Below, one piece after another: positions 1-64,000 of a DNA stretch of 64,000 nt (the first letter of the stretch is position 1; every line of letters begins with the position of its first letter). Under the pieces are notes generated by a model. That model searched no databases, was not told where the DNA came from, and saw nothing but the letters and a program-made list of their open reading frames with translations. Source of the DNA: Streptomyces nanshensis (GTDB lineage Bacteria; Actinomycetota; Actinomycetes; Streptomycetales; Streptomycetaceae); the NCBI RefSeq assembly GCF_001751255.1, contig NZ_LJGW01000143.1:1-64000 (forward strand). Reading direction: 5' to 3'. Both the position numbers and the translations under genes were made by a program.

Positions 1-497
1 CCCTTCTCCTCGTTCGCGGGCTGCCCCGGGATGTCGATCTGGGAGTCCTGCTCCTGGCCGCCGTCCGCGGCGCTGTCGCCCGTGCGCGCCCGGGAGGTCG
101 TACGGCGCTTGGGCCGGGCGGACTGCTCGTCGCCCTCGCCCGCCGCGGCGGCGTCCTTGTCCTTGCCGGAGGAGGCCGGCGCGTCGGCGCTCGCGGCCGA
201 ACTCCCGCCCGCCTGCCGCTCCTTGATGGTTTCGATCAGTTGGCTCTTGCGCATGCGCGCCGTGCCCTTGATGCCGAGACCGGAGGCAACTTGCTGAAGC
301 TCCGCGAGCACCATGCCCTCGAGCCCCGTGCCGGAGCGCCGACGCTTGGGCGCGGCACCGGATGCGGGCGCGGCGGAAGCGTCCGTGGCAGGCGCGTCGG
401 CTTTTTCCGCGGGGGCACTTCCCGAGGAGGTGCCGCCCGAGCCCTCGGACTCAGGAGGAGCGGCGTTCACGCCCATCAGATCGGTGGTGTCGCTCAC
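1..497 (-). CDS. rho: Transcription termination factor Rho, N-terminal part (cut by window edge)
   Basis: Rho is the hexameric ATP-dependent RNA helicase that ends transcription. Only the first 165 or so codons lie in the window, and the RNA-binding and ATPase domains are off the left edge. The reading frame starts at GTG 497 with an Ala/Ser/Pro-rich leader. It then shows a Rho_N-like helix-extended-loop-helix segment (LEGMVLAELQQVASGLGIKG, followed by KSQLIETIKERQ), about residues 55-90. A long basic/acidic disordered insert follows, rich in Lys-Arg, Asp and Gln. This extended N-terminal insert is typical of actinobacterial Rho. The gene lies downstream of thrB on the same strand, an order I recall from Streptomyces genomes (hom-thrC-thrB-rho). 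Identity rests on the Rho_N segment plus synteny, because no catalytic motif is visible here. Confidence 0.87.
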   Translation of the reverse strand, partial: MSDTTDLMGVNAAPPESEGSGGTSSGSAPAEKADAPATDASAAPASGAAPKRRRSGTGLEGMVLAELQQVASGLGIKGTARMRKSQLIETIKERQAGGSSAASADAPASSGKDKDAAAAGEGDEQSARPKRRTTSRARTGDSAADGGQEQDSQIDIPGQPANEEK

Positions 498-927
498 AAA
501 GGGTCCTTCCCTGGAGCGGACGTCGGCCTGTCTGGCTCGGCGACCGGTCGTGCTGTCCGGCGATCGGTCCTGTGCGCGCGGACCTGGCCGAAACGGTGGT
601 TCCCGCCTGGATGTGTGGCGGGGAGATCAATTCATGGTCGGTGTGCAAGGAGAATGTGCGTCCTGCACCCCGGCTCCGGAGCGTGCTCGGACCGCTTCCG
701 CGGGGGAAGCAGATGGGAGGCTCCTGGAGGAAGAGGCGATCCTGGGCCTGTGCCCTGGGGATCACTCAAGCACTGCACTCTACGGACCACCACAGAGTTT
801 TACGTGTGGGTCACGAGACTGCGAGCACTGACTTGAGGTTAACACTACCGGGCCCAACAAACATTCCCCCTCTCCTCGATCATCGGCCTCTCGATGGCCG
901 CCACCGGCTGCGCCGGGCCGTACAACG
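498..927 (-). promoter_or_regulatory. Upstream region of rho (about 430 bp, no gene)
   Basis: This stretch lies between the thrB stop and the rho start and has no convincing coding frame. It must hold the rho promoter and a long leader. It is less G/C-rich around 770-870 than its neighbours, which fits a promoter region. I could not assign -35/-10 boxes or a terminator for thrB with confidence. Streptomyces rho is generally transcribed from its own promoter, so a long leader is not surprising. Confidence 0.4.
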
Positions 928-1875
928 TCACTGGGCCGAGCCGGGATCGGCGCCGTCCGCCTTCAGCGGCAGCACGCTGGCCCCCTCGGTGTCGAGACCG
1001 AGCCGGTTCGCCGCCCAGCCCTCGCCCGCAAGCCGGGCCACCTTGTCGGCGGCTCCGTCGCCCTCGGGCAGCGCGAGCACCGTGGGGCCGGCACCCGAGA
1101 CAACTGCTGGGACGCCGTCCGCCCGCAGCCGGTTCACCAATTCCACGCTCGCCTTCATCGCGGGCGCCCGGTACTCCTGGTGCAGCCGGTCCTCCGTCGC
1201 GGGCAGCAGCAGTTCGGGGCGCCGGGTCATCGCCTCCACGAGCAGTGCGGCGCGTCCGGTGTTGAACGCCGCGTCCACATGCGGGACATGACGAGGCAGC
1301 AGACCGCGCGCCGTCTCCGTCGCCACCGGGCTCGCGGGCACGAACACCACGGGCACGACGGATTCCGAGGGCTCCATCCTGATCGCCCGCGCGGAGCCGC
1401 CGTCCATCCAGGCCAGCGTGAAGCCGCCCAGCAGACAGGCCGCGACGTTGTCGGGGTGGCCCTCGATCTCGGTGGCCAGCTCCAGCATCGCCTCGTCGTG
1501 CAGTTTGGCCTCGCCGCCCGTGGTGACGGCGCGCGCGGCCACGATGCCGGCGCAGATCGCCGCGGAGGACGAGCCGAGGCCCCGCCCGTGCGGGATGCGG
1601 TTGGCGCAGACGACCTCCAGGCCGCGCGGCTGGCCGCCGAGCAGGTCGAAGGCCGTACGCAGGGAACGGACGAGCAGATGGTCCTCGTCGCGCGGCAGCG
1701 TCTGCGCGCCCTCCCCCGCGATGTCGACGTGCAGGCCGGACTCGGCGACCCGTACGACGACGTCGTCGTAGAGACCCAGCGCGAGGCCCAGGGCGTCGTA
1801 ACCGGGGCCGAGGTTGGCGCTGGTGGCGGGAACGCGCACGCGGACAGCGGCGGCGCGGAAGGCGGGACCGGCCAT
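928..1875 (-). CDS. thrB: Homoserine kinase
   Basis: ThrB phosphorylates homoserine to O-phosphohomoserine in threonine biosynthesis (cytosol). The 315-residue product has the GHMP-kinase layout: an N-terminal PATSANLGPGYDALG segment (residues 16-30), the glycine/serine-rich ATP loop PHGRGLGSSSAA (95-106), and a C-terminal AVVSGAGPTVLAL motif 3. The open frame could extend to 2103, but the start was set at ATG 1875, because AAGGAG lies at proper spacing upstream and the family begins just before the PATSANLGPG motif. Its length matches the family. The gene follows thrC on the same strand after a 473-bp gap and precedes rho, so it may have its own promoter instead of riding only on the hom-thrC transcript. 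Confidence 0.95.
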   Translation of the reverse strand: MAGPAFRAAAVRVRVPATSANLGPGYDALGLALGLYDDVVVRVAESGLHVDIAGEGAQTLPRDEDHLLVRSLRTAFDLLGGQPRGLEVVCANRIPHGRGLGSSSAAICAGIVAARAVTTGGEAKLHDEAMLELATEIEGHPDNVAACLLGGFTLAWMDGGSARAIRMEPSESVVPVVFVPASPVATETARGLLPRHVPHVDAAFNTGRAALLVEAMTRRPELLLPATEDRLHQEYRAPAMKASVELVNRLRADGVPAVVSGAGPTVLALPEGDGAADKVARLAGEGWAANRLGLDTEGASVLPLKADGADPGSAQ

Positions 1876-2348
1876 CTCCCGATGACTCTCCTTGGATTGT
1901 TGACGCGAATTCCCACGGACCGCGACGCGGAGCCGGAGGGTCACCGACCCTGTTCCGGTACACGGCGGACCGGCGGGGCCTCCCCGGCAGGACGAGGGGA
2001 CGCCCCCGGAGTACCTACGGGGGGGTGGGATGAACGCAAGCTTATCGAAGGAAGGTTCAGTGGCGACACAGGGCGCACAGGAGGCGCACGATGCGTGTCG
2101 CAAGCGGCTACGCGCTCCCTTGCCACCGTCTCCGTCGCCGGAAAGCCTCCCGTTTCACCTGCGTTCCCGTGTGCGTTCTCCGACTGCGCGCGGGCGCAGC
2201 CGCGTACGTTCTCTTCTTCTGCGTCGCCGTCCCGGACGACGGCTCACCGCTGCTGACTCTCGCCTGGTCTCGTCTCCGCTTCGCCGCTCCACGCGCAGGC
2301 TCCGCGCCGGTCCCGGAATGACTGCCCGCTGCCGGAGCCGACGAACCG
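1876..2348. other. Gap between thrC and thrB (473 bp), no gene recognised
   Basis: Several long frames cross this stretch, but their codon use does not match the neighbouring genes and none has a recognisable product. It probably carries a thrB promoter and leader on the minus strand. A run of seven G at about 2019-2025 and a purine-rich AAGGAAGG near 2048 are visible. I see no leader peptide rich in Thr/Ile codons and no terminator-antiterminator fold of the enteric attenuator type. Confidence 0.4.
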
Positions 2349-3437
2349 TCAGGCCAGGCCCAGCCGTTCCGCCGCGGCGTCCGCGTCGATCGGCACCGTC
2401 ACGGGCTGCGGAGCGCCGGCCACGGCCCAGTCCGGGTCCTTGAGGCCGTTGCCGGTGACCGTACAGACCACGCGCTGGCCCGGCTCCAGCCTGCCCTGCT
2501 CGGCGGCCTGGAGCAGCCCGGCCACGGACGCGGACGACGCCGGCTCGACGAAGACGCCCTCGCGCGAGGACAACAGCCGGTAGGCGCGCAGGATTTGACG
2601 GTCCGTCACCGAGTCGATGAAGCCGCCCGACTCGTCCCGCGCGCGCTCCGCCTGCTGCCAGGACGCCGGGTTGCCGATGCGGATCGCGGTGGCGATCGTG
2701 CTCGGGTCCTTCACCGGCTCCCCGCGCACGATCGGTGCGGCGCCGGAGGCCTGGAACCCCCACATGCGCGGTGCGCGCGTCGCGGGACCGTCCGTACGGT
2801 ATTCGTCGTAACCCCGCCAGTACGCCGTGATGTTGCCGGCGTTGCCGACCGGGAGCACATGGACGTCCGGGGCGTCGCCGAGCATGTCGACGATCTCGAA
2901 CGCCGCCGTCTTCTGGCCCTCGATGCGGTCGGGGTTGACCGAATTGACCAGCGCCACCGGGTACTTCTCCGACAGACCGCGGGCGAGCGTCAGACAGTCG
3001 TCGAAATTGCCGTCCACCTGGAGGATCTTGGCGCCGTGCACCAGCGCCTGTCCCATCTTGCCCAGGGCGATCTTGCCCTGCGGCACGAGGACGGCGCAGA
3101 CCATCCCGGCACGTACGGCGTAGGCCGCCGCCGAGGCCGAAGTGTTGCCCGTGGAGGCGCAGATGACGGCCTGCGCCCCCTCCTCCTTGGCGCGCGTGAT
3201 CGCCATCGTCATGCCGCGGTCCTTGAAGGAACCGGTCGGGTTGGCGCCCTCGACCTTCAAGTGGACGTCGCAGCCCGTGAGTTCGGACAGGAGCTGCGCC
3301 GGTACGAGCGGTGTGCCGCCCTCGCGCAGGGTGACGGGAGCGGTGTCCTCGCCGACGGGCAGCCGGTCGCGGTACTCCTCGATGACGCCGCGCCACTGGC
3401 GGGAGGTGGCGGGTGCTGCGGATTCCATGGTGCTCAC
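2349..3437 (-). CDS. thrC: Threonine synthase
   Basis: ThrC is the PLP enzyme that converts O-phosphohomoserine to threonine. The 362-residue protein has the fold-type II PLP lysine in GSFKDRG (Lys72), the phosphate-binding loop near [13 protein letters not shown], and a C-terminal [10 protein letters not shown]. This is the short threonine-synthase type usual in Gram-positive bacteria. GTG 3437 and ATG 3428 (reading MESAAP) are both possible starts. GAGGACA lies just upstream and suits either one. It sits 55 bp after hom on the same strand, so hom-thrC are probably co-transcribed. No oddities were seen. Confidence 0.96.
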
Positions 3438-3492
3438 TGTCCTCGATTCCCCTGTGGCCGCGGCTCGTTGACGCCGGGGCCCGATCGCCCGT

Positions 3493-4785
3493 TCATTCGC
3501 CCTCGACCCGCATGATGCTGGCGACGCCGCGTACGGTGTCCAGCTCCCGCAGGGCCTCGACCGTCGAGCTCAGCGCCGCGTCGGGTGCGCTGTGGGTGAC
3601 GACGACGAGCCATGCGTCGCCGTCCTTGCCCTGCTGGCGCACGGTGTCGATGGAGACGCCGTGCTCCGCGAACGTGGTCGCGACCTGGGCGAGCACACCG
3701 GGCTTGTCGGCCACGTCGAGGCTGATGTGGTAGCGCGTGACGACCTCGCCCATCGGCGAGACCGGAAGCTGCGCGTACGCCGATTCCCCGGGCCCCCTGG
3801 CCCCGTTGAGCTTGTTGCGGCAGGCGGCCACCAGGTCGCCCAGCACGGCGGAGGCCGTGGGCGCGCCGCCCGCGCCCGGCCCGTAGAACATCAACTGGCC
3901 CGCCGCGTCCGACTCGACGAAGACGGCGTTGTAGGCCTCGCCGACGCCGGCGAGGGGATGGCCGAGCGGGATCATCGCCGGGTGCACGCGCGCGGTGACC
4001 GAGCGGCCGTCGGCGGCCCGTTCGCAGATCGCCAGCAGTTTGACGGTGCAGCCCATGCGTTTCGCCGAGGCGATGTCGGCGGCGGTGATCTCGGTCAGTC
4101 CCTCGCGGTGCACGTCGTCCAGGCGTACACGGGTGTGGAAGGCGATGCCCGCGAGGATGGCCGCCTTGGCGGCGGCGTCGAAGCCCTCGACGTCGGCGGT
4201 CGGGTCGGCCTCGGCGTAGCCGAGCGCGGTGGCCTCGTCGAGGGCCTCGCCGTAGCCGGCGCCCGTCGAGTACATCCGGTCGAGGATGAAGTTCGTGGTG
4301 CCGTTGACGATGCCGAGTACGCGGTTGACCTTGTCTCCGGCCAGCGACTCGCGCAGCGGCCTGACCAGCGGGATCGCGGCGGCGACCGCCGCCTCGTAGT
4401 AGAGGTCGGCGCCGCTCTTCTCGGCGGCCTCGTGGAGCGTCGGGCCGTCCTCGGCGAGCAGCGCCTTGTTGGCCGTCACGACACTCGCGCCGTGCTCGAA
4501 CGCCGTCGTGATCAGCTTGCGCGCCGGCTCGATGCCGCCGATGACCTCGACGACGACGTCCACGTCCTCGCGTGCGGCGAGCCCCGCGGCGTCCGTGGTC
4601 ACCAGCGCCGGGTCGACGCCGTCGCGTACGCGGTCGGGCCGGCGCACCGCGACGCCGGCCAACTCCACCGGGGCGCCGATGCGGTTGGCGAGGTCGTCCG
4701 CGTGCGTCGTCATGATGCGTGCCACCTCTGAGCCGACGACTCCACAGCCCAGCAGCGCCACCTTCAGCGGACGCGTACGCATCAT
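3493..4785 (-). CDS. hom: Homoserine dehydrogenase with C-terminal ACT domain
   Basis: Hom reduces aspartate semialdehyde to homoserine with NAD(P)H, at the branch point to threonine and methionine. The 430-residue protein begins with a Rossmann loop ([13 protein letters not shown]). It continues with the catalytic domain ([50 protein letters not shown]). The C-terminus holds an ACT domain (about residues 350-425, beginning [18 protein letters not shown]), which in this family carries threonine feedback inhibition. It is monofunctional, with no aspartokinase part. It follows lysA by 93 bp on the same strand, giving the run lysA-hom-thrC-thrB. Start ATG-ATG at 4785/4782; GAGGTCGG lies upstream. 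Confidence 0.97.
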
Positions 4786-4878
4786 CCGACCTCGCCTCTC
4801 GTCATTTCCTGTGCTGTCAGTCTCACGTACCGGTACGGAGAATCCACGTTCGTTCCAATATGTGGGACGAATGTCTCG

Positions 4879-6297
4879 CTAGCCGACATCCAGTCGCAGG
4901 AGATCCTCCTCCGTCTCCCGCCGGACGATCACCCGCGCCTCCCCGTCCCGTACGGACACGACGGGCGGACGCAGCGCGTGGTTGTAGTTGTTCGCCATCG
5001 AGCGGCAGTACGCACCCGTCGCCGGTACGGCCAGCAGATCGCCGGGCGCGAGGTCCGCCGGCAGGAAGGCGTCCCGTACGACGATGTCGCCGCTCTCGCA
5101 GTGCTTGCCGACGACGCGGGAGAGCATCGGCTCGGCGTCGGAGGCGCGCGAGACGAGCGAGACGCTGTACTCGGCGTCGTAGAGCGCCGTACGGACGTTG
5201 TCCGACATCCCGCCGTCCACGCTCACGTACGTCCGCAGGCCCGGCAGTTCCTTGACCGTGCCCGTCTCGTACACCGTGCACGCCGACGGTCCCACCACCG
5301 CGCGGCCCGGCTCGACCGACAGCCGGGGCACGGCGAGGCCGGCGGCCCGGCACTCGCGGCGCACGATCTCGTGCAGCGAGACCGCGATCTCGTGCGGCTC
5401 GCTCGGGTCGTCCTCGGAGGTGTAGGCGATGCCGAGACCGCCGCCGAGGTCGATCTCCGGCAGTTCCAGGCCGTGTTCGTCGCGGATGTCCTCCAGCAGC
5501 CCGACGACGCGGTGCGCCGCGACCTCGAACCCGGAGGTGTCGAAGATCTGCGAGCCGATGTGCGAGTGGATGCCGGTCAACTCCAGGCTGTCCAGCTTCA
5601 GTACGCGCCGTACAGCCTCCGCGGCCTGGCCTCCGCCGGCCTCCGGGTGGCCGCCGCCCGGGGCGAGGGCGAGCCCGAACTTCTGGTCCTCGTGCGCCGT
5701 CGCGATGAACTCGTGCGTGTGCGCCTCGACGCCGACCGTCACACGGATCTGTACGGGCTGACGGCGGCCGAGCCGCTCGGCGATGTGCGCGACGCGGACG
5801 ATCTCCTGGAAGGAGTCCAGCACGATCCGCCCGACGCCCGCCTCGACGGCCTGCCGGATCTCCGCGGACGACTTGTTGTTGCCGTGCAGCGCGATTCGCT
5901 CGGGCGGCATGCCCGCGGCGAGGGCGACGGCCAGTTCGCCGCCGGAGCAGACGTCGAGGTTGAGCCCCTCCTCGGTCAGCCAGCGCACGACGGCACGGGA
6001 GAGGAAGGCCTTCCCGGCGTAGAAGACGTCGGCGTCCGGGCCGAAGGCGTCGCGCCAGGCGCGGCAGCGGGCACGGAAGTCGGCCTCGTCGAGCACGTAG
6101 AGCGGTGTGCCGAACTCCTCGGCGAGGTCCTTCACATCGAGGCCGCCGACGGTGACCGAGCCGTCCGTCGTACGGGATGCGGTACGCGGCCAGACGCGGG
6201 GGTCGAGCACGTTGAGGTCGGCGGGCGGCGCGGAGTAGTGGCCCTCGGGGAGCACATCGGCGTGCCGGGGTCCTGCGGGGTGCGCGGAGCGGCTCAT
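4879..6297 (-). CDS. lysA: Diaminopimelate decarboxylase
   Basis: LysA decarboxylates meso-diaminopimelate to lysine, the last step of lysine synthesis. The 472-residue protein is an alanine-racemase-fold PLP enzyme. It has the PLP lysine in VFYAGKAF (Lys96), the HSHIGSQI segment, the phosphate-binding loop [10 protein letters not shown], and C-terminal substrate motifs [10 protein letters not shown] and [12 protein letters not shown]. An N-terminal extension of about 45 residues precedes the catalytic core, as in other actinobacterial versions. It heads the aspartate-family run and is followed 93 bp later by hom. The 225 bp upstream carries short GTTCGAAGT and GCGGTGC repeats but no gene. 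Confidence 0.97.
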
Positions 6298-6522
6298 GCG
6301 GGGGCCTCGCTCTCGGGACGGCCGTCACGGAGGCGGTGGGTGTTCACGCTGATCGTGGTTCCTTTGCGTGTTCGAAGTCTGTGGTGGCTCGGGGTGGTCG
6401 AAGTTCGAAGTCGGTCGGCAGTGGGCGGCGTTGAGCGGCGGGGCGTGCGCCGTGCCATGCGGTGCTGTGCGGTGCGATGCGGTGCGCGGTAGGTGCGGGG
6501 CTGCTCCGGGTGGTCGTCCGCC

Positions 6523-7425
6523 TCAGATATGTACGGGGGCGCTGACGCCGAGCAGGGCGAGGCCGCCTGCCAGCACCGTCCCGGTGGCTTCGGCGAGAGC
6601 CAGCCGGGCGCGGTGGGCGGCCCCGGGTTTCTCGTCTCCGCTGGGCAGGGGCGGACACTGCTCCTGGAAGTCGAAGAAGGCGTCGCTCACGGCGAGGAGA
6701 TGCCGCGCGTGCCGGGACGGGCCGGACTCCTCGCTCACCCGCCGGTGGTCGGCGAGCAGCGCGAGCAGCGCGTCTCCGCGGGGGCCGTACGGGGAGCGGG
6801 TGCGTGCGGGTGCCGCGCTCGGCGATGCTTCCGTTCCCGTCGCCGTACCGGGCCGGGTCGCAGCGGGCGACCCGGTGCACGGCGGGGCGTACGGCTCGGC
6901 GCGGAAGCCGAGGTCGCGTGCGTTACGGGACAGCGCGCGGGCGCGTGCGTGCGCGTACTGCACGCGGAAGAGCGGACTCGCCTGCGCCGTACGTACGGTG
7001 AGCGCGGCCGGGGCGTCACCGGTGGCGGCGCTCCAGTGCGCGATGTCGGCGGCGGGGGTGCCGGCGGCGGCGCGCCTGTAAGCCTCGTCCTCCCGCGACA
7101 GTTCGGCGACGAGGTCGGCCCGCGCGCGGTCGTCGAGCGTGACGTTGAGGAATCCGCCCCCGGCGATCTCCACGGCGCCGACCCCGTCCTGCGCCACGAG
7201 CCGGTCGCGCAGCACACACGCCACGTCGTACGGCGTCATGCCCGCCGGACCGGCGAGCCGGAAGGCCACGCTGACCGCGTAGTCCCCGCCCCCGCGCCGC
7301 GGCGGCGACTCGACCGTCACCCGCTGCGGCAACTCGATGCTTCCCCGTGTCCGGCCGAACTCGCCGTCCGCCACGGCGGAGCGCGCTGCGCGCAGCACGG
7401 TGCGGGAGAGCTGGGCGGGTGTCAC
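6523..7425 (-). CDS. Arginyl-tRNA synthetase-like protein lacking the catalytic domain (Add-1 plus DALR anticodon domain)
   Basis: The 300-residue product resembles the two ends of arginyl-tRNA synthetase joined together. Residues about 15-105 match the Arg-tRNA-synthetase N-terminal additional domain (FGRTRGSIELPQRVTVESPP; GVGAVEIAGGGFLNVTLDDRAR). Residues 155-300 match the DALR anticodon-binding domain (VQYAHARARALSRNA; then a helical tail ending LALLGVSAPVHI). The Rossmann catalytic core with its HIGH-like and KMSKS-like motifs is missing altogether, so it cannot aminoacylate by itself. The start was set at GTG 7425, because the open frame further upstream loses family similarity. Its function is not known to me. 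Possible roles are tRNA-Arg binding, chaperoning or sensing. It stands 0.7 kb from a tRNA-Arg gene, on the opposite strand. Similar proteins occur at the same place in other Streptomyces, as far as I recall. Confidence 0.8.
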   Translation of the reverse strand: MTPAQLSRTVLRAARSAVADGEFGRTRGSIELPQRVTVESPPRRGGGDYAVSVAFRLAGPAGMTPYDVACVLRDRLVAQDGVGAVEIAGGGFLNVTLDDRARADLVAELSREDEAYRRAAAGTPAADIAHWSAATGDAPAALTVRTAQASPLFRVQYAHARARALSRNARDLGFRAEPYAPPCTGSPAATRPGTATGTEASPSAAPARTRSPYGPRGDALLALLADHRRVSEESGPSRHARHLLAVSDAFFDFQEQCPPLPSGDEKPGAAHRARLALAEATGTVLAGGLALLGVSAPVHI

Positions 7426-7526
7426 AGAGCAAGCGTATGGGAGAGGGGGTGGGGCTGCGCGAACGGGATTCCGCACAGCACGGATTCCGCGATCCGGCCT
7501 GCGTGCCCGTACCCGGCAGCGACGGC

Positions 7527-7970
7527 TCAACGCCCGGCGGGCCAGCCCACCGGCTCCTGGTCGTCCGCTTCGCCCGGGCGCGGGTCGCCGTCCTCGGACC
7601 GTCCGGTCAACCGCCGTACCATCCGCACCAGTTCGGCAGGCTCGAAGGGCTTCGCCAGCAGGGCGTCGACCGGGGGCTCCTCGCCGCGTTCGCCGCCCGC
7701 GCCGCCGAACTGCTCGTGCCCGCTGACGATCGCCACGGGGATGTGGCGCGTACGCGGATCGGAACGCAGCCGCTCGGCTGTGCGCAGCCCGTCGAGACGG
7801 GGCATCGCCATGTCGAGCGTGACGAGATCGGGCCGTACGCCGTGCACGACGTCCAGACACTCGACACCGTCGGCAGCGGTCACGACCTCGAAGCCTTCCA
7901 GCTCGAGATTGACCCTGATCAGCTCCCGGATGACCTTGTCGTCGTCCACGACAAGGACCCGGCCAGACAT
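7527..7970 (-). CDS. Stand-alone response regulator receiver protein
   Basis: This is a 147-residue single-domain CheY-like receiver. Acidic pocket residues lie in VLVVDDDK (Asp9-11), the phospho-acceptor is Asp53 in LVTLDMAMPRLDG, a switch Ser/His stands in IVSGHE (about 83-85), and the conserved lysine is Lys107 in LLAKPFEP. There is no DNA-binding or enzymatic output domain. A short acidic/Pro tail (EDGDPRPGEADDQEPV) follows the fold. An insertion rich in Gly/Glu (GGAGGERGEEPP) sits in the loop before beta-5. It lies 101 bp upstream of the ArgRS-like gene on the same strand, and no histidine kinase is nearby. The start was taken at ATG 7970 (MSGRVLVVDDD). GTG 7979 is an alternative. Confidence 0.88.
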   Translation of the reverse strand: MSGRVLVVDDDKVIRELIRVNLELEGFEVVTAADGVECLDVVHGVRPDLVTLDMAMPRLDGLRTAERLRSDPRTRHIPVAIVSGHEQFGGAGGERGEEPPVDALLAKPFEPAELVRMVRRLTGRSEDGDPRPGEADDQEPVGWPAGR

Positions 7971-8163
7971 ACCCGGCACACGACAGAGCCTAGGCACACC
8001 CCTCCCCCGGCGTCCGGGTTTTGCCCTTTTCCACCCGTGCGGGGCACGTCCCGCGGACCCGGCTCCCCACGCTTCACGGAGCCCCCGGACCTCGAAAACC
8101 GGGTTCCGGGGCACCACCGCCAAGCTGGTACTGTTCTTCCTGTCGCCGCTCACAGCGCGACGA

Positions 8164-8235
8164 GCCCCCGTAGCTCAGGGGATAGAGCAACGGCCTCCGG
8201 AGCCGTGTGCGCAGGTTCGAATCCTGCCGGGGGTA
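8164..8235 (+). tRNA. tRNA-Arg, anticodon CCG
   Basis: A full cloverleaf can be drawn. The acceptor arms are 8164-8170 and 8228-8234 with one G-U pair. The D stem is GCTC/GAGC (8173-8176/8185-8188), and the anticodon stem is ACGGC/GCCGT (8190-8194/8202-8206). The loop carries anticodon CCG at 8197-8199 (reads CGG). The T stem is GCAGG/CCTGC (8211-8215/8223-8227) with loop TTCGAAT, and the discriminator is A8235. CCA is not encoded. Confidence 0.97.
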
Positions 8236-8972
8236 CTTCCGTGTAAGTGTCGCGAACGCCCTGTGACCAGCTTGGATGCTGGGAGCGGGGCGTTGTTGCG
8301 TGTGCAGGCAGATGCGGGCGAAAGCAGCCTCATGACAGTGATCACGTTGTAATAGCGTCATGATCTTGGACAGCTTTGGAGCAGGTCAGGGACGGCGTCA
8401 GCGGATGGGCAGGGACGGGTGAAACCGCAGAGAGCCTGCTCACTGCTGCGACGCCGATTCACAGGTTCGCTGGCTGCATGCGAGGTGCTAGTCACGCGAC
8501 AGACGAACACACTCGGTACAGCAGCGAAGTACAGCAACTCCCGCTGATCGTTGGCAGCCGCAGGCACGCGTGGACGCCCCTCATGTGACCGCTCCGACCG
8601 TAGATGTCCGATCTGTCCACAGCTTGTAAACAGAAGGTCCAGTTCCACGACGTACGGTCCGTGCCTCTTAATGTTTCGGGGCGCCTGCACTGCGCTCTTC
8701 CTAGTCGTGCCATGACCTTAAGAGCCTGTGCGGTGTGGGTAGCCAGACGAAGTGCGGCGCGCTCCGCGCGGCTCCTCCGATCGCACAGTATGGTCAGCTA
8801 CTCCACATCATCCTTGGCCAGGAGCGCGAGCGGGCACGTGACTATCGAAGACGCTACGAGGGCATGCCCATGTGACGGCCCTACCCACAGCTGCCTAGGC
8901 CACGACGCCAGAGTTGGCGCGATGAGCCTTGCCACCGAACCTGCTCCACAGTCGCACAGAGCCTTCTTGTCC
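8236..8972. other. Gene-poor, lower-GC stretch 3' of tRNA-Arg (737 bp)
   Basis: No reading frame here looks like a real gene. The longest (8358-8690, minus) has no recognisable motif and no Streptomyces-like third-position bias. Base composition is clearly less G/C-rich than the flanking core genes. Its position directly 3' of a tRNA suggests the debris of an old integration. I found no integrase, no second copy of the tRNA 3' end and no inverted repeats of an insertion sequence. Confidence 0.45.
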
Positions 8973-9548
8973 TTACGGCGCCGCATCAGAAGGAAGGGCG
9001 GACCGATTACTGTCACCGAGATCGGCCCGCATGACCTCGCGCATTTTCTTCCAGCGTTCCCACAGCCACACCAAATGGCTGCCGATCTCCTCGAATGATC
9101 CGTCAGGTTCCGGATTTCCTTCGTGAAGGTACATGATCTTCCGGTAGGTATCCGAAAGAAGCTTGGCGACTTCGTCCAATTCGTCCAGGACATCCGAGGA
9201 GGCGATCATCTGAGCCTCGGCTAGGGCTGCATGGTGTGTTAGACGCGCGTCTTCCAGTCTCTGCCTCTTCTCAGTATCCGTCACATCGTGATGCACCCAC
9301 CACAGATACTCCATCAGCTGCGTCCGATACCGACGGAAGGCAGCGTTCGTAGCTACATAGCAGGCCTGCCGCTGCGCAAGCTCATCACGCACCTGTTCTC
9401 TGCGCCACTGCATCAACCGTGCGCGCTCTTGCCGCTCGAACTCCGCCGCCGTCGATCGCGACTGCGCCCGCTGAGCGAGCAACGGCGCTAGGAGCGTTCC
9501 GGAAACGCCCGCTACGGCGACCACCAACGCCACTACAGAGCCACCCAA
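8973..9548 (-). CDS. Hypothetical membrane-anchored helical protein
   Basis: The 191-residue protein has one N-terminal hydrophobic segment (about residues 3-25, VVALVVAVAGVSGTLLAPLLA). A long charged, mostly helical cytoplasmic part follows (about 30-190), rich in Arg, Glu and Gln and likely coiled-coil around residues 35-60 and 90-140. A conserved-looking stretch reads MYLHEGNPEPDGSFEEIGSHLVWLWERWK. I do not recognise a family with a known role. Similar small N-anchored helical proteins are common in Streptomyces accessory regions, from memory. The start is TTG 9548, chosen because an excellent GAGGAGGAG ribosome site stands 6 bases upstream. It is divergent from the HTH gene at 9664, with 115 bp between them. 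Its base composition is lower in G/C than the core genes, so transfer is likely. Confidence 0.65.
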   Translation of the reverse strand: MGGSVVALVVAVAGVSGTLLAPLLAQRAQSRSTAAEFERQERARLMQWRREQVRDELAQRQACYVATNAAFRRYRTQLMEYLWWVHHDVTDTEKRQRLEDARLTHHAALAEAQMIASSDVLDELDEVAKLLSDTYRKIMYLHEGNPEPDGSFEEIGSHLVWLWERWKKMREVMRADLGDSNRSALPSDAAP

Positions 9549-9663
9549 TGGAACTCCTCCTCAGAGATAGGAAGCCACCGTCGCACCAACAGTCCGCGGT
9601 TGCCCCTGCCAGTTCTCGCCAAAGAAGTGATTCCGGTTTGCGGAAGCCCTCAAGGAGTCTGCC

Positions 9664-9891
9664 GTGAACGAACTGCCCACTGCCCGAAAACAATTGGGCT
9701 GGCGGCAAGGCCGTCTCATCGCAGAAATGCGAGGAGCTGCCGCGCACAAGGGCGACCAGCTACCCGCTGACGCGAGCGTGAAGCGCCCAATCGCGAGCTG
9801 GGAGAACGGGCACAGCGTGCCCGACGACTTCTACGGGCCTTTGGTATGCGAGGCGTTGGGAAAGTCGCCAGTCGAGTTGGCGCCCGTGTAA
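9664..9891 (+). CDS. Small XRE-like helix-turn-helix protein
   Basis: The 75-residue product matches the N-terminal DNA-binding part of a Streptomyces regulator group (LGWRQGRLIAEMR helix pair, then VKRPIASWENGHSVPDDFYGPLVCEALGKSPVEL). In that group the longer members continue into a helical repeat region. Here the frame stops right after the HTH, at the point where those longer proteins go on, so it is either a naturally short regulator or a truncated one. GTG start 9664 is preceded by AAGGAG. It is divergent from the membrane protein gene and lies in the low-GC islet. A hairpin (10032-10057) stands 140 bp downstream. Confidence 0.6.
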   Translation: MNELPTARKQLGWRQGRLIAEMRGAAAHKGDQLPADASVKRPIASWENGHSVPDDFYGPLVCEALGKSPVELAPV

Positions 9892-10031
9892 CGGCGGATC
9901 GTCGGACAGCCGAACCAGGGATCCGCCGCATCTGGGAGTCCACCGCCACCCACTGCTCCCGCACCGAAGGGCCCCCACAACCCGCAACTCCACCCGCAGG
10001 CACGCGACTTCACTCGGGCACGAACGAGGGG

Positions 10032-10057
10032 CTGAGCTACGACACGACGTAGCTCAG
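10032..10057. terminator. Perfect 10-bp inverted repeat, terminator-like
   Basis: CTGAGCTACG (10032-10041) and CGTAGCTCAG (10048-10057) are exact inverted copies with a 6-base loop. No T-run follows, which is normal for Streptomyces terminators. It lies between the convergent HTH gene (+) and the RraA gene (-) and can serve both. Confidence 0.5.
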
Positions 10058-10244
10058 TGCGGAACAGGTCGCCGACGCGCCCGCTCCGCGAGTACGCCCG
10101 AGACCGGAAGTGGACGAATCTGCGTCTGCTCAGCGCCGGTTCCAGCACCTTCAATACGACCTGGGCCAGCGAGGATGCGGAGGGCGATCAGGATTCGACG
10201 GTGCCGGTGTCCACCCGCGACGACAACGGGTCGGTGCACCCTTT

Positions 10245-10865
10245 CTATTCGCCGCCGGAGAGGATCTTGTCGACGCGGGCGCGGTGAGCGGCCTCCCACA
10301 TCTCAAGGGACTGGGTGGCCTCCTCGGCCAGTTTCCGTAGAGCGGCAGCGGTCACGGCGTCCCGGCGGTCACGGGGAACCGCGACGACGCCGTCCTCGTC
10401 GGCGACGACGAAGTCGCCCGCCGCCACGTCCACGCCGCCGCACCGCACCTTGGCGCCCAGCGGTGTGACGGCCGTCTTGGCTCCCGGGATCGGGATGACG
10501 CCCCTGGCGTAGACGGGAAACCCCATCGCGCGCACCTCGGCGAGGTCGCGGATCAGGCCGTCGAGCACGAACGCCGCGATCCCGCGGCGCTGGGCGACGG
10601 CGCAGACGTTGCCCCCGGCGAGCGCGTACTCCATGTCGCCGGACTCCACGACGACGACGGAGCCGGGCTCCGCACGGTGAATGGCGGCATGCAGCATGAG
10701 GTTGTCGCCCGGCGGGCACCGCACGGTGAAAGCCGGTCCCGCCGCGCGTGGCGCCGTGGGCCACAGCGGGCGTATCCCGACGTCCATGACCTGGGCGTAC
10801 CCGAGGAGGTCGGCCAGGGTGGTGGTGGGTACGTCCGTGAGACCGGTGGCGGTGTCGTCGTTCAT
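10245..10865 (-). CDS. RraA-family aldolase/decarboxylase-like protein
   Basis: This is a 206-residue RraA/HMG-CHA aldolase-fold protein. Typical segments are a phosphate/oxaloacetate-type pocket near GDNLMLHAAIHRAEPGSVVVVE, then GGNVCAVAQRRGIAAFVLDGLIRDLAEVRAMGFPVYARGVIPIPGA, and the metal-binding VAAGDFVVADEDGVVAVPR. The GxxxxxxxxxGxxxxDGxxRD pattern (GGN...VLDGLIRD) is that of members acting as class II aldolases on 4-hydroxy-4-methyl-2-oxoglutarate or 4-carboxy-4-hydroxy-2-oxoadipate, releasing pyruvate. The RNase E inhibitor RraA has the same fold, and the catalytic RD pair seen here favours an enzyme. The start is ATG 10865 with GGAGGG upstream. It lies 182 bp after xdhC on the same strand, at the far end of the aromatic-acid-type cluster, where a pyruvate-yielding final cleavage would make sense. 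Confidence 0.8.
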   Translation of the reverse strand: MNDDTATGLTDVPTTTLADLLGYAQVMDVGIRPLWPTAPRAAGPAFTVRCPPGDNLMLHAAIHRAEPGSVVVVESGDMEYALAGGNVCAVAQRRGIAAFVLDGLIRDLAEVRAMGFPVYARGVIPIPGAKTAVTPLGAKVRCGGVDVAAGDFVVADEDGVVAVPRDRRDAVTAAALRKLAEEATQSLEMWEAAHRARVDKILSGGE

Positions 10866-11047
10866 GTTCTTTCCCTCCGTACGGGCCGCCGAGGCGGGAA
10901 GCGCGTTCGCACCCCGGCGTGGGGGCGACGGGGACGCGTGCTGTGGGGCTGCGCGTGGCGAAGCCTGCGACGTACGGCCGGTGCCGTGCTCCGGCACACC
11001 CCGGCGTCCGGCTGAGCGGCCTCCGGCCTTGCGGCCGCAGTCCCCGC

Positions 11048-12202
11048 TCACTCCGGCATACCCGGCCGGCGGGAGCCGTCCCCTTCTCCGGCCGTCGTCG
11101 CCAAGGTGCGGTGGATGTCGCCGGACATCCGCGAGAGGCGCTCTCCCGAGCCGCCCCAGCGCTGCGCGATGATCTCCGCCGCTATCGAGACGGCCGTCTC
11201 CTCCGGGGTACGGGCCCCGAGGTCGAGGCCGATCGGAGAGGCGAGCCGCTCCAGGTCGGCGTCCGTCGCGCCGTTCTCCCGCAGCCGGGCCACCCGGTCG
11301 GTGTGGGTACGGCGGCTCCCCATCACGCCGATGTACGAGGCGGGGGTGCGCAACGCGGCGAGCAGCAGCGGTATGTCGAATCTCGGGTCGTGTGTGAGCA
11401 CGCAGATCACGGTGCGCGCGTCCACGGGGGTGCGTGCCAGGTATTCGTGCGGCCACGCCCGTACGACCTCGTCCGCCGCGGGGAAACGTTCGCGGGTGGC
11501 GAAGGCGGGACGCGCGTCGCAGACCGCGACATGGAATCCGAGGAAGGCTCCCATGCGCGCCGTGGCCGCCGCGTAGTCGATCGCGCCGAACACCAGCATC
11601 CGCGGGGGCGGTTGGAAGGACTGCACGAACACCGACACCTCGTCCATCCTGCGCTGCCCTCGCGCCCCGTAGTGGCGGACGTCCGTGGTGCCCTGGGCGA
11701 GGAGACCGCGGGCGTCGTCGTCGACGGCGCCGTCCAGCCACGGGTTGCCGAGGGTGCCGGACGTCTGTCCCGCGGTGACGACCCGTTGCGCGCCGAGCGG
11801 GGCCTCGCCACCCGTGACGGTGGCCACCGTGACCGGCTCGTGCACCGCGATCGCGTTCAGCACATGCGCCAGCGCGTCCTGCGCGGGGCCCGGCGAGTAC
11901 GGCCGGACGAGCACGGACAGTTCGCCCCCGCAGGTCAGGCCCACTGAGAACGCGTCCTCGTCGGCGATGCCGTACACGTGAAAGCTCGCCGTACCGTGCG
12001 CAACGGCCTCAAGGCCCGCCTCGTACACGGCGCCTTCGACGCATCCGCCCGAGATGCTGCCGATCACCCGGCCGTCACCGGTGACGGCCATCACGGCGCC
12101 GGGTCCGCGGGGCGCGCTCCCCCGCACGCCGACCACCGTCGCGAGCGCGAAAGGCATACTCGATTCAATCAGTTCGCGTAGCTGCGGCAGGATCTCACGC
12201 AT
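11048..12202 (-). CDS. XdhC/CoxI-family molybdenum cofactor maturation protein
   Basis: The 384-residue protein belongs to the XdhC/CoxI/CoxF family, which binds and finishes (sulfurates) the molybdenum cofactor for xanthine-dehydrogenase-type enzymes. The N-terminal CoxI domain shows GSAPRGPGAVMAV, SISGGCVEGAVYE and LTCGGELSVLV. The C-terminal Rossmann-like XdhC domain shows MLVFGAIDYAAATARMGAFLGFHVAVCDARPAF, then ICVLTHDPRFDIPLLLAALRTPASYIGVMGSRRT. The start is ATG 12202 (MREILPQL); the upstream extension is not family-like. It serves the three-subunit hydroxylase at 14965-18940 by inference. It is divergent from the GntR gene, with the two 5' ends only about 100 bp apart. Confidence 0.9.
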   Translation of the reverse strand: MREILPQLRELIESSMPFALATVVGVRGSAPRGPGAVMAVTGDGRVIGSISGGCVEGAVYEAGLEAVAHGTASFHVYGIADEDAFSVGLTCGGELSVLVRPYSPGPAQDALAHVLNAIAVHEPVTVATVTGGEAPLGAQRVVTAGQTSGTLGNPWLDGAVDDDARGLLAQGTTDVRHYGARGQRRMDEVSVFVQSFQPPPRMLVFGAIDYAAATARMGAFLGFHVAVCDARPAFATRERFPAADEVVRAWPHEYLARTPVDARTVICVLTHDPRFDIPLLLAALRTPASYIGVMGSRRTHTDRVARLRENGATDADLERLASPIGLDLGARTPEETAVSIAAEIIAQRWGGSGERLSRMSGDIHRTLATTAGEGDGSRRPGMPE

Positions 12203-12268
12203 CGGTGCCTGCTCCCGTAACGGGGTTGGGTCGCGGATGGACGAATCGGTGCACGGAGGAGGGGACAG

Positions 12269-12313
12269 ATGCGGGTGGCCGATGCCGGGTCCGCGGGTGG
12301 TGGCCGCCGATGA
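12269..12313 (+). CDS. Possible 14-residue leader peptide coupled to the GntR gene
   Basis: A strong ribosome site (GGAGGAGGGGAC, 12255-12266) is followed by ATG 12269 and 14 codons. The TGA stop (12311-12313) overlaps the ATG (12310) of the GntR gene. The GntR start itself has no good ribosome site, so coupling through this small frame is a reasonable reading. No family similarity is expected at this length. Confidence 0.4.
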   Translation: MRVADAGSAGGGRR

Positions 12314-13086
12314 CCGGCGAGGACGGCGAGGACGGCGAGGAGCGGGCGGACGCCGCGCTGACGCGGGGCGCCCTCGACCGACCGGGGCTGACGCCGGGTG
12401 AACGCGAGATCCTGCGAGTGCTGGGCCGGACCGAGGACCCGGGCGGTGTCGGCACACGGATCCTGGTCTCCGTCGGTGCCTCGATCATCAACGGCAGGCT
12501 GAAGCCCGGCGACGACCTCAACTCCGTCGATCTCGCACGGCGGTTCCGCAGCAGCCGCACACCGGTCAGGGAGGCGCTCGCGGCTCTGGAGCGCGAGGGT
12601 CTGGTCGAGATCGCTGCCCGTAAGCGTCCCCGCGTGCGCAGCATGGACATCCACGAGGTCCGGGAGATGTACGAGCTGCGCGGCGAGCTGTACGGCCTGG
12701 TCAGCAGACGCATCGTCCGGCACTGCACGGACGGGCAGCTGGACGAGCTGCACGAGGCGCAGGCCGATCTGGAAGCCGCGGCGGAGGCCGGTGACCCCGA
12801 GCGCTTCTTCTGGCTGGTCGTCGGCTTCCGCAACACCGAGGCACGGCTGGCGGCGAACGAGACGGTGCGCGGCGTCCTGGACTCCATCGGGATCAGAACG
12901 CTGCAACTGCGCCACCTCAGCCTGTCGTTGCCCGGCCGCATGCAGACGTCCGCCGAGGACCACCGACGACTGCTGAAGGCATACACGGACCGCGAGGCGG
13001 ACCTCGCGGCGGCGCTCAACCGCTCCATCGTCCGGCGTGGTCTCGCGGCGGTGGAGGGCTCGGGCTGGACCGGCTCCGCCGGCTGA
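12310..13086 (+). CDS. GntR-family (FCD subfamily) transcriptional regulator
   Basis: The 258-residue repressor-type protein has an N-terminal winged helix (LVSVGASIINGRLKPGDDLNSVDLARRFRSSRTPVREALAALEREGLVEI, about residues 53-103). A C-terminal all-helical FCD ligand domain follows (MYELRGELYGLVSRRIV; then ERFFWLVVGFRNTEARLAANE; ending LKAYTDREADLAAALNRSIVRRGL). It is closely similar over its whole length to the GntR protein at 18937-19668. Shared blocks include GDDLNSV-LAR-F-SSRTPVREAL, LQLRHLSLSLPGR and SGWTG near the end. ATG 12310 was chosen as the start although an open frame reaches back to 12205, because 12205 would sit 2 bp from the divergent xdhC start. It sits inside the catabolic cluster and probably controls it. 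Confidence 0.85.
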   Translation: MTGEDGEDGEERADAALTRGALDRPGLTPGEREILRVLGRTEDPGGVGTRILVSVGASIINGRLKPGDDLNSVDLARRFRSSRTPVREALAALEREGLVEIAARKRPRVRSMDIHEVREMYELRGELYGLVSRRIVRHCTDGQLDELHEAQADLEAAAEAGDPERFFWLVVGFRNTEARLAANETVRGVLDSIGIRTLQLRHLSLSLPGRMQTSAEDHRRLLKAYTDREADLAAALNRSIVRRGLAAVEGSGWTGSAG

Positions 13087-13101
13087 CCGCGCGGCGAGAG
13101 C

Positions 13102-13121
13102 CGGGAGCGCCGGGCCTCCCG
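13102..13121. terminator. Small hairpin between convergent genes
   Basis: CGGGAG (13102-13107) and CTCCCG (13116-13121) form a 6-bp stem with an 8-base loop. It lies exactly between the GntR stop (+) and the amidohydrolase stop (-). Confidence 0.35.
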
Positions 13122-14129
13122 TCATGTCGGCTCCTGCCCGAACAGCTCCCCCGCACTCAGTATCCGGGCCCGCGCCGGCCCGTCCGGTTCCAGCGCGTCC
13201 AGCGCCTGGAGCGGGCGGTCGACGCGCATCGGGAAGGGGTAGTCGCTGCCCAGCACGACCCGGCCCGGTCCGGCGAAATCCAGGAGGTGGCGCAGGGCGC
13301 CGTCGTCGTGCAGGACGGTGTCGAAGTACAGGCGGCCGGCCAGCCGGCGCGGGCTGAGCGTGCCCGACGCGCGGGCGCCGGGCGGTGCCGCCGTGAAGCC
13401 CCGGTCGAGGCGCCCCATCTGGTACGGGAGGAACCCGCCGCCGTGCACGAGGAGGACCCGCAGCCGGGGATGGGCCTCCAGCACGCCGCCGAGCAGCAGT
13501 GCCGCCGCCGCGAACGTCGTCTCCGAGGGGTTGCCGACCAGGATGTGCAGGAACAGCCGCCGCATCCGTTCCGGCACCTCAAGCTCCGCCGGGTGCACGA
13601 TCACCGGCACGTCGAGGTCCTCCGCCGCCCGCCAGAACGGCTCGAACATCGGCTCGTCCAGGCCCTGTTCGCCCACGCGGGCACCGATCTGGACGGCTTC
13701 GTGCCCCAGCTCCGTGACGGCGCGGCGCAGCTCCCGGGCCGCGGACTCCGGCGCCTGGAGCGGCACGGCCGCCGCGATCCGGAACCGGTCGGGGTACGCG
13801 GCGCGCAGCGCGGCGGCGGAGTCGTTCTGCACCCGGGCCAGCCACAGGCCGTCCTCGGGCGGCAGGTCGTACCCGGCAAGGTCCATCCACGGGGCGACGA
13901 GTTGCGTGTCGATCCCGGCCGCCGTCATCCACTCCAGGCGCGCCGTCACATCGGTGAGCGGCGGGATCAGCGGCAGCCCGCTGCGCCGGCCGCCGACCTC
14001 GACGCGGGTGACGGGCCCGCCGGCCGTATCGGCGGTGACCAGCCGGACCCCGTGGGCCGCGCCCTCGTCGCGGATACGGTCCACGGCGTGCGTGCCCACG
14101 TGGTGGGCGTGGACGTCGACGACGGTCAC
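13122..14129 (-). CDS. Amidohydrolase (amidohydrolase_2/ACMSD-like)
   Basis: The 335-residue TIM-barrel metal hydrolase has an N-terminal metal-binding HxH (VDVHAHHVG, His6/His8). A further histidine lies in VIVHPAEL, another in LLVHGGGFLPYQMGRLDRG, and the late Asp stands in VVLGSDYPFPM. This is the pattern of the ACMSD/2-pyrone-4,6-dicarboxylate hydrolase/gamma-resorcylate decarboxylase group. Members decarboxylate or hydrolyse aromatic and ring-opened acids. The gene starts at GTG 14129, which overlaps the stop of the alpha/beta hydrolase gene by 4 bases (GTGA), so the two are translationally coupled. It is the last gene of the long minus-strand operon. The substrate cannot be read from sequence. 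Confidence 0.82.
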   Translation of the reverse strand: MTVVDVHAHHVGTHAVDRIRDEGAAHGVRLVTADTAGGPVTRVEVGGRRSGLPLIPPLTDVTARLEWMTAAGIDTQLVAPWMDLAGYDLPPEDGLWLARVQNDSAAALRAAYPDRFRIAAAVPLQAPESAARELRRAVTELGHEAVQIGARVGEQGLDEPMFEPFWRAAEDLDVPVIVHPAELEVPERMRRLFLHILVGNPSETTFAAAALLLGGVLEAHPRLRVLLVHGGGFLPYQMGRLDRGFTAAPPGARASGTLSPRRLAGRLYFDTVLHDDGALRHLLDFAGPGRVVLGSDYPFPMRVDRPLQALDALEPDGPARARILSAGELFGQEPT

Positions 14130-14968
14130 GAGGCGGCTCCGGGGCCGGAAGCCGGCGCGTGACATGTCAGCGCTTCCAGCGAGGCGACGACGGCTTCCGG
14201 GTTCTCCAGCGGGGTCAGGTGGCGCGTACCGGGTACGACGGTCGCGGCGCCGGCGCCGGTCAGAGCGGCGAGCTCCTGCGCCATGGCGGGCGGTGTGGCC
14301 CGGTCGTCCTCGCCGACGAGGACGGCCGTCGGGTGCGTGGCCCCGGACAGGGACGTCCGCAGGTCGGCGGCGCCGAGCATGGCGCACGTCGCCTCGTAGG
14401 CGTGGATGTCGTTGCCGGTGAAGACCTCCGCCAGACGCTCCATCAGCTCCGGCTCCCGTTCGCGGAACGCATCGCCGAACCAGCGCGTGAGCTGGAAAGG
14501 GACCAACGCGGCGAGCCCGTCACGCCGCGCCTTGGCGGCACGGTCGGCCCAGTCGGCCGCCGCGGTCGGCCCGTACCAGGCGGTGGTGTCGATCAACAGG
14601 GCCCCCCGGGTACGGTCGCGATGACGTGCGGAGAACGCCTGGGCGACGCAGCCGCCCATCGAGCACCCGGCGACGACGGCGTCCCGCCAGCCGAGGTGGT
14701 CGAGGAGACCGGCGAGGTCGTCGGCGAACTGGCCGGTGTCGTACGGGCCTTCGGGCCGTTCCGAGCGGCCGTGGCCCCGGCAGTCGTACACGAGGATCTC
14801 GGTCTCGTCCGCGAGGAGCGGGATCACGCGTGACCACAGCGACCTGTCGAGAGCCAGGCTGTGCACGAACGCGATCCGGGGTGCGCCCTCGGAGGCGGGC
14901 ATGTGTGTGTACGAGAGGCGGACGCCGTCGCGCGTGCGCGCCTCGCCGTCGACCATGGTGCGCGTCAT
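14126..14968 (-). CDS. Alpha/beta-fold hydrolase
   Basis: The 280-residue protein has the nucleophile elbow AGCSMGGCVAQ (Ser near residue 105). An oxyanion-side motif stands in IAFVHSLALDRSLW. An acidic residue in TAVLVGEDDRATPP and the late histidine in VPGTRHLTPLENP complete the triad. The closest resemblance by pattern is to the 3-oxoadipate enol-lactonase/C-C hydrolase type (MhpC, PcaD) used in ring-cleavage pathways, but many other esters are possible. The start is ATG 14968, overlapping the FAD-subunit stop by 4 bases (ATGA). It lies between the molybdenum hydroxylase and the amidohydrolase, consistent with hydrolysis of a ring-opened or lactone/lactam product. Confidence 0.82.
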   Translation of the reverse strand: MTRTMVDGEARTRDGVRLSYTHMPASEGAPRIAFVHSLALDRSLWSRVIPLLADETEILVYDCRGHGRSERPEGPYDTGQFADDLAGLLDHLGWRDAVVAGCSMGGCVAQAFSARHRDRTRGALLIDTTAWYGPTAAADWADRAAKARRDGLAALVPFQLTRWFGDAFREREPELMERLAEVFTGNDIHAYEATCAMLGAADLRTSLSGATHPTAVLVGEDDRATPPAMAQELAALTGAGAATVVPGTRHLTPLENPEAVVASLEALTCHAPASGPGAAS

Positions 14969-15888
14969 CGGTCTTCCTCCTGGCGGTGCTCGGTGTTCCG
15001 GGCCCGGTGGGCCGCCTCGGTGAGCGCGCGGCGCGAGAACTCCTCGATCATGTGCGTCTTGTACGCGGCCGATCCCTTCACGTCGTCGTACGGCCGGGTC
15101 TCGGCCGCCGCCGTGTGCGCCGCCTCGTCGATGAGCCCGGTGTCGACGGGCCGGCCGAGCAGTGGGCTCAGGCCGACCGCGACGGGCCCGCCCTCGACCG
15201 AACCGACGGCGAGCGTCAGGCGGGCCGCCGAGCCGTCGCCGGCCAGGGTGACGGTGGCGGCGACGTGGACGCACGCGTACTCCCACACTCCGCGAGCGAG
15301 GAACTTGCGGTACGCGGAACCGGTCCTGCCGTGCTTCGGATCGCGCGGCGGCAGGACGACGCTTTCGATCAGCTCGCCGGGGCGGAGCCCGTCCGGTCCG
15401 GCGAGGCCGTCCACGGCGAGTGTCCGCGTGCCGTTCGCGCCGCGGACGCGGAGGGTGGCGCCGGCTGCGGTGAGTGCGACGGGCGGGTCGTGCGTGTCGT
15501 CGCGGGCGGCGATGTTCCCACCGATGGTGACGAGTCTGCGGATACGGCCGGTGGCGACGACCCCGCACGCCTCCGCGACCACGGGCCAGGCACGCGTGAG
15601 CGCGTCACTGGCCGCGCACGAGGCGAGAGTCGTACCCGCGCCGACGACGATCCGGTCGTCCTCCTGGCGTATCGAGGACAGGCCGGGCAGGCCGGTGACC
15701 GAGACCAGTGTCCCGGGCACGGGGGTGCGGTGGTGCCGGGCGAGGGTGTGGCCGACGCCGCCGCCGAGTACGGCGGTGCCGTCGGACGCGAGCAGGGCCA
15801 GGGCCTCGTCGAGGGTGCGGGGTACGACGACGGAGACGGGTGGACGGGGCGCGTCCACGGGGGCGGGCCCCGGTGCGAGCGTGCTCAT
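14965..15888 (-). CDS. Molybdenum hydroxylase, FAD-binding medium subunit
   Basis: The 307-residue CoxM/XdhB-type subunit carries FAD between the iron-sulfur subunit and the electron acceptor. Visible FAD-binding segments are GTAVLGGGVGHTLARH (about residues 37-52) and VTIGGNIAARDD (about 119-130). The C-terminal CO-dehydrogenase-flavoprotein-like domain follows (VWEYACVHVAATVTL; then TRPYDDVKGSAAYKTHMIEEFSRRAL). It is the third subunit gene of the L-M-S set, in order S-L-M in the direction of transcription. It overlaps the large-subunit stop by 4 bases. Length is normal for the family. Confidence 0.92.
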   Translation of the reverse strand: MSTLAPGPAPVDAPRPPVSVVVPRTLDEALALLASDGTAVLGGGVGHTLARHHRTPVPGTLVSVTGLPGLSSIRQEDDRIVVGAGTTLASCAASDALTRAWPVVAEACGVVATGRIRRLVTIGGNIAARDDTHDPPVALTAAGATLRVRGANGTRTLAVDGLAGPDGLRPGELIESVVLPPRDPKHGRTGSAYRKFLARGVWEYACVHVAATVTLAGDGSAARLTLAVGSVEGGPVAVGLSPLLGRPVDTGLIDEAAHTAAAETRPYDDVKGSAAYKTHMIEEFSRRALTEAAHRARNTEHRQEEDR

Positions 15889-18299
15889 CGGCCTTCCTTC
15901 TCGTCGGCTGAGGCGGCCGGTTCCCTCGTCGCGCCGCCGGGCCCTGCCGTGTCGGTACGGTCCGCCGCGGCGGACCCAGCGGTGTCCTCGCGCATGCCCC
16001 AGAACACCTTCTCCGCCGTGATGGGCAGCTCCTGGACCCGTACGCCCACCGCGTCCGCGACGGCGCTCGCGATGATCGAGGGAACCGGGTCGAGCGAGAT
16101 CTCGCCGACGCCCTTGGCGCCGAAAGGCCCCGTCGGCTCGTAGGAGTCGGCGAATCCGATGTGCATCTTCCGCGGCATGAGCCCGGCCGTCGGGAGTTTG
16201 TAGTCCGAATAGTTGGGACGGGTCGGGGCGCCGTTCCGCCAGGCGAACCGTTCGGTGAGGGCCATGCCGAGGCCCTGAGCGATGCCGCCCTCCACCTGGC
16301 CCTCGGCCAGGGGCGGGTTGAGGACCGTGCCGCAGTCGACGACGGCGGACAGCTCCGTGACCGTGACGGCGCCGGTCTCCGGATCGACCTCCACCTCGGC
16401 CGCCTCGGCGGCGAAGTTGTAGGCGCCGGACTCGTTTCCGTACCGGGACTGGTCGGGGAACTCGGAGGGATTGTCGAACGAGCCCACCCCGACGACGGGT
16501 TGTCCGTTCGGCCGGTACAGCTCAGCCCGTACGACGGTGCCGACCGGTGAGGACACCGGGCCCTGCCCGTCGGCATCGGCCGGACCGTGGATCACGCCGT
16601 CCGCGACCCACAGTTGGGAGGCGGGCCTGCCCAACTGGCGTGCGGCCGCTTCGAGAAGCTGCCGGCACGCCTGCTCGGCGGCGCGCTTCACGGCGTTGCC
16701 CGCGACGTAGGTGACGCGGCTGGCGAGCGCGCCCAGCGCGTGTGTCGTGAGGTCGGTGTCGGGGCGGGACACGGAGACGTCGGCGACGGCGACGCCCAGT
16801 TCGGCGGCGGTGATCTGGGCGAGGGTGGTGCGTGCGCCGGTGCCGATCTCGCCCTCGCCGACGATGACCGAGGCGCGTCCGTCCTCCGTGAGTCGCACGA
16901 TCGCCGAGCTGCCGTCGTAGTCGCCGAAGCTGCGGCGGCCCGACACATGGACGCTGACGCCCATCGCGAGGCCGCGGTGGGGAGCCGGGTTCGCGCGCTT
17001 GCCGTGCCAGTCGATCGCCTCGGCGGCCTTGCTGATGCACTGCTTCAGCTCGCAGCTCGTGATCCGGTGGTTGTGCGGGGAGACGCTGCCGGTCTCCACG
17101 GCGTTGAGGAGGAACAGGTCGGGCACCTCGATGCCGAGCTCCTCGGCCGCCAGGTCCCACGCCTGGCCGACGGCCCAGTCCGCCGACGGGTTGCCGAAGC
17201 CGCGGAAGGCGCCCGTGGGCACGAGATTCGTGTACACGAGCCGCGAATGCGCCTTCACCGCACGGTAGTTGAAGAGCGCGTCGTGCCGTACGGTCGCCGC
17301 CCCGAGCACCGCCTGTGCCTTCCCGGTGTAGGCGCCGTTGTCGGCGATCACCGTGATGTCCTTGGCGGTGACGAGGCCGGACGCGGTGAAGCCGAGCTTG
17401 ACGCGGTAGCGCATCGGGATGCGGGGGCGGCTCGCGAGGAACTCCTCCTCGCGGGTGTTCACCATCTGCACCGCCCTGCCCGTCCTCCGGGCCAGAATCG
17501 CGCAGATCACGGATGTGTTGTCGTCGCCCGACTTGCCGCCGAATCCGCCGCCGATCTCGGTCTGTACGACACGGACGGCACGCAGCGGCAGGCCGAGCGC
17601 CGTCGCGTACCGCTGCCGGGCCAGGAACGGCGTCTGCGTGTTGACCCACATCGAGACCCGGTCCTGCGACCACTCGGCGGTGCAGCCGATGGTCTCGATG
17701 GACCCGTGCCACTGGCGGGCGGTCTGCCAGACGCCCTCGACGACCACGTCGCTGCGCTCGAACCACTGCTCGGCGCCGCCGCGGTCGAAGGAGAACTCGT
17801 GAGCCACGTTGCCCGCTGCGTCCTCGTGCACGAGCGGCGCGCCGTCGGCGAGCGCCTCGTCCAGGGAGAGCACGGCGGGCAGCGGCTCGTACGCGACGGA
17901 GATCAGCTCGCACGCGCGGCGCGCCGTCTCCAGGTCCCGGGCGGCGACGGCGGCGACCTCGTCCCCCACGTACCGGACCCGGTCGACGGCCAGCGGATAC
18001 AGATCGGGCCGGAACGCGCCCCACTTGATCTTTGCCGTGTCCTCACCCGTGATGACGGCGTGCACCCCGGGCAGCCGTTCGGCGCGCGAGGTGTCGACCG
18101 ACAGGACGCGGGCGTGCGGGTGCGGGGAGCGCAGGACCGCGCCGTAGAGCATCCTGGGCAGCCGGGTGTCGGCAGCGTACGAAGCGCGACCCGACACCTT
18201 CTCCACGGCGTCGATCCGCTCCACCGCGCTGCCGATGAGCGGGGGCAGCACGGCCCTGCCGAGGTCGAGCCCGGTCGGAGGGGCTTCGGTCGTGGACAT
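15885..18299 (-). CDS. Molybdenum hydroxylase, molybdopterin-binding large subunit
   Basis: The 804-residue catalytic subunit is of the xanthine dehydrogenase/aldehyde oxidase family. It has an N-terminal Ald_Xan_dh_C domain (VEKVSGRASYAADTRLPRMLYGAVLRSPHPHARV). The molybdopterin domain follows with QTEIGGGFGGKSG, VPTGAFRGFGNPSADW, VGEGEIGTGARTTLAQI and the catalytic glutamate in GAKGVGEISLDPVPS. The CO-dehydrogenase signature AYxCSFR is replaced by GAFRGFGNP, so it is not a CO dehydrogenase. A hydroxylase for an N-heterocycle, aldehyde or CoA-thioester fits better. A short Ala/Asp-rich tail is dispensable-looking. It is coupled to the small subunit (one-base overlap at 18299) and to the FAD subunit. 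Confidence 0.93.
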   Translation of the reverse strand: MSTTEAPPTGLDLGRAVLPPLIGSAVERIDAVEKVSGRASYAADTRLPRMLYGAVLRSPHPHARVLSVDTSRAERLPGVHAVITGEDTAKIKWGAFRPDLYPLAVDRVRYVGDEVAAVAARDLETARRACELISVAYEPLPAVLSLDEALADGAPLVHEDAAGNVAHEFSFDRGGAEQWFERSDVVVEGVWQTARQWHGSIETIGCTAEWSQDRVSMWVNTQTPFLARQRYATALGLPLRAVRVVQTEIGGGFGGKSGDDNTSVICAILARRTGRAVQMVNTREEEFLASRPRIPMRYRVKLGFTASGLVTAKDITVIADNGAYTGKAQAVLGAATVRHDALFNYRAVKAHSRLVYTNLVPTGAFRGFGNPSADWAVGQAWDLAAEELGIEVPDLFLLNAVETGSVSPHNHRITSCELKQCISKAAEAIDWHGKRANPAPHRGLAMGVSVHVSGRRSFGDYDGSSAIVRLTEDGRASVIVGEGEIGTGARTTLAQITAAELGVAVADVSVSRPDTDLTTHALGALASRVTYVAGNAVKRAAEQACRQLLEAAARQLGRPASQLWVADGVIHGPADADGQGPVSSPVGTVVRAELYRPNGQPVVGVGSFDNPSEFPDQSRYGNESGAYNFAAEAAEVEVDPETGAVTVTELSAVVDCGTVLNPPLAEGQVEGGIAQGLGMALTERFAWRNGAPTRPNYSDYKLPTAGLMPRKMHIGFADSYEPTGPFGAKGVGEISLDPVPSIIASAVADAVGVRVQELPITAEKVFWGMREDTAGSAAADRTDTAGPGGATREPAASADEKEGR

Positions 18300-18940
18300 C
18301 AGCGCAGCTCCTGTCCGGGGGCGGACCCCACGTCACCCGCACCGGCATCTGCGGCACCGGCTTCCGCGGCAGCGGCCTGTGCGGCACCGGCCTGGAGCGC
18401 GACGGCCCGGCGTGCCGAGTCGAGGATCTTCACATAGCCGGTGCAGCGGCAGTAGTTGCCGTCGACGGTGGTACGAAGCTGTTCCTCGTCGGGCGCCGGA
18501 TCCTCGTCGAGGAGCGCACGCAGCGCCATGACATGGCCCGGTGTGCAGAAGCCGCACTGGAATCCCGCCTCTTCGACGAACGCGCGCTGCACCGGGTCGA
18601 GTCCGCCGGGCCCGCCGAGGTCCTCGATCGTGCGCACGTCCCTGCCCTCGAGGAGGCCGGCCATCTGGAGGCAGGCCGGCACGGCCTCACCGTCCACGAT
18701 GACGGTGCACGCGCCGCAGTAGCCGATCTCGCATCCCGACTTGGTGCCGGTGAGGCCGAGATCGTGCCGGAGCACGTCGAGCAGTGGTGCGCCGGCGTCC
18801 TTGACCTGCATCTCGATGTCTTCGCCGTTGAGCCGGAACCGCAGTGGTACGGACATCGCCTTCCTCGCCTCGTTCTCGTGGGTGCTTCCGCCTGCGCCGC
18901 CGGTGTGCGCGGTGCCACTCGTGGTCGTCCCGGCCGTCAC
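18299..18940 (-). CDS. Molybdenum hydroxylase, 2Fe-2S small subunit
   Basis: The CoxS/XdhA-type iron-sulfur subunit has a plant-ferredoxin-type cluster with cysteines in GCEIGYCGACTV (Cys70, 75, 78) and VPACLQM (Cys90). The second cluster has cysteines in FQCGFCTPGH and NYCRCTGY. The family core starts at about MSVPLRF (ATG 18856, with GAGGAAGG upstream). The longer GTG start 18940 is kept because it overlaps the GntR stop as GTGA, but the first 28 residues look like filler. The C-terminus has an Ala/Gly-rich extension of about 35 residues beyond the usual end. It passes electrons from the molybdenum centre to the FAD subunit. Confidence 0.9.
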   Translation of the reverse strand: MTAGTTTSGTAHTGGAGGSTHENEARKAMSVPLRFRLNGEDIEMQVKDAGAPLLDVLRHDLGLTGTKSGCEIGYCGACTVIVDGEAVPACLQMAGLLEGRDVRTIEDLGGPGGLDPVQRAFVEEAGFQCGFCTPGHVMALRALLDEDPAPDEEQLRTTVDGNYCRCTGYVKILDSARRAVALQAGAAQAAAAEAGAADAGAGDVGSAPGQELR

Positions 18941-19668
18941 GAGTCCTCCCCCGTCCAGCCAGACCTCTCGATGGCTCTGAGCCCGCCCCGGACCAGGGAC
19001 TTGGTGAGCGCCGAGGCCAGGCCGGCGTCCCGGTCCTCGTAGGCGCGCAGCAGGCGCGCGTGATCCTGCGCGGAAGGGGTGAGCCTGCCCGGCAGCGACA
19101 GGCTGAGGTGGCGGAGCTGGAGGGCGCGGAGCCCGAGTGTGTCCAGCACCCGGCGCAGGGTCGCGTCCCTCGCTATGGCCGCCTCGGTGTTGCGGTAGTG
19201 CACGTTGACCCAGAAGTAGCGGTCGACGTCGTCGTCGGCGGCCGCCGACTCCAGGCTCCGCTGATGCTCACGGAGCAGTTCGAGGTCCTCCTCCGTGGCG
19301 ACCCGGCACACGCAGTTGCTGACGATCGCGTACAACTCGGCGCGCAGGTTGTACAGCTCCCTGACCTCGCTGAGCAGCAGCCGCGCGACCCGGGGCCTGC
19401 GACGGGCGGTGATCTGGACGAACCCTTCGCGCTCCAGTATCAGCAGCGCCTCCCTGACCGGCGTCCTGCTGCTGCTGAACGTCCGCGCCAGCTCAACGGA
19501 GTTGAGGTCGTCACCGGGAGCGAGCCTGCCCTCGATGATCTCCGCGGCGACGGCGACGGCTATCTCGTCGGCGATGCCGGAGCCCGCGATGCCCCGGTTC
19601 AGCATCCGCGTCACCTCGTGCCGCCTGGCCGCGTCTCCGATCGTGGGGTATTCGGACCGGATCGGCAC
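18937..19668 (-). CDS. GntR-family (FCD subfamily) transcriptional regulator
   Basis: The 243-residue regulator has a winged helix (VAVAAEIIEGRLAPGDDLNSVELARTFSSSRTPVREALLILEREGFVQITARRRPRVARL). An FCD domain follows (VRELYNLRAELYAIVSNCV; DRYFWVNVHYRNTEAAIARDATLRRVLDTLGLRALQLRHLSLSLPGRLTPS). It is a clear paralogue of the GntR protein at 12310-13086. It is encoded inside the operon between the UbiD gene and the iron-sulfur subunit gene, so it is probably a self-controlling repressor that responds to the pathway substrate. GTG 19668 (6 bases past the UbiD stop) and ATG 19605 (MLNRGIAG) are alternative starts. The palindrome AGTGTCGACACT before the operon is a likely operator. Confidence 0.87.
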   Translation of the reverse strand: MPIRSEYPTIGDAARRHEVTRMLNRGIAGSGIADEIAVAVAAEIIEGRLAPGDDLNSVELARTFSSSRTPVREALLILEREGFVQITARRRPRVARLLLSEVRELYNLRAELYAIVSNCVCRVATEEDLELLREHQRSLESAAADDDVDRYFWVNVHYRNTEAAIARDATLRRVLDTLGLRALQLRHLSLSLPGRLTPSAQDHARLLRAYEDRDAGLASALTKSLVRGGLRAIERSGWTGEDS

Positions 19669-19673
19669 GGCGT

Positions 19674-21140
19674 TCAACGCATGCCGCCCAGTACGTCCGG
19701 CCAGCGCCTGGTGACACGGTCGAGCAGTTCCTCGCTCGCCTCGGCGACTCGGGGGAACGCTTCGAGCCGGGTCCACGGCCGGCACGCGTCGATGACGGCG
19801 CGGGTGTTGAACGGCGGCACGCCCTGTTCGCGCAGCGGGTCGACGCGGCTGCCCCACGTCTGGCGCATGGTCTCGATGTCCTCGGCGGGGTCCGTCCGCG
19901 TACACATCGCCCACACGACGTCGTTCAGGCTTCGCGGGTTGACGTCCGCGTCCACGACGACCACGAACTTGTTCATGTACGCGGCGGCCGGCATCTGCGC
20001 CGCCAGATAGCCGACCTGCCTGGCATGACCCGCGTACCGCTGCTGGACGGCGACAGCGAGCAACTGGCGCCCTCCGCCGGCCTCGTGGGCCCACACACCC
20101 TCGACGCCTGGGAGACCCGACTGGATCAGCGCGTCCTGGATCATCGCGGACTTCATGACACTGCGCATGTACGAGTAGTCGTGCGGCGGCTTTCCGGGGG
20201 GCGCGCCCAGTTGGACCGGATCGTTCCGGTGGTAGATCCGCTCGATGTCCATCGTCAGGACCGGTTCCGTGCCGCCGCTGTAGTAGCCGGTCCACTCGCC
20301 GAACGGGCCCTCCTGCTCCCGCCGTTCGGGATAGAGCCATCCCTCGACGGCGATCTCGGCGGTGGCGGGAAGGGGCAGCCCGGTGACCTCGCCCCTAATG
20401 ACGTCGACGGGCCTGCCGCGCACGGCGCCCGCGTACTCCAGCTCCGAGACCCCCGCGGGCACCTCCGTGCCGGCGACGACGAGCAGAAGCGGGTCGTGGC
20501 CGAACGACGCCGTCACGGGCGCCCTGCCCTCCCGGGCGAACCACTCCCGCACATGGGCGGCGCCGTGCTTGCCCGCCTCGATGTTGACGCTCGCGGCACG
20601 GCCGCCGTTCTGCACCTGCATGCGGTACGCGCCCGCGTTGAGCACGCCCGTCTCCGGATCGGTGGTGAACACAGCGCACCCGGTGCCGATGTACCGCCCG
20701 CCGTCCGCCTCGTGCCACTGGGGCACGGGGAATGCCAGCAGGTCGGCGTTCTCGGGTCCGATCACGTGCTCCTTGACCGGGCCCGTCTCCACCTCGTTCA
20801 CGGTATAGCGCGAGGCGTTCGCCCCCCACTCCCCGGGCTTGCTGCGCAGCGCCTCGATCAGGGCCCGGTCGTCGAGATCCGTACCGAGCCGGAGCGTCAT
20901 GCCGAGGCGGCGGGCGTTGCTCATGGAGGCGGTGAGGACGCGCATCCCCGGCGGATAGCCGACGATGTCGTCGAAGACCAGCGCGGGTGGCGCGGCGCTC
21001 TTGTAGTTGGCCTCGGAAGCGGCGCCGATCTCCTTGTCCCAATGGGCGCCGTGGATGCTTCTGACCTCGCCGAGCTTCTCGGCGAGCGCCAGCCAGCCTC
21101 GCAGGTCGTCCACGTCGTCAAGTGCCCCCACGTCACTCAC
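19674..21140 (-). CDS. UbiD-family decarboxylase
   Basis: The 488-residue protein is a UbiD-type, prenylated-FMN-dependent (de)carboxylase. Family segments include DIVGYPPGMRVLT, an acid/arginine-rich NARRLGMTLRLG, NIEAGKHGAAHVREWF, GPFGEWTGYYSGGTEP and the late VVVVDADVNPRSLNDVVWAM. Such enzymes decarboxylate aromatic, heteroaromatic or alpha,beta-unsaturated acids. The cofactor-making prenyltransferase UbiX is not in the window, so it must be supplied from elsewhere. The gene overlaps the upstream lipoprotein gene by 8 bases and runs into the GntR gene, placing the decarboxylation at the head of the pathway right after uptake. Substrate unknown. Confidence 0.9.
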   Translation of the reverse strand: MSDVGALDDVDDLRGWLALAEKLGEVRSIHGAHWDKEIGAASEANYKSAAPPALVFDDIVGYPPGMRVLTASMSNARRLGMTLRLGTDLDDRALIEALRSKPGEWGANASRYTVNEVETGPVKEHVIGPENADLLAFPVPQWHEADGGRYIGTGCAVFTTDPETGVLNAGAYRMQVQNGGRAASVNIEAGKHGAAHVREWFAREGRAPVTASFGHDPLLLVVAGTEVPAGVSELEYAGAVRGRPVDVIRGEVTGLPLPATAEIAVEGWLYPERREQEGPFGEWTGYYSGGTEPVLTMDIERIYHRNDPVQLGAPPGKPPHDYSYMRSVMKSAMIQDALIQSGLPGVEGVWAHEAGGGRQLLAVAVQQRYAGHARQVGYLAAQMPAAAYMNKFVVVVDADVNPRSLNDVVWAMCTRTDPAEDIETMRQTWGSRVDPLREQGVPPFNTRAVIDACRPWTRLEAFPRVAEASEELLDRVTRRWPDVLGGMR

Positions 21141-22167
21141 CCTTCGCGTCGTGACGGGAGAGGGAGTCGATGTAGCCGGAATCGCGCAGCTTGTCGACGT
21201 AGGAGTTGTCGATGAACCCCCGGGTGTCGTCCGGCATCGTCCCGATGCCCTTGTCCGCGGTGACGCTGAAGGCGTCCTCGACGAGCTTCGGATCGACCCT
21301 GGGATTCCTGGCCCACAGCGGACTGAAGAAGTCGTACGAGTACTCGGCGAGCTTCCTGTCGTCGACGCCGCTGTGCTTCATGATGCTGGCCAGCGCCGCC
21401 TCGCGGTCGTTGTGCAGCATCGCCAGGCACTCCGTCTCGGACTTGATGAAGGCGGCGACGGCCTTGCGGTTGGTGGAGAGATAGTCCGACTTGACCGTGT
21501 AGGCGTTGGCCGCGGCGGGCAGGGACGTGAAGTCCATGACCTTCTTGAAGCCCTTCTGCCGCGTCTTGGTGCCCGTAGGCGGCTGGGTCACGATGGAGTC
21601 GACCGCGCCGTTCTCGAGGGCGGACACCTCGGCGGGCGTGGACTTCAGGAAGACCTTCTCCACGTCCCCGTCGGACCAGCCGTACTTCTTGATCAGCGCG
21701 TCCACGGCCGCGTCGCCCAGCGAGCCGGGTGAACTGAGCCCGATCTTCTTGCCCTTGAGGCCGTCGCCCGGCTTCACGGACTTCCGTCCCCACATCTCCA
21801 TGTAGTAGCGGTTGATCGGCAGTGCGACGTACCGCAGATCGACGCCCTTGAGATTCATCGCCCCGGCCGCCGTCGCCGTGGTGGCTCCCACGCCGACCTG
21901 GACGCTGTCGCTGACGAGCGCCGCCACAAGCTGCGAGGAGCTGTTGAGGAGAGTGATCTCGACGTCCAGACCGTTCTTCTTGAAGATCCCTTTGTCCTGG
22001 CATATGTACAGGTCCGAATAGGCCGCGCCGATGGCGGTGTAGCCGATCGTCATCTTCATGCTGGACGGATGGACCGACGCGGAGCTCGACACCGCGCAGC
22101 CGGACACGGTCAGCGTCAGCATGGCGCCCAGGGGTACGCACAGCCTTCTGGTGATGCGCTTACGCAT
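21133..22167 (-). CDS. ABC transporter substrate-binding lipoprotein (NMT1/THI5/SsuA-like)
   Basis: The 344-residue extracytoplasmic binding protein has a basic N-terminus, a hydrophobic core and the lipobox-like LTVSGCAV (Cys24), so it should be lipid-anchored outside the membrane. The mature part shows IGYTAIGAAYSDLYICQDKGIFKKNGLDVEITLLNSSSQLVAALVSDSVQVGVG. This is the opening pattern of the nitrate/sulfonate/taurine/thiamine-precursor group, whose members often bind small organic acids and aromatics. It lies 78 bp after the permease gene and overlaps UbiD. Together with the permease and ATPase it makes a complete importer. Confidence 0.9.
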   Translation of the reverse strand: MRKRITRRLCVPLGAMLTLTVSGCAVSSSASVHPSSMKMTIGYTAIGAAYSDLYICQDKGIFKKNGLDVEITLLNSSSQLVAALVSDSVQVGVGATTATAAGAMNLKGVDLRYVALPINRYYMEMWGRKSVKPGDGLKGKKIGLSSPGSLGDAAVDALIKKYGWSDGDVEKVFLKSTPAEVSALENGAVDSIVTQPPTGTKTRQKGFKKVMDFTSLPAAANAYTVKSDYLSTNRKAVAAFIKSETECLAMLHNDREAALASIMKHSGVDDRKLAEYSYDFFSPLWARNPRVDPKLVEDAFSVTADKGIGTMPDDTRGFIDNSYVDKLRDSGYIDSLSRHDAKGE

Positions 22168-22245
22168 TGACGGGAGTCCTTTGCTGTCGTGTGACGCGTG
22201 CTGTCGTACTGTCGTGTGACTCGGCCGGTGGCTGCTGTCGGCGGC

Positions 22246-23085
22246 TCAGTCGGAGGCCGACCAGAAGGTGAACCGGCGCTCCAGGTGACCGACGCCCCGC
22301 GTGAGGACGATGGCGACCACGGCGATGACGGCGATGGACGCCATCGCCTCGTCCATCGCGAAGTTCGAGGTCTGCAACTGCACTTGGTAGCCGAGTCCCG
22401 AGGAGCCCATGAAGAGCTCGGCGACGATCGCCCCGATCAGCGCGCGGCCGACGGCCTGCCGTATGCCGGCCAGGATGTACGGCAGCGTCGCGGGGAACGC
22501 GACGGCCCTGAGCGTGTACAGGCGGGACGCGCAGTAGACGCGGGAGACCTGTGTGTAGGCGGGATCCAGATTGCGGGAGCCGGCGATGACATTGATCAGC
22601 AGCGGGAACAGCGAGCTCCACACCACGATCACCAGGCGCGCGTTCATCTCTATGCCGAACCAGAAGATGAGCATCGGCAGGAAGACCACATACGGAACCG
22701 AGTACATGATGCTGATCAGCGGATCCGTCAGGCCGTGAAGGTATTTGTTGCGCCCGATGAGCAGCCCGGCGGGGATGCCGGCGACGACCGAGATCGCCAT
22801 GCCGAGCGCGACGATGGAGAGCGTCGAACCGAGCGGCGCCCAGATCGCCCCCGAACCGACCGATTCGATCAGGGCCAGGAAGGCACCGGACGGCGAGCTG
22901 CTGAAGTTGGGGTCGACGATGCCGGTGACCGCGCAGAGCTGCCATGCGCCCAGCACCACCGCGAGTCCCACGACCCCGAGGACCAGATTGAGATGGCGGC
23001 CCGACGTACGGCGCGGACGCGGCCCGGCCGTGCGCACCGGCGGCCGGACACTACCCGGCGACAGTTGTGTGGCTGTCATGGTCAC
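22246..23085 (-). CDS. ABC transporter permease (SsuC/TauC-like)
   Basis: The 279-residue inner-membrane permease has about six hydrophobic segments (the first at LVLGVVGLAVVLGAWQLCAV). It carries the binding-protein-dependent transport EAA-like loop (VSRVYCASRLYTLRAVAFPATLPYILAGIRQAVGRALIGAIVAELF). This is the pattern of permeases for sulfonates, nitrate and aromatic acids. Its start overlaps the ATPase gene by 35 bases, and the lipoprotein gene follows. Confidence 0.92.
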   Translation of the reverse strand: MTMTATQLSPGSVRPPVRTAGPRPRRTSGRHLNLVLGVVGLAVVLGAWQLCAVTGIVDPNFSSSPSGAFLALIESVGSGAIWAPLGSTLSIVALGMAISVVAGIPAGLLIGRNKYLHGLTDPLISIMYSVPYVVFLPMLIFWFGIEMNARLVIVVWSSLFPLLINVIAGSRNLDPAYTQVSRVYCASRLYTLRAVAFPATLPYILAGIRQAVGRALIGAIVAELFMGSSGLGYQVQLQTSNFAMDEAMASIAVIAVVAIVLTRGVGHLERRFTFWSASD

Positions 23086-23890
23086 TCGCCCTTCGGCCTG
23101 GTTGGGACCGGCTCATCACGAGCCGCAGGATGTAGTCACTGATCGCCTGGAATTCGGCGGACCGCTTGACGGCGGCGTCACGCGGTCGCGCCAGGTCGAC
23201 TTCCACGACTTCGAGCAGACGGGCGGGCCCGTCGGAGAACACGACCACCCGGTCCGCGAGGAACACGGCCTCCGGCACGTCATGGGTGACGAAGACGGCG
23301 GTCTTGCCCTTGCCGGTCCTGTCGGCCTGCCAGATCCGGGTCAGCTCCTCCTGCATGACCTCCCTGGTCTGCGCGTCGAGCGCGGAGAAGGGCTCGTCCA
23401 GCAGGAGGAGGTCCGGATCGGTCGCGAGGGCGCGAGCCAGATTGACGCGCTGCCCCATGCCGCCGGAGAGCTCGCGCGGGTACTTTCCCTCCTTGCCGGA
23501 AAGCCCGACCAGCTCCACGAGCCCCGCGACCCGGTCCTTGCCCTTCTTGTCGAGCCGCTGCTGTGCCTTGAGACCGAACGCGATGTTGGCCTCCACCGTC
23601 CGCCACGGGAAGAGGGACGCCTGCTGGAAGACGAGTGAGCGGTCGGGCGAAGGCCCGAGTATCTGCTCCCCGTTGAGCTCCAGCCGCCCCGAGGTCACCG
23701 GCAGCAGACCGGCGACAGCGCTGAGGAAGGAGGTCTTCCCGCAGCCGCTGGGACCCACGATCGCGACGAATTCACCTTCGGCGACATCGAACGAGAGCCC
23801 GTCGCACGCGAGGGAGAACGAATCGGTGCGTGCCGACCGGTACCCGAGCGTCACGTCGCCGACGAGCAGTTTCTGAGCGGGTTGATTCAC
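23051..23890 (-). CDS. ABC transporter ATP-binding protein (SsuB/TauB-like)
   Basis: The 279-residue ATPase has Walker A GPSGCGKTS, the Q-loop in LVFQQASLFPWRTV, signature ELSGGMGQRVNLARAL, Walker B LLLLDEPFSALDA and the switch His in VFVTHDVPEAVFLADRVVV. The start was set at GTG 23890, which has GAAGGAGG directly upstream. The frame further 5' is not conserved-looking. It is the first gene of the minus-strand catabolic operon, and about 100 bp upstream lies a perfect 12-bp palindrome that may be the operator. Confidence 0.93.
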   Translation of the reverse strand: MNQPAQKLLVGDVTLGYRSARTDSFSLACDGLSFDVAEGEFVAIVGPSGCGKTSFLSAVAGLLPVTSGRLELNGEQILGPSPDRSLVFQQASLFPWRTVEANIAFGLKAQQRLDKKGKDRVAGLVELVGLSGKEGKYPRELSGGMGQRVNLARALATDPDLLLLDEPFSALDAQTREVMQEELTRIWQADRTGKGKTAVFVTHDVPEAVFLADRVVVFSDGPARLLEVVEVDLARPRDAAVKRSAEFQAISDYILRLVMSRSQPGRRASDHDSHTTVAG

Positions 23891-23992
23891 GGAGCCTCCT
23901 TCGGGAGGGAAGCCGGTCCTACCGGCGTGGCGGCCGACCGGACTGGATGGGGAAGCGGTCCGGCCACAGCCACCCGTCTTGCCCTGTCCACG

Positions 23993-24007
23993 AAGTGTCG
24001 ACACTAG
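23993..24007. promoter_or_regulatory. Palindromic operator candidate AGTGTCGACACT (copy 1)
   Basis: A perfect 12-bp palindrome (23994-24005) lies in a 15-bp block that recurs exactly at 24313-24327. It fits the GntR-family GT-N-AC operator pattern and lies about 104 bp before the ABC-UbiD operon. On the minus strand it includes TAGTGT, a possible -10 box, so binding would block transcription. The operon encodes an FCD GntR protein. Confidence 0.55.
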
Positions 24008-24312
24008 GATTCAATCAGCGGCGCTGCTCGATGTCCATAGAGCTGCAACCACTTGTCCGCGTTGTTTCCGCCGCCCCGGCCGGCACCTCGGGACCACCAC
24101 CTGAAACTCTGAGGAAGCACCTCTCCACGCCGCCCTCCACACCCCACTCTTCCTGCGCTTGAACACGTCAGGACGTGCACACGAAGCACGTGATCGCCGA
24201 CGCCGAGCAGCACACCCCACTCCGGGGCGGCCGACTTCGCGCCCTGCCGCACCGCGCAGCCGGCAGGGAAAGCAGGCGGCGGCGAGTTCGGCCGTCCGCC
24301 CCCTTATCGACC

Positions 24313-24327
24313 AAGTGTCGACACTAG
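24313..24327. promoter_or_regulatory. Palindromic operator candidate AGTGTCGACACT (copy 2)
   Basis: This is an exact repeat of the 15-bp block at 23993-24007, with the perfect palindrome at 24314-24325. No intact gene starts next to it. It may have controlled a lost divergent gene, of which the dehydrogenase remnant downstream could be the rest, or it may act with copy 1 through looping over 320 bp. Confidence 0.45.
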
Positions 24328-24582
24328 ATCGGGCACGGCGTACGTACGGACGTGGGGCTCGGGCGGCGCGTCGTACCGGCGCCCGGTGGAAGGATCGAGC
24401 GGGTGGGCGGCATGAGCTCCGTCTCCAAGAATCGTCCGGCGCTGGATCACGGTGGAGCAGCCCGCCGTCATGAACTCACCGGCGAGCACCGAGAGTTACT
24501 CGTGCTCCACTGATGCCGCGGCCGGCGAAACTCCTCGCCCGGAACGGGAACCCGACGGCCGGCTCGTCGACCAGCGGCACCG

Positions 24583-24660
24583 GGCTTCCTGGCTTCGGAC
24601 GCCTCGTCGTTCGTCACCGGCGCTGAACTCTTCGCCGACGGCGGCTACACCCGGGCCTGA
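24583..24660 (+). pseudogene. C-terminal remnant of a short-chain dehydrogenase
   Basis: One frame of 25 codons reads as the classical end of an SDR enzyme: GFLASDASSFVTGAELFADG, then GYTRA and the stop TGA. The pattern FLASDxSSFVTGxxLxxDGG is diagnostic of the family's last strand and dimer helix. No matching coding sequence can be followed upstream, so the rest of the gene has been deleted or scrambled. It lies downstream of palindrome copy 2. Confidence 0.6.
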
Positions 24661-24876
24661 ACGAGGGCCGGTGGTGCGCATCCGGTTCCCTCGAAGCGAC
24701 GGGCGCGCTCCCGGCCACGCGGGAGGGCGTGCTGTTTCAACCTGGGCGTCGCCGATCGCAGCGTCGGCATACCGCGTCGGTTGTACGCCAGCACCGTGCA
24801 CGTACGCCCGGGAGCGGAGCCGGAATCCACCTGGAGGCCCCCGGATACCGGCGGTCTGTCCTTCTAGGGTTCGAGG

Positions 24877-27600
24877 ATGGAGCTGCGAAAGAGCCGTGTG
24901 ACGCGCCTGTTCCGGCCGTCGGCGCCGTCAGCCGGGCCGCGCGGGAAGGCGCATCGCGGCTGGAGACGGTTGCTCGTCGGTGCCGCCGTCCTCGTCACGC
25001 TCGCCGGTGCGGGCACGTGGAGCGCGGTGGCGTCCGGCGGACAGCCGCCGGTCCGGCAGGCCGACCGCACCTTCGACGTGCCGGACGCGCGGATCGACGC
25101 CTCGTACTTCACCTCGGGCTCCCCGTCCGCGAAGCGTCCCGCCGTGCTGCTCGGTCACGGTTTCGGCGGACGCAAGGACGACGTGCGCGCGCAGGCGCAG
25201 AGCCTGGCCCGTGAGGGATACGCCGTACTGACCTGGTCGGCGCGCGGCTTCGGCGACTCCACGGGGCGGATAGGCATCAACGACCCGGACCGCGAAGTCG
25301 CGGACGTCTCCCGCCTGATCGACTGGCTGTCCCGGCGCCCGGAGGTGCGCCTCGACGCGGCCGGCGACCCGCGGGTCGGGGTGGCCGGAGCCTCCTACGG
25401 CGGAGCGGTCGCGCTCCTCGCGGCCGGGCACGACGCCCGGGTCGACGCCATCGCGCCGCGGATGACGTACTGGAACCTGGCCGACGCGCTGTTCCCGGAC
25501 GGCGTCTTCAAGAAGCTGTGGTCCGGGGTCTTCTTCGGCTCCGGCTCTCCCGGCGGCGGCTGCGGGCGCTTCGAGGCGGAGCTGTGCGAGATGTACGAGC
25601 GGGTGGCGGTGAGCGGCGAGCCGGACGACGACGCCCGTGAACTGCTGGAGGCCCGCAGCCCGTCCGCCGTCGGGGACCGGATCAAGGTGCCCACGCTGAT
25701 CGCCCAGGGGCAGGCCGACTCCCTCTTCCCGCTGGGCCAGGCGGACGCCATGGCCAAGGCGATCCGGGCCAACGGGGCGCCCGTCTCCGTCGACTGGTTC
25801 GCGGGCGGACACGACGGCGGAGACCTGGAGACCTCCCGCCTCGACGCCCGTACGACGGCCTGGTTCGACCGCTATCTGAAGGGCGACAAGGGTGCGGACA
25901 CGGGACCGGCCTTCCGCGTCACCAAGTCCGGAGGGGTGGACTCCACGGACGGCACGGTCCGCAGCCGGGGCGCCGTCGGCGAGACCTATCCCGGGCTGAG
26001 CAGCGGCGCCCGCACCGTCGCCCTCGACACCGCGGAGAGGCCCTTCGAGAACCCGCCGGGCGCGGGGCCGCCCTCGATCTCCGCCGTCCCCGGTCTGGGC
26101 GGCGGACTCGGCGGCGGACTCTCCCAGTTGTCCTCGCTCGGCGTCGGCGGGCTGAACGTCGACTTCCCCGGCCAGCACGCCCGTTTCGACTCCCGGCCCC
26201 TGAAGAACCCGCTGCACATCACCGGCTCCCCCACCGCCACGGTGCGCGTGAAGTCCCACGTGAAGTCCCAAGGGGCCGACGACGCCGTGCTCTTCGCGAA
26301 GGTCTACGACGTCGGGCCGGACGGCAAGCAGACCCTGCCCTCCCAACTCGTCGCCCCCGTCCGGATCGCCGACGCCGGGAAGGGCCGGACCGTGCGACTC
26401 CGCCTGCCCGCCGTGGACCACGAAGTCGAAGCGGGCCACCGGCTGCGGCTCGTCCTCGCCGCCACCGACCTCGGCTATGCGTCTCCGGCCGAACCGGCCT
26501 CGTACACCGCCTCGGTGAAGGGCGGCCTGAGCGTCCCCACCGCTCGCGGTGTCACCACCGAGACCGCCCCGCTGCCCGCGTGGGTCTGGGCCCTCCCCCT
26601 CGCCGGCGCGCTCGCCGCCGTCCTGCTGGTGACCGGCAGGCGCCGCGCCCCGGCCCCCGCTCCCGACCCCGAACTGGCCGACGTACCGCTGCACATCACC
26701 GGGCTGACGAAACGCTACGACACCTCCGCCGACCGCTACGCCGTACGCGACCTGAGCTTCCGCGCCGAGCAGGGCCAGGTGCTCGGTCTGCTGGGCCCGA
26801 ACGGCGCGGGCAAGACCACCGCCCTCCGCATGCTGATGGGCCTGGTCACGCCCGACGAGGGCGAGATCCGGATCTACGGGCACGCCGTGCGGCCCGGTGC
26901 GCCGGTGCTCTCCCGGGTGGGCGCGTTCGTCGAGGGCGCCGGCTTCCTCCCGCATCTGTCCGGGCGGGCCAACCTGGAGCTGTACTGGGCCGCGACGGGC
27001 CGTCCCGCGGAGGACGCCCACCTCGGGGAGGCGCTGGAGATCGCCGGGCTCGGCGACGCGCTGCACCGCGCGGTGCGCACGTACTCGCAGGGCATGCGGC
27101 AGCGGCTCGCCATCGCCCAGGCCATGCTCGGCCTGCCCGATCTGCTGATCCTCGACGAGCCCACCAACGGCCTCGATCCCCCGCAGATCCGCGAGATGCG
27201 CGAGGTCATGATCCGGTACGCCGCGCAGGGCCGCACCGTGATCGTCTCCTCCCACCTCCTGGCCGAGGTCGAGCAGACCTGCACCCACCTCGTCGTCATG
27301 GACCGCGGGCGGCTCGTGCGGTCGGGCACGGTCACGGAGATCACCGGCTCCGGCGAGACGCTGCTCGTCGGCGTCGACGGCCCGCCCGTCCCGGACGCCG
27401 TGCTGGGGAAGGTGGCCGGACTGCCGGGCGTCGGCTCCGCCGTACGGACCGACGACGGCCTGCTCGTACGGCTGGAGGGCGCGACCCCCGCCCGACTGCT
27501 CGCGGAACTCGTCGGGATGGAGATCCCCGTGAACGGCCTGGGCCCGCACCGCCGCCTGGAGGACGCCTTCCTCACCCTGATCGAAGGAGAGACCTCGTGA
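24877..27600 (+). CDS. Fusion: extracellular S15-type peptidase/acyl hydrolase domain plus ABC ATPase
   Basis: This 907-residue two-part protein has a basic N-terminus and a membrane segment (about residues 30-52). A secreted alpha/beta hydrolase domain of the X-Pro dipeptidyl-peptidase (S15) type follows (AVLLGHGFGGRKDD; nucleophile GASYGGAVAL; FAGGHDGG), with its jelly-roll C-terminal part to about residue 560. A second membrane segment (AWVWALPLAGALAAVLLVTG, about 568-588) leads into a complete cytoplasmic ABC ATPase. This has Walker A GPNGAGKTT, signature YSQGMRQRLAIAQAM and Walker B LLILDEPTNGLD. The topology places the hydrolase outside and the ATPase inside. The permease gene overlaps the stop by GTGA. 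The pair probably works as one export/hydrolysis machine; its cargo is unknown. Confidence 0.87.
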   Translation: MELRKSRVTRLFRPSAPSAGPRGKAHRGWRRLLVGAAVLVTLAGAGTWSAVASGGQPPVRQADRTFDVPDARIDASYFTSGSPSAKRPAVLLGHGFGGRKDDVRAQAQSLAREGYAVLTWSARGFGDSTGRIGINDPDREVADVSRLIDWLSRRPEVRLDAAGDPRVGVAGASYGGAVALLAAGHDARVDAIAPRMTYWNLADALFPDGVFKKLWSGVFFGSGSPGGGCGRFEAELCEMYERVAVSGEPDDDARELLEARSPSAVGDRIKVPTLIAQGQADSLFPLGQADAMAKAIRANGAPVSVDWFAGGHDGGDLETSRLDARTTAWFDRYLKGDKGADTGPAFRVTKSGGVDSTDGTVRSRGAVGETYPGLSSGARTVALDTAERPFENPPGAGPPSISAVPGLGGGLGGGLSQLSSLGVGGLNVDFPGQHARFDSRPLKNPLHITGSPTATVRVKSHVKSQGADDAVLFAKVYDVGPDGKQTLPSQLVAPVRIADAGKGRTVRLRLPAVDHEVEAGHRLRLVLAATDLGYASPAEPASYTASVKGGLSVPTARGVTTETAPLPAWVWALPLAGALAAVLLVTGRRRAPAPAPDPELADVPLHITGLTKRYDTSADRYAVRDLSFRAEQGQVLGLLGPNGAGKTTALRMLMGLVTPDEGEIRIYGHAVRPGAPVLSRVGAFVEGAGFLPHLSGRANLELYWAATGRPAEDAHLGEALEIAGLGDALHRAVRTYSQGMRQRLAIAQAMLGLPDLLILDEPTNGLDPPQIREMREVMIRYAAQGRTVIVSSHLLAEVEQTCTHLVVMDRGRLVRSGTVTEITGSGETLLVGVDGPPVPDAVLGKVAGLPGVGSAVRTDDGLLVRLEGATPARLLAELVGMEIPVNGLGPHRRLEDAFLTLIEGETS

Positions 27601-28472
27601 CCGCCCCGCTGGAAACCGCGTCCGGCTACCGCGCGGGCCGCACCCTGCCCTTCCGGGTGGAGGCGGTCCGGCAACTGCGGCGCCGTCGTACGGCCGTGGT
27701 GGCGGTGATCCTCGCCGTGCTGCCCTTCGTCCTGGTCGTCGCCTTCGCGATCGGGGGCGACGACGGCGGCGGTGGCGGTGGCGGCGCCGGCCGTGAACAG
27801 CGCATCAACCTGGTGGACACCGCCACGGTCTCCGGGCTGAACTTCGCCACATCGGCGCTCTTCCTCTCCGCGGGCTTCCTGCTGGTCATCCCCGTGGCGC
27901 TGTTTTTCGGGGACACCGTCGCCTCGGAGGCGGGCTGGTCCTCGCTGCGCTATCTGCTCGCCGCGCCCGTGCCGCGCGCACGGCTGCTGTGGAGCAAGCT
28001 CCGGGTGGCGCTGACCTTCAGCCTGGCCGCGATCGTGCTGCTTCCGCTGCTCTCGCTGGCGGTGGGCACCGTCGCGTACGGATGGGACCCGCTGCGGAGC
28101 CCGACGGGCAGCTCGATCCCCGCCACCGACGCCGTGTTCAGGCTCGCCCTCGCCGTCGCGTTCGTCTTCGTCTCCCAACTGGTCACGGCGGGGCTGGCGT
28201 TCTGGCTCTCCACCGTCACGGACGCGCCGCTGGGCGCGGTCGGCGGAGCGGTCGGGCTGACCATCGTCGGCAATCTGCTGGACGCGGTCGAAGCACTGGG
28301 CTCCTGGCGGGAGTTCCTTCCCGCGCACTGGCAGTACGCGTGGGCGGATGCGATACAGCCCGAGCTGGAATGGACGGGAATGCTCAAGGGCACCTCCGTC
28401 TCGGTGGCGTTCGCCCTGGTGCTGTTCGCCCTGGCCTTCCGGGGGTTCGCCCGCAAGGACGTCGTCTCCTGA
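27597..28472 (+). CDS. ABC-2-type permease partner
   Basis: The 291-residue membrane protein has about six hydrophobic segments. These include TAVVAVILAVLPFVLVVAFAI, GFLLVIPVALFFGDTVA, VALTFSLAAIVLLPLLSLA and AVFRLALAVAFVFVSQLVTAGLAFWLS. The ABC-2 pattern GDTVASEAGWSSLRYLLAAPVPRARLLWSKLRVAL is the coupling region typical of permeases that pair with a stand-alone ATPase. A Gly-rich loop (DDGGGGGGGAG) follows the first segment. GTG start 27597 overlaps the stop of the fusion gene (GTGA), so the two are made in step. Confidence 0.88.
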   Translation: MTAPLETASGYRAGRTLPFRVEAVRQLRRRRTAVVAVILAVLPFVLVVAFAIGGDDGGGGGGGAGREQRINLVDTATVSGLNFATSALFLSAGFLLVIPVALFFGDTVASEAGWSSLRYLLAAPVPRARLLWSKLRVALTFSLAAIVLLPLLSLAVGTVAYGWDPLRSPTGSSIPATDAVFRLALAVAFVFVSQLVTAGLAFWLSTVTDAPLGAVGGAVGLTIVGNLLDAVEALGSWREFLPAHWQYAWADAIQPELEWTGMLKGTSVSVAFALVLFALAFRGFARKDVVS

Positions 28473-28748
28473 CCCGGCTCGAGCACGTCGCGTCACATGC
28501 GTCCACGCACAGGTGGGGATGGCTGTGACGAAGGAGCGCTCTTGGTCGCACCACGTGCAACTCCCCGCAGCGCAGCGCGTGTTCGTCGACGATCAGCCGG
28601 TCGACCTGGCCCCGGCCGCCACGCTCCGTGTGCCGAACCAACCGTTCTCAGCGGAGCAACCGGCCGGTTCCGTACGGGGCGGAGAGCACCATGTCCGGGC
28701 GGGCATACGGACGGGCACGTCCTGCCCGGGACGCGTCGGCCGGGGCTG

Positions 28749-29135
28749 TCACAGCAACCAGTAGGGCGTGGTGTCGGCCTCGCTGATCGGTGGGCCGAAC
28801 TCGAAGCCGTGCCGGCCGGCGTGTGCCTCCGGCAGACCGCACGCGTCCTCCTGCAGGGTCCCCGCGAGGAACCGGACCGGACAGGGCGAGAGGGGCAGGA
28901 TCTCCCGCCGCGAGTCGAACTCGGCGCCCTCCGCCCAGCGCAGCCACAACGAGACAGGCGGTACGCCCTCGCCTCCCTGCAAGCCTTGCGCGAGCGTGTG
29001 ATGCAACCCGGCATGGCCGCTCTCCAGCACACACCACAGAGCCGGCTCGGGCTCGAAACCGCCGCCCTCGAGCAGGGGTTGCTCCTCATCGAGGATGAGC
29101 GTCCTCCCCGGACACGAGACCTGATACACAGACAC
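28749..29135 (-). CDS. Small hypothetical protein with Cys/His motifs
   Basis: The 128-residue protein is not assigned to a family. It begins SVYQVSCPGRTLILDE. It shows two similar Cys-His blocks, LWCVLESGHAGLHHTLA and CGLPEAHAGRHGFEFGPP, that look like a repeated C-x(5-7)-H-x-G-x-H unit, perhaps binding zinc. The tail reads ISEADTTPYWLL. Proteins of this style are scattered in Streptomyces as uncharacterised genes, from memory. The start was set at GTG 29135, because frames upstream lose the codon bias. Its third-position bias is good, which supports a real gene. Confidence 0.6.
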   Translation of the reverse strand: MSVYQVSCPGRTLILDEEQPLLEGGGFEPEPALWCVLESGHAGLHHTLAQGLQGGEGVPPVSLWLRWAEGAEFDSRREILPLSPCPVRFLAGTLQEDACGLPEAHAGRHGFEFGPPISEADTTPYWLL

Positions 29136-29836
29136 ACCGCCCACTATGCCCCGTCGCACGGCCCAACACCCCCCGGACGTACGGGAAGTGGGCACAGCGG
29201 CAGCGCAACTCACGTTCCGCGCCCCTGGAGTTGCCCTCCACGGCTGCTGAACCGGGCATCGTGAGTGCAGTAATCGCACTTCCATGTGGAGACGGCAGAG
29301 CGGGCGCCGAAGGCGCGCGCCGCTGTCCGTCCCCGCCGTCTGGTCCGTTGCACCAAGGCACCCGGCGCCCCCGGAAACCGCCATGCGCAATCCCTCGCCA
29401 GGGTGACTGGACACCGTTCGAATGACCCGCGCCCACGGCCGCGGCTCTACGAGGGGCCCGACTCGCGCAACAGAACACCTGTCCGCTGAAGACCCGTTAC
29501 CGAGCCCGTCGCGGGGCCGTTTCTAGAGCGTCTGTACCCACCGCCCATCCGTACGGAGGACTCCTTGGCGCCCGCACGTACTCACACGTCCGTCCCGGCT
29601 GAAATCGAACGACCCCCTCATGGTGTGCCGCCAACCCCGGCCAGGCGGCGCGGTGTTGACGCCGTCCCCGGCTCTGCGTTCCGCGGGACGTGGTCGGCAT
29701 GAACAAGGCCGAGGGATCCGACAGCACCGGCAACGGAGCACGCAGCGGCCACAGTTCGCCCGACGAACCGGCCGCACACCACCGAACTCCCGGTCCCCGT
29801 ACCGGACTTGCCGATTCGCCGGAGGAGAAGCCGACG
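29136..29836. other. Upstream region of the ABC exporter (about 700 bp), no gene recognised
   Basis: No frame here has a convincing product. An open frame in phase with the exporter begins at 29690, but its third-position G/C is clearly weaker than that of the exporter proper and improves sharply near 29837. The first 49 codons are therefore treated as leader. No RNA gene or repeat was seen. Confidence 0.4.
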
Positions 29837-31777
29837 GTGCCCCGGCAGGCCACGGGTGACACCGTCGGCGACGAGGACTCCGACAGCTCGCAGATGCGGT
29901 TCGTGGACCTGACGGGGAGCCGCGAAGCGGCCGGCAGGTCGATCCGGCTGGTCGACATGGCACGCCGCCTGCCCCTGTTGGTCCGCCGGTCCCTGGCTCT
30001 GGCCTGGCGGGTGGACCGGCCCGCCACCGCGGGGCTCCTCGCCTGCCAGACGGTCGCCGGCATCACACAGGCGATGGGACTGCTGGCGATCAGCGGCACG
30101 CTGACCGCCCTGCTCGCCAGCGGAGACGTCCTGGACCGGCTGCTGCACGCGTGGCCGTCCGTCGCGCTGCTCGCGGGCGCCGCCGCCGCGCGGGCGGTGA
30201 TGGGGATCACGGTGAACTGGCTCTCGTCGCGGCTGGGTCCGCTGATGACGCGCGAGGCCGAGCAGATGCTCCTCGACGGCTGCACCGCTGTGGAGTTGGC
30301 CGCCTACGACGAACCGGACTTCAACCGCGACCGGGAGGCCGCCGACCGCGGCGCGCAGGTCACCGGAGACCTGATCGACGAGGGCCAGGACCTCATCGCC
30401 TCCTCCGCCAGCTTCCTCGCCGGAGCCGTCGTCCTCGCCGGGGTCCATCCGGTGCTGCTGCCGCTGCTGGTGGCCGCCAGCCTGCCGCAGGCCGTCTCCC
30501 AGGTCAGCGCCGCCCGGGTGCGATACCTGGCCAACCTGCGCAGCAACGGCGACAACCGGATGCTCGCGGTGCTGCGCTGGCACATCTACACCCGGGACGC
30601 CGCCGACCAGATCCGCGCCGGCACCATGGCCTCCTTCCTCTCCGGCCGGTACCGACGCACGGTCGCCCGGATCAACCGGGAGGACCGGGCCGCCGCCGAC
30701 CAGGGGGCCCGGTTCTCGCTGCTCGGCGCGGTATGCGGAGGGTTGGGCTCGGCGATCGTGTGGGCGGCGGTGGTGTGGCTGCTGGCGACCGGCCGGATCA
30801 GCGTCGGACGCGCGGGCGCGGCGGTCTTCGCCCTGCAGACCGCGGGCCAGTCCGTCCGCGGCCTCGTGGCCGTCGGTTCCCGGGCCGTACGCACCGGCCT
30901 GTACATGGACGACTGGACCAACTTCCTCGAACGCACCGGCGGGTTCCGCATGCGCCGCGGCACCCACCGCCCCGGGCCGCCGAAGACGATCGAGATCGCG
31001 TCCCTCTCCCACCGCTACGCGGGCAAGGAGCGGGACGCGCTGACCGACGTCTCCCTCACGCTGAACCGCGGTGAAGTCACCGCGCTGGTGGGCTTCAACG
31101 GCTCCGGCAAGAGCACGCTGTCGAAGATCGTCAGCGGCCTGTACCTCCCCACCCGGGGACACGTGCTGTGGGACGGGACCGCCACGCACGACGCCGAGCC
31201 GCACGCACTGTGGAAGCAAGTGGCCCTCGTACCGCAGGACTACGCACGCTGGCCGCTGACCGTGCGGGAGAACATCACGCTCGGCCAGCCCTCCCCGCGC
31301 GGGGACACGGCCGCGTACGAAGCCTGCGAGGCCGCCGGCGCGGACGAAGTCGTCGCCCGACTCGCCGCCGGGCTGGACACGTTGCTCGCCCGGGAGTGGC
31401 TGGGCGGGGAGGAGCTGAGCGGCGGACAGTGGCAACGCGTCGCTCTGGCGCGGGCGTTCTTCCGCGAGGCCGGACTCCTGGTCCTCGACGAGCCGACCGC
31501 CAACCTCGACCCCAAGGCCGAGTACCGGATCTTCCAGCGGCTGCGGGACCTCGCACGGGAGCGGGTGGTGCTGCTGGTGACCCACCGGATCACCAACCTG
31601 GCCGTCGCCGACCGGATCGTCGTCCTCGACGAAGGACGCATCGTCCAGGACGGCACCTACCCCGAACTCGCCCACCGGCCGGGCCTCTTCCAGGAACTGC
31701 TGTCCTACCAGGTCACCTCCGAGACGGCCCCGAGCGACCACGACCACTCCGGAACCGTGCCGCCTCCCCGGGCGTGA
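29837..31777 (+). CDS. ABC exporter half-transporter (membrane domain plus ATPase)
   Basis: The 646-residue single-chain exporter has a type-1 membrane domain (about residues 50-340, segments AGLLACQTVAGITQAMGLLAI, VALLAGAAAARAVMGI, FLAGAVVLAGVHPVLLPLLVAASL and LGSAIVWAAVVWLLATG). The ATPase has Walker A GFNGSGKSTL, the Q-loop in ALVPQDYARW, signature ELSGGQWQRVALARAFF, Walker B LLVLDEPTANLD and the switch His in LLVTHRI. It should work as a homodimer. GTG 29837 was chosen because GGAGGAG stands 9 bases upstream and coding bias starts here. GTG 29690 would add 49 low-complexity residues. Related exporters often accompany peptide natural products, but no precursor or modifying enzyme is nearby, so the cargo is open. 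Confidence 0.85.
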   Translation: MPRQATGDTVGDEDSDSSQMRFVDLTGSREAAGRSIRLVDMARRLPLLVRRSLALAWRVDRPATAGLLACQTVAGITQAMGLLAISGTLTALLASGDVLDRLLHAWPSVALLAGAAAARAVMGITVNWLSSRLGPLMTREAEQMLLDGCTAVELAAYDEPDFNRDREAADRGAQVTGDLIDEGQDLIASSASFLAGAVVLAGVHPVLLPLLVAASLPQAVSQVSAARVRYLANLRSNGDNRMLAVLRWHIYTRDAADQIRAGTMASFLSGRYRRTVARINREDRAAADQGARFSLLGAVCGGLGSAIVWAAVVWLLATGRISVGRAGAAVFALQTAGQSVRGLVAVGSRAVRTGLYMDDWTNFLERTGGFRMRRGTHRPGPPKTIEIASLSHRYAGKERDALTDVSLTLNRGEVTALVGFNGSGKSTLSKIVSGLYLPTRGHVLWDGTATHDAEPHALWKQVALVPQDYARWPLTVRENITLGQPSPRGDTAAYEACEAAGADEVVARLAAGLDTLLAREWLGGEELSGGQWQRVALARAFFREAGLLVLDEPTANLDPKAEYRIFQRLRDLARERVVLLVTHRITNLAVADRIVVLDEGRIVQDGTYPELAHRPGLFQELLSYQVTSETAPSDHDHSGTVPPPRA

Positions 31778-31807
31778 CCGCGCGTTACGCGGATGTACGA
31801 GCGACCT

Positions 31808-31836
31808 CCAACGCCCGGGCTCGGACCGGGCGTTGG
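31808..31836 (+). terminator. Terminator hairpin after the ABC exporter
   Basis: CCAACGCCCGG (31808-31818) and CCGGGCGTTGG (31826-31836) are perfect inverted copies with a 7-base loop, 30 bp after the exporter stop. No T-run follows, as is usual in this group. Confidence 0.7.
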
Positions 31837-31866
31837 GCGCTCCGACCGCCCTCGTGACGAGGCAAG

Positions 31867-32439
31867 ATGGCACACATGACGTTGGCCACCCCCGTACTGC
31901 ACACCGCCCGCCTGCGGCTGCGGCCCTTCACCGACGCGGATGCGGCTCCCCTCTTCGCACTGCACAGCGACGCCTACGTGCTGCGCTACTGGGACTCCCC
32001 GCCGTGGAACGAACCGGCGCGCGCCGAGCGCTTCATCGCGAAGTGCCGGACGATGGCGGACGAAGGGACGGGGGCGCGGGTGGCCGTCGACCGTGTTTCT
32101 GACGGGGCCTTCGTCGGCTGGTGCGGTCTGACCGGATGGAACCCGGACTACCGCAGCGCGTCGTTGGGCTACTGCCTCGCCGAGGCGATGTGGGGCCACG
32201 GCTACGCGACGGAGGCCGCGCACACCCTGCTGACGTGGGCATTCGACACACTCGACCTGAACCGGATTCAGGCCGAGACCGATACGCGCAACGCGGCGTC
32301 CGCCCGCGTCCTGGAGAAGATCGGATTCGTACGCGAAGGAACGCTGCGGGAAGACTGCATCGTGAACGGCGAGGTCTCCGACTCATGGGTGTTCGGGTTG
32401 ATCAGGCGGGAGTGGCGGCCGCCTGCCGGTCGGTGTTAG
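31867..32439 (+). CDS. GNAT-family N-acetyltransferase (RimJ/RimL-like)
   Basis: The 190-residue acetyltransferase is of the Acetyltransf_3 type: TARLRLRPFTDADAAPLFAL at the N-terminus, then FVGWCGLTGWNPDYRSASLGYCLAEAMWGHGYATEAAHTLLTWAF. This contains the acetyl-CoA loop region (WGHGYATEA). ETDTRNAASARVLEKIGFVREGTLRED is the typical motif B. Members acetylate ribosomal protein N-termini, amino acids or antibiotics; the substrate is not predictable. ATG 31867 or ATG 31876 could be the start. It stands alone between a terminator and a convergent hydrolase gene. Confidence 0.88.
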   Translation: MAHMTLATPVLHTARLRLRPFTDADAAPLFALHSDAYVLRYWDSPPWNEPARAERFIAKCRTMADEGTGARVAVDRVSDGAFVGWCGLTGWNPDYRSASLGYCLAEAMWGHGYATEAAHTLLTWAFDTLDLNRIQAETDTRNAASARVLEKIGFVREGTLREDCIVNGEVSDSWVFGLIRREWRPPAGRC

Positions 32440-32464
32440 CCGGGCAACTCCGCTGCCGCGGCGG

Positions 32465-33430
32465 TCACTTGGAGTCGAGGCGTCCCAGCGGGTGGGCGTT
32501 CCCGGCGAGGGCCTTGCGCGCCGCCGTCCAGCCGGAGCCGTCGATGCCGAAGCTGTGACGCAGATAGACCGAGGTGACCTGCTGGATCAGGGCGACGCGC
32601 GACGGGTCCTCGTCGGTGGTCTCCGCGGAGTCGTAACCCGAGACGCCGCCGAGGAAGTGTTCCGCTCCGTACAGGGTGAGCAGGCTCTCTGCGCCGGGGC
32701 TCAGACGGTACGGGTCCGTCGTCCAGTCCGCGCCGCGGACGGTCAGCGGGAGGTCGTCCCGGTCCCCCGCGACCACCAGGGCCGGGGTGGTCAGGTGCGA
32801 GAAGTCCGGGTCCCTCAGCCAGGGCAGGTTCTCGGCGGCGAAGGGCGTCAGATCGTCGCCGCCCGTCCCGGCCGTGGCGAGCAGGACGCCCGTCGTGACC
32901 CGCGGATCGGAGAGGTCCTCCGACGTCCCCGTCTCCGGGTCGCGGACGCGCAGCCCCAGCAGCACGCCCGCGGTCTGGCCCCCGAAGGAGTGCCCGGCCG
33001 CAGCGACACGGCTCCGGTCCGGGCGCCCGGCGAGGCCGGGGACGGCCGCCTCCAGCACGTCGAAGCCGTCGAGAACGCGCTGCATGTCCTCGACCCGGAA
33101 CCGCCACATCCGCGGCCTGCGGGGATCGTCCGCCGGAAGTCCGAGCGTCCTGGAGTCCAGATGCGTGGGCTGGACGACGACGAACCCGTGGGCGGCCCAG
33201 TGGTCGGCGAGGGGTCCGTAGCCCTCCAGCGACGAGCCGTAGCCGTGCGAGAGGAGGACCAGCGGCAGACCGCTCCCGGTCGCCGGCGCGGACACACGCA
33301 CGCGCAGGTCCTCGCCGCGTCCGGGGGCGGGCAGTACGACCGGTTTCACGGAGACGACGGGGGCGGGGGCAGGAGCGGGGGCGGGGGCGGCACCGGGGGT
33401 GCCGGTCGCCGCCGTGACCGGGATGCTCAT
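32465..33430 (-). CDS. Alpha/beta hydrolase (chlorophyllase/dienelactone-hydrolase-like)
   Basis: The 321-residue hydrolase has the oxyanion segment VLLSHGYGSSLEGYG and the nucleophile elbow AAAGHSFGGQTAG. The acid is probably in ALVVAGDRDDLPL, and the histidine in LYGAEHFLGG. An Ala-Pro repeat (APAPAPAPAPVV) near the N-terminus is a linker, with no signal peptide visible. The closest resemblance is to the chlorophyllase-like hydrolases of actinobacteria. It is divergent from merR with a 221-bp shared control region. A MerR-type promoter (20-bp spacer with a perfect palindrome) points at this gene, so it is probably induced by the neighbouring regulator. Confidence 0.82.
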   Translation of the reverse strand: MSIPVTAATGTPGAAPAPAPAPAPVVSVKPVVLPAPGRGEDLRVRVSAPATGSGLPLVLLSHGYGSSLEGYGPLADHWAAHGFVVVQPTHLDSRTLGLPADDPRRPRMWRFRVEDMQRVLDGFDVLEAAVPGLAGRPDRSRVAAAGHSFGGQTAGVLLGLRVRDPETGTSEDLSDPRVTTGVLLATAGTGGDDLTPFAAENLPWLRDPDFSHLTTPALVVAGDRDDLPLTVRGADWTTDPYRLSPGAESLLTLYGAEHFLGGVSGYDSAETTDEDPSRVALIQQVTSVYLRHSFGIDGSGWTAARKALAGNAHPLGRLDSK

Positions 33431-33528
33431 GGGAACTCGCTTCCTTCGGGCGGTACTTGGCGCACGGCGGGGCGGACGAGCGCGGGCGCCCCCGCGCTCG
33501 GCGGCCCCGGCCGGGCTTCGTACGGATT

Positions 33529-33560
33529 ACGCTAAAACCTGACGTCGACGTCAGAGGCAA
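33529..33560 (-). promoter_or_regulatory. MerR-type promoter/operator of the hydrolase gene
   Basis: On the minus strand TTGCCT (33555-33560) and TAGCGT (33529-33534) are spaced by 20 bp, longer than the usual 17. The spacer holds the perfect 16-bp palindrome CTGACGTCGACGTCAG (33539-33554). An over-long spacer carrying a dyad is the hallmark of promoters activated by MerR-family proteins, which untwist the DNA. The merR gene lies directly on the other side. Confidence 0.7.
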
Positions 33561-33600
33561 GCCCGACGTCAGAGGCAAGCCCGGCGTCAAAGGCAAGCCG
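33547..33600 (+). repeat. Three tandem 18-bp repeats next to the MerR operator
   Basis: The unit GACGTCAGAGGCAAGCCC occurs at 33547-33564 and 33565-33582, with a third, slightly changed copy (GGCGTCAAAGGCAAGCCG) at 33583-33600. Each unit repeats the right half-site (GACGTCAG) and the -35 hexamer of the hydrolase promoter. Confidence 0.9.
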
Positions 33601-33651
33601 GGGCCAGCAGCAGTCCACGACAGGGCAGCCCACGGCAGGGAGGCGGTCACC

Positions 33652-34050
33652 ATGCGCATCGGCGAGCTCGCCGCCAGAACCGGAGTCAGCGTGCGGGCGC
33701 TGCGGTACTACGAGGAACAGGCGCTGCTCGCCCCGGAACGCAGCGCCAGCGGACAGCGGCACTACCGGGAGGACGCGGTCGACCAGGTCGTGCTGATCCG
33801 GCAGCTCTATGCCGCGGGCCTGTCGAGCAAGACGATCGCCGGACTCATGCCGTGCGTCGTCGACGGCGACGCCACCCCGGAACTGCTCCGCCGGCTGGCG
33901 GCGGAACGCGACCGCGTGGACGCCCGTATCGCCGAACTGCTCAGCGCCCGCGAACGGTTGGACTCCGTGATCGACGGCGCCACGTCGAACCTGCTCACGG
34001 GGCGGCGCTGCCGCAACAGGACCGCCCCGGAGCCGAACGCCGGGCCGTGA
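33652..34050 (+). CDS. MerR-family transcriptional regulator
   Basis: The 132-residue protein has the MerR winged helix at the very N-terminus (MRIGELAARTGVSVRALRYYEEQALLAPERSASGQRHYREDAVDQVVLI) and a dimerising coiled coil (about 85-115, LLRRLAAERDRVDARIAELLSARERLDSVID). The short C-terminus (TGRRCRNR) lacks an obvious multi-Cys metal site or large ligand domain, so the signal is unclear. The start is ATG 33652 with GGGAGG upstream. It is divergent from the hydrolase gene, and its operator is visible between them. Confidence 0.92.
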   Translation: MRIGELAARTGVSVRALRYYEEQALLAPERSASGQRHYREDAVDQVVLIRQLYAAGLSSKTIAGLMPCVVDGDATPELLRRLAAERDRVDARIAELLSARERLDSVIDGATSNLLTGRRCRNRTAPEPNAGP

Positions 34051-34206
34051 CCGGCTGCACCGCCGACGACGGCCCCCACCCGGCTTTCCTGCGCGGAGCG
34101 CCCTTGGGGCCCGGTACGTCCCCAAGTCAGGGGTCGGCCTCATACTTCTGCACAACATGTCGGGCCGTAGCACGAGTCGGCTCAACTCTGAGGCAGGGGA
34201 GGCCGG

Positions 34207-34761
34207 ATGGAGATTGGCGACGTGGTACAGGAGGCTCTGCGCGGGGCCCTGCGGGACGTCTGGCGGAGGTACCCGCAAGTGGTGAGGGAGAATACGAGTG
34301 AACGGTGTGTGGTGGCGAAGGTCGCAGCCGCTCTGCAAGTACGAATAGACAACGCCCTCGGAGAGGGCTTTCGGGCAGATGTGGATCACAACCGATCACA
34401 CCCCCGGGATGTTGAAGGCAACGAGGCCATCCGAACCAAGTACCTCGGAGAACCCAAGGAGAACGACCGGGGCGAGCAAGTCACTCCGGATCTGATCGTG
34501 CATGACGGGACAGGCGACGTCAGCCGAAACCTGCTGGTGGTGGAGGCGAAAAAGGGGGATGTACGGGCTGGGGGCCGCAAGCGTGACTACGACAAGCTGA
34601 GGGGCTACTTGCACGTCTTCCAGTACAAGCAGGCTGCCTTCGTCGAGTGGGACGCCCGGGGCGGACCGCCTCGGCTCGAATGGATGACGTTCGACACGGA
34701 GATGCCTGACCCGAGGAAGCGGGCCAGGGAAATCGTGGAGGTTCAGCAGTTGAGCGGGTGA
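34207..34761 (+). CDS. Orphan PD-(D/E)XK nuclease-like protein
   Basis: This 184-residue protein has no named family I can give. The middle carries a restriction-endonuclease-like motif: TPDLIVHD (Asp, about residue 98) and, after a strand, NLLVVEAKKGD with Glu-x-Lys (about 117-119). Helix and strand segments follow (DYDKLRGYLHVFQYKQAAFVEW). The D...ExK spacing is normal for PD-(D/E)XK nucleases. The N-terminal part is helical. Base composition is less G/C-rich than its neighbours, and no methyltransferase or partner gene is adjacent. It looks like a horizontally acquired, stand-alone gene, possibly a remnant of a defence or repair system. The start at ATG 34207 has GGGGAGG upstream. Confidence 0.65.
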   Translation: MEIGDVVQEALRGALRDVWRRYPQVVRENTSERCVVAKVAAALQVRIDNALGEGFRADVDHNRSHPRDVEGNEAIRTKYLGEPKENDRGEQVTPDLIVHDGTGDVSRNLLVVEAKKGDVRAGGRKRDYDKLRGYLHVFQYKQAAFVEWDARGGPPRLEWMTFDTEMPDPRKRAREIVEVQQLSG

Positions 34762-35112
34762 GCTGTTGACCTCGAGCTCCGGCTGTCGATTTCCCGACAT
34801 CGTCCGCTGACCTTCGCGTAGGGCAACCCTGCCAACTGCCTGCCGGAACATGGAGAGCAGCCCAGTCAACACCGGCCGCCGCGGGGCCCGTTCGGTGAAT
34901 CCGGAGCTCAGGTCGCAGACGGCGAATGCATCGGCGTCGTCCAGCTCGGCCGCTCGTACGCGCCTACGGGCGCGTACGCACTGCGTCGAAGTCCCTTCCG
35001 GTTCCAGCCGATCGGAACGTACAGGGATACCGCTACGCACGGCCCCAACCGCCCGCCGGAGACCGGCCGTTCGGGCCTCACCGGCGCCCGTCGGCCGGAT
35101 GCGATGCCGAGG
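34762..35112. other. Gap between convergent genes (351 bp) with a hairpin
   Basis: No gene is recognised. A perfect 10-bp inverted repeat, CGTACGCGCC (34955-34964) and GGCGCGTACG (34969-34978) with a 4-base loop, is the only structure seen. It can act as a terminator for the nuclease-like gene from the left and tetR from the right. Confidence 0.5.
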
Positions 35113-35793
35113 TCAGCGCTTCTGTGACCGCTTGGGCGACCGCCCCGGAGTGCGCTTCGGCGTGAGGTCCCGCAGGCCGTTCCCCAGCAGCGTGAAGGCG
35201 TGTTCGGCGTCGGCCACCGCGCCCGCGTAGCGCGCGTCGGCCGCCTCACCGTCCGCGAGGCGGCGGGCGTTGTCGTGGGCGAGGATCCACTGGACGGTGA
35301 CGATCTGGGCGGCGGCCAGACGTGACGTGAGGTCGGGGGTGTCCGCCGTCTCGCGCAGGGCCTGGGCGAGTGCGCGTTCCGCGCCGGCCTTGAAGCCTTG
35401 CATCCGGGACGCCAGGGACGGGGAGTCGAGGATCATCCGCGTCAGGCGCAGCACGTCGGGGCGGTCGTTGAGTCCGGTGATGGGGTCGCGTTCGCGGAGC
35501 CGGGCGAGGACGTGGTCGCGTACGGCGGCCAGGGGGCCTGCGCCGGGCTCGCGGGCCCGTACGACGCGGGCGAGTTCGGTCTCGTGGTCGGCGAGGCGGT
35601 GCAGTACGAGGTCTTCCTTGGTCGGGAAGTAGGCGAAGAGCGTGCGCTTGGACACCTCGGCGGCGTCGGCGACCTGGGCCACCGAGACCTTGCCGAAGCC
35701 GTGTTCCAGGAAGAGCGTGATCGCGGCGTCGGAGATCGCCGCGCGGGTCCGCTGCTTCTTCCGTTCCCGCAGTCCTGGCCTGCCGTCGTCCAC
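35113..35793 (-). CDS. TetR-family transcriptional regulator
   Basis: The 226-residue repressor has the TetR HTH near the start (RAAISDAAITLFLEHGFGKVSVAQVADAAEVSKRTLFAYFPTKEDLVLHRL) and an all-helical ligand domain of the usual length. The C-terminus is very basic (LTPKRTPGRSPKRSQKR), which is not usual for the family. GTG 35793 is taken as start; GTG 35802 is also possible. It is divergent from the FAD monooxygenase gene with about 105 bp between, so it most likely represses that gene and itself. Confidence 0.9.
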   Translation of the reverse strand: MDDGRPGLRERKKQRTRAAISDAAITLFLEHGFGKVSVAQVADAAEVSKRTLFAYFPTKEDLVLHRLADHETELARVVRAREPGAGPLAAVRDHVLARLRERDPITGLNDRPDVLRLTRMILDSPSLASRMQGFKAGAERALAQALRETADTPDLTSRLAAAQIVTVQWILAHDNARRLADGEAADARYAGAVADAEHAFTLLGNGLRDLTPKRTPGRSPKRSQKR

Positions 35794-35882
35794 GGTCCAC
35801 ACCGTAGCAGTCGGCTCCCCCGAGGATATTTCTGCACCGGGTGTAGTTTTATACCGAGGCGAGATACATGGAGGAGTCGAAC

Positions 35883-35903
35883 ATGACCGGGAGCTGGACA
35901 TGA
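35883..35903 (+). CDS. Possible 6-residue leader peptide before the monooxygenase
   Basis: GGAGGAG (35870-35876) precedes ATG 35883, which opens a 6-codon frame (MTGSWT). Its TGA (35901-35903) overlaps the monooxygenase ATG at 35900. An ATG at 35868 opens the same frame earlier. The arrangement suggests translational coupling. Confidence 0.3.
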   Translation: MTGSWT

Positions 35904-37474
35904 CCGAACCGGAAACCCTCGACACCGAGGTCGTCGTGGTGGGCGCCGGGCCGACCGGGCTGATGCTGGCCTGCGAGCTGACCCTGGCCGGCGTCCGGAC
36001 GCTGGTGCTGGAGCGCTCACCGCAGCGGATCGAGCAGGTCAAGGGCGGCGGGATACAGCCGCGCACCGCCGAGATGCTTCAACTGCGCGGTCTGCTCGCC
36101 CCGTTGCAGGCGCGCGCCGCCGAACGCGTGCCGACGGGCGGGCACTTCGCCGCCCTGCCGGTGCCGCTGGACTGCACCCCGTGGCGGACCAGGCATCCGT
36201 ACCCGATCGCGATCCCGCAGTGGAAGGTCGAGGAGGAACTGGAGGAACGGGCCGTCGCGCAGGGCGCGCGGGTCGTACGCGACGCCGCGGTCCGCGCGGT
36301 CGAGCCGGACGACGACGGCGTACTGGTCGCGACGTCGGGCGGACCGCGGGTGCGGGCCCACTACGCGGTGGCCTGCGACGGCGGGCACAGCACAGTACGG
36401 AAACTGCTCGGCATGCCGTTCCCCGGCAGGTCCGGAACGCACCGGGCCGTACTGGCCGACGTCCGCCTCACCGCCGTCTCGCCCCAAGTGCCGCGGGAGA
36501 TGGGGCACTTGAGCACACTGACCCGGCACGAGGGCGGCTACTGGGCGATGCTGATGCCGCTGGGTGGCGAGCTGTACCGGCTCACCTACGGCCGTACGGG
36601 AGGAACGGACGCCGCCGGTCAGGAAGACGCCGGTCGGGACGACACCGGCCGCGACACCCCCGTCACCCCGGAGGAGATCACCGCCGCCCTGCATGCCGTG
36701 TACGGCTCCGAGACCACCCTCGGCGCGGTCGAGAACGCGTCCCGATTCACCGACGCCACCCGGCAGTTGGAGCACTACCGCACGGGCCGCGTCCTCTTCG
36801 CCGGAGACGCCGCGCACATCCATCCCCCGCTGGGCGGCCAGGGCCTCAACCTCGGTATACAAGACGCGTACAACCTGGGCTGGAAGCTGGCCGCCACCGT
36901 CCAGGGCCGGGCACCGCGCGGCCTCCTGGACAGCTACCACGCCGAACGCCACCCCGTCGCGGCCCAGGTTCTGCACCACACCTCGGCGCAGCGCGTCCTC
37001 GCGAACCCGAACCCCGGCGCGGACGTGGCCGCCCTGCGCGACATCGTCGTCGACCTGCTGCGTCTGCCCGACGCCAACCGCCATATCGCGGGCCTGATGT
37101 CGGGCCTCTCCCTGCGCTACGACGTACCCGGGGACCATCCGCTCACGGGGCACCGCGTCCCGGACGCCGACCTCGTCACCGGCGCCGGCGCCACCCGGCT
37201 GTCCGCGCTCTTCGGCCGCGGCCACGCCGTCCTGCTCGATCTGACCCACGGCGTACCGGCGGACCTCCGGCTTCCGCCCCGTATCGACCTCGTCCACGCC
37301 ACCCGCTCCGAGGACTCCCAGGACCCCGAGGACTCCCAGGACTCCCAAGACATCGGAGCAGCCGCCCTGCTCCTGCGCCCCGACGGCTACGTCTGCTGGG
37401 CCACGGACTCCTTCGCCGACGACGGCGAGACCCTGCACGCCGCGGTCAGGGACCACCTCGCGACGACGCCCTGA
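35900..37474 (+). CDS. FAD-dependent aromatic monooxygenase (PheA/TetX type)
   Basis: The 524-residue flavoprotein hydroxylase has the FAD dinucleotide motif VVVVGAGPTGLMLACELTLAGV (about residues 11-32) and the DG-type motif YAVACDGGHSTVRKLLG. A third FAD motif reads GRVLFAGDAAHIHPPLGGQGLNLGIQDAYNLGWKLAA. A thioredoxin-like C-terminal domain is less conserved. It carries a short acidic repeat (SEDSQDPEDSQDSQD) near residue 475, probably a surface loop. Homologues hydroxylate phenols, aromatic polyketides or rifamycin/tetracycline-type antibiotics. It is divergent from a TetR gene, the usual arrangement for inducible detoxification. The substrate is unknown. Confidence 0.88.
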   Translation: MTEPETLDTEVVVVGAGPTGLMLACELTLAGVRTLVLERSPQRIEQVKGGGIQPRTAEMLQLRGLLAPLQARAAERVPTGGHFAALPVPLDCTPWRTRHPYPIAIPQWKVEEELEERAVAQGARVVRDAAVRAVEPDDDGVLVATSGGPRVRAHYAVACDGGHSTVRKLLGMPFPGRSGTHRAVLADVRLTAVSPQVPREMGHLSTLTRHEGGYWAMLMPLGGELYRLTYGRTGGTDAAGQEDAGRDDTGRDTPVTPEEITAALHAVYGSETTLGAVENASRFTDATRQLEHYRTGRVLFAGDAAHIHPPLGGQGLNLGIQDAYNLGWKLAATVQGRAPRGLLDSYHAERHPVAAQVLHHTSAQRVLANPNPGADVAALRDIVVDLLRLPDANRHIAGLMSGLSLRYDVPGDHPLTGHRVPDADLVTGAGATRLSALFGRGHAVLLDLTHGVPADLRLPPRIDLVHATRSEDSQDPEDSQDSQDIGAAALLLRPDGYVCWATDSFADDGETLHAAVRDHLATTP

Positions 37475-37664
37475 GCGGCGACCGCTCCGTGCCGGCCTCG
37501 TCTCGCGGCCTCACCGCGACCCCAACTGCCCCTCGCCCGCCGCGAGATGAGGCCCGGCCTGCGTCGCCCCGTCGCCGTACGCGCCGAGCAGCCGCATGCC
37601 GGACACATCCCGGAGCCGACATACCCGTTGACAGCTTCCGTTGTGTGAACCTAGCGTAAAGCCT

Positions 37665-37680
37665 AGTCGTCTAGACAATT
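37665..37680. promoter_or_regulatory. GntR(UTRA/DasR-like) operator candidate before the MaoC-TPP-CaiB operon
   Basis: AGTCGTCTAGACAATT has the GTCTAGAC core and agrees with the DasR-type dodecamer TGGTCTAGACCA at 10 of 12 positions. It lies 33 bp before the first gene of the operon, which itself encodes a UTRA-domain GntR protein of the same subfamily as DasR. Self-control through this site is likely; DasR binding is the alternative. Confidence 0.5.
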
Positions 37681-37712
37681 TGGCCTGGGACGGGCCCGAC
37701 ACGGAGGTGACC

Positions 37713-38675
37713 ATGGCGTCGCAGACTTCGCCCCTGAAGGAGGCCCGCTTCGAACTGGTCGAGATCCCCGAGCCGATGGGCCCCGTCGAGGTGACGGTGG
37801 ACCGGCGCAAGGTCCTCGACTACGCGTACTGCGAAGACGACTTCGGCTCCTGGTACTTCGGGGAGTCCCCCTTCGGCGGCCCCGTGGGTCATCCCCTCGT
37901 GCTCGCCAACGATCTGCTGTTCCTGTTCTACGAGAACTACGACGGCAACACCGCGCAGGGTCTGCACACCCACGAGCACCTCACCTTCCACTCACCGGTG
38001 AAGGTCGGCGAGACCGTGACCGTCGAGGGCGGCTACACGGAGAAGTACCAGCGGCGCGGCCAGGGTTACGTCGTCCTCGAAGCGGAGGCGCGCGGGGCCG
38101 ACGGGCGTCTGCTCGTACGGCACACCGGCAAGGAGATCATGCGCACGGTCGCCGGCGAGATCGTCGGCCAGCGCCGGGCGGCGGGAGCCGAACGCCCCCG
38201 CACCGTGCTCGGCACCGTGGACGACAGCGTTCCGCCGCTGGACCGTGCACGGCTGGACGCTCCGGAGAGGGCGGCCCTCCCCACCCGTACGACGGCCTTC
38301 ACGCAGGACCAGATGTCGGCGTTCTCATGGGCCGGGCGCGGCTACGCCAACGTCCACACGCACCGGGAGAAGGCTCTCGCCGCCGGGCTGGACCGCACGA
38401 TCGTGCAGGCCCAGCAGCAGACCGGCTTCATCGTCTCCCACCTCGTCGAGATCTTCGGAAAGAGCTTCTTCACCTCCGGCGAACTCGATCTGCGCTTCGT
38501 CTCCCCGGTCTTCGTCGGGGACGAACTGACCACGGGCGGCGCGGTGTCCGGCGTCCACGGCGACCGTCTGGAGCTGGAGGTCTGGGTGGACAAGGCCGAC
38601 GGGACGCGCAGCGCCCTCGGCTGGACGTCCGCGCGTGTCGACGGCGACCCCGCGCGCCCCACCCGCCTGGTGTGA
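37713..38675 (+). CDS. MaoC-like double hot-dog hydratase/dehydratase (first copy)
   Basis: The 320-residue protein has two hot-dog folds, as in mesaconyl-CoA hydratase-like or FAS1-type MaoC proteins. The N-terminal half contains YAYCEDDFGSWYFGESPFGGPVGHPLVLANDLLFLFYENYDG, and the C-terminal half AFTQDQMSAFSWAGRGYANVHTHREKALAAGLDRTIVQAQQQTGFIVSHLVE. The latter is the MaoC active-site helix region, with His in NVHTH. These enzymes add or remove water on CoA thioesters. The start is ATG 37713 with GGAGGTGA at ideal spacing. It is clearly paralogous to the protein at 40195-41211, and the two may form a heteromer. First gene of the operon. Confidence 0.82.
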   Translation: MASQTSPLKEARFELVEIPEPMGPVEVTVDRRKVLDYAYCEDDFGSWYFGESPFGGPVGHPLVLANDLLFLFYENYDGNTAQGLHTHEHLTFHSPVKVGETVTVEGGYTEKYQRRGQGYVVLEAEARGADGRLLVRHTGKEIMRTVAGEIVGQRRAAGAERPRTVLGTVDDSVPPLDRARLDAPERAALPTRTTAFTQDQMSAFSWAGRGYANVHTHREKALAAGLDRTIVQAQQQTGFIVSHLVEIFGKSFFTSGELDLRFVSPVFVGDELTTGGAVSGVHGDRLELEVWVDKADGTRSALGWTSARVDGDPARPTRLV

Positions 38676-38728
38676 CCTGAGCGCTCATCCGCGCCGGCCA
38701 CCCTCACCGCTCCCCGCCGCCCCTCCCA

Positions 38729-38766
38729 TCGAGCCCCATCGATTCACGTCGAGTCCCATCGACTCA
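38729..38766 (+). repeat. Two imperfect 18-bp direct repeats before the MHS transporter gene
   Basis: TCGAGCCCCATCGATTCA (38729-38746) and TCGAGTCCCATCGACTCA (38749-38766) differ at two positions and are spaced by one repeat length plus two bases. They sit in the 116-bp gap before the transporter gene. Each contains internal ATCGAT/TCGA symmetry. Confidence 0.6.
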
Positions 38767-38791
38767 GACATCACCGACAACGGAGTCACCC

Positions 38792-40198
38792 ATGCCAGAA
38801 ACAGCCACCGCCGGGCCGTCCGGCGGGCGGGAGCGGGCCGCGCTGGCCAAGCGCGCCGCCGTCGCCAGCCTCGTCGGCACAGCGGTCGAGTGGTACGACT
38901 ACTTCATCTTCGGGACCGCCTCGGCGCTCGTCCTGGGCCAGTTGTTCTTCCCGAACGACAAGGACCCGATCATCGGCACCCTGTCGGCCTTCGCGGTCTT
39001 CGGCGTCGGCTTCGTCGCCCGTCCCGTCGGCGGCATCGTCTTCGGGCACTTCGGGGACAAGTTCGGCCGGAAGGCGGCCCTGGTCACGACGCTGATGATG
39101 ATGGGCATATCGACCTTCCTCATCGGGCTGCTGCCCACGACGGCGCAGATCGGCGTCTGGGCGCCCGTCCTGCTGGTGGTGCTGCGGCTGGTGCAGGGCT
39201 TCGCCGTCGGCGGTGAGTGGGGCGGCGCCTCGCTGGTCGCCGTCGAGTACGCACCGCCGCACAAACGGGGTGCCTACGGCAGCGCACCGCAGATCGGCAA
39301 CGCCGTGGGACTGGTCCTCTCCACGAGCATCTTCGCGCTGGTCTCCCTGCTGCCGGACGACGAACTCCTCGGCTGGGGCTGGCGCGTGCCCTTCCTCTTC
39401 AGCGCCGTACTCATCGCGGTCGGCCTGTTCATCCGCTTCCGGCTGACCGAGACGCCGACGTTCCGCGCCGCCCAGAAGAAGCTGGAGGAACAGGCCGCCG
39501 ACCAGAGCGTGAAGGAGCGGATGCCGCTCGCCGAGCTGTTCCGGCGGTTCCGTAGGCCGCTGCTGCTGACCATGGGAATGCGGCTGGGCGAGGCGGTCTT
39601 CGGCTACATCATCCTCACCATCGGTCTGACCTTCGCCACCAACTACACCGACGTCCCGCGCACCGACGTGCTGGTCGCCAGCACCGTCGCGGCCGCGGCC
39701 GCCATCTACACCTACTACTACTTCGGGAAGCTCTCCGACCGGATCGGCCGCCGCGCCGTCTTCATCATCGGCGCGGTCACGGGCCTGATCGTCACCTTCC
39801 CCTTCTTCTGGATCCTCCAGGCCGACGCCGTGGTGCTCACGTACGTGATCTACACCGTGGCGTACGCGATCGGGGTGGGCGCCGTCTACGGCGTCGAACC
39901 GGCCTTCTTCTCCGAGCTGTTCAGCACCAAGGTGCGCTACACGGGCGTCTCGATGGCCGCGCAGATCCCCAGCATCCTCATCGGTCTGTGGCCGCTGGCC
40001 TCCACCGCGCTGCTCGCCGCGACCGACGGCGATCCCTGGCCGATCGCGCTGATCACGGTGGGCTCGCTCGTCATCGCCCTGGTCTGTGCGTGGCTCGCTC
40101 CGGAGACCAACAGGAGGGACATGGACCGCGTCGGCGAGGGCGAGGACGAGGACGAGGAGAGCGGCCGTTCCGGCGAGCCGAAGGCGGTGGCACCGTGA
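38792..40198 (+). CDS. MHS-family (metabolite:H+ symporter) MFS transporter
   Basis: The 468-residue membrane protein has twelve predicted membrane segments and the MHS signatures: GTAVEWYDYFIFGTASAL at segment 1, then RPVGGIVFGHFGDKFGRKAAL between segments 2 and 3, and RLVQGFAVGGEWGGASLVAVEYAP. The family takes up small carboxylates and betaines such as proline, citrate, ketoglutarate, shikimate and aromatic acids. The acidic tail (GEGEDEDEESGRSGEP) is cytoplasmic. It is coupled to the second MaoC gene by a GTGA overlap and should import the substrate of this operon. Confidence 0.93.
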   Translation: MPETATAGPSGGRERAALAKRAAVASLVGTAVEWYDYFIFGTASALVLGQLFFPNDKDPIIGTLSAFAVFGVGFVARPVGGIVFGHFGDKFGRKAALVTTLMMMGISTFLIGLLPTTAQIGVWAPVLLVVLRLVQGFAVGGEWGGASLVAVEYAPPHKRGAYGSAPQIGNAVGLVLSTSIFALVSLLPDDELLGWGWRVPFLFSAVLIAVGLFIRFRLTETPTFRAAQKKLEEQAADQSVKERMPLAELFRRFRRPLLLTMGMRLGEAVFGYIILTIGLTFATNYTDVPRTDVLVASTVAAAAAIYTYYYFGKLSDRIGRRAVFIIGAVTGLIVTFPFFWILQADAVVLTYVIYTVAYAIGVGAVYGVEPAFFSELFSTKVRYTGVSMAAQIPSILIGLWPLASTALLAATDGDPWPIALITVGSLVIALVCAWLAPETNRRDMDRVGEGEDEDEESGRSGEPKAVAP

Positions 40199-41211
40199 CG
40201 GACGCGTCCCCCCGGTCCCCGCGCCCCTGGCGCGACCTGACCGACCCGCGCCGCACCGCCGACGCCGACGTGCTCGAAGCGGGCCTGAAGGAGCCGGAGT
40301 TCGAGAATCTGAGCATCCCCGAGGAGCTGGGGACCGTACGGGTCCTCGTGGACGACCACAAGATCAAGCGGTTCGCGTTCACGCAGGACGACCACTCCCC
40401 CTGGCATCTGCACCGGAGCCCGTTCGACGGGCAGCGGATCGCGCACGCTGCGCTCCTCGGCAACGACCTCGTCCAGCTCTTCACCCTCGTCTACGCCGCC
40501 AGCAAGGTCGTCGGCTACCACACCGAGGAGCAGATGTGGTTCGACAGCCCGGCCGTGCTGGACGAGACGGTCACGCTCACCGGCAGGTACACCGAGGCCT
40601 ACCGGCGCCGCGGCCAGGGCTACGTCGTCATGGACGCGCGGGCCACGGGCGAGGACGGGCGGAGCATCGTCCGGCACCGGGGCGTGGAGATCCTCCGCAC
40701 CGATCCGGGCGCCATCGGCGGCCGGGGGTCGGCGAGCCCCGAGCGCCGGGTGGCCGGCGAAGTGGCCGACGACGCACGGGTGGTCACGGCCCTCGACGCC
40801 GAGGTCCGGCCGGGCGACGTGCTCGCCCCGCTGCACAAGACGGTCACCGCCGAACAGGCCGCCGTCTTCAGCCGCGTCGGCGAGTACGTACGCAACATCC
40901 ACAACGACATCGGCGTGGCCCGCGCGGGCGGGCTGCGCGCACCGATCGTGCAGGGCCAGCAGCAGTTCGGCGTACTGGCCCAACTGCTCAGCCTCCGCTT
41001 CGGATCCGCCTTCTTCACCTCCGGGTGGCTGCGGGTGAAGTTCCTGGCGCCCCTGGAGGTCTTCGAACCGTTCGTCTCGACCGGCGTGGTCACGGCGGTC
41101 ACCCCGGTCGACTCGGGTCTCCGCATCGATCTGGAGGTCTGGGTCCGACGGGAGTCGGACGGCCGGCTGATGACGGCCGGCTGGGCCTGCGCGACCGTTC
41201 CCGCGTCCTGA
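40195..41211 (+). CDS. MaoC-like double hot-dog hydratase/dehydratase (second copy)
   Basis: The 338-residue protein is a paralogue of the product of 37713-38675, with the same layout. The N-terminal half has FTQDDHSPWHLHRSPFDGQRIAHAALLGNDLVQLF. The C-terminal half has VFSRVGEYVRNIHNDIGVARAGGLRAPIVQGQQQFGVLAQLLSLRFGSAFFTSGWLRVKFLAPLEVFEPF. The NIHNDIGVARAGG segment is the catalytic D/H hot-dog helix of R-specific hydratases. GTG 40195 overlaps the transporter stop (GTGA). The two copies differ most in the N-terminal half, which may mean different substrates or a heterodimer. Confidence 0.82.
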   Translation: MTDASPRSPRPWRDLTDPRRTADADVLEAGLKEPEFENLSIPEELGTVRVLVDDHKIKRFAFTQDDHSPWHLHRSPFDGQRIAHAALLGNDLVQLFTLVYAASKVVGYHTEEQMWFDSPAVLDETVTLTGRYTEAYRRRGQGYVVMDARATGEDGRSIVRHRGVEILRTDPGAIGGRGSASPERRVAGEVADDARVVTALDAEVRPGDVLAPLHKTVTAEQAAVFSRVGEYVRNIHNDIGVARAGGLRAPIVQGQQQFGVLAQLLSLRFGSAFFTSGWLRVKFLAPLEVFEPFVSTGVVTAVTPVDSGLRIDLEVWVRRESDGRLMTAGWACATVPAS

Positions 41212-41246
41212 CCGGACGCATCGACACAGAAAGCGAATCACCGCAG

Positions 41247-42944
41247 ATGAGTACATCCAAGACCGGCGGTCAGCTCGTCGTCGACATGCTGCGCTCCTTC
41301 GGCGTCGAGTACGTCTTCGGCGTCGTCGGCGGCCAGACCCTCGCGATCACCGACGCGATCATCGACACCCCCGGCATCGAACTCGTCCACACCCGGCACG
41401 AGAACGCCGCGGCCGTGATGATGGACGCCTACGGCAGGCTGACCGGCAGACCGGCCGCCTGCATCGCGACGACCGGCCCCGGCGCGACCAACCTGCTCAC
41501 CGGCGTGGGCGGCGCCTACCGCGACTCCAGCCCCGGCTTCGTACTCACGTGCAACAACAACGGCGAGAACATCCACAAGGACGACGCGCAGAACGCCGAC
41601 CACGTCCGACTCCTGGGCCCGCTGGTGAAGTTCTCGCGTCTGGTGGCGCACGCCTCCTCGATCAAGCAGGCCATGGAGGAGGCGTACGTCAACGCGCTGA
41701 CCGGCAACCCCGGTCCCGTACACCTCGACTTCGCCCGCGACACGATCGAGGGCCGCGTCCAGGACCCGCCCGCGGTTCCGGCGGAACATCCCAGCCGGCG
41801 GTGGGTCGGCGAGCGTCCGGCCGCCGAGGCGGCCGTGCTCGCCCGCACCGTGGAGCGTGTGCTGAGCGCGCAGCGTCCGGTCGTCTGGCTGGGCAACGGC
41901 GGCAACCGGGCGCGCGCGAGCGAGGACGTGCTCGCTCTCGCCGAGGCCCTGGGCATCCCGGTCGTGACCACGTTCAACGGCATCGGGTCCGTACCGACCA
42001 CGCATCCGCTGGTGTTCGGGGCGGCCAGCCGCATGGGCACCGCCCTCTCCGGCAGGGTCCTGGACGAGGCCGACCTCGTCCTCGCGCTCGGCAACAGCCT
42101 CAACGCCGTCTCGACGACCCGCTGGCGGCGCTCCCTGCCCGAGATCGTCCAGGTCGACGTCGACCCCGCGATGATCGGGCGCTACTACTCCGAGATCACC
42201 GAGGGCGTGGTGGGCGACCTCGCCTCCTTCGCCCGCGGCCTCGTGACCGCCGCCGGCCAACGCGCCGCCGGCGCACGGGAGATGAGGGCGGAGTGGCTGG
42301 CCTCGCTGCAGAAGGCACGTACGGCGTGGTGGCAGAGCACCGAGGTCGCGGACACCGCCGCCCAAGGGGCCCTCTCGCCCGCCGACATCGTCCGTACGCT
42401 GCGTGAAGCCGCGCCCGACGAGACCCTGTTGATACCGGACGCCGGCAACCCCGGCGTGTGGTCCTTCCTGTGGGAGATCCGGCAGCCGAACAGCTACATC
42501 AAGCCCGTCGGCTTCGGGAACATGGGCTTCGCGCTGCCCTCGGCCGTCGCCGCGTCCCTCATCGACCCGGCACGTCCCGTCCTCGCCCTGATCGGGGACG
42601 GCTCCCTGGCCATGAGCATGGGCGAGCTGGAGACCCTGGCCCGCGTCGGCGGCAACGTCTGCGTCGTCGTCCTCAACGACTCCAGCTACGGAAACATCCG
42701 CCAGGAACAGGAGCTGCACTTCGGCGGACGCACCGTCGGCGTCGACTTCGGCCCCGTCGACTTCGCCATGGCCGCGCTGGCGATGGGCGTCGAGGGAGCG
42801 ACGGTCGGCAGCCTGCCGACGCTGCGGCAGCGCGTCGCCGAGGCGCTGGCCGCGGGCACGCCCACGGTGCTGGACGTACAGATCGACCGCGACGCCAACG
42901 CGTGGACGTACCCGGCGTTCACGGGCCGGCGGGAGGAGGCATGA
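41247..42944 (+). CDS. Thiamine-diphosphate-dependent decarboxylase/synthase (AHAS/oxalyl-CoA decarboxylase-like)
   Basis: The 565-residue TPP enzyme has the three usual domains. The N-terminal PYR domain carries the activating Glu in LVHTRHENAAAVMMDAYGRLTGRPA and TTGPGATNLLTGV. A central domain follows (PVVWLGNGGNRARASEDVLALAEALGIPVVTTFNGIGSVP). The C-terminal PP domain has the TPP/Mg motif IGDGSLAMSMGELETLARVGGNVCVVVLNDSSYGNIR. Relatives include acetolactate synthase, benzoylformate decarboxylase, 2-hydroxyacyl-CoA lyase and oxalyl-CoA decarboxylase. The neighbouring CoA-transferase favours an acyl-CoA substrate. It overlaps the CoA-transferase start by 4 bases (ATGA). Confidence 0.88.
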   Translation: MSTSKTGGQLVVDMLRSFGVEYVFGVVGGQTLAITDAIIDTPGIELVHTRHENAAAVMMDAYGRLTGRPAACIATTGPGATNLLTGVGGAYRDSSPGFVLTCNNNGENIHKDDAQNADHVRLLGPLVKFSRLVAHASSIKQAMEEAYVNALTGNPGPVHLDFARDTIEGRVQDPPAVPAEHPSRRWVGERPAAEAAVLARTVERVLSAQRPVVWLGNGGNRARASEDVLALAEALGIPVVTTFNGIGSVPTTHPLVFGAASRMGTALSGRVLDEADLVLALGNSLNAVSTTRWRRSLPEIVQVDVDPAMIGRYYSEITEGVVGDLASFARGLVTAAGQRAAGAREMRAEWLASLQKARTAWWQSTEVADTAAQGALSPADIVRTLREAAPDETLLIPDAGNPGVWSFLWEIRQPNSYIKPVGFGNMGFALPSAVAASLIDPARPVLALIGDGSLAMSMGELETLARVGGNVCVVVLNDSSYGNIRQEQELHFGGRTVGVDFGPVDFAMAALAMGVEGATVGSLPTLRQRVAEALAAGTPTVLDVQIDRDANAWTYPAFTGRREEA

Positions 42945-44155
42945 GCGACATGGCGGACGGAACGGCGGCGGCGCCGCTCGCGGGCGTGAAGGTGCTCGAT
43001 CTGTCGCGGTTCATCGCCGGGCCGCTGTGCGCGCAGATCCTGGCCGACTTCGGGGCCGAGGTCGTCAAGATCGAGCGGCCGGGCGGCGAGGACTCCCGCC
43101 ACCACGGGCCGTACCACGAGGACGAGAGCATCTACATGTTCCTGTACCACCGGAACAAGTACGACGCGGCGCTCGACACCCGCCACCCCGAGGCGCTCGG
43201 CATCCTGGAGCGGCTCATCGAGTGGGCGGACGTGGTCGTGGAGAACTACCGTCCGGGCACCATCGAGAAGATGGGCATCGGCTACGAGCGGATGAAGGAG
43301 CTGAACCCGGACGTCATCCTGGTCTCCATCTCCGGCTTCGGGCAGACGGGCCCCGACTCCCGCCGGGCGCTCTTCGACGCGATCTCCCAGGCGTCGTCCG
43401 GGCTGATGAGCATGACCGGCGAGCCCGGCGGCAGGCCCACGCTCAGCGGGACCTACATCGCGGACTACACCACCGGCTACCAGGGCGCCATCGGCGCGCT
43501 GTTGGCGGTGCTGCACCGTGAACGGACGGGCGAGGGACAGCTCGTGGACGTCGCGTCGTTCGACACGATGTTCTCCGCGCTGGGCGTCCGCCTCATCTCG
43601 GAGCTGATGCTCGGGCAGAGCATGCCGCGCAGCGGGTCGCGGGATCTGCTGACCGCACCGGTGAACGTGTACGAGGCCGCGGACGGGCCCGTCTACATCC
43701 AGGCCGGCACCGCCTCGCTGTTCGCGAAGATCTGCGCCGTGATGGACCGTCCCGACCTGGCCGGGGACCCGCGCTTCGCGACGGTCGACGGCAGAATGTC
43801 CCAACAGGAGTATCTGGAGGGCGAGATCGGCGCCTGGGCGTCCTCGCGCACCGTCGCCGAGATCGCGCACGCCCTGGAGGACGCCGGGGTGCCCTACGCC
43901 AAGGTCGCCGACGTCGCCGAGGTCGCACGGTCACCGCAGATCGCGGCCCGCGGAATGATCGTCGAGTCGGAGCATCCCGAACTCGGTACGATCCGCATGC
44001 CCGGCAACCCCGTCAAGATGGAGAAGACCCCGCCCATGGTCCGCAAGGCACCACCCCGAGTCGGCGAGGACAACGACCACGTGTACCGGGACATCCTCGG
44101 GCTGAGCGCCGAAGAGCTGGCGGGGCTGCGGGAGTCGGGAGCGGTCCGGCCGTGA
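42941..44155 (+). CDS. CaiB/BaiF (family III) CoA-transferase
   Basis: The 404-residue transferase shows family III features: LAGVKVLDLSRFIAGPLCAQILADFGAEVVKIERPGGEDSR, NKYDAALDTRHPEALGILERLIEWADVVVENYRPGTIEKMG, and SGFGQTGPDSRRALFDAISQASSGLMSMTGEPGGRPTLSGTYIADYTTG. The active-site Asp of the family lies in the last segment (IADYTTG). It would load CoA from a donor acyl-CoA onto a carboxylic acid, forming the thioester that the TPP enzyme and MaoC-like proteins act on. It is coupled at both ends by ATGA/GTGA overlaps. Confidence 0.92.
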   Translation: MSDMADGTAAAPLAGVKVLDLSRFIAGPLCAQILADFGAEVVKIERPGGEDSRHHGPYHEDESIYMFLYHRNKYDAALDTRHPEALGILERLIEWADVVVENYRPGTIEKMGIGYERMKELNPDVILVSISGFGQTGPDSRRALFDAISQASSGLMSMTGEPGGRPTLSGTYIADYTTGYQGAIGALLAVLHRERTGEGQLVDVASFDTMFSALGVRLISELMLGQSMPRSGSRDLLTAPVNVYEAADGPVYIQAGTASLFAKICAVMDRPDLAGDPRFATVDGRMSQQEYLEGEIGAWASSRTVAEIAHALEDAGVPYAKVADVAEVARSPQIAARGMIVESEHPELGTIRMPGNPVKMEKTPPMVRKAPPRVGEDNDHVYRDILGLSAEELAGLRESGAVRP

Positions 44156-44868
44156 CGCGCGCCCCCAGGTATCAGGTGATCTACAACGACCTCGTCGAGC
44201 AGATCCAGTCCGGCGCACTGGCTCCGGCCGCCCAACTGCCGGGCGAGACCGACCTCGCGCGGCAGTACGGGGTGAGCCGGATGACCGTGCGCCAGGCGCT
44301 GGACCTGCTGGACTCCGACCGGTTCGTCGTACGCCGGCAGGGCAGCGGCACGTTCGTCAGCGAGAACGTCAAGCGGGGCCGGCGCCTGAACCGGCTGCGC
44401 TCCTTCGCGGACGAGATCGCCAGCACCAGCAGCGAGGTCTCCTCCCGCGTCGTACGGGCCGAGGCGGAGAAGGCGGACGCCGAGGTCGCCGACGCCTTCG
44501 GCATAGCGGAGGGCGATCTGGCCAGCCACATCACGCGCGTACGGCTCATCGACGGCTGCGCCGCCGCCCTCCAGGACGCCTGGATCCCCTACGCGGTCGC
44601 GCCCTCGCTGTGCCGGGAACCGCTCCTGGGCGGCTCCCTCTACCGCACGCTCAGCGAACGCTTCGGCGTCCAACTCCGGTACGCCGACCAGTCGATGACG
44701 GCCGCGCTGCTCACCGAGGCACAGGCCGCGCTCCTGGACGTCGCACCGGGAGGGGCCGTGCTGGAGGCCCGCCGCCGGACCTTCGACGCGACGGGCGGCG
44801 TCGTCGAGCTGACGACGAGCTGGACCCTGCCGCAGTTCCCGTTCCTGCTGCGGATAGACGCCGAATGA
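44152..44868 (+). CDS. GntR-family (HutC/UTRA subfamily) transcriptional regulator
   Basis: The 238-residue regulator has an N-terminal winged helix (YQVIYNDLVEQIQSGALAPAAQLPGETDLARQYGVSRMTVRQALDLLDSDRFVVRRQGSGTFVSE). The C-terminal UTRA ligand domain shows EGDLASHITRVRLIDGCAAALQDAWIPY and a final VVELTTSWTLPQFPFLLRIDAE. UTRA domains bind sugar phosphates, histidine-pathway acids and similar effectors. GTG 44152 overlaps the CoA-transferase stop, and the gene runs by ATGA overlap into the kinase. It probably controls its own operon through the GTCTAGAC site at 37665-37680. Confidence 0.92.
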   Translation: MTRAPRYQVIYNDLVEQIQSGALAPAAQLPGETDLARQYGVSRMTVRQALDLLDSDRFVVRRQGSGTFVSENVKRGRRLNRLRSFADEIASTSSEVSSRVVRAEAEKADAEVADAFGIAEGDLASHITRVRLIDGCAAALQDAWIPYAVAPSLCREPLLGGSLYRTLSERFGVQLRYADQSMTAALLTEAQAALLDVAPGGAVLEARRRTFDATGGVVELTTSWTLPQFPFLLRIDAE

Positions 44869-46331
44869 GCGCAGCCCCACGGGTCGTCGCCGTGGACGTC
44901 GGCACCTCCGCGGTGCGCGCCGCTGTCGTCGACCTCGACGGACGCGTCCTGGCGACCCGTCACCGCTCCCGCGCGTGCGACCCGGGCGGAGAGATCTTCG
45001 ACCCGGCCGCGCTGCACCGCGACGTACTGGCCGCCCTGCGGGGCGTCTCCGCCGCCGAGGAGGCCGCCACCGGGGAGGCCGGCGCCGGCGAACCGCCCGC
45101 CGCGCTGGCGATCGCCGCCCACATCGGCACCGTCACCGTGGACGCGGACCTCGAACCCGAGGAACGCGGCGGCGGCTGGTCCGATCCCCGCGGTCTGGAG
45201 AGGCTCGCGGCGCTCGACGACGCGACCGTACGGCGGATCCTGCACGCCTCCGGGCGGCCCTCGCTCGCCGGGGGCGCGCTGGCTCGCCTGCTGGAGAGGG
45301 ACGCGGAGCACGCCGCGTCCGTACACGCCGTGCTCTCGCCCAAGGACTTCCTCGTCGCACGGCTCACCGGGGAGCTGGTCTCCGACACCGTCGGCGCCGC
45401 GTACACCCTGGCGTCCGACGTGCGCAGCCGCTCCTGGAACACCGCGCTGCTGGACGAACTGGGCCTGGACGCCTCGGTGTTCGCACCGCAGACCGAACCG
45501 GCCTCCGTGGTCGGCACCCTCACCGGACCGGCCGCCGACGCCACGGGCCTGCCCGCGGGGCTTCCCGTCGTATCCGGCGGACCGGACGGCTCCGTCGGCA
45601 TCGGGCTGCTGCTGGGCACCCGTGAGGACGCCGTCGCGGACGTCGCCGGAACCACCGACGTGGTCGGACGGCTGCTGCCCTCGGCCGACGAGGCTCCCGA
45701 GGGCGCCGTCCTCAACCCCTCGGTCCTGCCCGGCCGGTTCGTCGCGGGCGGAGCCAGCGGACTGACCGGCGGAGCCGTCGCCCGGTGGCGGTCCCTGACC
45801 GGTGACGTCGAGGACGAGCGGATCGCGGAAGTGCCGCCGGGGGCCGACGGGTTGACGGTCCTGCCCGCCATGACGGGCGCACGCTTCCCGCGCTGGCGGC
45901 CCGGCTCCCGCGGTGCGGTGCTCGGACAGCACCCCGGGCACGGTCCCGCCCATCTGCTGCGCGCCGCGCAGGAGGGGGCCGCGTTCACCGTGCGCGAGGG
46001 GCTGGACCGGCTCGACCCCTCGGGGCGGCTTCCGGTCGTCCTCGCCGGCGGCTCGGCCCGCAGTACGCATCTGGCACGACTGCGCGCGGACGCGCTGGAC
46101 CGTCCGCTGCTCATCTCGCCGCAGCCGGACGTGACCCTGCTCGGCGCCGCCGCGCTGGCGTTCCTGGGCTGCGGTGCGGCCACGGATCTGGACGCCCTGC
46201 GCTCCCGGCTGATCGGCACCCTGCGCGAAGTCCGTCCCGACGCCGCGCACGCGGCCCGCTACACCGGGCTCTACGCACGCTGGCGCGCACTGCACGACGC
46301 GGTGGACCGGGAGGAGGGCACCGGGGGCTGA
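44865..46331 (+). CDS. FGGY-family carbohydrate kinase
   Basis: The 488-residue sugar kinase has the N-terminal phosphate-1 motif VVAVDVGTSAVRAAVVDLDGRVLA and a C-terminal adenosine site (VLAGGSARSTHLARLRADALDRPLL). It also has a metal/substrate region (PVVSGGPDGSVGIGLLLGTREDAVADVAGTTDVVG), typical of FGGY kinases for xylulose, ribulose, glycerol, gluconate and related polyols. The first FGGY signature is degenerate. It is the last gene of the operon, coupled to the regulator by ATGA. Its presence beside CoA chemistry is unusual and suggests that the imported compound carries a sugar or polyol part. Confidence 0.85.
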   Translation: MSAAPRVVAVDVGTSAVRAAVVDLDGRVLATRHRSRACDPGGEIFDPAALHRDVLAALRGVSAAEEAATGEAGAGEPPAALAIAAHIGTVTVDADLEPEERGGGWSDPRGLERLAALDDATVRRILHASGRPSLAGGALARLLERDAEHAASVHAVLSPKDFLVARLTGELVSDTVGAAYTLASDVRSRSWNTALLDELGLDASVFAPQTEPASVVGTLTGPAADATGLPAGLPVVSGGPDGSVGIGLLLGTREDAVADVAGTTDVVGRLLPSADEAPEGAVLNPSVLPGRFVAGGASGLTGGAVARWRSLTGDVEDERIAEVPPGADGLTVLPAMTGARFPRWRPGSRGAVLGQHPGHGPAHLLRAAQEGAAFTVREGLDRLDPSGRLPVVLAGGSARSTHLARLRADALDRPLLISPQPDVTLLGAAALAFLGCGAATDLDALRSRLIGTLREVRPDAAHAARYTGLYARWRALHDAVDREEGTGG

Positions 46332-46472
46332 GCCGTCCCGGGCGACCGCCTGTCCGGCGGGCCCGCCCGGCCCCGGTCCGGGGGCCGCTCACGGCTGCCG
46401 TCAGCAGGGAAGTACCGAAGGTAACGGCGAGGTCGCGTGCGAGAATGTCGCAGGAGTTCCACGGGAGGACAC

Positions 46473-47138
46473 GTGACGATCGCGAAGCGCTCGGCCCGGC
46501 GGCCGATAGCGGACCAGATGTACGACGTGCTCATGCGTCAGTTGCTCGACGGCGAGCGCATGGCGGGCGAGACGCTCAACATCGGCGCGCTGACGCGAGA
46601 GCTCAACGTCAGCCAGACCCCTCTGCGTGAGGCGCTCGCACGGCTCGAACACACCGGCCTGGTGTACCGGGAGGCCCTCAAGGGCTACCGCGTCGCCAAC
46701 CCGCTCAGCGACCGCGAGGTCGACAAGCTCTTCGAGGCCCGGTCGGTGCTGGAACCGGCCCTCGCCTACGAGGCGGCGCTGCGTACGACGCCGGAGTTCC
46801 TGGAGGAGCTGCGCGGCACGGTCGACGAGCTGGCCGACGCCAGCACGCACGCCGACGAGGAGACCGACAGCTTCCGCCACTACTGGCACTCCGACGCCGA
46901 GTTCCACCGGCTGATCGCCGCGCAGAGCGACAACCCGTTCCTGGAGCACTCCTATCTCGCGCTGACCGGACACATGCAGCGCTTCCGGCTGTTCACCAAG
47001 CGCGGCCGTACGGGGGCGGCGGCCGCCGCGCGAGAGCACCGCGTCGTCCTGGACGCGCTGCAGAAGTCCGACCCGGACGGCGCGCGGGAGCAGATGCGCC
47101 AGCACCTCCTGGACGCCCGCGCACGCCTTCTCTCCTAG
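46473..47138 (+). CDS. GntR-family (FCD subfamily) transcriptional regulator
   Basis: The 221-residue regulator has a winged helix (YDVLMRQLLDGERMAGETLNIGALTRELNVSQTPLREALARLEHTGLVYREALKGYRVANPL). The FCD domain shows metal/ligand-type histidines in DSFRHYWHSDAEFHRLIAAQSDNPFLEHSYLALTGHMQRFRL and REHRVVLDALQKSD. The start is GTG 46473 with GGGAGGA upstream; an ATG at 46445 opens a different frame and was not used. It stands between the two catabolic operons and is convergent with the sugar-acid operon (stop to stop 17 bp). It is the obvious candidate to bind the two ACTATA-N-TAT motifs found upstream of those transcription units. Confidence 0.88.
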   Translation: MTIAKRSARRPIADQMYDVLMRQLLDGERMAGETLNIGALTRELNVSQTPLREALARLEHTGLVYREALKGYRVANPLSDREVDKLFEARSVLEPALAYEAALRTTPEFLEELRGTVDELADASTHADEETDSFRHYWHSDAEFHRLIAAQSDNPFLEHSYLALTGHMQRFRLFTKRGRTGAAAAAREHRVVLDALQKSDPDGAREQMRQHLLDARARLLS

Positions 47139-47155
47139 GCCGATCCGGTCCGCGC

Positions 47156-48277
47156 CTAGCCCGGACCGCGGGACTCGGGCAGCCGGTCCAGCACGGCGCG
47201 GCGGTACCGCCCGCACATCGCACGCAGCGAGCCCAGATCCATCGCCTCGTCCACCGCGTGCATCTGCGCCGGGGCACCGGGCCCCCACACCACGACCGGA
47301 ACTCCCGGCAAGTGCGCGCGGAGCACCGAGGCGTCCGTGAAGTAGGGCACCCCGGCGGGCGCGACGGGTGCGGGAAGCGACCGGATCCACGGATGCGTAC
47401 GGTCCGTACGCAGCGCGGGCAGGCTCAACAGGGTGCGTACGGAGGCGAGTTCGGGCTGTGCCCGCCACCACCGCACCTGTGCCTCGCCCGCGCCGACCGT
47501 ACGCATGTCGATTGTCGCGGACGCGTGCGCCGGGACGATGTTGGGCGCCGTACCCCCGGCGACAGTGCCCACGTTCCAGGTCTCCTCGCCCAGGTCCGGG
47601 TCCGAGGACAACGGGAGCTCGTGCCGGGCGCGTTCCAGCACGCGGGCCAGTCCCAGGATCGCGTTCTCGCCCCGGCCGGGCGTGCTTCCGTGGGCAGCGC
47701 GGCCCCGCGCCTCGACGTCCAGCCAGAGCGCTCCGCGGTGGCCGACGTGGATCACGCCGTCCGTCGCCTCCGGAACGATCACGGCGCCGACGTCGCGGTC
47801 CGCCAGAGCGGCGGCGGCACCGGCGGCGCCCAGTGCGCCCGCCTCCTCGTCGCTGGTCATCAGCACGGCGACGGCCGCCCCGCGTTCCGCGGCGAGCACC
47901 AGCGCCGAAGTCGCCGCGGCCAGGCCGCACTTCATGTCCACCGCGCCACGGCCGGTCAGACGCCCGCCGTCGACGACCGCGCGGAACGGATCGGTCGACC
48001 AGGCACCGGGATCCCCTGCCGGCACCGTGTCGGCATGGCAGACGAAGAGCAGCGTCTGGGCGCGCGCGTCCCCGGTGGAGAGCAGCGTCCACGGACGCTC
48101 CGCGCCGAGATCGCCGTCCTCCCGGACCGCCGGGTGCCGCTCCGTCGCGTACTCGGCGACGGTCCGCTGGACCGCCCGCTGCCCGTCGGCGTCCCCCGAC
48201 ACCGACGGGATCGCGATCAGCCGGCGCGCCAGGCCGACGACCTCGTCGGCGTCCTCCGTCAGAGCTTCGTCCTTCAC
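47156..48277 (-). CDS. M20-family metallopeptidase/deacylase
   Basis: The 373-residue M20 zinc enzyme (ArgE/DapE/carboxypeptidase G2 family) has the metal His-x-Asp in LLFVCHADTVPAG and the bridging Asp in GRGAVDMKCGLAAA. The catalytic Glu-Glu lies in MTSDEEAGALGAAG, then VPEATDGVIHVGHRGALWLDVEARGRAAHGSTP (lid region), with a late His in GPGAPAQMHAVDEAMDL. Members cut acyl or peptide bonds of N-acylated amino acids and small peptides. GTG 48277 has GACGGAGG directly upstream, 8 bases after the phosphotriesterase-like stop. It is the last gene of the minus-strand operon. Its role in a sugar-acid pathway would be removing an amide-linked group. Confidence 0.88.
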   Translation of the reverse strand: MKDEALTEDADEVVGLARRLIAIPSVSGDADGQRAVQRTVAEYATERHPAVREDGDLGAERPWTLLSTGDARAQTLLFVCHADTVPAGDPGAWSTDPFRAVVDGGRLTGRGAVDMKCGLAAATSALVLAAERGAAVAVLMTSDEEAGALGAAGAAAALADRDVGAVIVPEATDGVIHVGHRGALWLDVEARGRAAHGSTPGRGENAILGLARVLERARHELPLSSDPDLGEETWNVGTVAGGTAPNIVPAHASATIDMRTVGAGEAQVRWWRAQPELASVRTLLSLPALRTDRTHPWIRSLPAPVAPAGVPYFTDASVLRAHLPGVPVVVWGPGAPAQMHAVDEAMDLGSLRAMCGRYRRAVLDRLPESRGPG

Positions 48278-48285
48278 GGCCTCCG

Positions 48286-49416
48286 TCAACTCCTCCGCCC
48301 GGCGGCCCCGTTGCGCGCCGCCGTCACGAACAGGTCGCGGGGGTTGTCGGTCAGCAGCGCGGCCGCGCGTTCCGGTGCGACGCCCTCGCGTACGAGCGCG
48401 GGCAGGAAGCGCAGCGGGAGATGGTCGTAGCCGTAGCCGCCGAAGGCGTGGAGCTGCATCTTCAGATAGGTGTCGCAGGAGATCAGGATGCGTGCGCCCA
48501 GCCCTTCGCCGATGAGTCCGGCGACCGCCGAGGCGACGACCGAGTCGGCGGGCGCCTGGGTGTTCTGGTGCCCGAACCACCAGTCGATGCCGATCATGTC
48601 GAAGGACAGCCACGCGCCGCGGGCGGCGAGCGCCCGGTGGTACGCGACGTCGCCCGCGCTCGGGTTCAGATGGGACAGCACGACGGCCGCCGGGTCGCAG
48701 CCCTCGGCCTCCAGGACGTCGAGCACCTCGGTCCCGTACCGTTCCCACCCCGGCAGATGGACCGACAGCGGCAGACCGGTACGCCGCTGCGCCCGCCCGC
48801 TGGCCCGCAGCACCCGGCGCTCCTCGTCGGTGAAGTCCGCGGAGACGCCGGTCTCCCCCAGGATCCCCGCCCTGACCCCGTCGGTGCCCTCCTCCACCTC
48901 CCGCACGATGCTGTCGGCGATCTCGTCCAGGGTGGCGCCGCGCAGCCACGGCGGATGGAACGCCTCCAGGTAATACCCCGCTCCGGCGACGACGTTGAGG
49001 CCCGTGCGTTCCGCGACCTGCCGCAGATCGCCTTCGCGGCGCCCGCAGTCCAGCGGCGTCTGATTGACGATCGTCCGCCCTCCGACCGCGCGGAATCTGA
49101 GGGCCTCCGTGACGGCGAGGTCCGCGTCGTCGAGCACGGCGTTGTCGCGCGAGAGCATCGGGTCGAAGCGCAGCCGTGCCAGATACGCCGGACGCAGCGG
49201 CGAGCCCGCGATCTCCACGCCCTCGGCGTCGTCCGGGTCCGGCTCCCGGCATCTGCGCCGGTTGTCGGTGAAGAGATGCTCGTGCGCGAGCGTCATGCCC
49301 AGCTCGGACGCCGCGACCGGTCCGGTCACGGTCTGGACGGTGACCCCGGCTGCGTCCTCGGCCGTGCCCCCGGATGTGTCCCCGGTCGTGTCCCCTGTTG
49401 TGTCCTGCGCTGCCAT
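48286..49416 (-). CDS. Phosphotriesterase-family metal hydrolase (lactonase-like)
   Basis: The 376-residue TIM-barrel hydrolase has the N-terminal metal motif MTLAHEHLFTDN (His-x-His). ILGETGVSADFTDEE stands at the place of the bridging residue. Later metal ligands lie in LPLSVHLPGWE, VVLSHLNPSAGD and ILISCDTYLKMQL. Most bacterial members without organophosphate activity are lactonases or act on phosphorylated sugar lactones. A Thr/Gly-repeat at the extreme N-terminus (DTTGDTTGDTSGGTAED) is disordered, and an inner start cannot be excluded. It lies in the sugar-acid operon next to the DUF2419-like gene. Confidence 0.85.
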   Translation of the reverse strand: MAAQDTTGDTTGDTSGGTAEDAAGVTVQTVTGPVAASELGMTLAHEHLFTDNRRRCREPDPDDAEGVEIAGSPLRPAYLARLRFDPMLSRDNAVLDDADLAVTEALRFRAVGGRTIVNQTPLDCGRREGDLRQVAERTGLNVVAGAGYYLEAFHPPWLRGATLDEIADSIVREVEEGTDGVRAGILGETGVSADFTDEERRVLRASGRAQRRTGLPLSVHLPGWERYGTEVLDVLEAEGCDPAAVVLSHLNPSAGDVAYHRALAARGAWLSFDMIGIDWWFGHQNTQAPADSVVASAVAGLIGEGLGARILISCDTYLKMQLHAFGGYGYDHLPLRFLPALVREGVAPERAAALLTDNPRDLFVTAARNGAAGRRS

Positions 49417-49432
49417 GCGAGCACCGGCCCGA

Positions 49433-50545
49433 TCAGTAGTACGGCGTGTATACGAGCGGCCAGCCCAGTTCCATCAGCGCGGGTCTGCGCTGGAAGGCCG
49501 TGCAGTCGTCACGGATGGGACAGGGCACGTCCTCCTCGCTCGCCCCGGGGTGGCAGGGGCGGCAGCGGAAGGCGGAGTGATACCAGAACTCGTGGTCCAG
49601 CTCGGCCAGTACGACCCCGGAGCGCCGCTGCACCTCGTCGAAGACCGCGACCGTCGCCGCGCGGAACTCCCGTTCCATGGCGGAGTCCATCGCGATCGGA
49701 CGGCGCTCGCGCAGCATCGCGGTCATCTCCTCGCTCAGCCGGAACACCCCCCAGCGGGTGAGGAAGAGCGGGATGTAGTAGTCCGCCGGCCCGAGCGAGT
49801 TCTCCGGGTCGTCGATCCGTACGAGCCGGGCGAACTCCTCGGTCGTCGGCAGACCGGCGTCGAGGCGGTTGTGCAACTGGTGCACGACGGTGATCGCCAG
49901 CTTGACGAACGGTTCGTCGCCGTAGCTCTTCGGGAAGTCCGCGGCGATCCGCTGCACCGACCCGTTGCCGTCCTCGCGGAACATCCGGCCGTCGGCCCGC
50001 TCCATGAGGTTGACCATGTGGCCGTCGTAGAAGCGGTTGAGCACCCGGCCGATCTCATGGAGCTTCTCCAGCCGGTGGTCGAGCATCTGGTAGGTGACCT
50101 CTCCCGTGACCTCGTCGCGGTAGACGTCCGCCAACTGCTCCCGGGTGATCGTCTCCAGGAAGTCCGCGTCCAGCAACGGCAGTCCGTCGTCGATGGCCCG
50201 CATGATGCAGGCGCTGACCGCGCGTTCCCCCGTGTACAGCTCGCCATTGACGTGGCAGTCCCACGCCTCGACGCCGTGCTGTGCCGCGTCCGTCCACCGC
50301 CAGATCGTGAAGCTCTGCGAACGCCGCATCAGATAGAACTGCAACGTGTCCCGGTCGTTGACCATGGGGCCCTGGTCCGGGGTGAGCAGTGTCGGCGTCG
50401 CGTGCCGGTCGGCTCCGAGCAGACGCTCGGCCATCCGTCGGGCCAGATCGTTCACGCGGTCGTGGTCGATGGACACATGCTCGGCTCCGCGCACGATCTC
50501 GTCGATCCGCGCCGTGATCGTTCCCCTATCGATGAGGACGCTCAT
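49433..50545 (-). CDS. Queuosine-salvage-like (DUF2419/QNG1 family) glycosidase homologue
   Basis: This 370-residue protein aligns by eye over most of its length with the queuosine 5'-phosphate N-glycosylase family. VNGELYTGERAVSACIMRAIDDGLPLLDADFLETITREQLADVYRDE matches the family's Y-x-G...L-x-A-x-x-R-A-x-x-E/D-G-I/L-P block. HEIGRVLNRFYDG, FPKSYGDEPFVKLA and LGPADYYIPLFLTRWGVFRLSEEM match FxSY...F-K-A...ADYxxP-x-x-L-x-x-x-G-x-L-x-x-S. The product ends in TPYY; the human enzyme ends in YY too. Unlike the human protein it has a C-terminal Cys cluster (Cys328, 331, 342, 348), perhaps zinc or iron-sulfur. ATG 50545 has GGGAGGAA upstream. It is part of the sugar-acid operon, so it may cleave a glycosidic bond of the imported compound. 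The true substrate is unknown. Confidence 0.75.
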   Translation of the reverse strand: MSVLIDRGTITARIDEIVRGAEHVSIDHDRVNDLARRMAERLLGADRHATPTLLTPDQGPMVNDRDTLQFYLMRRSQSFTIWRWTDAAQHGVEAWDCHVNGELYTGERAVSACIMRAIDDGLPLLDADFLETITREQLADVYRDEVTGEVTYQMLDHRLEKLHEIGRVLNRFYDGHMVNLMERADGRMFREDGNGSVQRIAADFPKSYGDEPFVKLAITVVHQLHNRLDAGLPTTEEFARLVRIDDPENSLGPADYYIPLFLTRWGVFRLSEEMTAMLRERRPIAMDSAMEREFRAATVAVFDEVQRRSGVVLAELDHEFWYHSAFRCRPCHPGASEEDVPCPIRDDCTAFQRRPALMELGWPLVYTPYY

Positions 50546-50599
50546 GAGTTCCTCCCGCACCGGCGGCTCTGTCGTCTCCCGTGCTGCTTCTCCGACACG

Positions 50600-51895
50600 T
50601 CAGTCATCGACATGCACATGCCCCTTCTTCTTCGCCACGAGATAGAGGACGACGCTCAGCGCCGCGACGCCTCCGCCGTAGACGCTGAACAGCCAGTACA
50701 GGTCCTGTTGTTGCAGCCAGATCATGATGTACGAGGCCGTGCCGCCGAAGAGCATCACGCCGAGCGCGAAGCCGAGGCCGACCCCGGTCGCACGGCAGGA
50801 CAGCGGCATCAGGCTGGTGGCGGTGAAGTTGACCAGGCCCATGTTCAGACAGACCACGATCCCGCCGAGCAGCACCACGAGCGCGAACACACCGAGACCG
50901 GGACGGGTGTAGAGCAGGGTCAGCCCCATCGCCGGGATGACCAGCAGGCGGCAGAAGACGAAGACGCGGGACGCACGGCGGCGGTCCGCGAAGCGCCCCA
51001 CGACCGGGCCGCCGAAGACGAGCATCACACCGAGTCCGCTGATGATCGCGAAGACGAGCGTGCTGTTCTCGTCGAAGACGGAGTTCGCCATGTTCGGAAG
51101 TCCGGTGTTCCAGGTGTAGTTGGCGACCTGGGCCGCGCCCACGACGAACACGATCGCCAGCAGGGCGAGCCGGCGCTCCCAGATCTCCCGCCAGACTCCG
51201 CCGGTCGTCGCGTGCTGGGCGTCCTCTGTGCTCTCGCCCTTCTTCAGCGTCTCCGGCAGGGTGCGCCGCAGCCAGACGATCGCGACGGCGAGAACGGTGC
51301 CGATGAAGAACGGGATGCGCCATCCCCACTCGTGCATCGCGTCCGAACCGACCGCGGCGCTGGTGAGGAAGCTGGCGAACATCGAGATCAGAATGCCGAG
51401 TTGGACGAAGGACCCGCTGACCACGCCGAGGTACTGCGCCCTGTTCCCCTCGGGCGCCAGCTCCATCGCGACCGTGTTGGCGACCGGCGCCTCGGCCCCG
51501 GTGACCAGCCCCTGGATGAGACGCAGCGCCAGCAGCAGAAAGCCGGCGGTCACGCCTATCTGGTCGTAGGTGGGCAGGAACGTGATCGCCAGCGTCGTGA
51601 CCGCCATGATCGACACACAGAGGATGAGGACCTTCTTGTGGCTGACCCGGTCCGCCAGCGGTCCCAGCACGACCGCGCCCAACGGCCGGGTGACGAACCC
51701 GGTGGCGAACACCGCGAGCGCCGCCAGGGTGGAGTTGACGGGGTTGTCCGACGGGAAGAAGTGCGGTGCGAGGAACGAGGCCATCAGGCCGTAGATGTTC
51801 CAGTCGTACCATTCCAGTGCGACCCCACCGCCGAGACCGGTGAGGATCTTCTTGTCTCCAAGAGTGCCGCGCTTGGGGACGACGCTTGCGACCAT
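50600..51895 (-). CDS. MHS-family MFS transporter
   Basis: The 431-residue transporter has twelve membrane segments and MHS signatures: GGVALEWYDWNIYGLMASFLAPHFF, RPLGAVVLGPLADRVSHKKVLIL, LRLIQGLVTGAEAPVANTVAMELAPEGNRAQ and FADRRRASRVFVF. The segment-4 motif is GLVTGAEAP in place of the usual GxxxGGEWG, hinting at a different substrate from the transporter at 38792. ATG 51895 (MVASVVP) is chosen because GGGAGG lies 8 bases upstream. An earlier start at 51916 would read through the ribosome site. It is the first gene after a 126-bp gap holding an ACTATA-type motif. Confidence 0.92.
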   Translation of the reverse strand: MVASVVPKRGTLGDKKILTGLGGGVALEWYDWNIYGLMASFLAPHFFPSDNPVNSTLAALAVFATGFVTRPLGAVVLGPLADRVSHKKVLILCVSIMAVTTLAITFLPTYDQIGVTAGFLLLALRLIQGLVTGAEAPVANTVAMELAPEGNRAQYLGVVSGSFVQLGILISMFASFLTSAAVGSDAMHEWGWRIPFFIGTVLAVAIVWLRRTLPETLKKGESTEDAQHATTGGVWREIWERRLALLAIVFVVGAAQVANYTWNTGLPNMANSVFDENSTLVFAIISGLGVMLVFGGPVVGRFADRRRASRVFVFCRLLVIPAMGLTLLYTRPGLGVFALVVLLGGIVVCLNMGLVNFTATSLMPLSCRATGVGLGFALGVMLFGGTASYIMIWLQQQDLYWLFSVYGGGVAALSVVLYLVAKKKGHVHVDD

Positions 51896-51958
51896 CGGTT
51901 CAACCTCCCTCGACAACCCTGCGACAGTGACTGACTCGAACTCATGATCGGAATGGGG

Positions 51959-51970
51959 ACTATAATATAG
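51959..51970. promoter_or_regulatory. ACTATAATATAG motif before the transporter gene
   Basis: CTATAATATAG (51960-51970) is a perfect 11-bp palindrome, 64 bp before the transporter start. It shares ACTATA-N-TAT and the final G with 58797-58808 (10 of 12 positions). On the minus strand it reads CTATATTATAGT and could overlap a -10 box. It is a candidate operator of the FCD GntR protein at 46473-47138. Confidence 0.45.
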
Positions 51971-52021
51971 CGCTTGATATCGGCGTCAAGGCTTCTGCCG
52001 ACGGGATGCGGACCGGTCCTC

Positions 52022-52699
52022 TCAGCTCGGCACGCTGAGACCCGCGGCCTCGAACCGTTCCCGGGCGCGGGCGCTGCACAGCAGGTCGGCGAAGTCCTGT
52101 GCGTCCGGGCCGACTTGGGGACGTACACCGACGGCGAACCGCGCGTACGACTGCAACTCCTCGGGCAGGGGCGCGATCACGTGCGAGCCCGGAACGGACC
52201 GCAGTTCGCTGATCTGCTGCACCGCGACGTCCGCCCTGCCGTCGGCGAGGGCGTGCGCCGTCAGTCCGCCCTCCAGCCGGACCGCTCGCTCGTCGATACG
52301 GTCCAGGAGGCCGCGTGCGCGCAGCACCGTCATGAAGTGGATCCCGCTGGCGCCGCTCAACGAGTAGGCGACCGCCCGTGCGTCCGACAGATAGCGCAGG
52401 AAGGCGTCCGCCGAGTCGTCCGCGGGACCGGGTGCGCCGGCGGGCCTGGCGTACCCCACCGCCGAGACGGCGATCTCGCGCACCGGCGAGGTGAGGAGTC
52501 CGCGCTCGGCGAGGTCGCGTACGACCGAGGCGACGCCGATGACCACGTCGGGGCGCTCCCCCCCGGTGATGCGCTCCAGCAGGACCGTGGTGGGCGCGAA
52601 GGCCGGGTCGATCCTCGCGTCGTGTGTCTCCTCGAAGAGCGGTATGAGGTGCTCGACGAGGGGCTGACGTACGACGAAACCGCTGTACACCGAGACCAT
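52022..52699 (-). CDS. Leaderless solute-binding-protein-like (ModA-type fold) protein
   Basis: The 225-residue protein resembles the periplasmic binding proteins of the ModA/SBP_bac_11 type: VYSGFVVRQPLVEHLIPLFEETHDARIDPAFAPTTVLLERITGGERPDVVIGVASVVRDLAERGL; SLSGASGIHFMTVLRARGLLDRI; GRADVAVQQISELRSVPGSHVIAPLPEEL. There is no signal peptide or lipobox, so it should stay in the cytoplasm. The start at ATG 52699 is 2 bases past the aldolase stop, which supports this as the real N-terminus. No ABC transporter genes adjoin it. It may be a ligand sensor or buffer for a pathway compound. Its function is unclear. Confidence 0.7.
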   Translation of the reverse strand: MVSVYSGFVVRQPLVEHLIPLFEETHDARIDPAFAPTTVLLERITGGERPDVVIGVASVVRDLAERGLLTSPVREIAVSAVGYARPAGAPGPADDSADAFLRYLSDARAVAYSLSGASGIHFMTVLRARGLLDRIDERAVRLEGGLTAHALADGRADVAVQQISELRSVPGSHVIAPLPEELQSYARFAVGVRPQVGPDAQDFADLLCSARARERFEAAGLSVPS

Positions 52700-52701
52700 G
52701 G

Positions 52702-53355
52702 TCAGCTCGCCTTCCGGGGTGTCGAAGGTGTCGGAGCGGACAGCGCCGCTGATTCGGACGGGGTGAGCGGCCGCATCGGCAGACCGCGCAGGGACAGGAA
52801 GACCTGGGCGGTGTGCTCGATCTCCTCCAGGGCGTCGAGTGCCGCGTCCACGTCCCGTCCGCTGACGATCGGTCCGTGGTTGCGCAGCAGCAGCGCGTGC
52901 GTCGCGTGCGCGGCCTCCTCCACCGTCGCCGCTCCCGCCGGGTCGCCCGGCGCGACGTACGGCAGGGCCCGCATCCGGCCGACGCGCATCGCGTAGTAGG
53001 CGGTCAGCGGCGGCAGGGGTTCCTCGTCGTCGAGGTCCGCCAGACAGGAGACGGCGGCGGAGTGGAGCGAGTGCGTGTGGACGACCGCCTGGTCGCCGGG
53101 GCGGGCGCGGAGCATGGCCGCGTGCAGCGGCGCCTCCTTGGTGGGGCGCGGTCCCGCCAGATGGTCTCCGGCCAGGCCGATCACCGAGAGGGCGTCGGCG
53201 CTGACCGCGTCGAGGGAGACGCCGGTCGGGGTGACGAGGATCTGTCCGCCCACGCGCACCGCGACGTTCCCCGTACGCCCATGGGTGAGGCCCCGGCGGT
53301 GGATCGAGTGGGCGACGCGTTCCAACTGCCGTGCGGCGGCGGCGCGTTCGGTCAT
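52702..53355 (-). CDS. otnC: Class II aldolase/adducin family protein, 3-oxo-tetronate 4-phosphate decarboxylase-like
   Basis: The 217-residue AraD-type protein has GLTHGRTGNVAVRV, a phosphate pocket near TPTGVSLDAVS, and a zinc site HTHSLHSAAVS (His-x-His). A third His lies in ALLLRNHGPIVSGRDVDAALDALEEIEHTAQV. In tetronate pathways OtnC decarboxylates 3-oxo-tetronate 4-phosphate to dihydroxyacetone phosphate. That reading is inferred from the adjoining OtnK- and OtnI-like genes. Its stop is 2 bp from the leaderless binding-protein start, and its start overlaps the kinase gene. Confidence 0.82.
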   Translation of the reverse strand: MTERAAAARQLERVAHSIHRRGLTHGRTGNVAVRVGGQILVTPTGVSLDAVSADALSVIGLAGDHLAGPRPTKEAPLHAAMLRARPGDQAVVHTHSLHSAAVSCLADLDDEEPLPPLTAYYAMRVGRMRALPYVAPGDPAGAATVEEAAHATHALLLRNHGPIVSGRDVDAALDALEEIEHTAQVFLSLRGLPMRPLTPSESAALSAPTPSTPRKAS

Positions 53356-54608
53356 GTCGCCGCCCCCGTCCCGGCCCCGCTCCCGTCCCCCGGCACGTCA
53401 CCCGTCACATCTACGAACAGCGTCGGACCGCCGAAGTTGCCGGACTTGAGCAGAAGGTGCAGTCCGTGCTCGCGGTCGTGGATCCACGGCACTCCCGGTG
53501 CCGCCTCCTCGCCGATCTCCGCGACCCGGGTGCGCAGCGCGCTCACGACCGCACCGGACGTCTCGCCGCCGGCGATCACCAGCCGGCGCAGCCCGCGTTC
53601 GGCCAGTCCCGCCGCGATCAGCCCCGTGGCCTCCTCGTAGAGGTCGGCCATTCCCTCCGGCGCCGACGCACGGTGCTCGGGCGGCTGGGAGGAGGCGATG
53701 AGCGCGGGTGCGTCGTCCGCGAGTCCGTCCCACCACCGCAGGGCCGCGTCCGCCAACTCGTTCGCTGACTGCCCCGGACCGCCCGTGAGTTGATAGAGGG
53801 GGCGGCCCACGTCGCGGAAGGCGGCGATCTGTTCGAGCGTACGGTGCGAGCAGCTTCCGGCGAGGACCGCCGTACGGCCCGCCGGCGGGCGCGAGGGTGC
53901 ATGCGAACCCGCCGACGAGGCTCTGCCGATCGCCCCGACGAGGCCCGCGGATCCGGCGACCACCGGGGCCGTGCGGACCGCGGAGGCCAGCACGTCGAGA
54001 TCGGCCTCGTCCAGCGCGTCCGCGACGACATGGACGGCACCGTGCGCGCCGAGCGCCTCCAGACGATCCCGTACGGCGCCGGTTCCGGCGTGGACCACCG
54101 CCAGCGGCAGCAGCTCCACCGGCCACCGTGCCTGCGCCCGCAGCAGACGCGGCACCGACGAGTCCCGCATCGGGGTGCGGGGGTGGTCGGCCATGTGCGT
54201 CTCGTGCAACAGCCGGTCGCCGACGAAGAGATGGCCCTGATACACCGTGCGTCCGTGCAGCGGCGCGCTCGGCGTGGTGACCACCGTCCGCGTGCCGAGC
54301 CGGCCGGCGAGGGCTTCGGTGACCGGACCGATGTTGCCGTCCGGCGTCGAGTCGAACGTGGAGCAGTACTTGAGATACACGCGCTCCGCGCCCTGTGCCG
54401 CCAGGGCCTCCCATGCCTCCAGGCTCTGCCGTACGGCGTCGGCGGCGGGGACCGACCGGGTCTTCAGCCCGAGGACGAGCGCGTCGGCGTGGCCTTCCCA
54501 GCGCGCGAGGTCCGTGGTGAGGGCGAGCGCGGTGCGCAGCCCGGCACGGCTCAGTGCCGCCGCGACGTCCGTGGCCCCGGTGGCGTCGTCGGCGATCACG
54601 CCGATCAT
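53352..54608 (-). CDS. otnK: Four-carbon acid sugar kinase (DUF1537), 3-oxo-tetronate kinase-like
   Basis: The 418-residue kinase starts IGVIADDATGATDVAAALSRAGLRTAL, the diagnostic N-terminal sugar-binding motif of the DUF1537/OtnK family. YLKYCSTFDSTPDGNIGPVTEALAGRLG and TVYQGHLFVGDRLLHETHMADHPRTPMRDSSVPRLL follow (substrate domain). The C-terminal ATP domain reads LVIAGGETSGAVVSALR and GLHLLLKSGNFGG. The family phosphorylates 3-oxo-tetronates, D-threonate or D-erythronate. ATG 54608 overlaps the racemase-like stop by 4 bases. It forms the core of the catabolic operon together with otnC and the OtnI-like gene. Confidence 0.9.
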   Translation of the reverse strand: MIGVIADDATGATDVAAALSRAGLRTALALTTDLARWEGHADALVLGLKTRSVPAADAVRQSLEAWEALAAQGAERVYLKYCSTFDSTPDGNIGPVTEALAGRLGTRTVVTTPSAPLHGRTVYQGHLFVGDRLLHETHMADHPRTPMRDSSVPRLLRAQARWPVELLPLAVVHAGTGAVRDRLEALGAHGAVHVVADALDEADLDVLASAVRTAPVVAGSAGLVGAIGRASSAGSHAPSRPPAGRTAVLAGSCSHRTLEQIAAFRDVGRPLYQLTGGPGQSANELADAALRWWDGLADDAPALIASSQPPEHRASAPEGMADLYEEATGLIAAGLAERGLRRLVIAGGETSGAVVSALRTRVAEIGEEAAPGVPWIHDREHGLHLLLKSGNFGGPTLFVDVTGDVPGDGSGAGTGAAT

Positions 54609-55270
54609 GCGCGCGTCTCCAGCGACTGCGCGAGACGTCTCGCGGCGGCGCTCGGACCGTCCAGCACGGGCGTGCCGAAGCGCTCCGCGAGGGCCTCGGC
54701 GGCCGGGGCGAGCGAGTACTGCGCGAGCACGATCAGGTCGTAGGGAACGCCGACGGCGGCGACCGCGTCGGTCAACTCCCGCGTCACCAGGGCCGGATCG
54801 TCCGTCGTGGCGGCGTCCTCGGCCACGACCGTGACGAGTTCCGCGCCGGCTCCTGCCTCCGTCAGGTACGCGCCGAGCCGGGCGGTGCTGTCGGCGGCGG
54901 ACGAGGCGAGGGAGGCGACCACGACGACGGTCTCCGGGGCCGCGGCGGCGACCTCGGCGAACAGCGGATCGTCCGCCGCGAGCACCGCGACGCCGTCCCG
55001 CCGCGGGTCCCGGATGCGTGCGCGGCCGCCGAACTGCGAACAGGTCAGCAGCACTCCGTCCGCTCCGCCCGCGACGGCGAGGTCGATGAGGCGGTCCATC
55101 CGCTCGCCCAGGGACGGCGTCACCCCGCCCTCCGCGGTGGCGTCGGCGAGCAGCCGGTCGTCGATGAGGTTCCACACCGTCGCCTCCGGCAGGGCCGCGC
55201 CGACGGCCGCCGCCGCGGGCGGCACGGCCTTCGGCGTCGTGCTGATGAGGGCTATCCGTCCAGACGTCAT
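54605..55270 (-). CDS. Asp/Glu/hydantoin racemase-superfamily protein
   Basis: The 221-residue protein has the two-domain racemase fold with a cysteine in each half-site region. The N-terminal part shows RIALISTTPKAVPPAAAA and the first catalytic Cys in GVLLTCSQFGGRAR. The second half (LIVLAQYSLAPAAEAL) carries Gln-Tyr where the second catalytic Cys normally stands, so a two-base racemase reaction is doubtful. A decarboxylase or isomerase-type activity, as in arylmalonate decarboxylase, is the alternative. ATG 55270 (MTSGRI) overlaps the OtnI-like stop. The role in the pathway is unknown. Confidence 0.72.
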   Translation of the reverse strand: MTSGRIALISTTPKAVPPAAAAVGAALPEATVWNLIDDRLLADATAEGGVTPSLGERMDRLIDLAVAGGADGVLLTCSQFGGRARIRDPRRDGVAVLAADDPLFAEVAAAAPETVVVVASLASSAADSTARLGAYLTEAGAGAELVTVVAEDAATTDDPALVTRELTDAVAAVGVPYDLIVLAQYSLAPAAEALAERFGTPVLDGPSAAARRLAQSLETRA

Positions 55271-56073
55271 CGGTACAGTCCCTTCGTCCACACCAGGCCC
55301 TCCGCCGTGCCCGACGCGGGCTCGTACTCACAGCCGACCCAGCCCGGATATCCGCTGCCGGCGATGCGTTCCAGCACGCGTGCGTACGCGATCTCCCCGG
55401 TGCCCGGCTCCCCGCGGCCCGGGTTGTCCGCGATCTGTACATGGGCCACCGCCGTACGCAGCGTCTCGAAGCGCTCGATGACGTTTCCGCCGCTCACCTG
55501 CGCGTGGTAGACGTCGAAGAGCACGCCGACGGTCTCCGGGTCGACGGCCTGTGCGACCGCGGCGGCCGTCTCCATGGACGCCAGCCCGTACCCCGGCTGA
55601 TCCCGGCGGTTGATCGCCTCCAGCGCCAGCCGCACACCGCTCCCCCGCGCCCGGTCGGCGGCCCAGGCGATGTTGGCGACATAGCCCGCGAACGCCGCGT
55701 CCGGATCGCTGTCCTGCGGTCGCACCCCCGCCATCACATGGACGACACGGGTGCCGAGCACCGCCGCGTACTCCAGCGCCCGTTCCACCCCCGCGCGGAA
55801 CTCCTCCCGCGCACCGGGCACATACGCCGCCCCCGCGGCGGTGGCCGAACCCGCGGGACCCGCCGGGGTGTTGACGAGCACCTGCTCCAGCCCCGCGGCG
55901 TCCAGCAACCGCCGCACACGGGACGGTGCGAGCGCGTACGGCGAGGGGAACTCCACCGCGCGGAAGCCCGCCTGCGCCGCGGCGTCGAAGCGTTCCTCGA
56001 ACGGCAGCTCCGTGAACAGCCACTTGAGGTTGGCGGCCAGCCGTATCGGCCCCGAGGGCGTCTCGATCCTCAT
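55267..56073 (-). CDS. otnI: Hydroxypyruvate isomerase-family sugar isomerase, 2-oxo-tetronate isomerase-like
   Basis: The 268-residue TIM-barrel xylose-isomerase-like protein has the Hyi/OtnI opening LAANLKWLFTELPFEERFDAAAQAGFRAVEFPSPY. VVHVMAGVRPQ, LALEAINRRDQPGY (metal Glu), VGVLFDVYHAQVSGGNVIERF (metal Asp and His), VAHVQIADNPGRGEPGTGEI (His and Asp) and WVGCEYEP (Glu) complete the metal and catalytic set. OtnI turns 2-oxo- into 3-oxo-tetronate before the OtnK step. ATG 56073 overlaps the dehydrogenase stop by 4 bases. Confidence 0.88.
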   Translation of the reverse strand: MRIETPSGPIRLAANLKWLFTELPFEERFDAAAQAGFRAVEFPSPYALAPSRVRRLLDAAGLEQVLVNTPAGPAGSATAAGAAYVPGAREEFRAGVERALEYAAVLGTRVVHVMAGVRPQDSDPDAAFAGYVANIAWAADRARGSGVRLALEAINRRDQPGYGLASMETAAAVAQAVDPETVGVLFDVYHAQVSGGNVIERFETLRTAVAHVQIADNPGRGEPGTGEIAYARVLERIAGSGYPGWVGCEYEPASGTAEGLVWTKGLYR

Positions 56074-57062
56074 GCGTGCACGGACTTCTCGTACGCCGGG
56101 TTGACCACGTGCGCCGGACGGCCGCCGCCGAGGACCGTGAGGACGTTGTCCGCGGCGTTCCGTCCCGATGCGGCTCTGGCCTCCCGGGTGGCACCCGCGA
56201 TGTGCCCGGTGGTGATGATGCCCGGCGTGTGCAGCAACGGGCTGTCCACGGGCAGCGGTTCGACGCGGAAGACGTCGAGCGCCGCGGCGCCGATCCGCCC
56301 GGAGCGCACGGCAGCGACGAGGGCGTCCTCGTCGATCACGCCGCCGCGCGAGGTGTTGATCACGACCGCGTCGGACTTCATCGTCGCGAAGGCGGCGGCG
56401 TCGAGGAGGTCGCGCGTGCTGTCGTCGAGAAACAGGTGCAGCGTGAGGAAGTCCGCCTCGCGCAACACGTCCTCCAGGTCGCCGCGTTCGATGTGGTGCG
56501 CGGCGGCATACTCCGCGTCGAAGTGCGGGTCGTACGCCATCACCCGCATCCCGAAGGCACGGGCGATGTGCGCCACCGCCTTCCCGATCGACCCGAGGCC
56601 GAGGATGCCCAGCGTCGCGCCGCGCAGTTCGCGTCCGGTCCGCTGCCGCCAGCATCCCTCGGCGAGGTCGCGGCCGTCGGGGATGTTGCGCGCCGCGGAG
56701 AGCATCAGCGCGAAGACGTGCTCCGCGACGGCCTGGCGGTTCGAGCCCGCCGTGACGCAGACGGGGACGCCGCGGGACGTGGCCGCCTCGACGTCGACGT
56801 TGTCGTAGCCGACTCCCGTACGCACCACGATTCTCAGGTCCGGAGCCTCCTGAAGGAACCGCCCTTCGAGCCGGTCCGTCCCGGCGATGATCGCGCGCAC
56901 CCCGGCCAGCAGCGCCTTGCGCGGGCCGTCCCCCATCTCCGTCAGACCCGTCGTGTGCACCGTGCGCAGTCCCGCGTCGCGCAGCATCGTGTCCACGGCG
57001 TCGCCCTCGTGCAGGAACGCCGTCGTTATCAGCACGTCCGCACCGCTCGCGTGGTTCGTCAC
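56070..57062 (-). CDS. D-isomer-specific 2-hydroxyacid dehydrogenase
   Basis: The 330-residue NAD(P) dehydrogenase is related to phosphoglycerate and glyoxylate dehydrogenases. The catalytic domain shows LRIVVRTGVGYDNVDVEAATSRGVPVCVTAGSNRQAVAEHVFALML. The nucleotide domain has LRGATLGILGLGSIGKAVAHIARAFGMRVMAYDP. The catalytic Arg and Glu lie in INTSRGGVIDEDALVAAVRSGRIGAAALDVFRVEPLP, and the His in TTGHIAGATREA. It would oxidise a 2-hydroxy acid to the 2-oxo acid. GTG 57062 overlaps the epimerase-type stop (GTGA). Confidence 0.92.
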   Translation of the reverse strand: MTNHASGADVLITTAFLHEGDAVDTMLRDAGLRTVHTTGLTEMGDGPRKALLAGVRAIIAGTDRLEGRFLQEAPDLRIVVRTGVGYDNVDVEAATSRGVPVCVTAGSNRQAVAEHVFALMLSAARNIPDGRDLAEGCWRQRTGRELRGATLGILGLGSIGKAVAHIARAFGMRVMAYDPHFDAEYAAAHHIERGDLEDVLREADFLTLHLFLDDSTRDLLDAAAFATMKSDAVVINTSRGGVIDEDALVAAVRSGRIGAAALDVFRVEPLPVDSPLLHTPGIITTGHIAGATREARAASGRNAADNVLTVLGGGRPAHVVNPAYEKSVHA

Positions 57063-57844
57063 CAGATCCCTCCGCGGTAGTCCGCCGCCGTGAACCCGCC
57101 GCCCTGGAGCGTGGGTTCGCCCCGGGTGCGGTCGACGCGGTCGGCGTGGCCGGCGGCGTCGTCCCGGGGCGCGTAGCCGATCGCCGCCCAGCCCGCCGTG
57201 CCGTCCCACCACGAGTCGGAGTTGGCCGAGCAGCCGTACACCACCTGGCAGCCGACCGCCGGGGCGTCGACGGCGCACCGTACGAGTTCGGCGCCGTCGT
57301 CCCAGCTCAGCCAGATGGAGAGTTGGCGTACGTCCTCCGGCTCCGGCCGGAAGGCACCGATCCGCAACAGCACCGACTCCACGCCCCACTTGTCGTGGTA
57401 GAGCGCGGCGAGCGCCTCGCCGAACGCCTTGGACACCCCGTAGTAGGTGTCCGGCCGCAGCAGCGACGACTCGGTCAGCACCTCGGACACGTCGTGGAAG
57501 CCGGTCACATGGTTCGAACTTCCGTAGACCACGCGGCGCACCCCGGCCCGGCGCGCGGCCTCGTACACGTGGTACGTGCCGGCGATGTTGGTCTCCAGGA
57601 TGTCGGAGAACGGCGCCTCGTCCGCGAGCCCGCCGAGGTGGACGACGACGTCCACGCCGCGCGCCGCCGCCGTCAGCGCGTCGAGATCGCCGAGGTCGCC
57701 GACGACGACCTCCTCCCCCGGGAACAGCGAACTCTCCGGCTGCGAACGGGCGTAGAGGACCGTCCGCGGATAGCGCCCCGCCAGGCGCTCCCTGATGACA
57801 CTGCCCATGCGGCCGGTACCGCCGGTGTACATCACCGTCGTCAT
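57059..57844 (-). CDS. NAD-dependent epimerase/dehydrogenase, uronate- or erythronate-dehydrogenase-like
   Basis: The 261-residue extended short-chain dehydrogenase has the NAD motif MYTGGTGRMGSVIRERL and the VVHLGGLADEAPFSDILETNIAGTYHVYEAARRAGVRRVVYGSSNHVTGFHDV stretch. The catalytic YxxxK lies in DTYYGVSKAFGEALAALYHDKWG. RIGAFRPEPEDVRQLSIWLSWDDGAELVRCAVDAP and WWDGTAGWAAIGYAPRDDAAGHADR follow. The SSNHVTGF block and the overall pattern are those of uronate dehydrogenase. D-erythronate dehydrogenase (DenD) of tetronate pathways belongs to the same superfamily. Either would feed the OtnI-OtnK-OtnC steps. Confidence 0.85.
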   Translation of the reverse strand: MTTVMYTGGTGRMGSVIRERLAGRYPRTVLYARSQPESSLFPGEEVVVGDLGDLDALTAAARGVDVVVHLGGLADEAPFSDILETNIAGTYHVYEAARRAGVRRVVYGSSNHVTGFHDVSEVLTESSLLRPDTYYGVSKAFGEALAALYHDKWGVESVLLRIGAFRPEPEDVRQLSIWLSWDDGAELVRCAVDAPAVGCQVVYGCSANSDSWWDGTAGWAAIGYAPRDDAAGHADRVDRTRGEPTLQGGGFTAADYRGGIW

Positions 57845-57869
57845 GCGTCCCTTCCTCCCTTCACCGCGC

Positions 57870-58637
57870 TCAGGCGATGCTCCGGTCCTGCTCCGGGCCC
57901 GCCGCCTCGGCGAAGTACCCGATCTGTGCGCGCTGCGGCCGGCACCGCTGCGGGCTCCCGTCGACCAGGCGCAGCGCGACGTCGTGCCCCGGCACGAGGA
58001 GGCCCGAGGTGTCGGCCAGCACGGACCGCAGACGGTCGACGGTGCGGGTGCTGGCGTCCTCGTCCATCGTCGAGTGGGCGCGTGACGTGGTCAGTTCGTG
58101 GATGTTCTTGACGGAGTCGCCCGCGAACAGCAACTGCTCCTCGGCGCGCTCGACATGGAACGCGAGATGTCCCGGGGTGTGGCCGGGGCTCGCCACGGCG
58201 TGGACGCCCGGAAGGACCTCCTGGCCCGGACGCACCCGTTCCACGCCCTCGTCACGGCGGAGGAGTTCACGGACGTGGAGGTCGGGGACGAACGTCGTCC
58301 CGGGCGCCTGCGCCGCGGCCCACGCCAGCTCCTCTTCGCCCACCCATGTCGTCGCGTTCGGGAACATCGTGAAATTGCCGACGTGGTCCCAGTGCAGATG
58401 CGTCACCAGGACGTCGGTGATGTCGGCGGGGGTCAACCCCCGTTGCCCCAGCCCCTCGTGGATCAAGGGGATGTAGGCCGGCGGTCCCGCGTCCAGCAGC
58501 ACCCGGCGGTCTCCGTCCTCCAGCAGCCACAGGCTGCTCCAGCCGAACCCTCCGTGGGAGGCGGACACGGCGGGGAAGCCCTCCACGATCGGCACCGCGC
58601 TGTACATCGGCATCAGCCCTTTCACGCTGGGCCCCAC
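57870..58637 (-). CDS. Metallo-beta-lactamase-fold hydrolase (quorum-lactonase-like)
   Basis: The 255-residue protein has the MBL zinc motif VLVTHLHWDHVGNF (HxHxDH), the later His in VASPGHTPGHLAFHV, the bridging Asp in LLFAGDSVKN and the last His in LLVPGHDVALRLVDG. The layout (long first segment, HLHWDH) resembles N-acyl-homoserine lactonases and other lactone hydrolases. In this operon a sugar lactone is the likelier substrate, since the epimerase-type dehydrogenase would make one. It is the first gene of the operon. ATG 58637 or ATG 58613 may be the start. The control region with the ACTATA motif lies 160 bp upstream. Confidence 0.87.
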   Translation of the reverse strand: MGPSVKGLMPMYSAVPIVEGFPAVSASHGGFGWSSLWLLEDGDRRVLLDAGPPAYIPLIHEGLGQRGLTPADITDVLVTHLHWDHVGNFTMFPNATTWVGEEELAWAAAQAPGTTFVPDLHVRELLRRDEGVERVRPGQEVLPGVHAVASPGHTPGHLAFHVERAEEQLLFAGDSVKNIHELTTSRAHSTMDEDASTRTVDRLRSVLADTSGLLVPGHDVALRLVDGSPQRCRPQRAQIGYFAEAAGPEQDRSIA

Positions 58638-58796
58638 GACGACCGTGCGCGCCGCCGGGCGGTACGAGGCGTCCGCCGTGAACGGGCCCGGCGGCGCGCA
58701 TCGGTCCGCCGGACGTACGCGAGGTCGTCATCTCCGAACTCCTTGCCGCCCGTTGAGAAGCTCGCTGGTCACGGGCCTCATCGGGACGGACGTAAC

Positions 58797-58808
58797 ACTA
58801 TACTATTG
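58797..58808. promoter_or_regulatory. ACTATACTATTG motif before the sugar-acid operon
   Basis: It matches the motif at 51959-51970 at 10 of 12 positions, and both stand before the two transcription units of the sugar-acid system. On the minus strand it includes TATAGT, a possible -10 box. It is a candidate GntR operator or promoter element. Confidence 0.4.
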
Positions 58809-58942
58809 GGCTCGTCGCTGGATAGTGCCTGCTGGGACGCACCGCGACCGCAGCACACGGGAGGCCGCCGGCGCCTCGCCCCAACTCACCGATCTCCTCC
58901 GGGAGTCGGCGAGGGCGGACCGAAGCTTTTCCCTGTTCTCTA

Positions 58943-58954
58943 TTGTCTAGACCA
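58943..58954. promoter_or_regulatory. DasR-responsive element (dre) of the chitinase gene
   Basis: TTGTCTAGACCA matches the DasR dodecamer TGGTCTAGACCA at 11 of 12 positions, 80 bp before a chitinase start. DasR represses chitin and N-acetylglucosamine genes in Streptomyces through such sites, so control by DasR is very likely. Confidence 0.85.
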
Positions 58955-59034
58955 ATAAACGGCGTTAGCGTGCTCACGCGCCTGCACAAGGCCGCACTGT
59001 TCGACACCCCCACCCCCCACGATGGGAGCTTTTC

Positions 59035-60051
59035 GTGCGCCCACACCTGACACAGCGCCGCAAGATCGCGCTCGGGATCGCATCCGTGCTCGCAGTCGCC
59101 GGAGCGACCGGAATTGCCGCCTCCGCTCAGGCCGGCAACGTCGACCAGCACACGAAGGCCGCCGCGCCCAGCGGGCTGAACGGCCCGTACCTCTACACCG
59201 GCGCCGAAAACGTGCCGGACGCCGCCCAGTTCATGAAGGACACCGGCAACAAGCAGCTCACGCTCGCCTTCATTCTGGACAAGGGCGGCTGTGAGCCGGC
59301 GTGGGACGGGCAGCGCCCGCTCACCGGCGGCGAGGACGAGAAGACGATCAAGGCGGTCCAGGACGCGGGCGGTGACGTCACCCCGTCCATCGGCGGCTAC
59401 AACGGCTCCAAGCTCGGTGAATCGTGCGGCAGCGCCGAGGAGTTGGCCGGCGCGTACCAGAAGATCATCGACGCGTACCAGCTCAAGTCGATCGACGTCG
59501 ATATCGAGGCGAACGAGTTCGAGATGCCCGACGTACGGCAGAAGGTCGTCGACGCGCTGAAGATCATCAAGGACAAGAACAAGGACACCAAGGTCTATCT
59601 GACCTTCCCGACCCTCGAAGAGGCCCCGACCGACAACGGCAAGGACCTGATCAAGAAGGGCGCCGCCGCCGGTCTCGACCTCGACGGCTGGACGGTCATG
59701 CCCTTCGACTTCGGACACGGCGACCAGGACATGGCCAAGGCCACCCAGACCGCGGTGGACGGGCTCGCGAAGATCGTGGCCGACGAGTACAAGATCGACC
59801 AGGAGAAGGCGTACAGCAAGGTCGGCTTCTCCTCGATGAACGGCAAGACCGACCAGCCGAACGAGGCCATCTCGCCGTCGGACTTCCAGAAGATGGTCGA
59901 CTTCGCCACGGAGAAGCACCTGGCACGCGTCAGCTTCTGGTCCGCCAACCGCGACCGCCCCTGCTCCGCCGGTGACGGCAACGACTCGTGCAGCGGCATC
60001 GACCAGAAGGAGTGGGAGTTCTCCAAGATCGTGGCCGGCTACGAGGGTTAG
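59035..60051 (+). CDS. Secreted GH18 chitinase
   Basis: The 338-residue secreted glycoside hydrolase has a basic N-terminus, a hydrophobic core and the cut-site-like ASAQA (after about residue 33), so it is exported. The mature part is a GH18 barrel: PYLYTGAENVPDAAQF, FILDKGGCEPAWDG, PSIGGYNGSKLGESCG (SxGG motif), then the catalytic DxDxE as IDVDIEAN with Asp154, Asp156 and the acid Glu158. The first Asp of the full DxxDxDxE motif is Lys151. Four or more cysteines suggest disulfides. There is no carbohydrate-binding or fibronectin domain, so it is a compact single-domain enzyme. GTG 59035 has GGAG upstream. A DasR site and a strong terminator frame the gene. Confidence 0.88.
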   Translation: MRPHLTQRRKIALGIASVLAVAGATGIAASAQAGNVDQHTKAAAPSGLNGPYLYTGAENVPDAAQFMKDTGNKQLTLAFILDKGGCEPAWDGQRPLTGGEDEKTIKAVQDAGGDVTPSIGGYNGSKLGESCGSAEELAGAYQKIIDAYQLKSIDVDIEANEFEMPDVRQKVVDALKIIKDKNKDTKVYLTFPTLEEAPTDNGKDLIKKGAAAGLDLDGWTVMPFDFGHGDQDMAKATQTAVDGLAKIVADEYKIDQEKAYSKVGFSSMNGKTDQPNEAISPSDFQKMVDFATEKHLARVSFWSANRDRPCSAGDGNDSCSGIDQKEWEFSKIVAGYEG

Positions 60052-60110
60052 GCGGTTACGGCGGTACGACGACGGTCCCGGTGCGGGAGCCGGCCGTACC
60101 CTGGAAAGCA

Positions 60111-60153
60111 CCAGGTCCCGTACTCGCTCACCGCAAGCGAGTACGGGACCTGG
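60111..60153. terminator. Long perfect terminator hairpin between convergent genes
   Basis: CCAGGTCCCGTACTCGCT (60111-60128) and AGCGAGTACGGGACCTGG (60136-60153) are exact inverted copies, an 18-bp stem with a 7-base loop. It lies between the chitinase stop and the DUF1996 gene stop and can end transcription from both sides. Confidence 0.88.
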
Positions 60154-60183
60154 GCGTTTCACACCCGTGAGGTGCGCGTCAGG

Positions 60184-62589
60184 TCAGCGCCTGGCGGCGC
60201 TCCTGCGACGCAGCCACCACACCTGGGCGCTGCCGGCAGCGACGACTGCGGCGGCGATCAGGACGATCAGGCCGATCGGGGTGTTGGAGCCGGTGCCGGC
60301 GAGATCGCTGTCCTGCTCCTTCGCCAACTGAGCCGCGTCGTCCGGCGCCGGGGAACCCTTGTCCCGGTGCACGGCCTGCGGGCTCGCGCCGGCAGCCTGC
60401 GAGTCCAGCGCCGAGGACGACTCGTCGCGGCTCTCGGACTTGGACGCGGAATCATCCGACGTGGACGCGGAGTCGTCCGACTTCGAACCCGACGCCGAGG
60501 ACGGCTTGTCGCGGTTCTCGGTCTTGGGGGCCGAGTTGTCCGACGTGGAGTCCGGCGCCTTCGTCTTCGGCGCCGAGGACGACGGGGTGGAGTCGTGCGG
60601 CTTCGACGGCTTGTGCGCGGGCGTCGAGTCCTTGCCCTTGCCGCTGTCGTCCTTGCCGCTGTCTCCCTTACCGGCGTCTCCCTTGCCGCTGTCTCCCTTA
60701 CTGCTGCCCGTGTCCTTGCCGTCGTCGGTGTCCTTGCCGCTGCCCGTGTCCTTGCCGTCGTTCGGGCAGTCCTTGTCCTCGTTGATGCAGTCCACGGCCT
60801 CCTTCATCAGCTTCGTCGGCATGACGTTGATGAAGTCGCTGTGGTCCGTGATCGGCTTGTGCAACTGCTCCGGGAAGGAGTCCACTGCGAACGGGGTGTC
60901 GCTGTCGAGCAGATTCTTCTGCGGGATGTCGTACTTGATCGTCTGCTGAATCTGCGGGATGTTCTGGAACCCCTGGGGGCAGTTGCCCTGGTCGTCCGAG
61001 AACTTCATGTGGTCGCGGTGGTTGCCGCTGTCCGTGTTCTGACCGTCCCAGCAGTTCTGGAACTTGAACGTACGGATCGTCTTCTTGCCCTCGGGGCAGA
61101 TCGGGTACTTGTCCTTGAGCTGACGGTCCTCGAAGCCCTCGCAGCTCCACGACGCGTTGGCGTTCTCGTCGCCGTTGGTGAAGGACTTGGCGTCCCCGGT
61201 GATGATGCGCAGGAAGCGCGGCATCTCCGTGACCTTGTCCGCGCCGCCCGAGGTCAGCTTGATCGTCGGCTCGGGGTCGAGGATCGTACCGAGGTTGAGG
61301 TCGTTGGCCCCGCCGTCACCGGGCTGAGCCTCGTCACCCTGACCGCCGCCGACCTGGTCGTCACCGCCCTGACCCTGATCCTGACCTTGCCCCTGGTCCT
61401 GACCCTTGTCCTGATCCTGACCTTGCCCCTGATCCTGACCTTGCCCCTGGTCCTGACCCTTGTCCTGGCCCTGGTCTTGCCCCTGGTCCTGGCCTTGATC
61501 CTGGCCCTGGTCCTGACCTTGATCCTGCCCCTGGTCCTGGCCCTGGTCCTGGCCCTGGCCCTGGTCTTGTCCCTGGTCCTGCCCTTGATCCTGACCCTGG
61601 TCCTGACCTTGATCCTCGGCCGGAGGCTGCTGCTGGCCCTGGTCCTGACCCTGATCCTGGCCCTGATCCTGGCCCTGATCCTGGCCCTGCCCTTGATCCT
61701 GGTTCTGGTCCTGGCCGGCGTCGTCGCCGTTCCGCTGGCCCTGCGGCTTCTGGCCCGCGCTGTCCTGCTTCTTCTGGACGTCGCCTTCCTGCACGGCGCC
61801 GCGTTGGTCCTCGTTGCCGTCCAGAGAACGGATCACGGGCCAGTAGTGCGTGGACTGGTCGCCCTTGGCGCACGTGGTGCGGGCGGCGGCGAGGGACTCG
61901 TCGCTGGACTGGGAGTTGGTGTCCGCGTTGCCCACGTAGTCGTGTACGTGGTGGGCGCCGTTGAGAACGCCGGGAGCGGCGATCACGTTGTCCGAATTGA
62001 AGTGCTCTTCACTGTTGTTGCCGCACTTCGTCTCGAAACTGCCGCCCGGGTCCTTGGCCTTGGAATCGTTCGGCTGGACCTGAGTGATGTCGACGAAGTC
62101 CTCGGCGACCGGGCCCTGGACCTGCTTGCCGTCGTCGGCTCCCCCGTCCTGGCCGTCCTGAGTCGCCTGGTCCTGCATCATCTGGCACTGGGCCATGGAA
62201 CCCATGTCGCCGGGGGCCTGGCCGCCGGCCTTCTGGATGTCCTGACCCATGCTCCGGATGGTCTCCGAGCGCTGCTGCTTCAACTGGGCGAGCGCCGCCG
62301 CGGAGTCCTCCTCCTGGGAGTTCCACTGCCCGTAAGCCTGCGCGACCTGCTGGTCCAGAGTGGCGAGCTTCCGACCCACGGACTCCTTGGCGCCCTTGGG
62401 TACCTGGCCCAGTGCAAGGCTCACATCGGGACAGTCGATCGTGCTCGCAGCAGGGGCGGAGTCACCGTTCGCCCCCGCGAAGGCGCTCACGCCGATCGCC
62501 GCTGCTCCGCCACCACCAACCACCAGCGCAGCGACGACGGCTATCGTCCTGTTCGCCGTGCGCGACCGTCTGTGGCCTTTTATTCTCAT
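60184..62589 (-). CDS. Wall-anchored DUF1996 protein with a large Gly-Gln-Asp-Gln repeat
   Basis: The 801-residue surface protein has a signal peptide (first 40 or so residues, RTIAVVAALVVGGGGAAAIGVSAFA) and a helical Gln-rich segment. A DUF1996 domain follows, split by an insert: first half NSDNVIAAPGVLNGAHHVHDYVGN to about HYWPVIRSLDG, second half WSCEGFEDRQLKDKYPICPEGKKT to NVMPTKLMKEAVDC. The insert (coded by about 61360-61715) is a long GQDQ-type repeat. The C-terminal stalk is Lys/Asp/Gly/Ser-rich and ends with LAGTGSNTPIG, a hydrophobic span and RRRSAARR. LAGTG is an LAxTG-like class E sortase signal. The start at ATG 62589 has GGAG upstream. Confidence 0.8.
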   Translation of the reverse strand: MRIKGHRRSRTANRTIAVVAALVVGGGGAAAIGVSAFAGANGDSAPAASTIDCPDVSLALGQVPKGAKESVGRKLATLDQQVAQAYGQWNSQEEDSAAALAQLKQQRSETIRSMGQDIQKAGGQAPGDMGSMAQCQMMQDQATQDGQDGGADDGKQVQGPVAEDFVDITQVQPNDSKAKDPGGSFETKCGNNSEEHFNSDNVIAAPGVLNGAHHVHDYVGNADTNSQSSDESLAAARTTCAKGDQSTHYWPVIRSLDGNEDQRGAVQEGDVQKKQDSAGQKPQGQRNGDDAGQDQNQDQGQGQDQGQDQGQDQGQDQGQQQPPAEDQGQDQGQDQGQDQGQDQGQGQDQGQDQGQDQGQDQGQDQGQDQGQDQGQDKGQDQGQGQDQGQGQDQDKGQDQGQGQDQGQGGDDQVGGGQGDEAQPGDGGANDLNLGTILDPEPTIKLTSGGADKVTEMPRFLRIITGDAKSFTNGDENANASWSCEGFEDRQLKDKYPICPEGKKTIRTFKFQNCWDGQNTDSGNHRDHMKFSDDQGNCPQGFQNIPQIQQTIKYDIPQKNLLDSDTPFAVDSFPEQLHKPITDHSDFINVMPTKLMKEAVDCINEDKDCPNDGKDTGSGKDTDDGKDTGSSKGDSGKGDAGKGDSGKDDSGKGKDSTPAHKPSKPHDSTPSSSAPKTKAPDSTSDNSAPKTENRDKPSSASGSKSDDSASTSDDSASKSESRDESSSALDSQAAGASPQAVHRDKGSPAPDDAAQLAKEQDSDLAGTGSNTPIGLIVLIAAAVVAAGSAQVWWLRRRSAARR
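61360..61715 (-). repeat. GQDQ codon repeat inside the DUF1996 gene
   Basis: On the plus strand the units read as CCTGGTC or CCTGATC followed by CTGACC or CTGGCC, in dozens of copies. They are broken once by a Gln-Gln-Pro-Pro-Ala-Glu interruption (about 61613-61635). The protein repeat is (G/D-Q)n. Synonymous drift between units is small, suggesting recent slippage or recombination. Confidence 0.9.
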
Positions 62590-63255
62590 ATCGACTTCAC
62601 TCCACTCATTTCGCGTCATTCAGCGCCTCGAAGTTCAGAGCCCGATCCCCTCCTGGGCCATGAGATGATCGAGGACAATGGCGTTGGCCCCGGGTCGTCG
62701 CGAACGACAACACCATTGAATTGCGGGTCTGATCGCGTACAAGGCCTAGGCCTACGAGGCCTAAAGACGGCGGTGAGCCTAGCGCAGCCGGACCGCGAGG
62801 ACGGCGATCTCGTGCGGATGAAACAAGTTTGGCGCGGCCGTGAATACTTCCGCGCAGCCGATCTCCGTTCCTCTCGGCGCACCGCCGGGAGAATTGAAGG
62901 GATTCGCCCCCGATTCGCCGCGAATTCTTGAGAGATTCCCACAAGATGACGTCACGTTGCTTCCCAACGGCACCTGTGGACTGGTAGGCGCCGACGCCGA
63001 TCCGTCCTGTCTGAAGGGGCGCGGCGGCGGGCCGGAGCGGGAAGCCCCCAGACGGCCGAGCACCCAACTGGGAGACGGCAGGGGCGTGTTGATCGCGTCA
63101 GCCAGTTCGCGTGTTTCGTACGCCCCGACGGGGACTCCTCGATGCTCCGTACATGACGAGTTCGTTCTCGTCGCCGTGCACGCCCCCGGGAACACAACTC
63201 CCGCCCGCGACACGCGAACTGACGACCCGCCCACAAGATCGACTAGGGTCGCGAT
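62590..63255. other. Gap upstream of the DUF1996 gene (about 665 bp), no gene recognised
   Basis: It should hold the DUF1996 promoter on the minus strand and that of the small membrane protein on the plus strand. A plus-strand frame at 62840-63316 was weighed, but its third-position bias is weak. CCTAGGCC (62744-62751) and the nearby GAGGCCTA (62756-62763) form short symmetric elements. Nothing else was seen. Confidence 0.4.
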
Positions 63256-63573
63256 GTGCGTCAGATGCCGTCGGCCGACATGGTCACCCTCATCTCGTTT
63301 CTCGCCGTTCTGCTGATCTTCTTCAGCATCGACGTACGTTCGCGGGATACGGCAGCCACGAAGCCGTGGCACGGGCACCTTTTCGAATGGGCCTCCCGGA
63401 TCGGGGGAATCGCCACCGCCGTCTCGCTCGCCCTGGGGTGGGTGGATCTCTTCCTTCCGGACGAGGGCAGTCCGATCCATGTGGCGCTCGTGGCCGCGCC
63501 CGGGTCCGTGGCCGTGCTGTGCGCCATCGTGCTCGGGCTGGAGATGCTCTGGCAGCGCAGGGACTCTCCGTAG
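63256..63573 (+). CDS. Small membrane protein, function unknown
   Basis: The 105-residue protein has three likely membrane segments: VTLISFLAVLLIFFSID (about 10-26), IGGIATAVSLALGWVDLFL (about 50-68) and IHVALVAAPGSVAVLCAIVLGLEML (about 74-98). It has a short loop RSRDTAATKPWHGHLFEWASR and a basic end (WQRRDSP). There is no family I can name. GTG 63256 (VRQMPSADM) is the assumed start, and ATG 63265 is possible. It precedes the phosphatase gene on the same strand by 144 bp. Confidence 0.65.
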   Translation: MRQMPSADMVTLISFLAVLLIFFSIDVRSRDTAATKPWHGHLFEWASRIGGIATAVSLALGWVDLFLPDEGSPIHVALVAAPGSVAVLCAIVLGLEMLWQRRDSP

Positions 63574-63717
63574 ACCGGCGGACCGGCCCCCCGTGAACCG
63601 GCGGCTGCCCGCCGGCCCGCGACCCGTGCCCCGGGTGGCGTACGCCCTGTGCGCTGTGGCCGCGAATCCGCGCCACGGTGGTACGGGAAGGGTTGTCCGG
63701 CGAGGGAAGGCGGCACG

Positions 63718-64000
63718 GTGGACGAGGGCCGTCGCAGCGGTCGCAACGGTCTCAGGGCTCAGGCCGACCTCTCGGAGGGCTTCGGGGAGCGCCTGCTGGG
63801 ACAGTTGCTGGACCGCGCCCACCAGATGCCGCCGCATCTCATCGCGCCGCTGGTGGCGGAGGAGATCAGCAGGATCGGCGGCCGGGACACGTCGATCTAC
63901 CTCCAGGACCACGAGCAGCGGCTGCTGGTGCCCTTCGAGGGCAGGGGGCTGACCGGCGGGGATCCGGTGGTCATCGACGGCTCCCAGCCGGGAGAGGCGT
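63718..64000 (+). CDS. PP2C/SpoIIE-type phosphatase with sensor region, N-terminal part (cut by window edge)
   Basis: The first 94 codons read GRRSGRNGLRAQADLSEGFG, then ERLLGQLLDRAHQMPPHLIAPLVAEEISRIGGRDTSIYLQDHEQRLLVPFEGRGLTGGDPVVIDGSQPGEA, and the frame is open to the window end. This is the N-terminal GAF-like sensor segment found ahead of the SpoIIE/PP2C phosphatase domain in many Streptomyces serine phosphatases (PxLIAPLVAEEIxxxGGxDxxIYLxDxEQxxLxP). The catalytic domain lies off the right edge, so the assignment rests on this segment only. GTG 63718 has GAGGGAAGG upstream. Confidence 0.65.
   Translation, partial: MDEGRRSGRNGLRAQADLSEGFGERLLGQLLDRAHQMPPHLIAPLVAEEISRIGGRDTSIYLQDHEQRLLVPFEGRGLTGGDPVVIDGSQPGEA

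Follow-up and report, generated by a model that had tools for sequence, protein, structure and literature searches.

A putative N-glycosidase of a rare DUF2419 clade from Streptomyces nanshensis, with a four-cysteine C-terminal loop that probably binds metal

INTRODUCTION

The DUF2419 family (Qng1) is treated as a marker of queuosine salvage in work on its bacterial members (PMC11130926). Qng1 structures in the Protein Data Bank (PDB) include the mutants K199C and D231N (entries 7u5a and 7ulc); our statements on the mutated residues are based on the entry titles and on differences between the chains, the changes being visible in the alignments. Two other Qng1 structures, 7u07 and 7u91, are those of the Sphaerobacter thermophilus protein. 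Two further systems bear on the present analysis, namely, the endonuclease III-type DNA glycosylases, in which the purpose of the iron-sulfur cluster has long been debated, and the otn operons for four-carbon sugar acids. A literature search that left most subscription journals outside its reach found no published record of an iron-sulfur HhH-GPD/DUF2419 nucleoside glycosylase or of DUF2419 in Streptomyces.

Here, we analyze a DUF2419 protein encoded in a 64,000-nucleotide stretch of the Streptomyces nanshensis genome (the window; GC content of 70.9%, in a genome of 7.7 Mb).

RESULTS AND DISCUSSION

A DUF2419 protein from a rare actinobacterial clade

The only Pfam match of the protein is PF10343 (Q_salvage; 86.4 bits against a cut-off of 25, E = 3.3e-24, residues 63 to 308), which bears out the DUF2419/QNG1 membership proposed in a first-pass annotation of this DNA. 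The ADYxxP block noted there is present as PADYYIP and contains D255. No NCBIfam match was obtained at E up to 1e-5, and a sequence search of the PDB (E up to 1) returned Qng1/DUF2419 chains only, comprising five distinct sequences with E from 1e-14 to 2e-9. The host genome contains no DUF2419 match other than this protein. The ATG at position 50545 is favored as the start because the alignment with the orthologue described below begins at the same place; a GTG at 50560 is a possible alternative. Third-position GC is 0.84–0.97 across ten 37-codon blocks, cysteine tail included, and because it stays high through the last block, the frame can be taken as sound up to its stop.

Of 296 whole genomes from the same class that were searched, 6 gave a match, the host included. 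These contained one true orthologue, encoded in a genome from another family (G851, locus L149) and 54% identical to the S. nanshensis protein over residues 4 to 370; the other four of the five matches outside the host showed 28–31% identity. In a first tree, built before the orthologue was added, the S. nanshensis protein stood alone on a branch of length 3.63. In the 42-row tree, the two proteins form a joint clade with support of 100/100, the stem of which measures 3.44 changes per site; its placement next to the clade that holds most actinobacterial members depends on a branch of just 0.044. Given this support, the very long stem, and the orthologue's retention of the cysteines and of both changed positions discussed below, the two proteins constitute a distinct and rare actinobacterial DUF2419 clade with two known members.

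Within the genus, the protein was found in 1 of 392 sampled genomes, the host's own. Across the phylum sample, the protein search matched 5 of 396 genomes (own included) and the Pfam model 16 of 396, with 13 over the cut-off. The family and the order of G851 yielded one positive genome of 22 (the same 22 genomes for both ranks). A profile scan of genome contigs recovered 91 relatives, of which 80 were kept; all are distant, with a best local identity of 32%. Scans with exact peptide patterns, which can miss a 50% relative, detected no close relatives in genome contigs or viral contigs. No match to the protein was found in plasmids or phages, none in viral contigs scanned with a profile of the two-member alignment, and none for the structural model in a viral fold library at E up to 0.001.

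Intact catalytic pair and altered neighboring positions

The AlphaFold2 model, built from a 36-sequence alignment (the protein and 35 homologues), has a mean pLDDT of 82.2 and a pTM of 0.83. Its only long stretch with pLDDT below 50, residues 326–358, corresponds to the cysteine insert and is preceded by a helix (313–326). In the overlay on Qng1, which the first-pass annotation had suggested as a check, VIA-align superimposed the model on 7uk3 with a Z-score of 34.5 (rmsd of 2.4 over 306 residues) and on human Qng1 7ugk with a Z-score of 33.5.

K215 and D255, the counterparts of K199 and D231 of Qng1, are invariant in all 91 family members compared, a set whose rows are not independent (47 are left at a 75% identity threshold) and which omits L100, where the contig end cuts the gene, and L101, where the best domain match falls on an odd stretch. 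Both residues are kept in the S. nanshensis protein and in the orthologue, as are the further 91/91-invariant residues G166, D210, P259, E291, E293, R295, D317, W321, P330, and Y370. With these residues retained, the catalytic apparatus looks intact. Three other positions invariant in the 91 members differ in one or both proteins: the Gln three residues after the catalytic Lys (K+3) is replaced by I218 here and by Val in the orthologue; the Phe two residues before the catalytic Asp (D-2) is Pro in both (P253 here); and H332 is kept here and is Ser in the orthologue. Moreover, among the 35 homologues, 36 columns show conservation of 90% or more, and the S. nanshensis protein deviates in 10 of them; these homologues, also used for the AlphaFold2 alignment, are those of the 47 that come from the genome contig collection. 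The K+3 and D-2 changes, which flank the catalytic residues, suggest a different pocket; these two positions may touch the substrate and, together with the tail described below, may set specificity.

A four-cysteine loop at the C-terminus

In 92 of 93 other members, the tail has the short form canonical for DUF2419, in which a conserved W precedes P-x-H-[LR]-x5-Y and this motif runs without interruption to the end of the chain; the tail of the 93rd is cut by a contig end. In the S. nanshensis protein, about 31 residues are inserted behind the last helix, and the chain still closes with the T-x-x-Y of the family (residues 367–370; common to 34/35 and 35/35 relatives). The insert accommodates C328, C331, C342, and C348, exactly the four positions at which a C-terminal Cys cluster had previously been read. 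The tail runs FRCRPC-10 residues-CPIRDDC here and FRCRPC-9 residues-CPHRTEC in the orthologue, the pattern common to both being C-X2-C-X9/10-C-P-X4-C. Many of the other loop residues differ between the two proteins, and the survival of the four cysteines amid these changes argues for a metal site under selection. The loop, which was modeled at a pLDDT of about 40, is probably metal binding; as its ligand, we put a [4Fe-4S] cluster slightly ahead of Zn. An origin of the tail from a frameshift artifact was also considered and was rejected in view of the T-x-x-Y end, the high third-position GC, and the presence of the same tail in the orthologue.

After the Qng1 entries, the next structures retrieved by VIA-align were AGOG (Z-score = 13.3), endonuclease III (11.8), and MutY (about 9.8), and Foldseek matched the model to HhH-GPD DNA glycosylases at E = 0.05 or worse. 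We treat this likeness as a lead because Z-scores of 11 to 13 can be reached by chance in helical models. The alignment to endonuclease III 1orn, from which low-confidence stretches of the model were excluded, ends with residue 327 of the model paired to residue 188 of the chain. By our reckoning, the first iron-sulfur cysteine of 1orn is residue 189 (chain index 192 minus a three-residue tag), which would place C328 about where the cluster loop of endonuclease III begins; the register is uncertain by a few residues because other endonuclease III alignments end elsewhere (331/195 for 1orp and 359/196 for 1p59). This positional likeness to the iron-sulfur loop of endonuclease III and MutY had been overlooked in the first-pass annotation. 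Two proteins of the host genome score over the cut-off of the EndIII_4Fe-2S profile; one is endonuclease III (Nth) by its PDB match, and the second is read as MutY. Their loops, CHSRKPACGVCPISHLC and CTARAPSCSKCPITHLC, end in CPISHLC and CPITHLC, compared with CPIRDDC in the DUF2419 protein. No EndIII_4Fe-2S match was found in the DUF2419 tail (two fragments, E up to 10), in a search in which the HMMER filters drop most weak matches.

Genomic neighborhood

All called genes from 58637 to 47156 are codirectional (Table 1). As had been stated before, the DUF2419 gene is flanked by a phosphotriesterase (PTE)-family gene and an MHS transporter gene. OtnK scores over its cut-off, and the OtnI-like and OtnC-like proteins score below theirs (the best match of the former being TIGR03234, hydroxypyruvate isomerase, also below its cut-off). 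The assignment of the DUF2419 gene to a single operon with OtnI, OtnK, and OtnC goes too far: the genes share one direction, but a gap of at least 105 bp separates the SBP and MHS genes. Over the 12.7 kb scanned, a promoter-like match occurs just once (0.3 expected), and it lies in this gap. The same 12.7 kb contains three terminator-like matches, with 1.6 expected, none of them in the gap.

Relatives of OtnI (E up to 1e-60) were found in 4 of 101 genomes of the genus, the host included. In two of these (G484 and G459), the six genes from the 2-hydroxyacid dehydrogenase to the SBP occur together, with a divergent GntR/FCD regulator, and no MHS, DUF2419, PTE, or M20 match was found in the 19 kb taken around either core. 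Behind the core of G459 lies a gene identified by eye as that of a GntP-like permease. G128 has just the genes for OtnK-, OtnC-, and OtnI-like proteins, with a weak match to the regulator nearby. Among 93 other DUF2419 loci (median length of 15.7 kb), none contained an otn match (30% identity, E below 1e-20). The promoter-like site in the gap and the otn operons without the module in G484 and G459 suggest that MHS-DUF2419-PTE-M20 may be a module and transcription unit of its own, located beside the otn operon and not inside it. A joint function of the module and the otn genes is possible.

Table 1. Features of the DUF2419 locus in the window
Feature	Coordinates	Strand	Evidence or remarks
Metallo-beta-lactamase (MBL)-fold protein, lactonase-like	57870..58637	minus	PF00753 1.4e-23
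Uronate-dehydrogenase-like SDR (sugar C1 dehydrogenase type)	57059..57844	minus	3rft 203.5 bits
D-2-hydroxyacid dehydrogenase	56070..57080	minus	Pfam
OtnI-like/hydroxypyruvate-isomerase-like protein	55267..56067	minus	TIGR03234 281.1 bits (cut-off 353.45); NF043033 273.9 (325)
Asp/Glu racemase-like protein	54605..55291	minus	PF01177 2.7e-8, 34.3 bits (cut-off 31)
OtnK, 3-oxo-tetronate kinase	53352..54548	minus	NF043035 371.6 bits (cut-off 350)
OtnC-like decarboxylase	52702..53355	minus	NF043034 221.4 bits (cut-off 250)
SBP_bac_11-type protein, last gene of otn core	52022..52708	minus	PF13531 2.7e-27; also in the G484 and G459 operons
Promoter-like TTGACG-16-TATTAT in SBP-MHS gap	51962..51989	minus	consensus match only; sole match in 12.7 kb
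MHS-type metabolite:H+ symporter, first gene of block	50600..51916	minus	TIGR00883 270.9 bits (cut-off 443.45)
DUF2419/Q_salvage protein, 370 aa	49433..50545	minus	Pfam 3.3e-24; model Z 34.5 to Qng1; orthologue 54%
Codon of K215 (Qng1 K199)	49901..49903	minus	invariant 91/91; PDB mutant K199C
Codon of D255 (Qng1 D231)	49781..49783	minus	invariant 91/91; PDB mutant D231N
Cysteine loop, residues 328-348, C-X2-C-X10-CPIRDD-C	49502..49564	minus	insert after last helix; conserved in orthologue L149
PTE-family amidohydrolase/lactonase, 16 bp downstream of DUF2419	48286..49416	minus	PF02126 1.6e-55; closest solved chain 3k2g, 302 bits
M20 (ArgE/DapE-type) deacylase, last gene of block; start approximate	47156..48286	minus	Pfam; TIGR01910 171.9 bits (cut-off 217.6)
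GntR/FCD regulator, convergent with M20	46437..47138	plus	homologue divergent from otn core in G484 and G459

The locus of the orthologue and related regions of the genus

The orthologue gene is followed by genes for an RbsB-like binding protein and an RbsA-like ATPase, on a contig of 21 kb that ends 2 kb past the gene and contains no PTE, M20, PfkB, or otn match. Nine further genes of this contig, compared with Pfam, encode Ku, NUDIX, TauE, SpoU methylase, Band_7, NfeD, and HAD/ACT proteins and two proteins without a match. Homologue context had been raised earlier as a point to survey, and the cysteine-tailed orthologue lies beside sugar-type ABC genes, with no queuosine gene among these nine.

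We compared the RbsB-like and RbsA-like proteins with 12 regions of the genus, of which 9 surround a relative of PTE and 3 a relative of OtnI. The best matches of both are in three PTE regions (G408, G552, and G537), with 39% identity for the binding protein and 65, 58, and 57%, respectively, for the ATPase, the next best ATPase match being at 31%. An M20 gene is present in five of the nine PTE regions (35–42% identity), these three among them (35–41%), although its occurrence near PTE relatives may be due to chance because M20 is a large family. The G537 region (19 kb) also encodes LacI, BtpA, PfkB, a cytosine/purine-type permease, and an amidohydrolase and, by eye, TenA-like and GATase1_like proteins; a GATase1_like gene lies behind PTE in G408 as well. 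These regions connect the DUF2419 clade with gene clusters of one type, devoted to uptake and catabolism, and the kinase and nucleobase-permease genes of G537 suit nucleoside-like substrates.

Queuosine salvage in the host

The first-pass annotation saw no obvious reason for a tRNA-base salvage enzyme at this place and named a search for tgt as a check. The neighborhood is as described there, and TGT (PF01702) has no match in the host genome, with all 14 control genomes matching; the assembly is 96.6% complete, so that a missed tgt gene is possible but unlikely. For QueC, two partial matches lie near the cut-off of 22 bits (one at 22.8 and the other at 21.9 or, with neighbors, 22.3) and cover 61 and 71 of 210 positions; 12 of 14 control genomes match, and we read the partial host matches as other nucleotide-binding enzymes. 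A PfkB kinase, plausibly a queuosine kinase, is encoded within 1.5 kb of the gene in 35 of the 93 other DUF2419 loci, divergently in 30 of these, and none was seen beside either member of the new clade. As an explanation of the gene, the ordinary salvage of queuosine for tRNA was rejected because TGT was not found in the host. This result and the change of two 91/91-invariant residues make a tRNA-queuosine role of the protein unlikely.

Proposed function and alternatives

Taking together the computed features, that is, fold, catalytic residues, clade, conserved cysteines, the TGT search, and neighbors, we consider, with moderate confidence, that the DUF2419 protein is an N-glycosidase for an imported nucleoside-like compound other than queuosine, with trimming by PTE and M20, uptake by MHS, and a metal-binding loop. 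That another base-plus-sugar compound is split is made probable by the lack of a TGT match, the sugar-degradation neighbors, and the four-cysteine branch. What these features suggest of the substrate class, the metal, and any connection between the released sugar and the otn genes can be outlined as follows. The compound would be imported by the MHS transporter or, in the locus of the orthologue, by the RbsB-type ABC transporter; going by their families, the M20 deacylase and the PTE-family hydrolase could trim amide and ester or lactone bonds of the compound or its fragments; and the Lys/Asp pair would cleave the N-glycosidic bond, the clade no longer acting on queuosine 5'-phosphate. The freed base might enter salvage and the freed sugar central metabolism, perhaps via the otn genes. 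The loop would bind a metal through its four conserved cysteines, most likely a [4Fe-4S] cluster held as in endonuclease III and MutY and otherwise Zn(II), and, since it comes after the last helix and ahead of the conserved C-terminal Tyr, may cap or shape the C-terminal edge of the active-site pocket. Peptidyl-nucleoside antibiotics or uronate nucleosides as substrates are only an idea, one that would fit the M20 and uronate-dehydrogenase-like SDR genes. More specifically, although this is less likely than not, the protein could be an N-glycosidase with the Qng1 fold that acts in metabolism and not on DNA, carries a [4Fe-4S] cluster at the endonuclease III/MutY position, and initiates the breakdown of an imported N-glycosidic natural product.

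A laterally acquired but otherwise ordinary queuosine/queuine-nucleotide hydrolase, degrading environmental queuosine nucleotides for ribose phosphate and not for tRNA, would need no TGT and would explain the Qng1 fold, the intact Lys/Asp pair, and the sugar-type uptake genes that adjoin the orthologue; even the P-x-H of the family can be aligned here (P330-C331-H332), although the orthologue has P-C-S. We regard this as unlikely, given that the K+3 and D-2 positions, invariant in 91/91 relatives, are changed, that the tail is rebuilt, although 92 of 93 relatives have it uninterrupted, and that neither member has the adjacent PfkB kinase seen within 1.5 kb in 35 of 93 other loci. Loss of the glycosidase activity, leaving a regulator, sensor, or structural protein on the Qng1 fold, would be in line with the very long stem of the clade (3.44 changes per site) and the changed pocket-side residues; it appears highly improbable because K215, D255, D210, E291, E293, R295, D317, W321, and Y370 are in both members as in the 91 relatives.

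The first-pass annotation had proposed that the fold was recruited to an imported natural product whose sugar part takes the tetronate route. Its first half agrees with the lack of a TGT match, the altered invariant positions, and the retained Lys/Asp pair, all of which point away from tRNA queuosine; the tetronate fate of the sugar is unproven, with DUF2419 missing from the otn cores of G484 and G459 and otn matches missing from the 93 DUF2419 loci and the G851 contig. In its full form, this pathway would have the freed sugar oxidized by the SDR, opened by the lactonases, and converted by OtnI, OtnK, and OtnC to dihydroxyacetone phosphate. Consistent with it, the genes from 58637 to 47156 all lie on one strand, the SDR is uronate-dehydrogenase-like, a lactonase-like MBL gene comes first, and the GntR/FCD regulator, adjacent to the otn core of G484 and of G459, is found here at the far end of the block. 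However, the latter two cores lack PTE, M20, and MHS as well as DUF2419 within 19 kb, the one in G459 is followed by the GntP-like permease instead (an assignment by eye), neither the other 93 DUF2419 loci nor the orthologue's contig has an otn match, and a promoter-like site separates the two blocks, so that we rate the full pathway as improbable.

Cleavage of a nucleoside-like, non-queuosine compound remains our preferred reading. The existence of a clade in which the catalytic pair occurs with another pocket edge and with a loop of the metal-site type, in a host without detected TGT, implies that membership in DUF2419 is not by itself a sign of queuosine salvage. The gene-cluster context points to an uncharacterized route that dismantles nucleoside-like natural products. 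If the loop binds an iron-sulfur cluster, the protein would allow the role of the cluster in endonuclease III-type glycosylases to be tested in a setting other than DNA repair, and a [4Fe-4S] cluster at the endonuclease III/MutY position would link nucleoside salvage enzymes to the iron-sulfur DNA glycosylases.

Comparison with known systems

The otn operons resemble this locus in the OtnK that passes its NCBIfam cut-off and in the OtnI- and OtnC-like genes next door, but these two genes fall below their cut-offs here, and elsewhere, among the loci examined, DUF2419 occurs without otn. The best match outside Qng1, the AGOG 8-oxoguanine DNA glycosylase 1xqp (Z-score = 13.3 over 228 residues, 8% identity), acts on DNA. 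Endonuclease III, MutY, and NTHL1 are similar in that the four cysteines of the DUF2419 protein come directly behind the last confidently aligned helix. The spacing differs in the first half of the loop, CX6CX2CX5C in endonuclease III and CX2CX10CX5C here, and the orthologue, ending in CPHRTEC, lacks the Ile of the CPIxxxC of the endonuclease III/MutY type. Furthermore, these enzymes function in DNA repair, whereas the DUF2419 gene is not in a DNA-repair context.

The closest described system is Qng1 (7u07, 7u91, and human 7ugk), with which the protein shares the fold (Z-scores of 33–34, rmsd of about 2.4 over about 305 residues), the catalytic Lys and Asp, the ADYxxP block, and the C-terminal T-x-x-Y. 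It differs from Qng1 in its sequence (about 26% identity), in the replacement of Gln by Ile or Val at K+3 and of Phe by Pro at D-2, in the four-cysteine insert within an otherwise short tail, in a host without detected TGT, and in the lack of an adjacent PfkB kinase.

PfkB-family kinases adjacent to canonical DUF2419 genes

A gene for a PfkB-family kinase was found within 1.5 kb of the canonical (Qng1-like) DUF2419 gene in 35 of the 93 loci compared (L024, L025, L027, and 32 others), and is divergent from it in 30 of these 35. The DUF2419-adjacent kinase is a candidate queuosine kinase, which would be the source of the 5'-phosphate used by Qng1 (queuosine-5'-phosphate N-glycosylase).

One genome, G381, carries a pair of DUF2419 genes (loci L035 and L034) on separate contigs, C24 and C76.

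Probable catabolic regions in congeners

The otn (four-carbon sugar acid catabolism) regions of two congeners, L141 and L142, share a six-gene otn-like core, in which one gene is racemase-like and another encodes an SBP_bac_11-type protein, with a divergent GntR/FCD regulator; in L142, the core is followed by a GntP-like permease (named by eye).

Three same-genus regions around PTE relatives, L128 (G408), L129 (G537), and L130 (G552), combine M20, PTE-family hydrolase, and RbsB/RbsA-type transporter genes. L129 additionally encodes BtpA and PfkB, together with a nucleobase-type permease and, as identified by eye, a TenA-like protein; a GATase1_like gene is present in L128 (by Pfam) and L129 (by eye). 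The theme common to the three regions is probably nucleoside-like catabolism.

Other genes in the window

Additional features of the window
Feature	Position	Strand	Remarks
FAD monooxygenase	35642-37474		Best NCBIfam match, rifampin monooxygenase, 398.9 bits (below the cut-off of 800)
Acetolactate-synthase-type TPP enzyme, class III CoA-transferase, GntR/UTRA regulator, FGGY sugar kinase (consecutive)	41250-46331	+	TPP enzyme, CoA-transferase, and FGGY kinase all (3/3) under the NCBIfam cut-offs shown
DUF1996-domain protein, 811 aa	60184-62619	-
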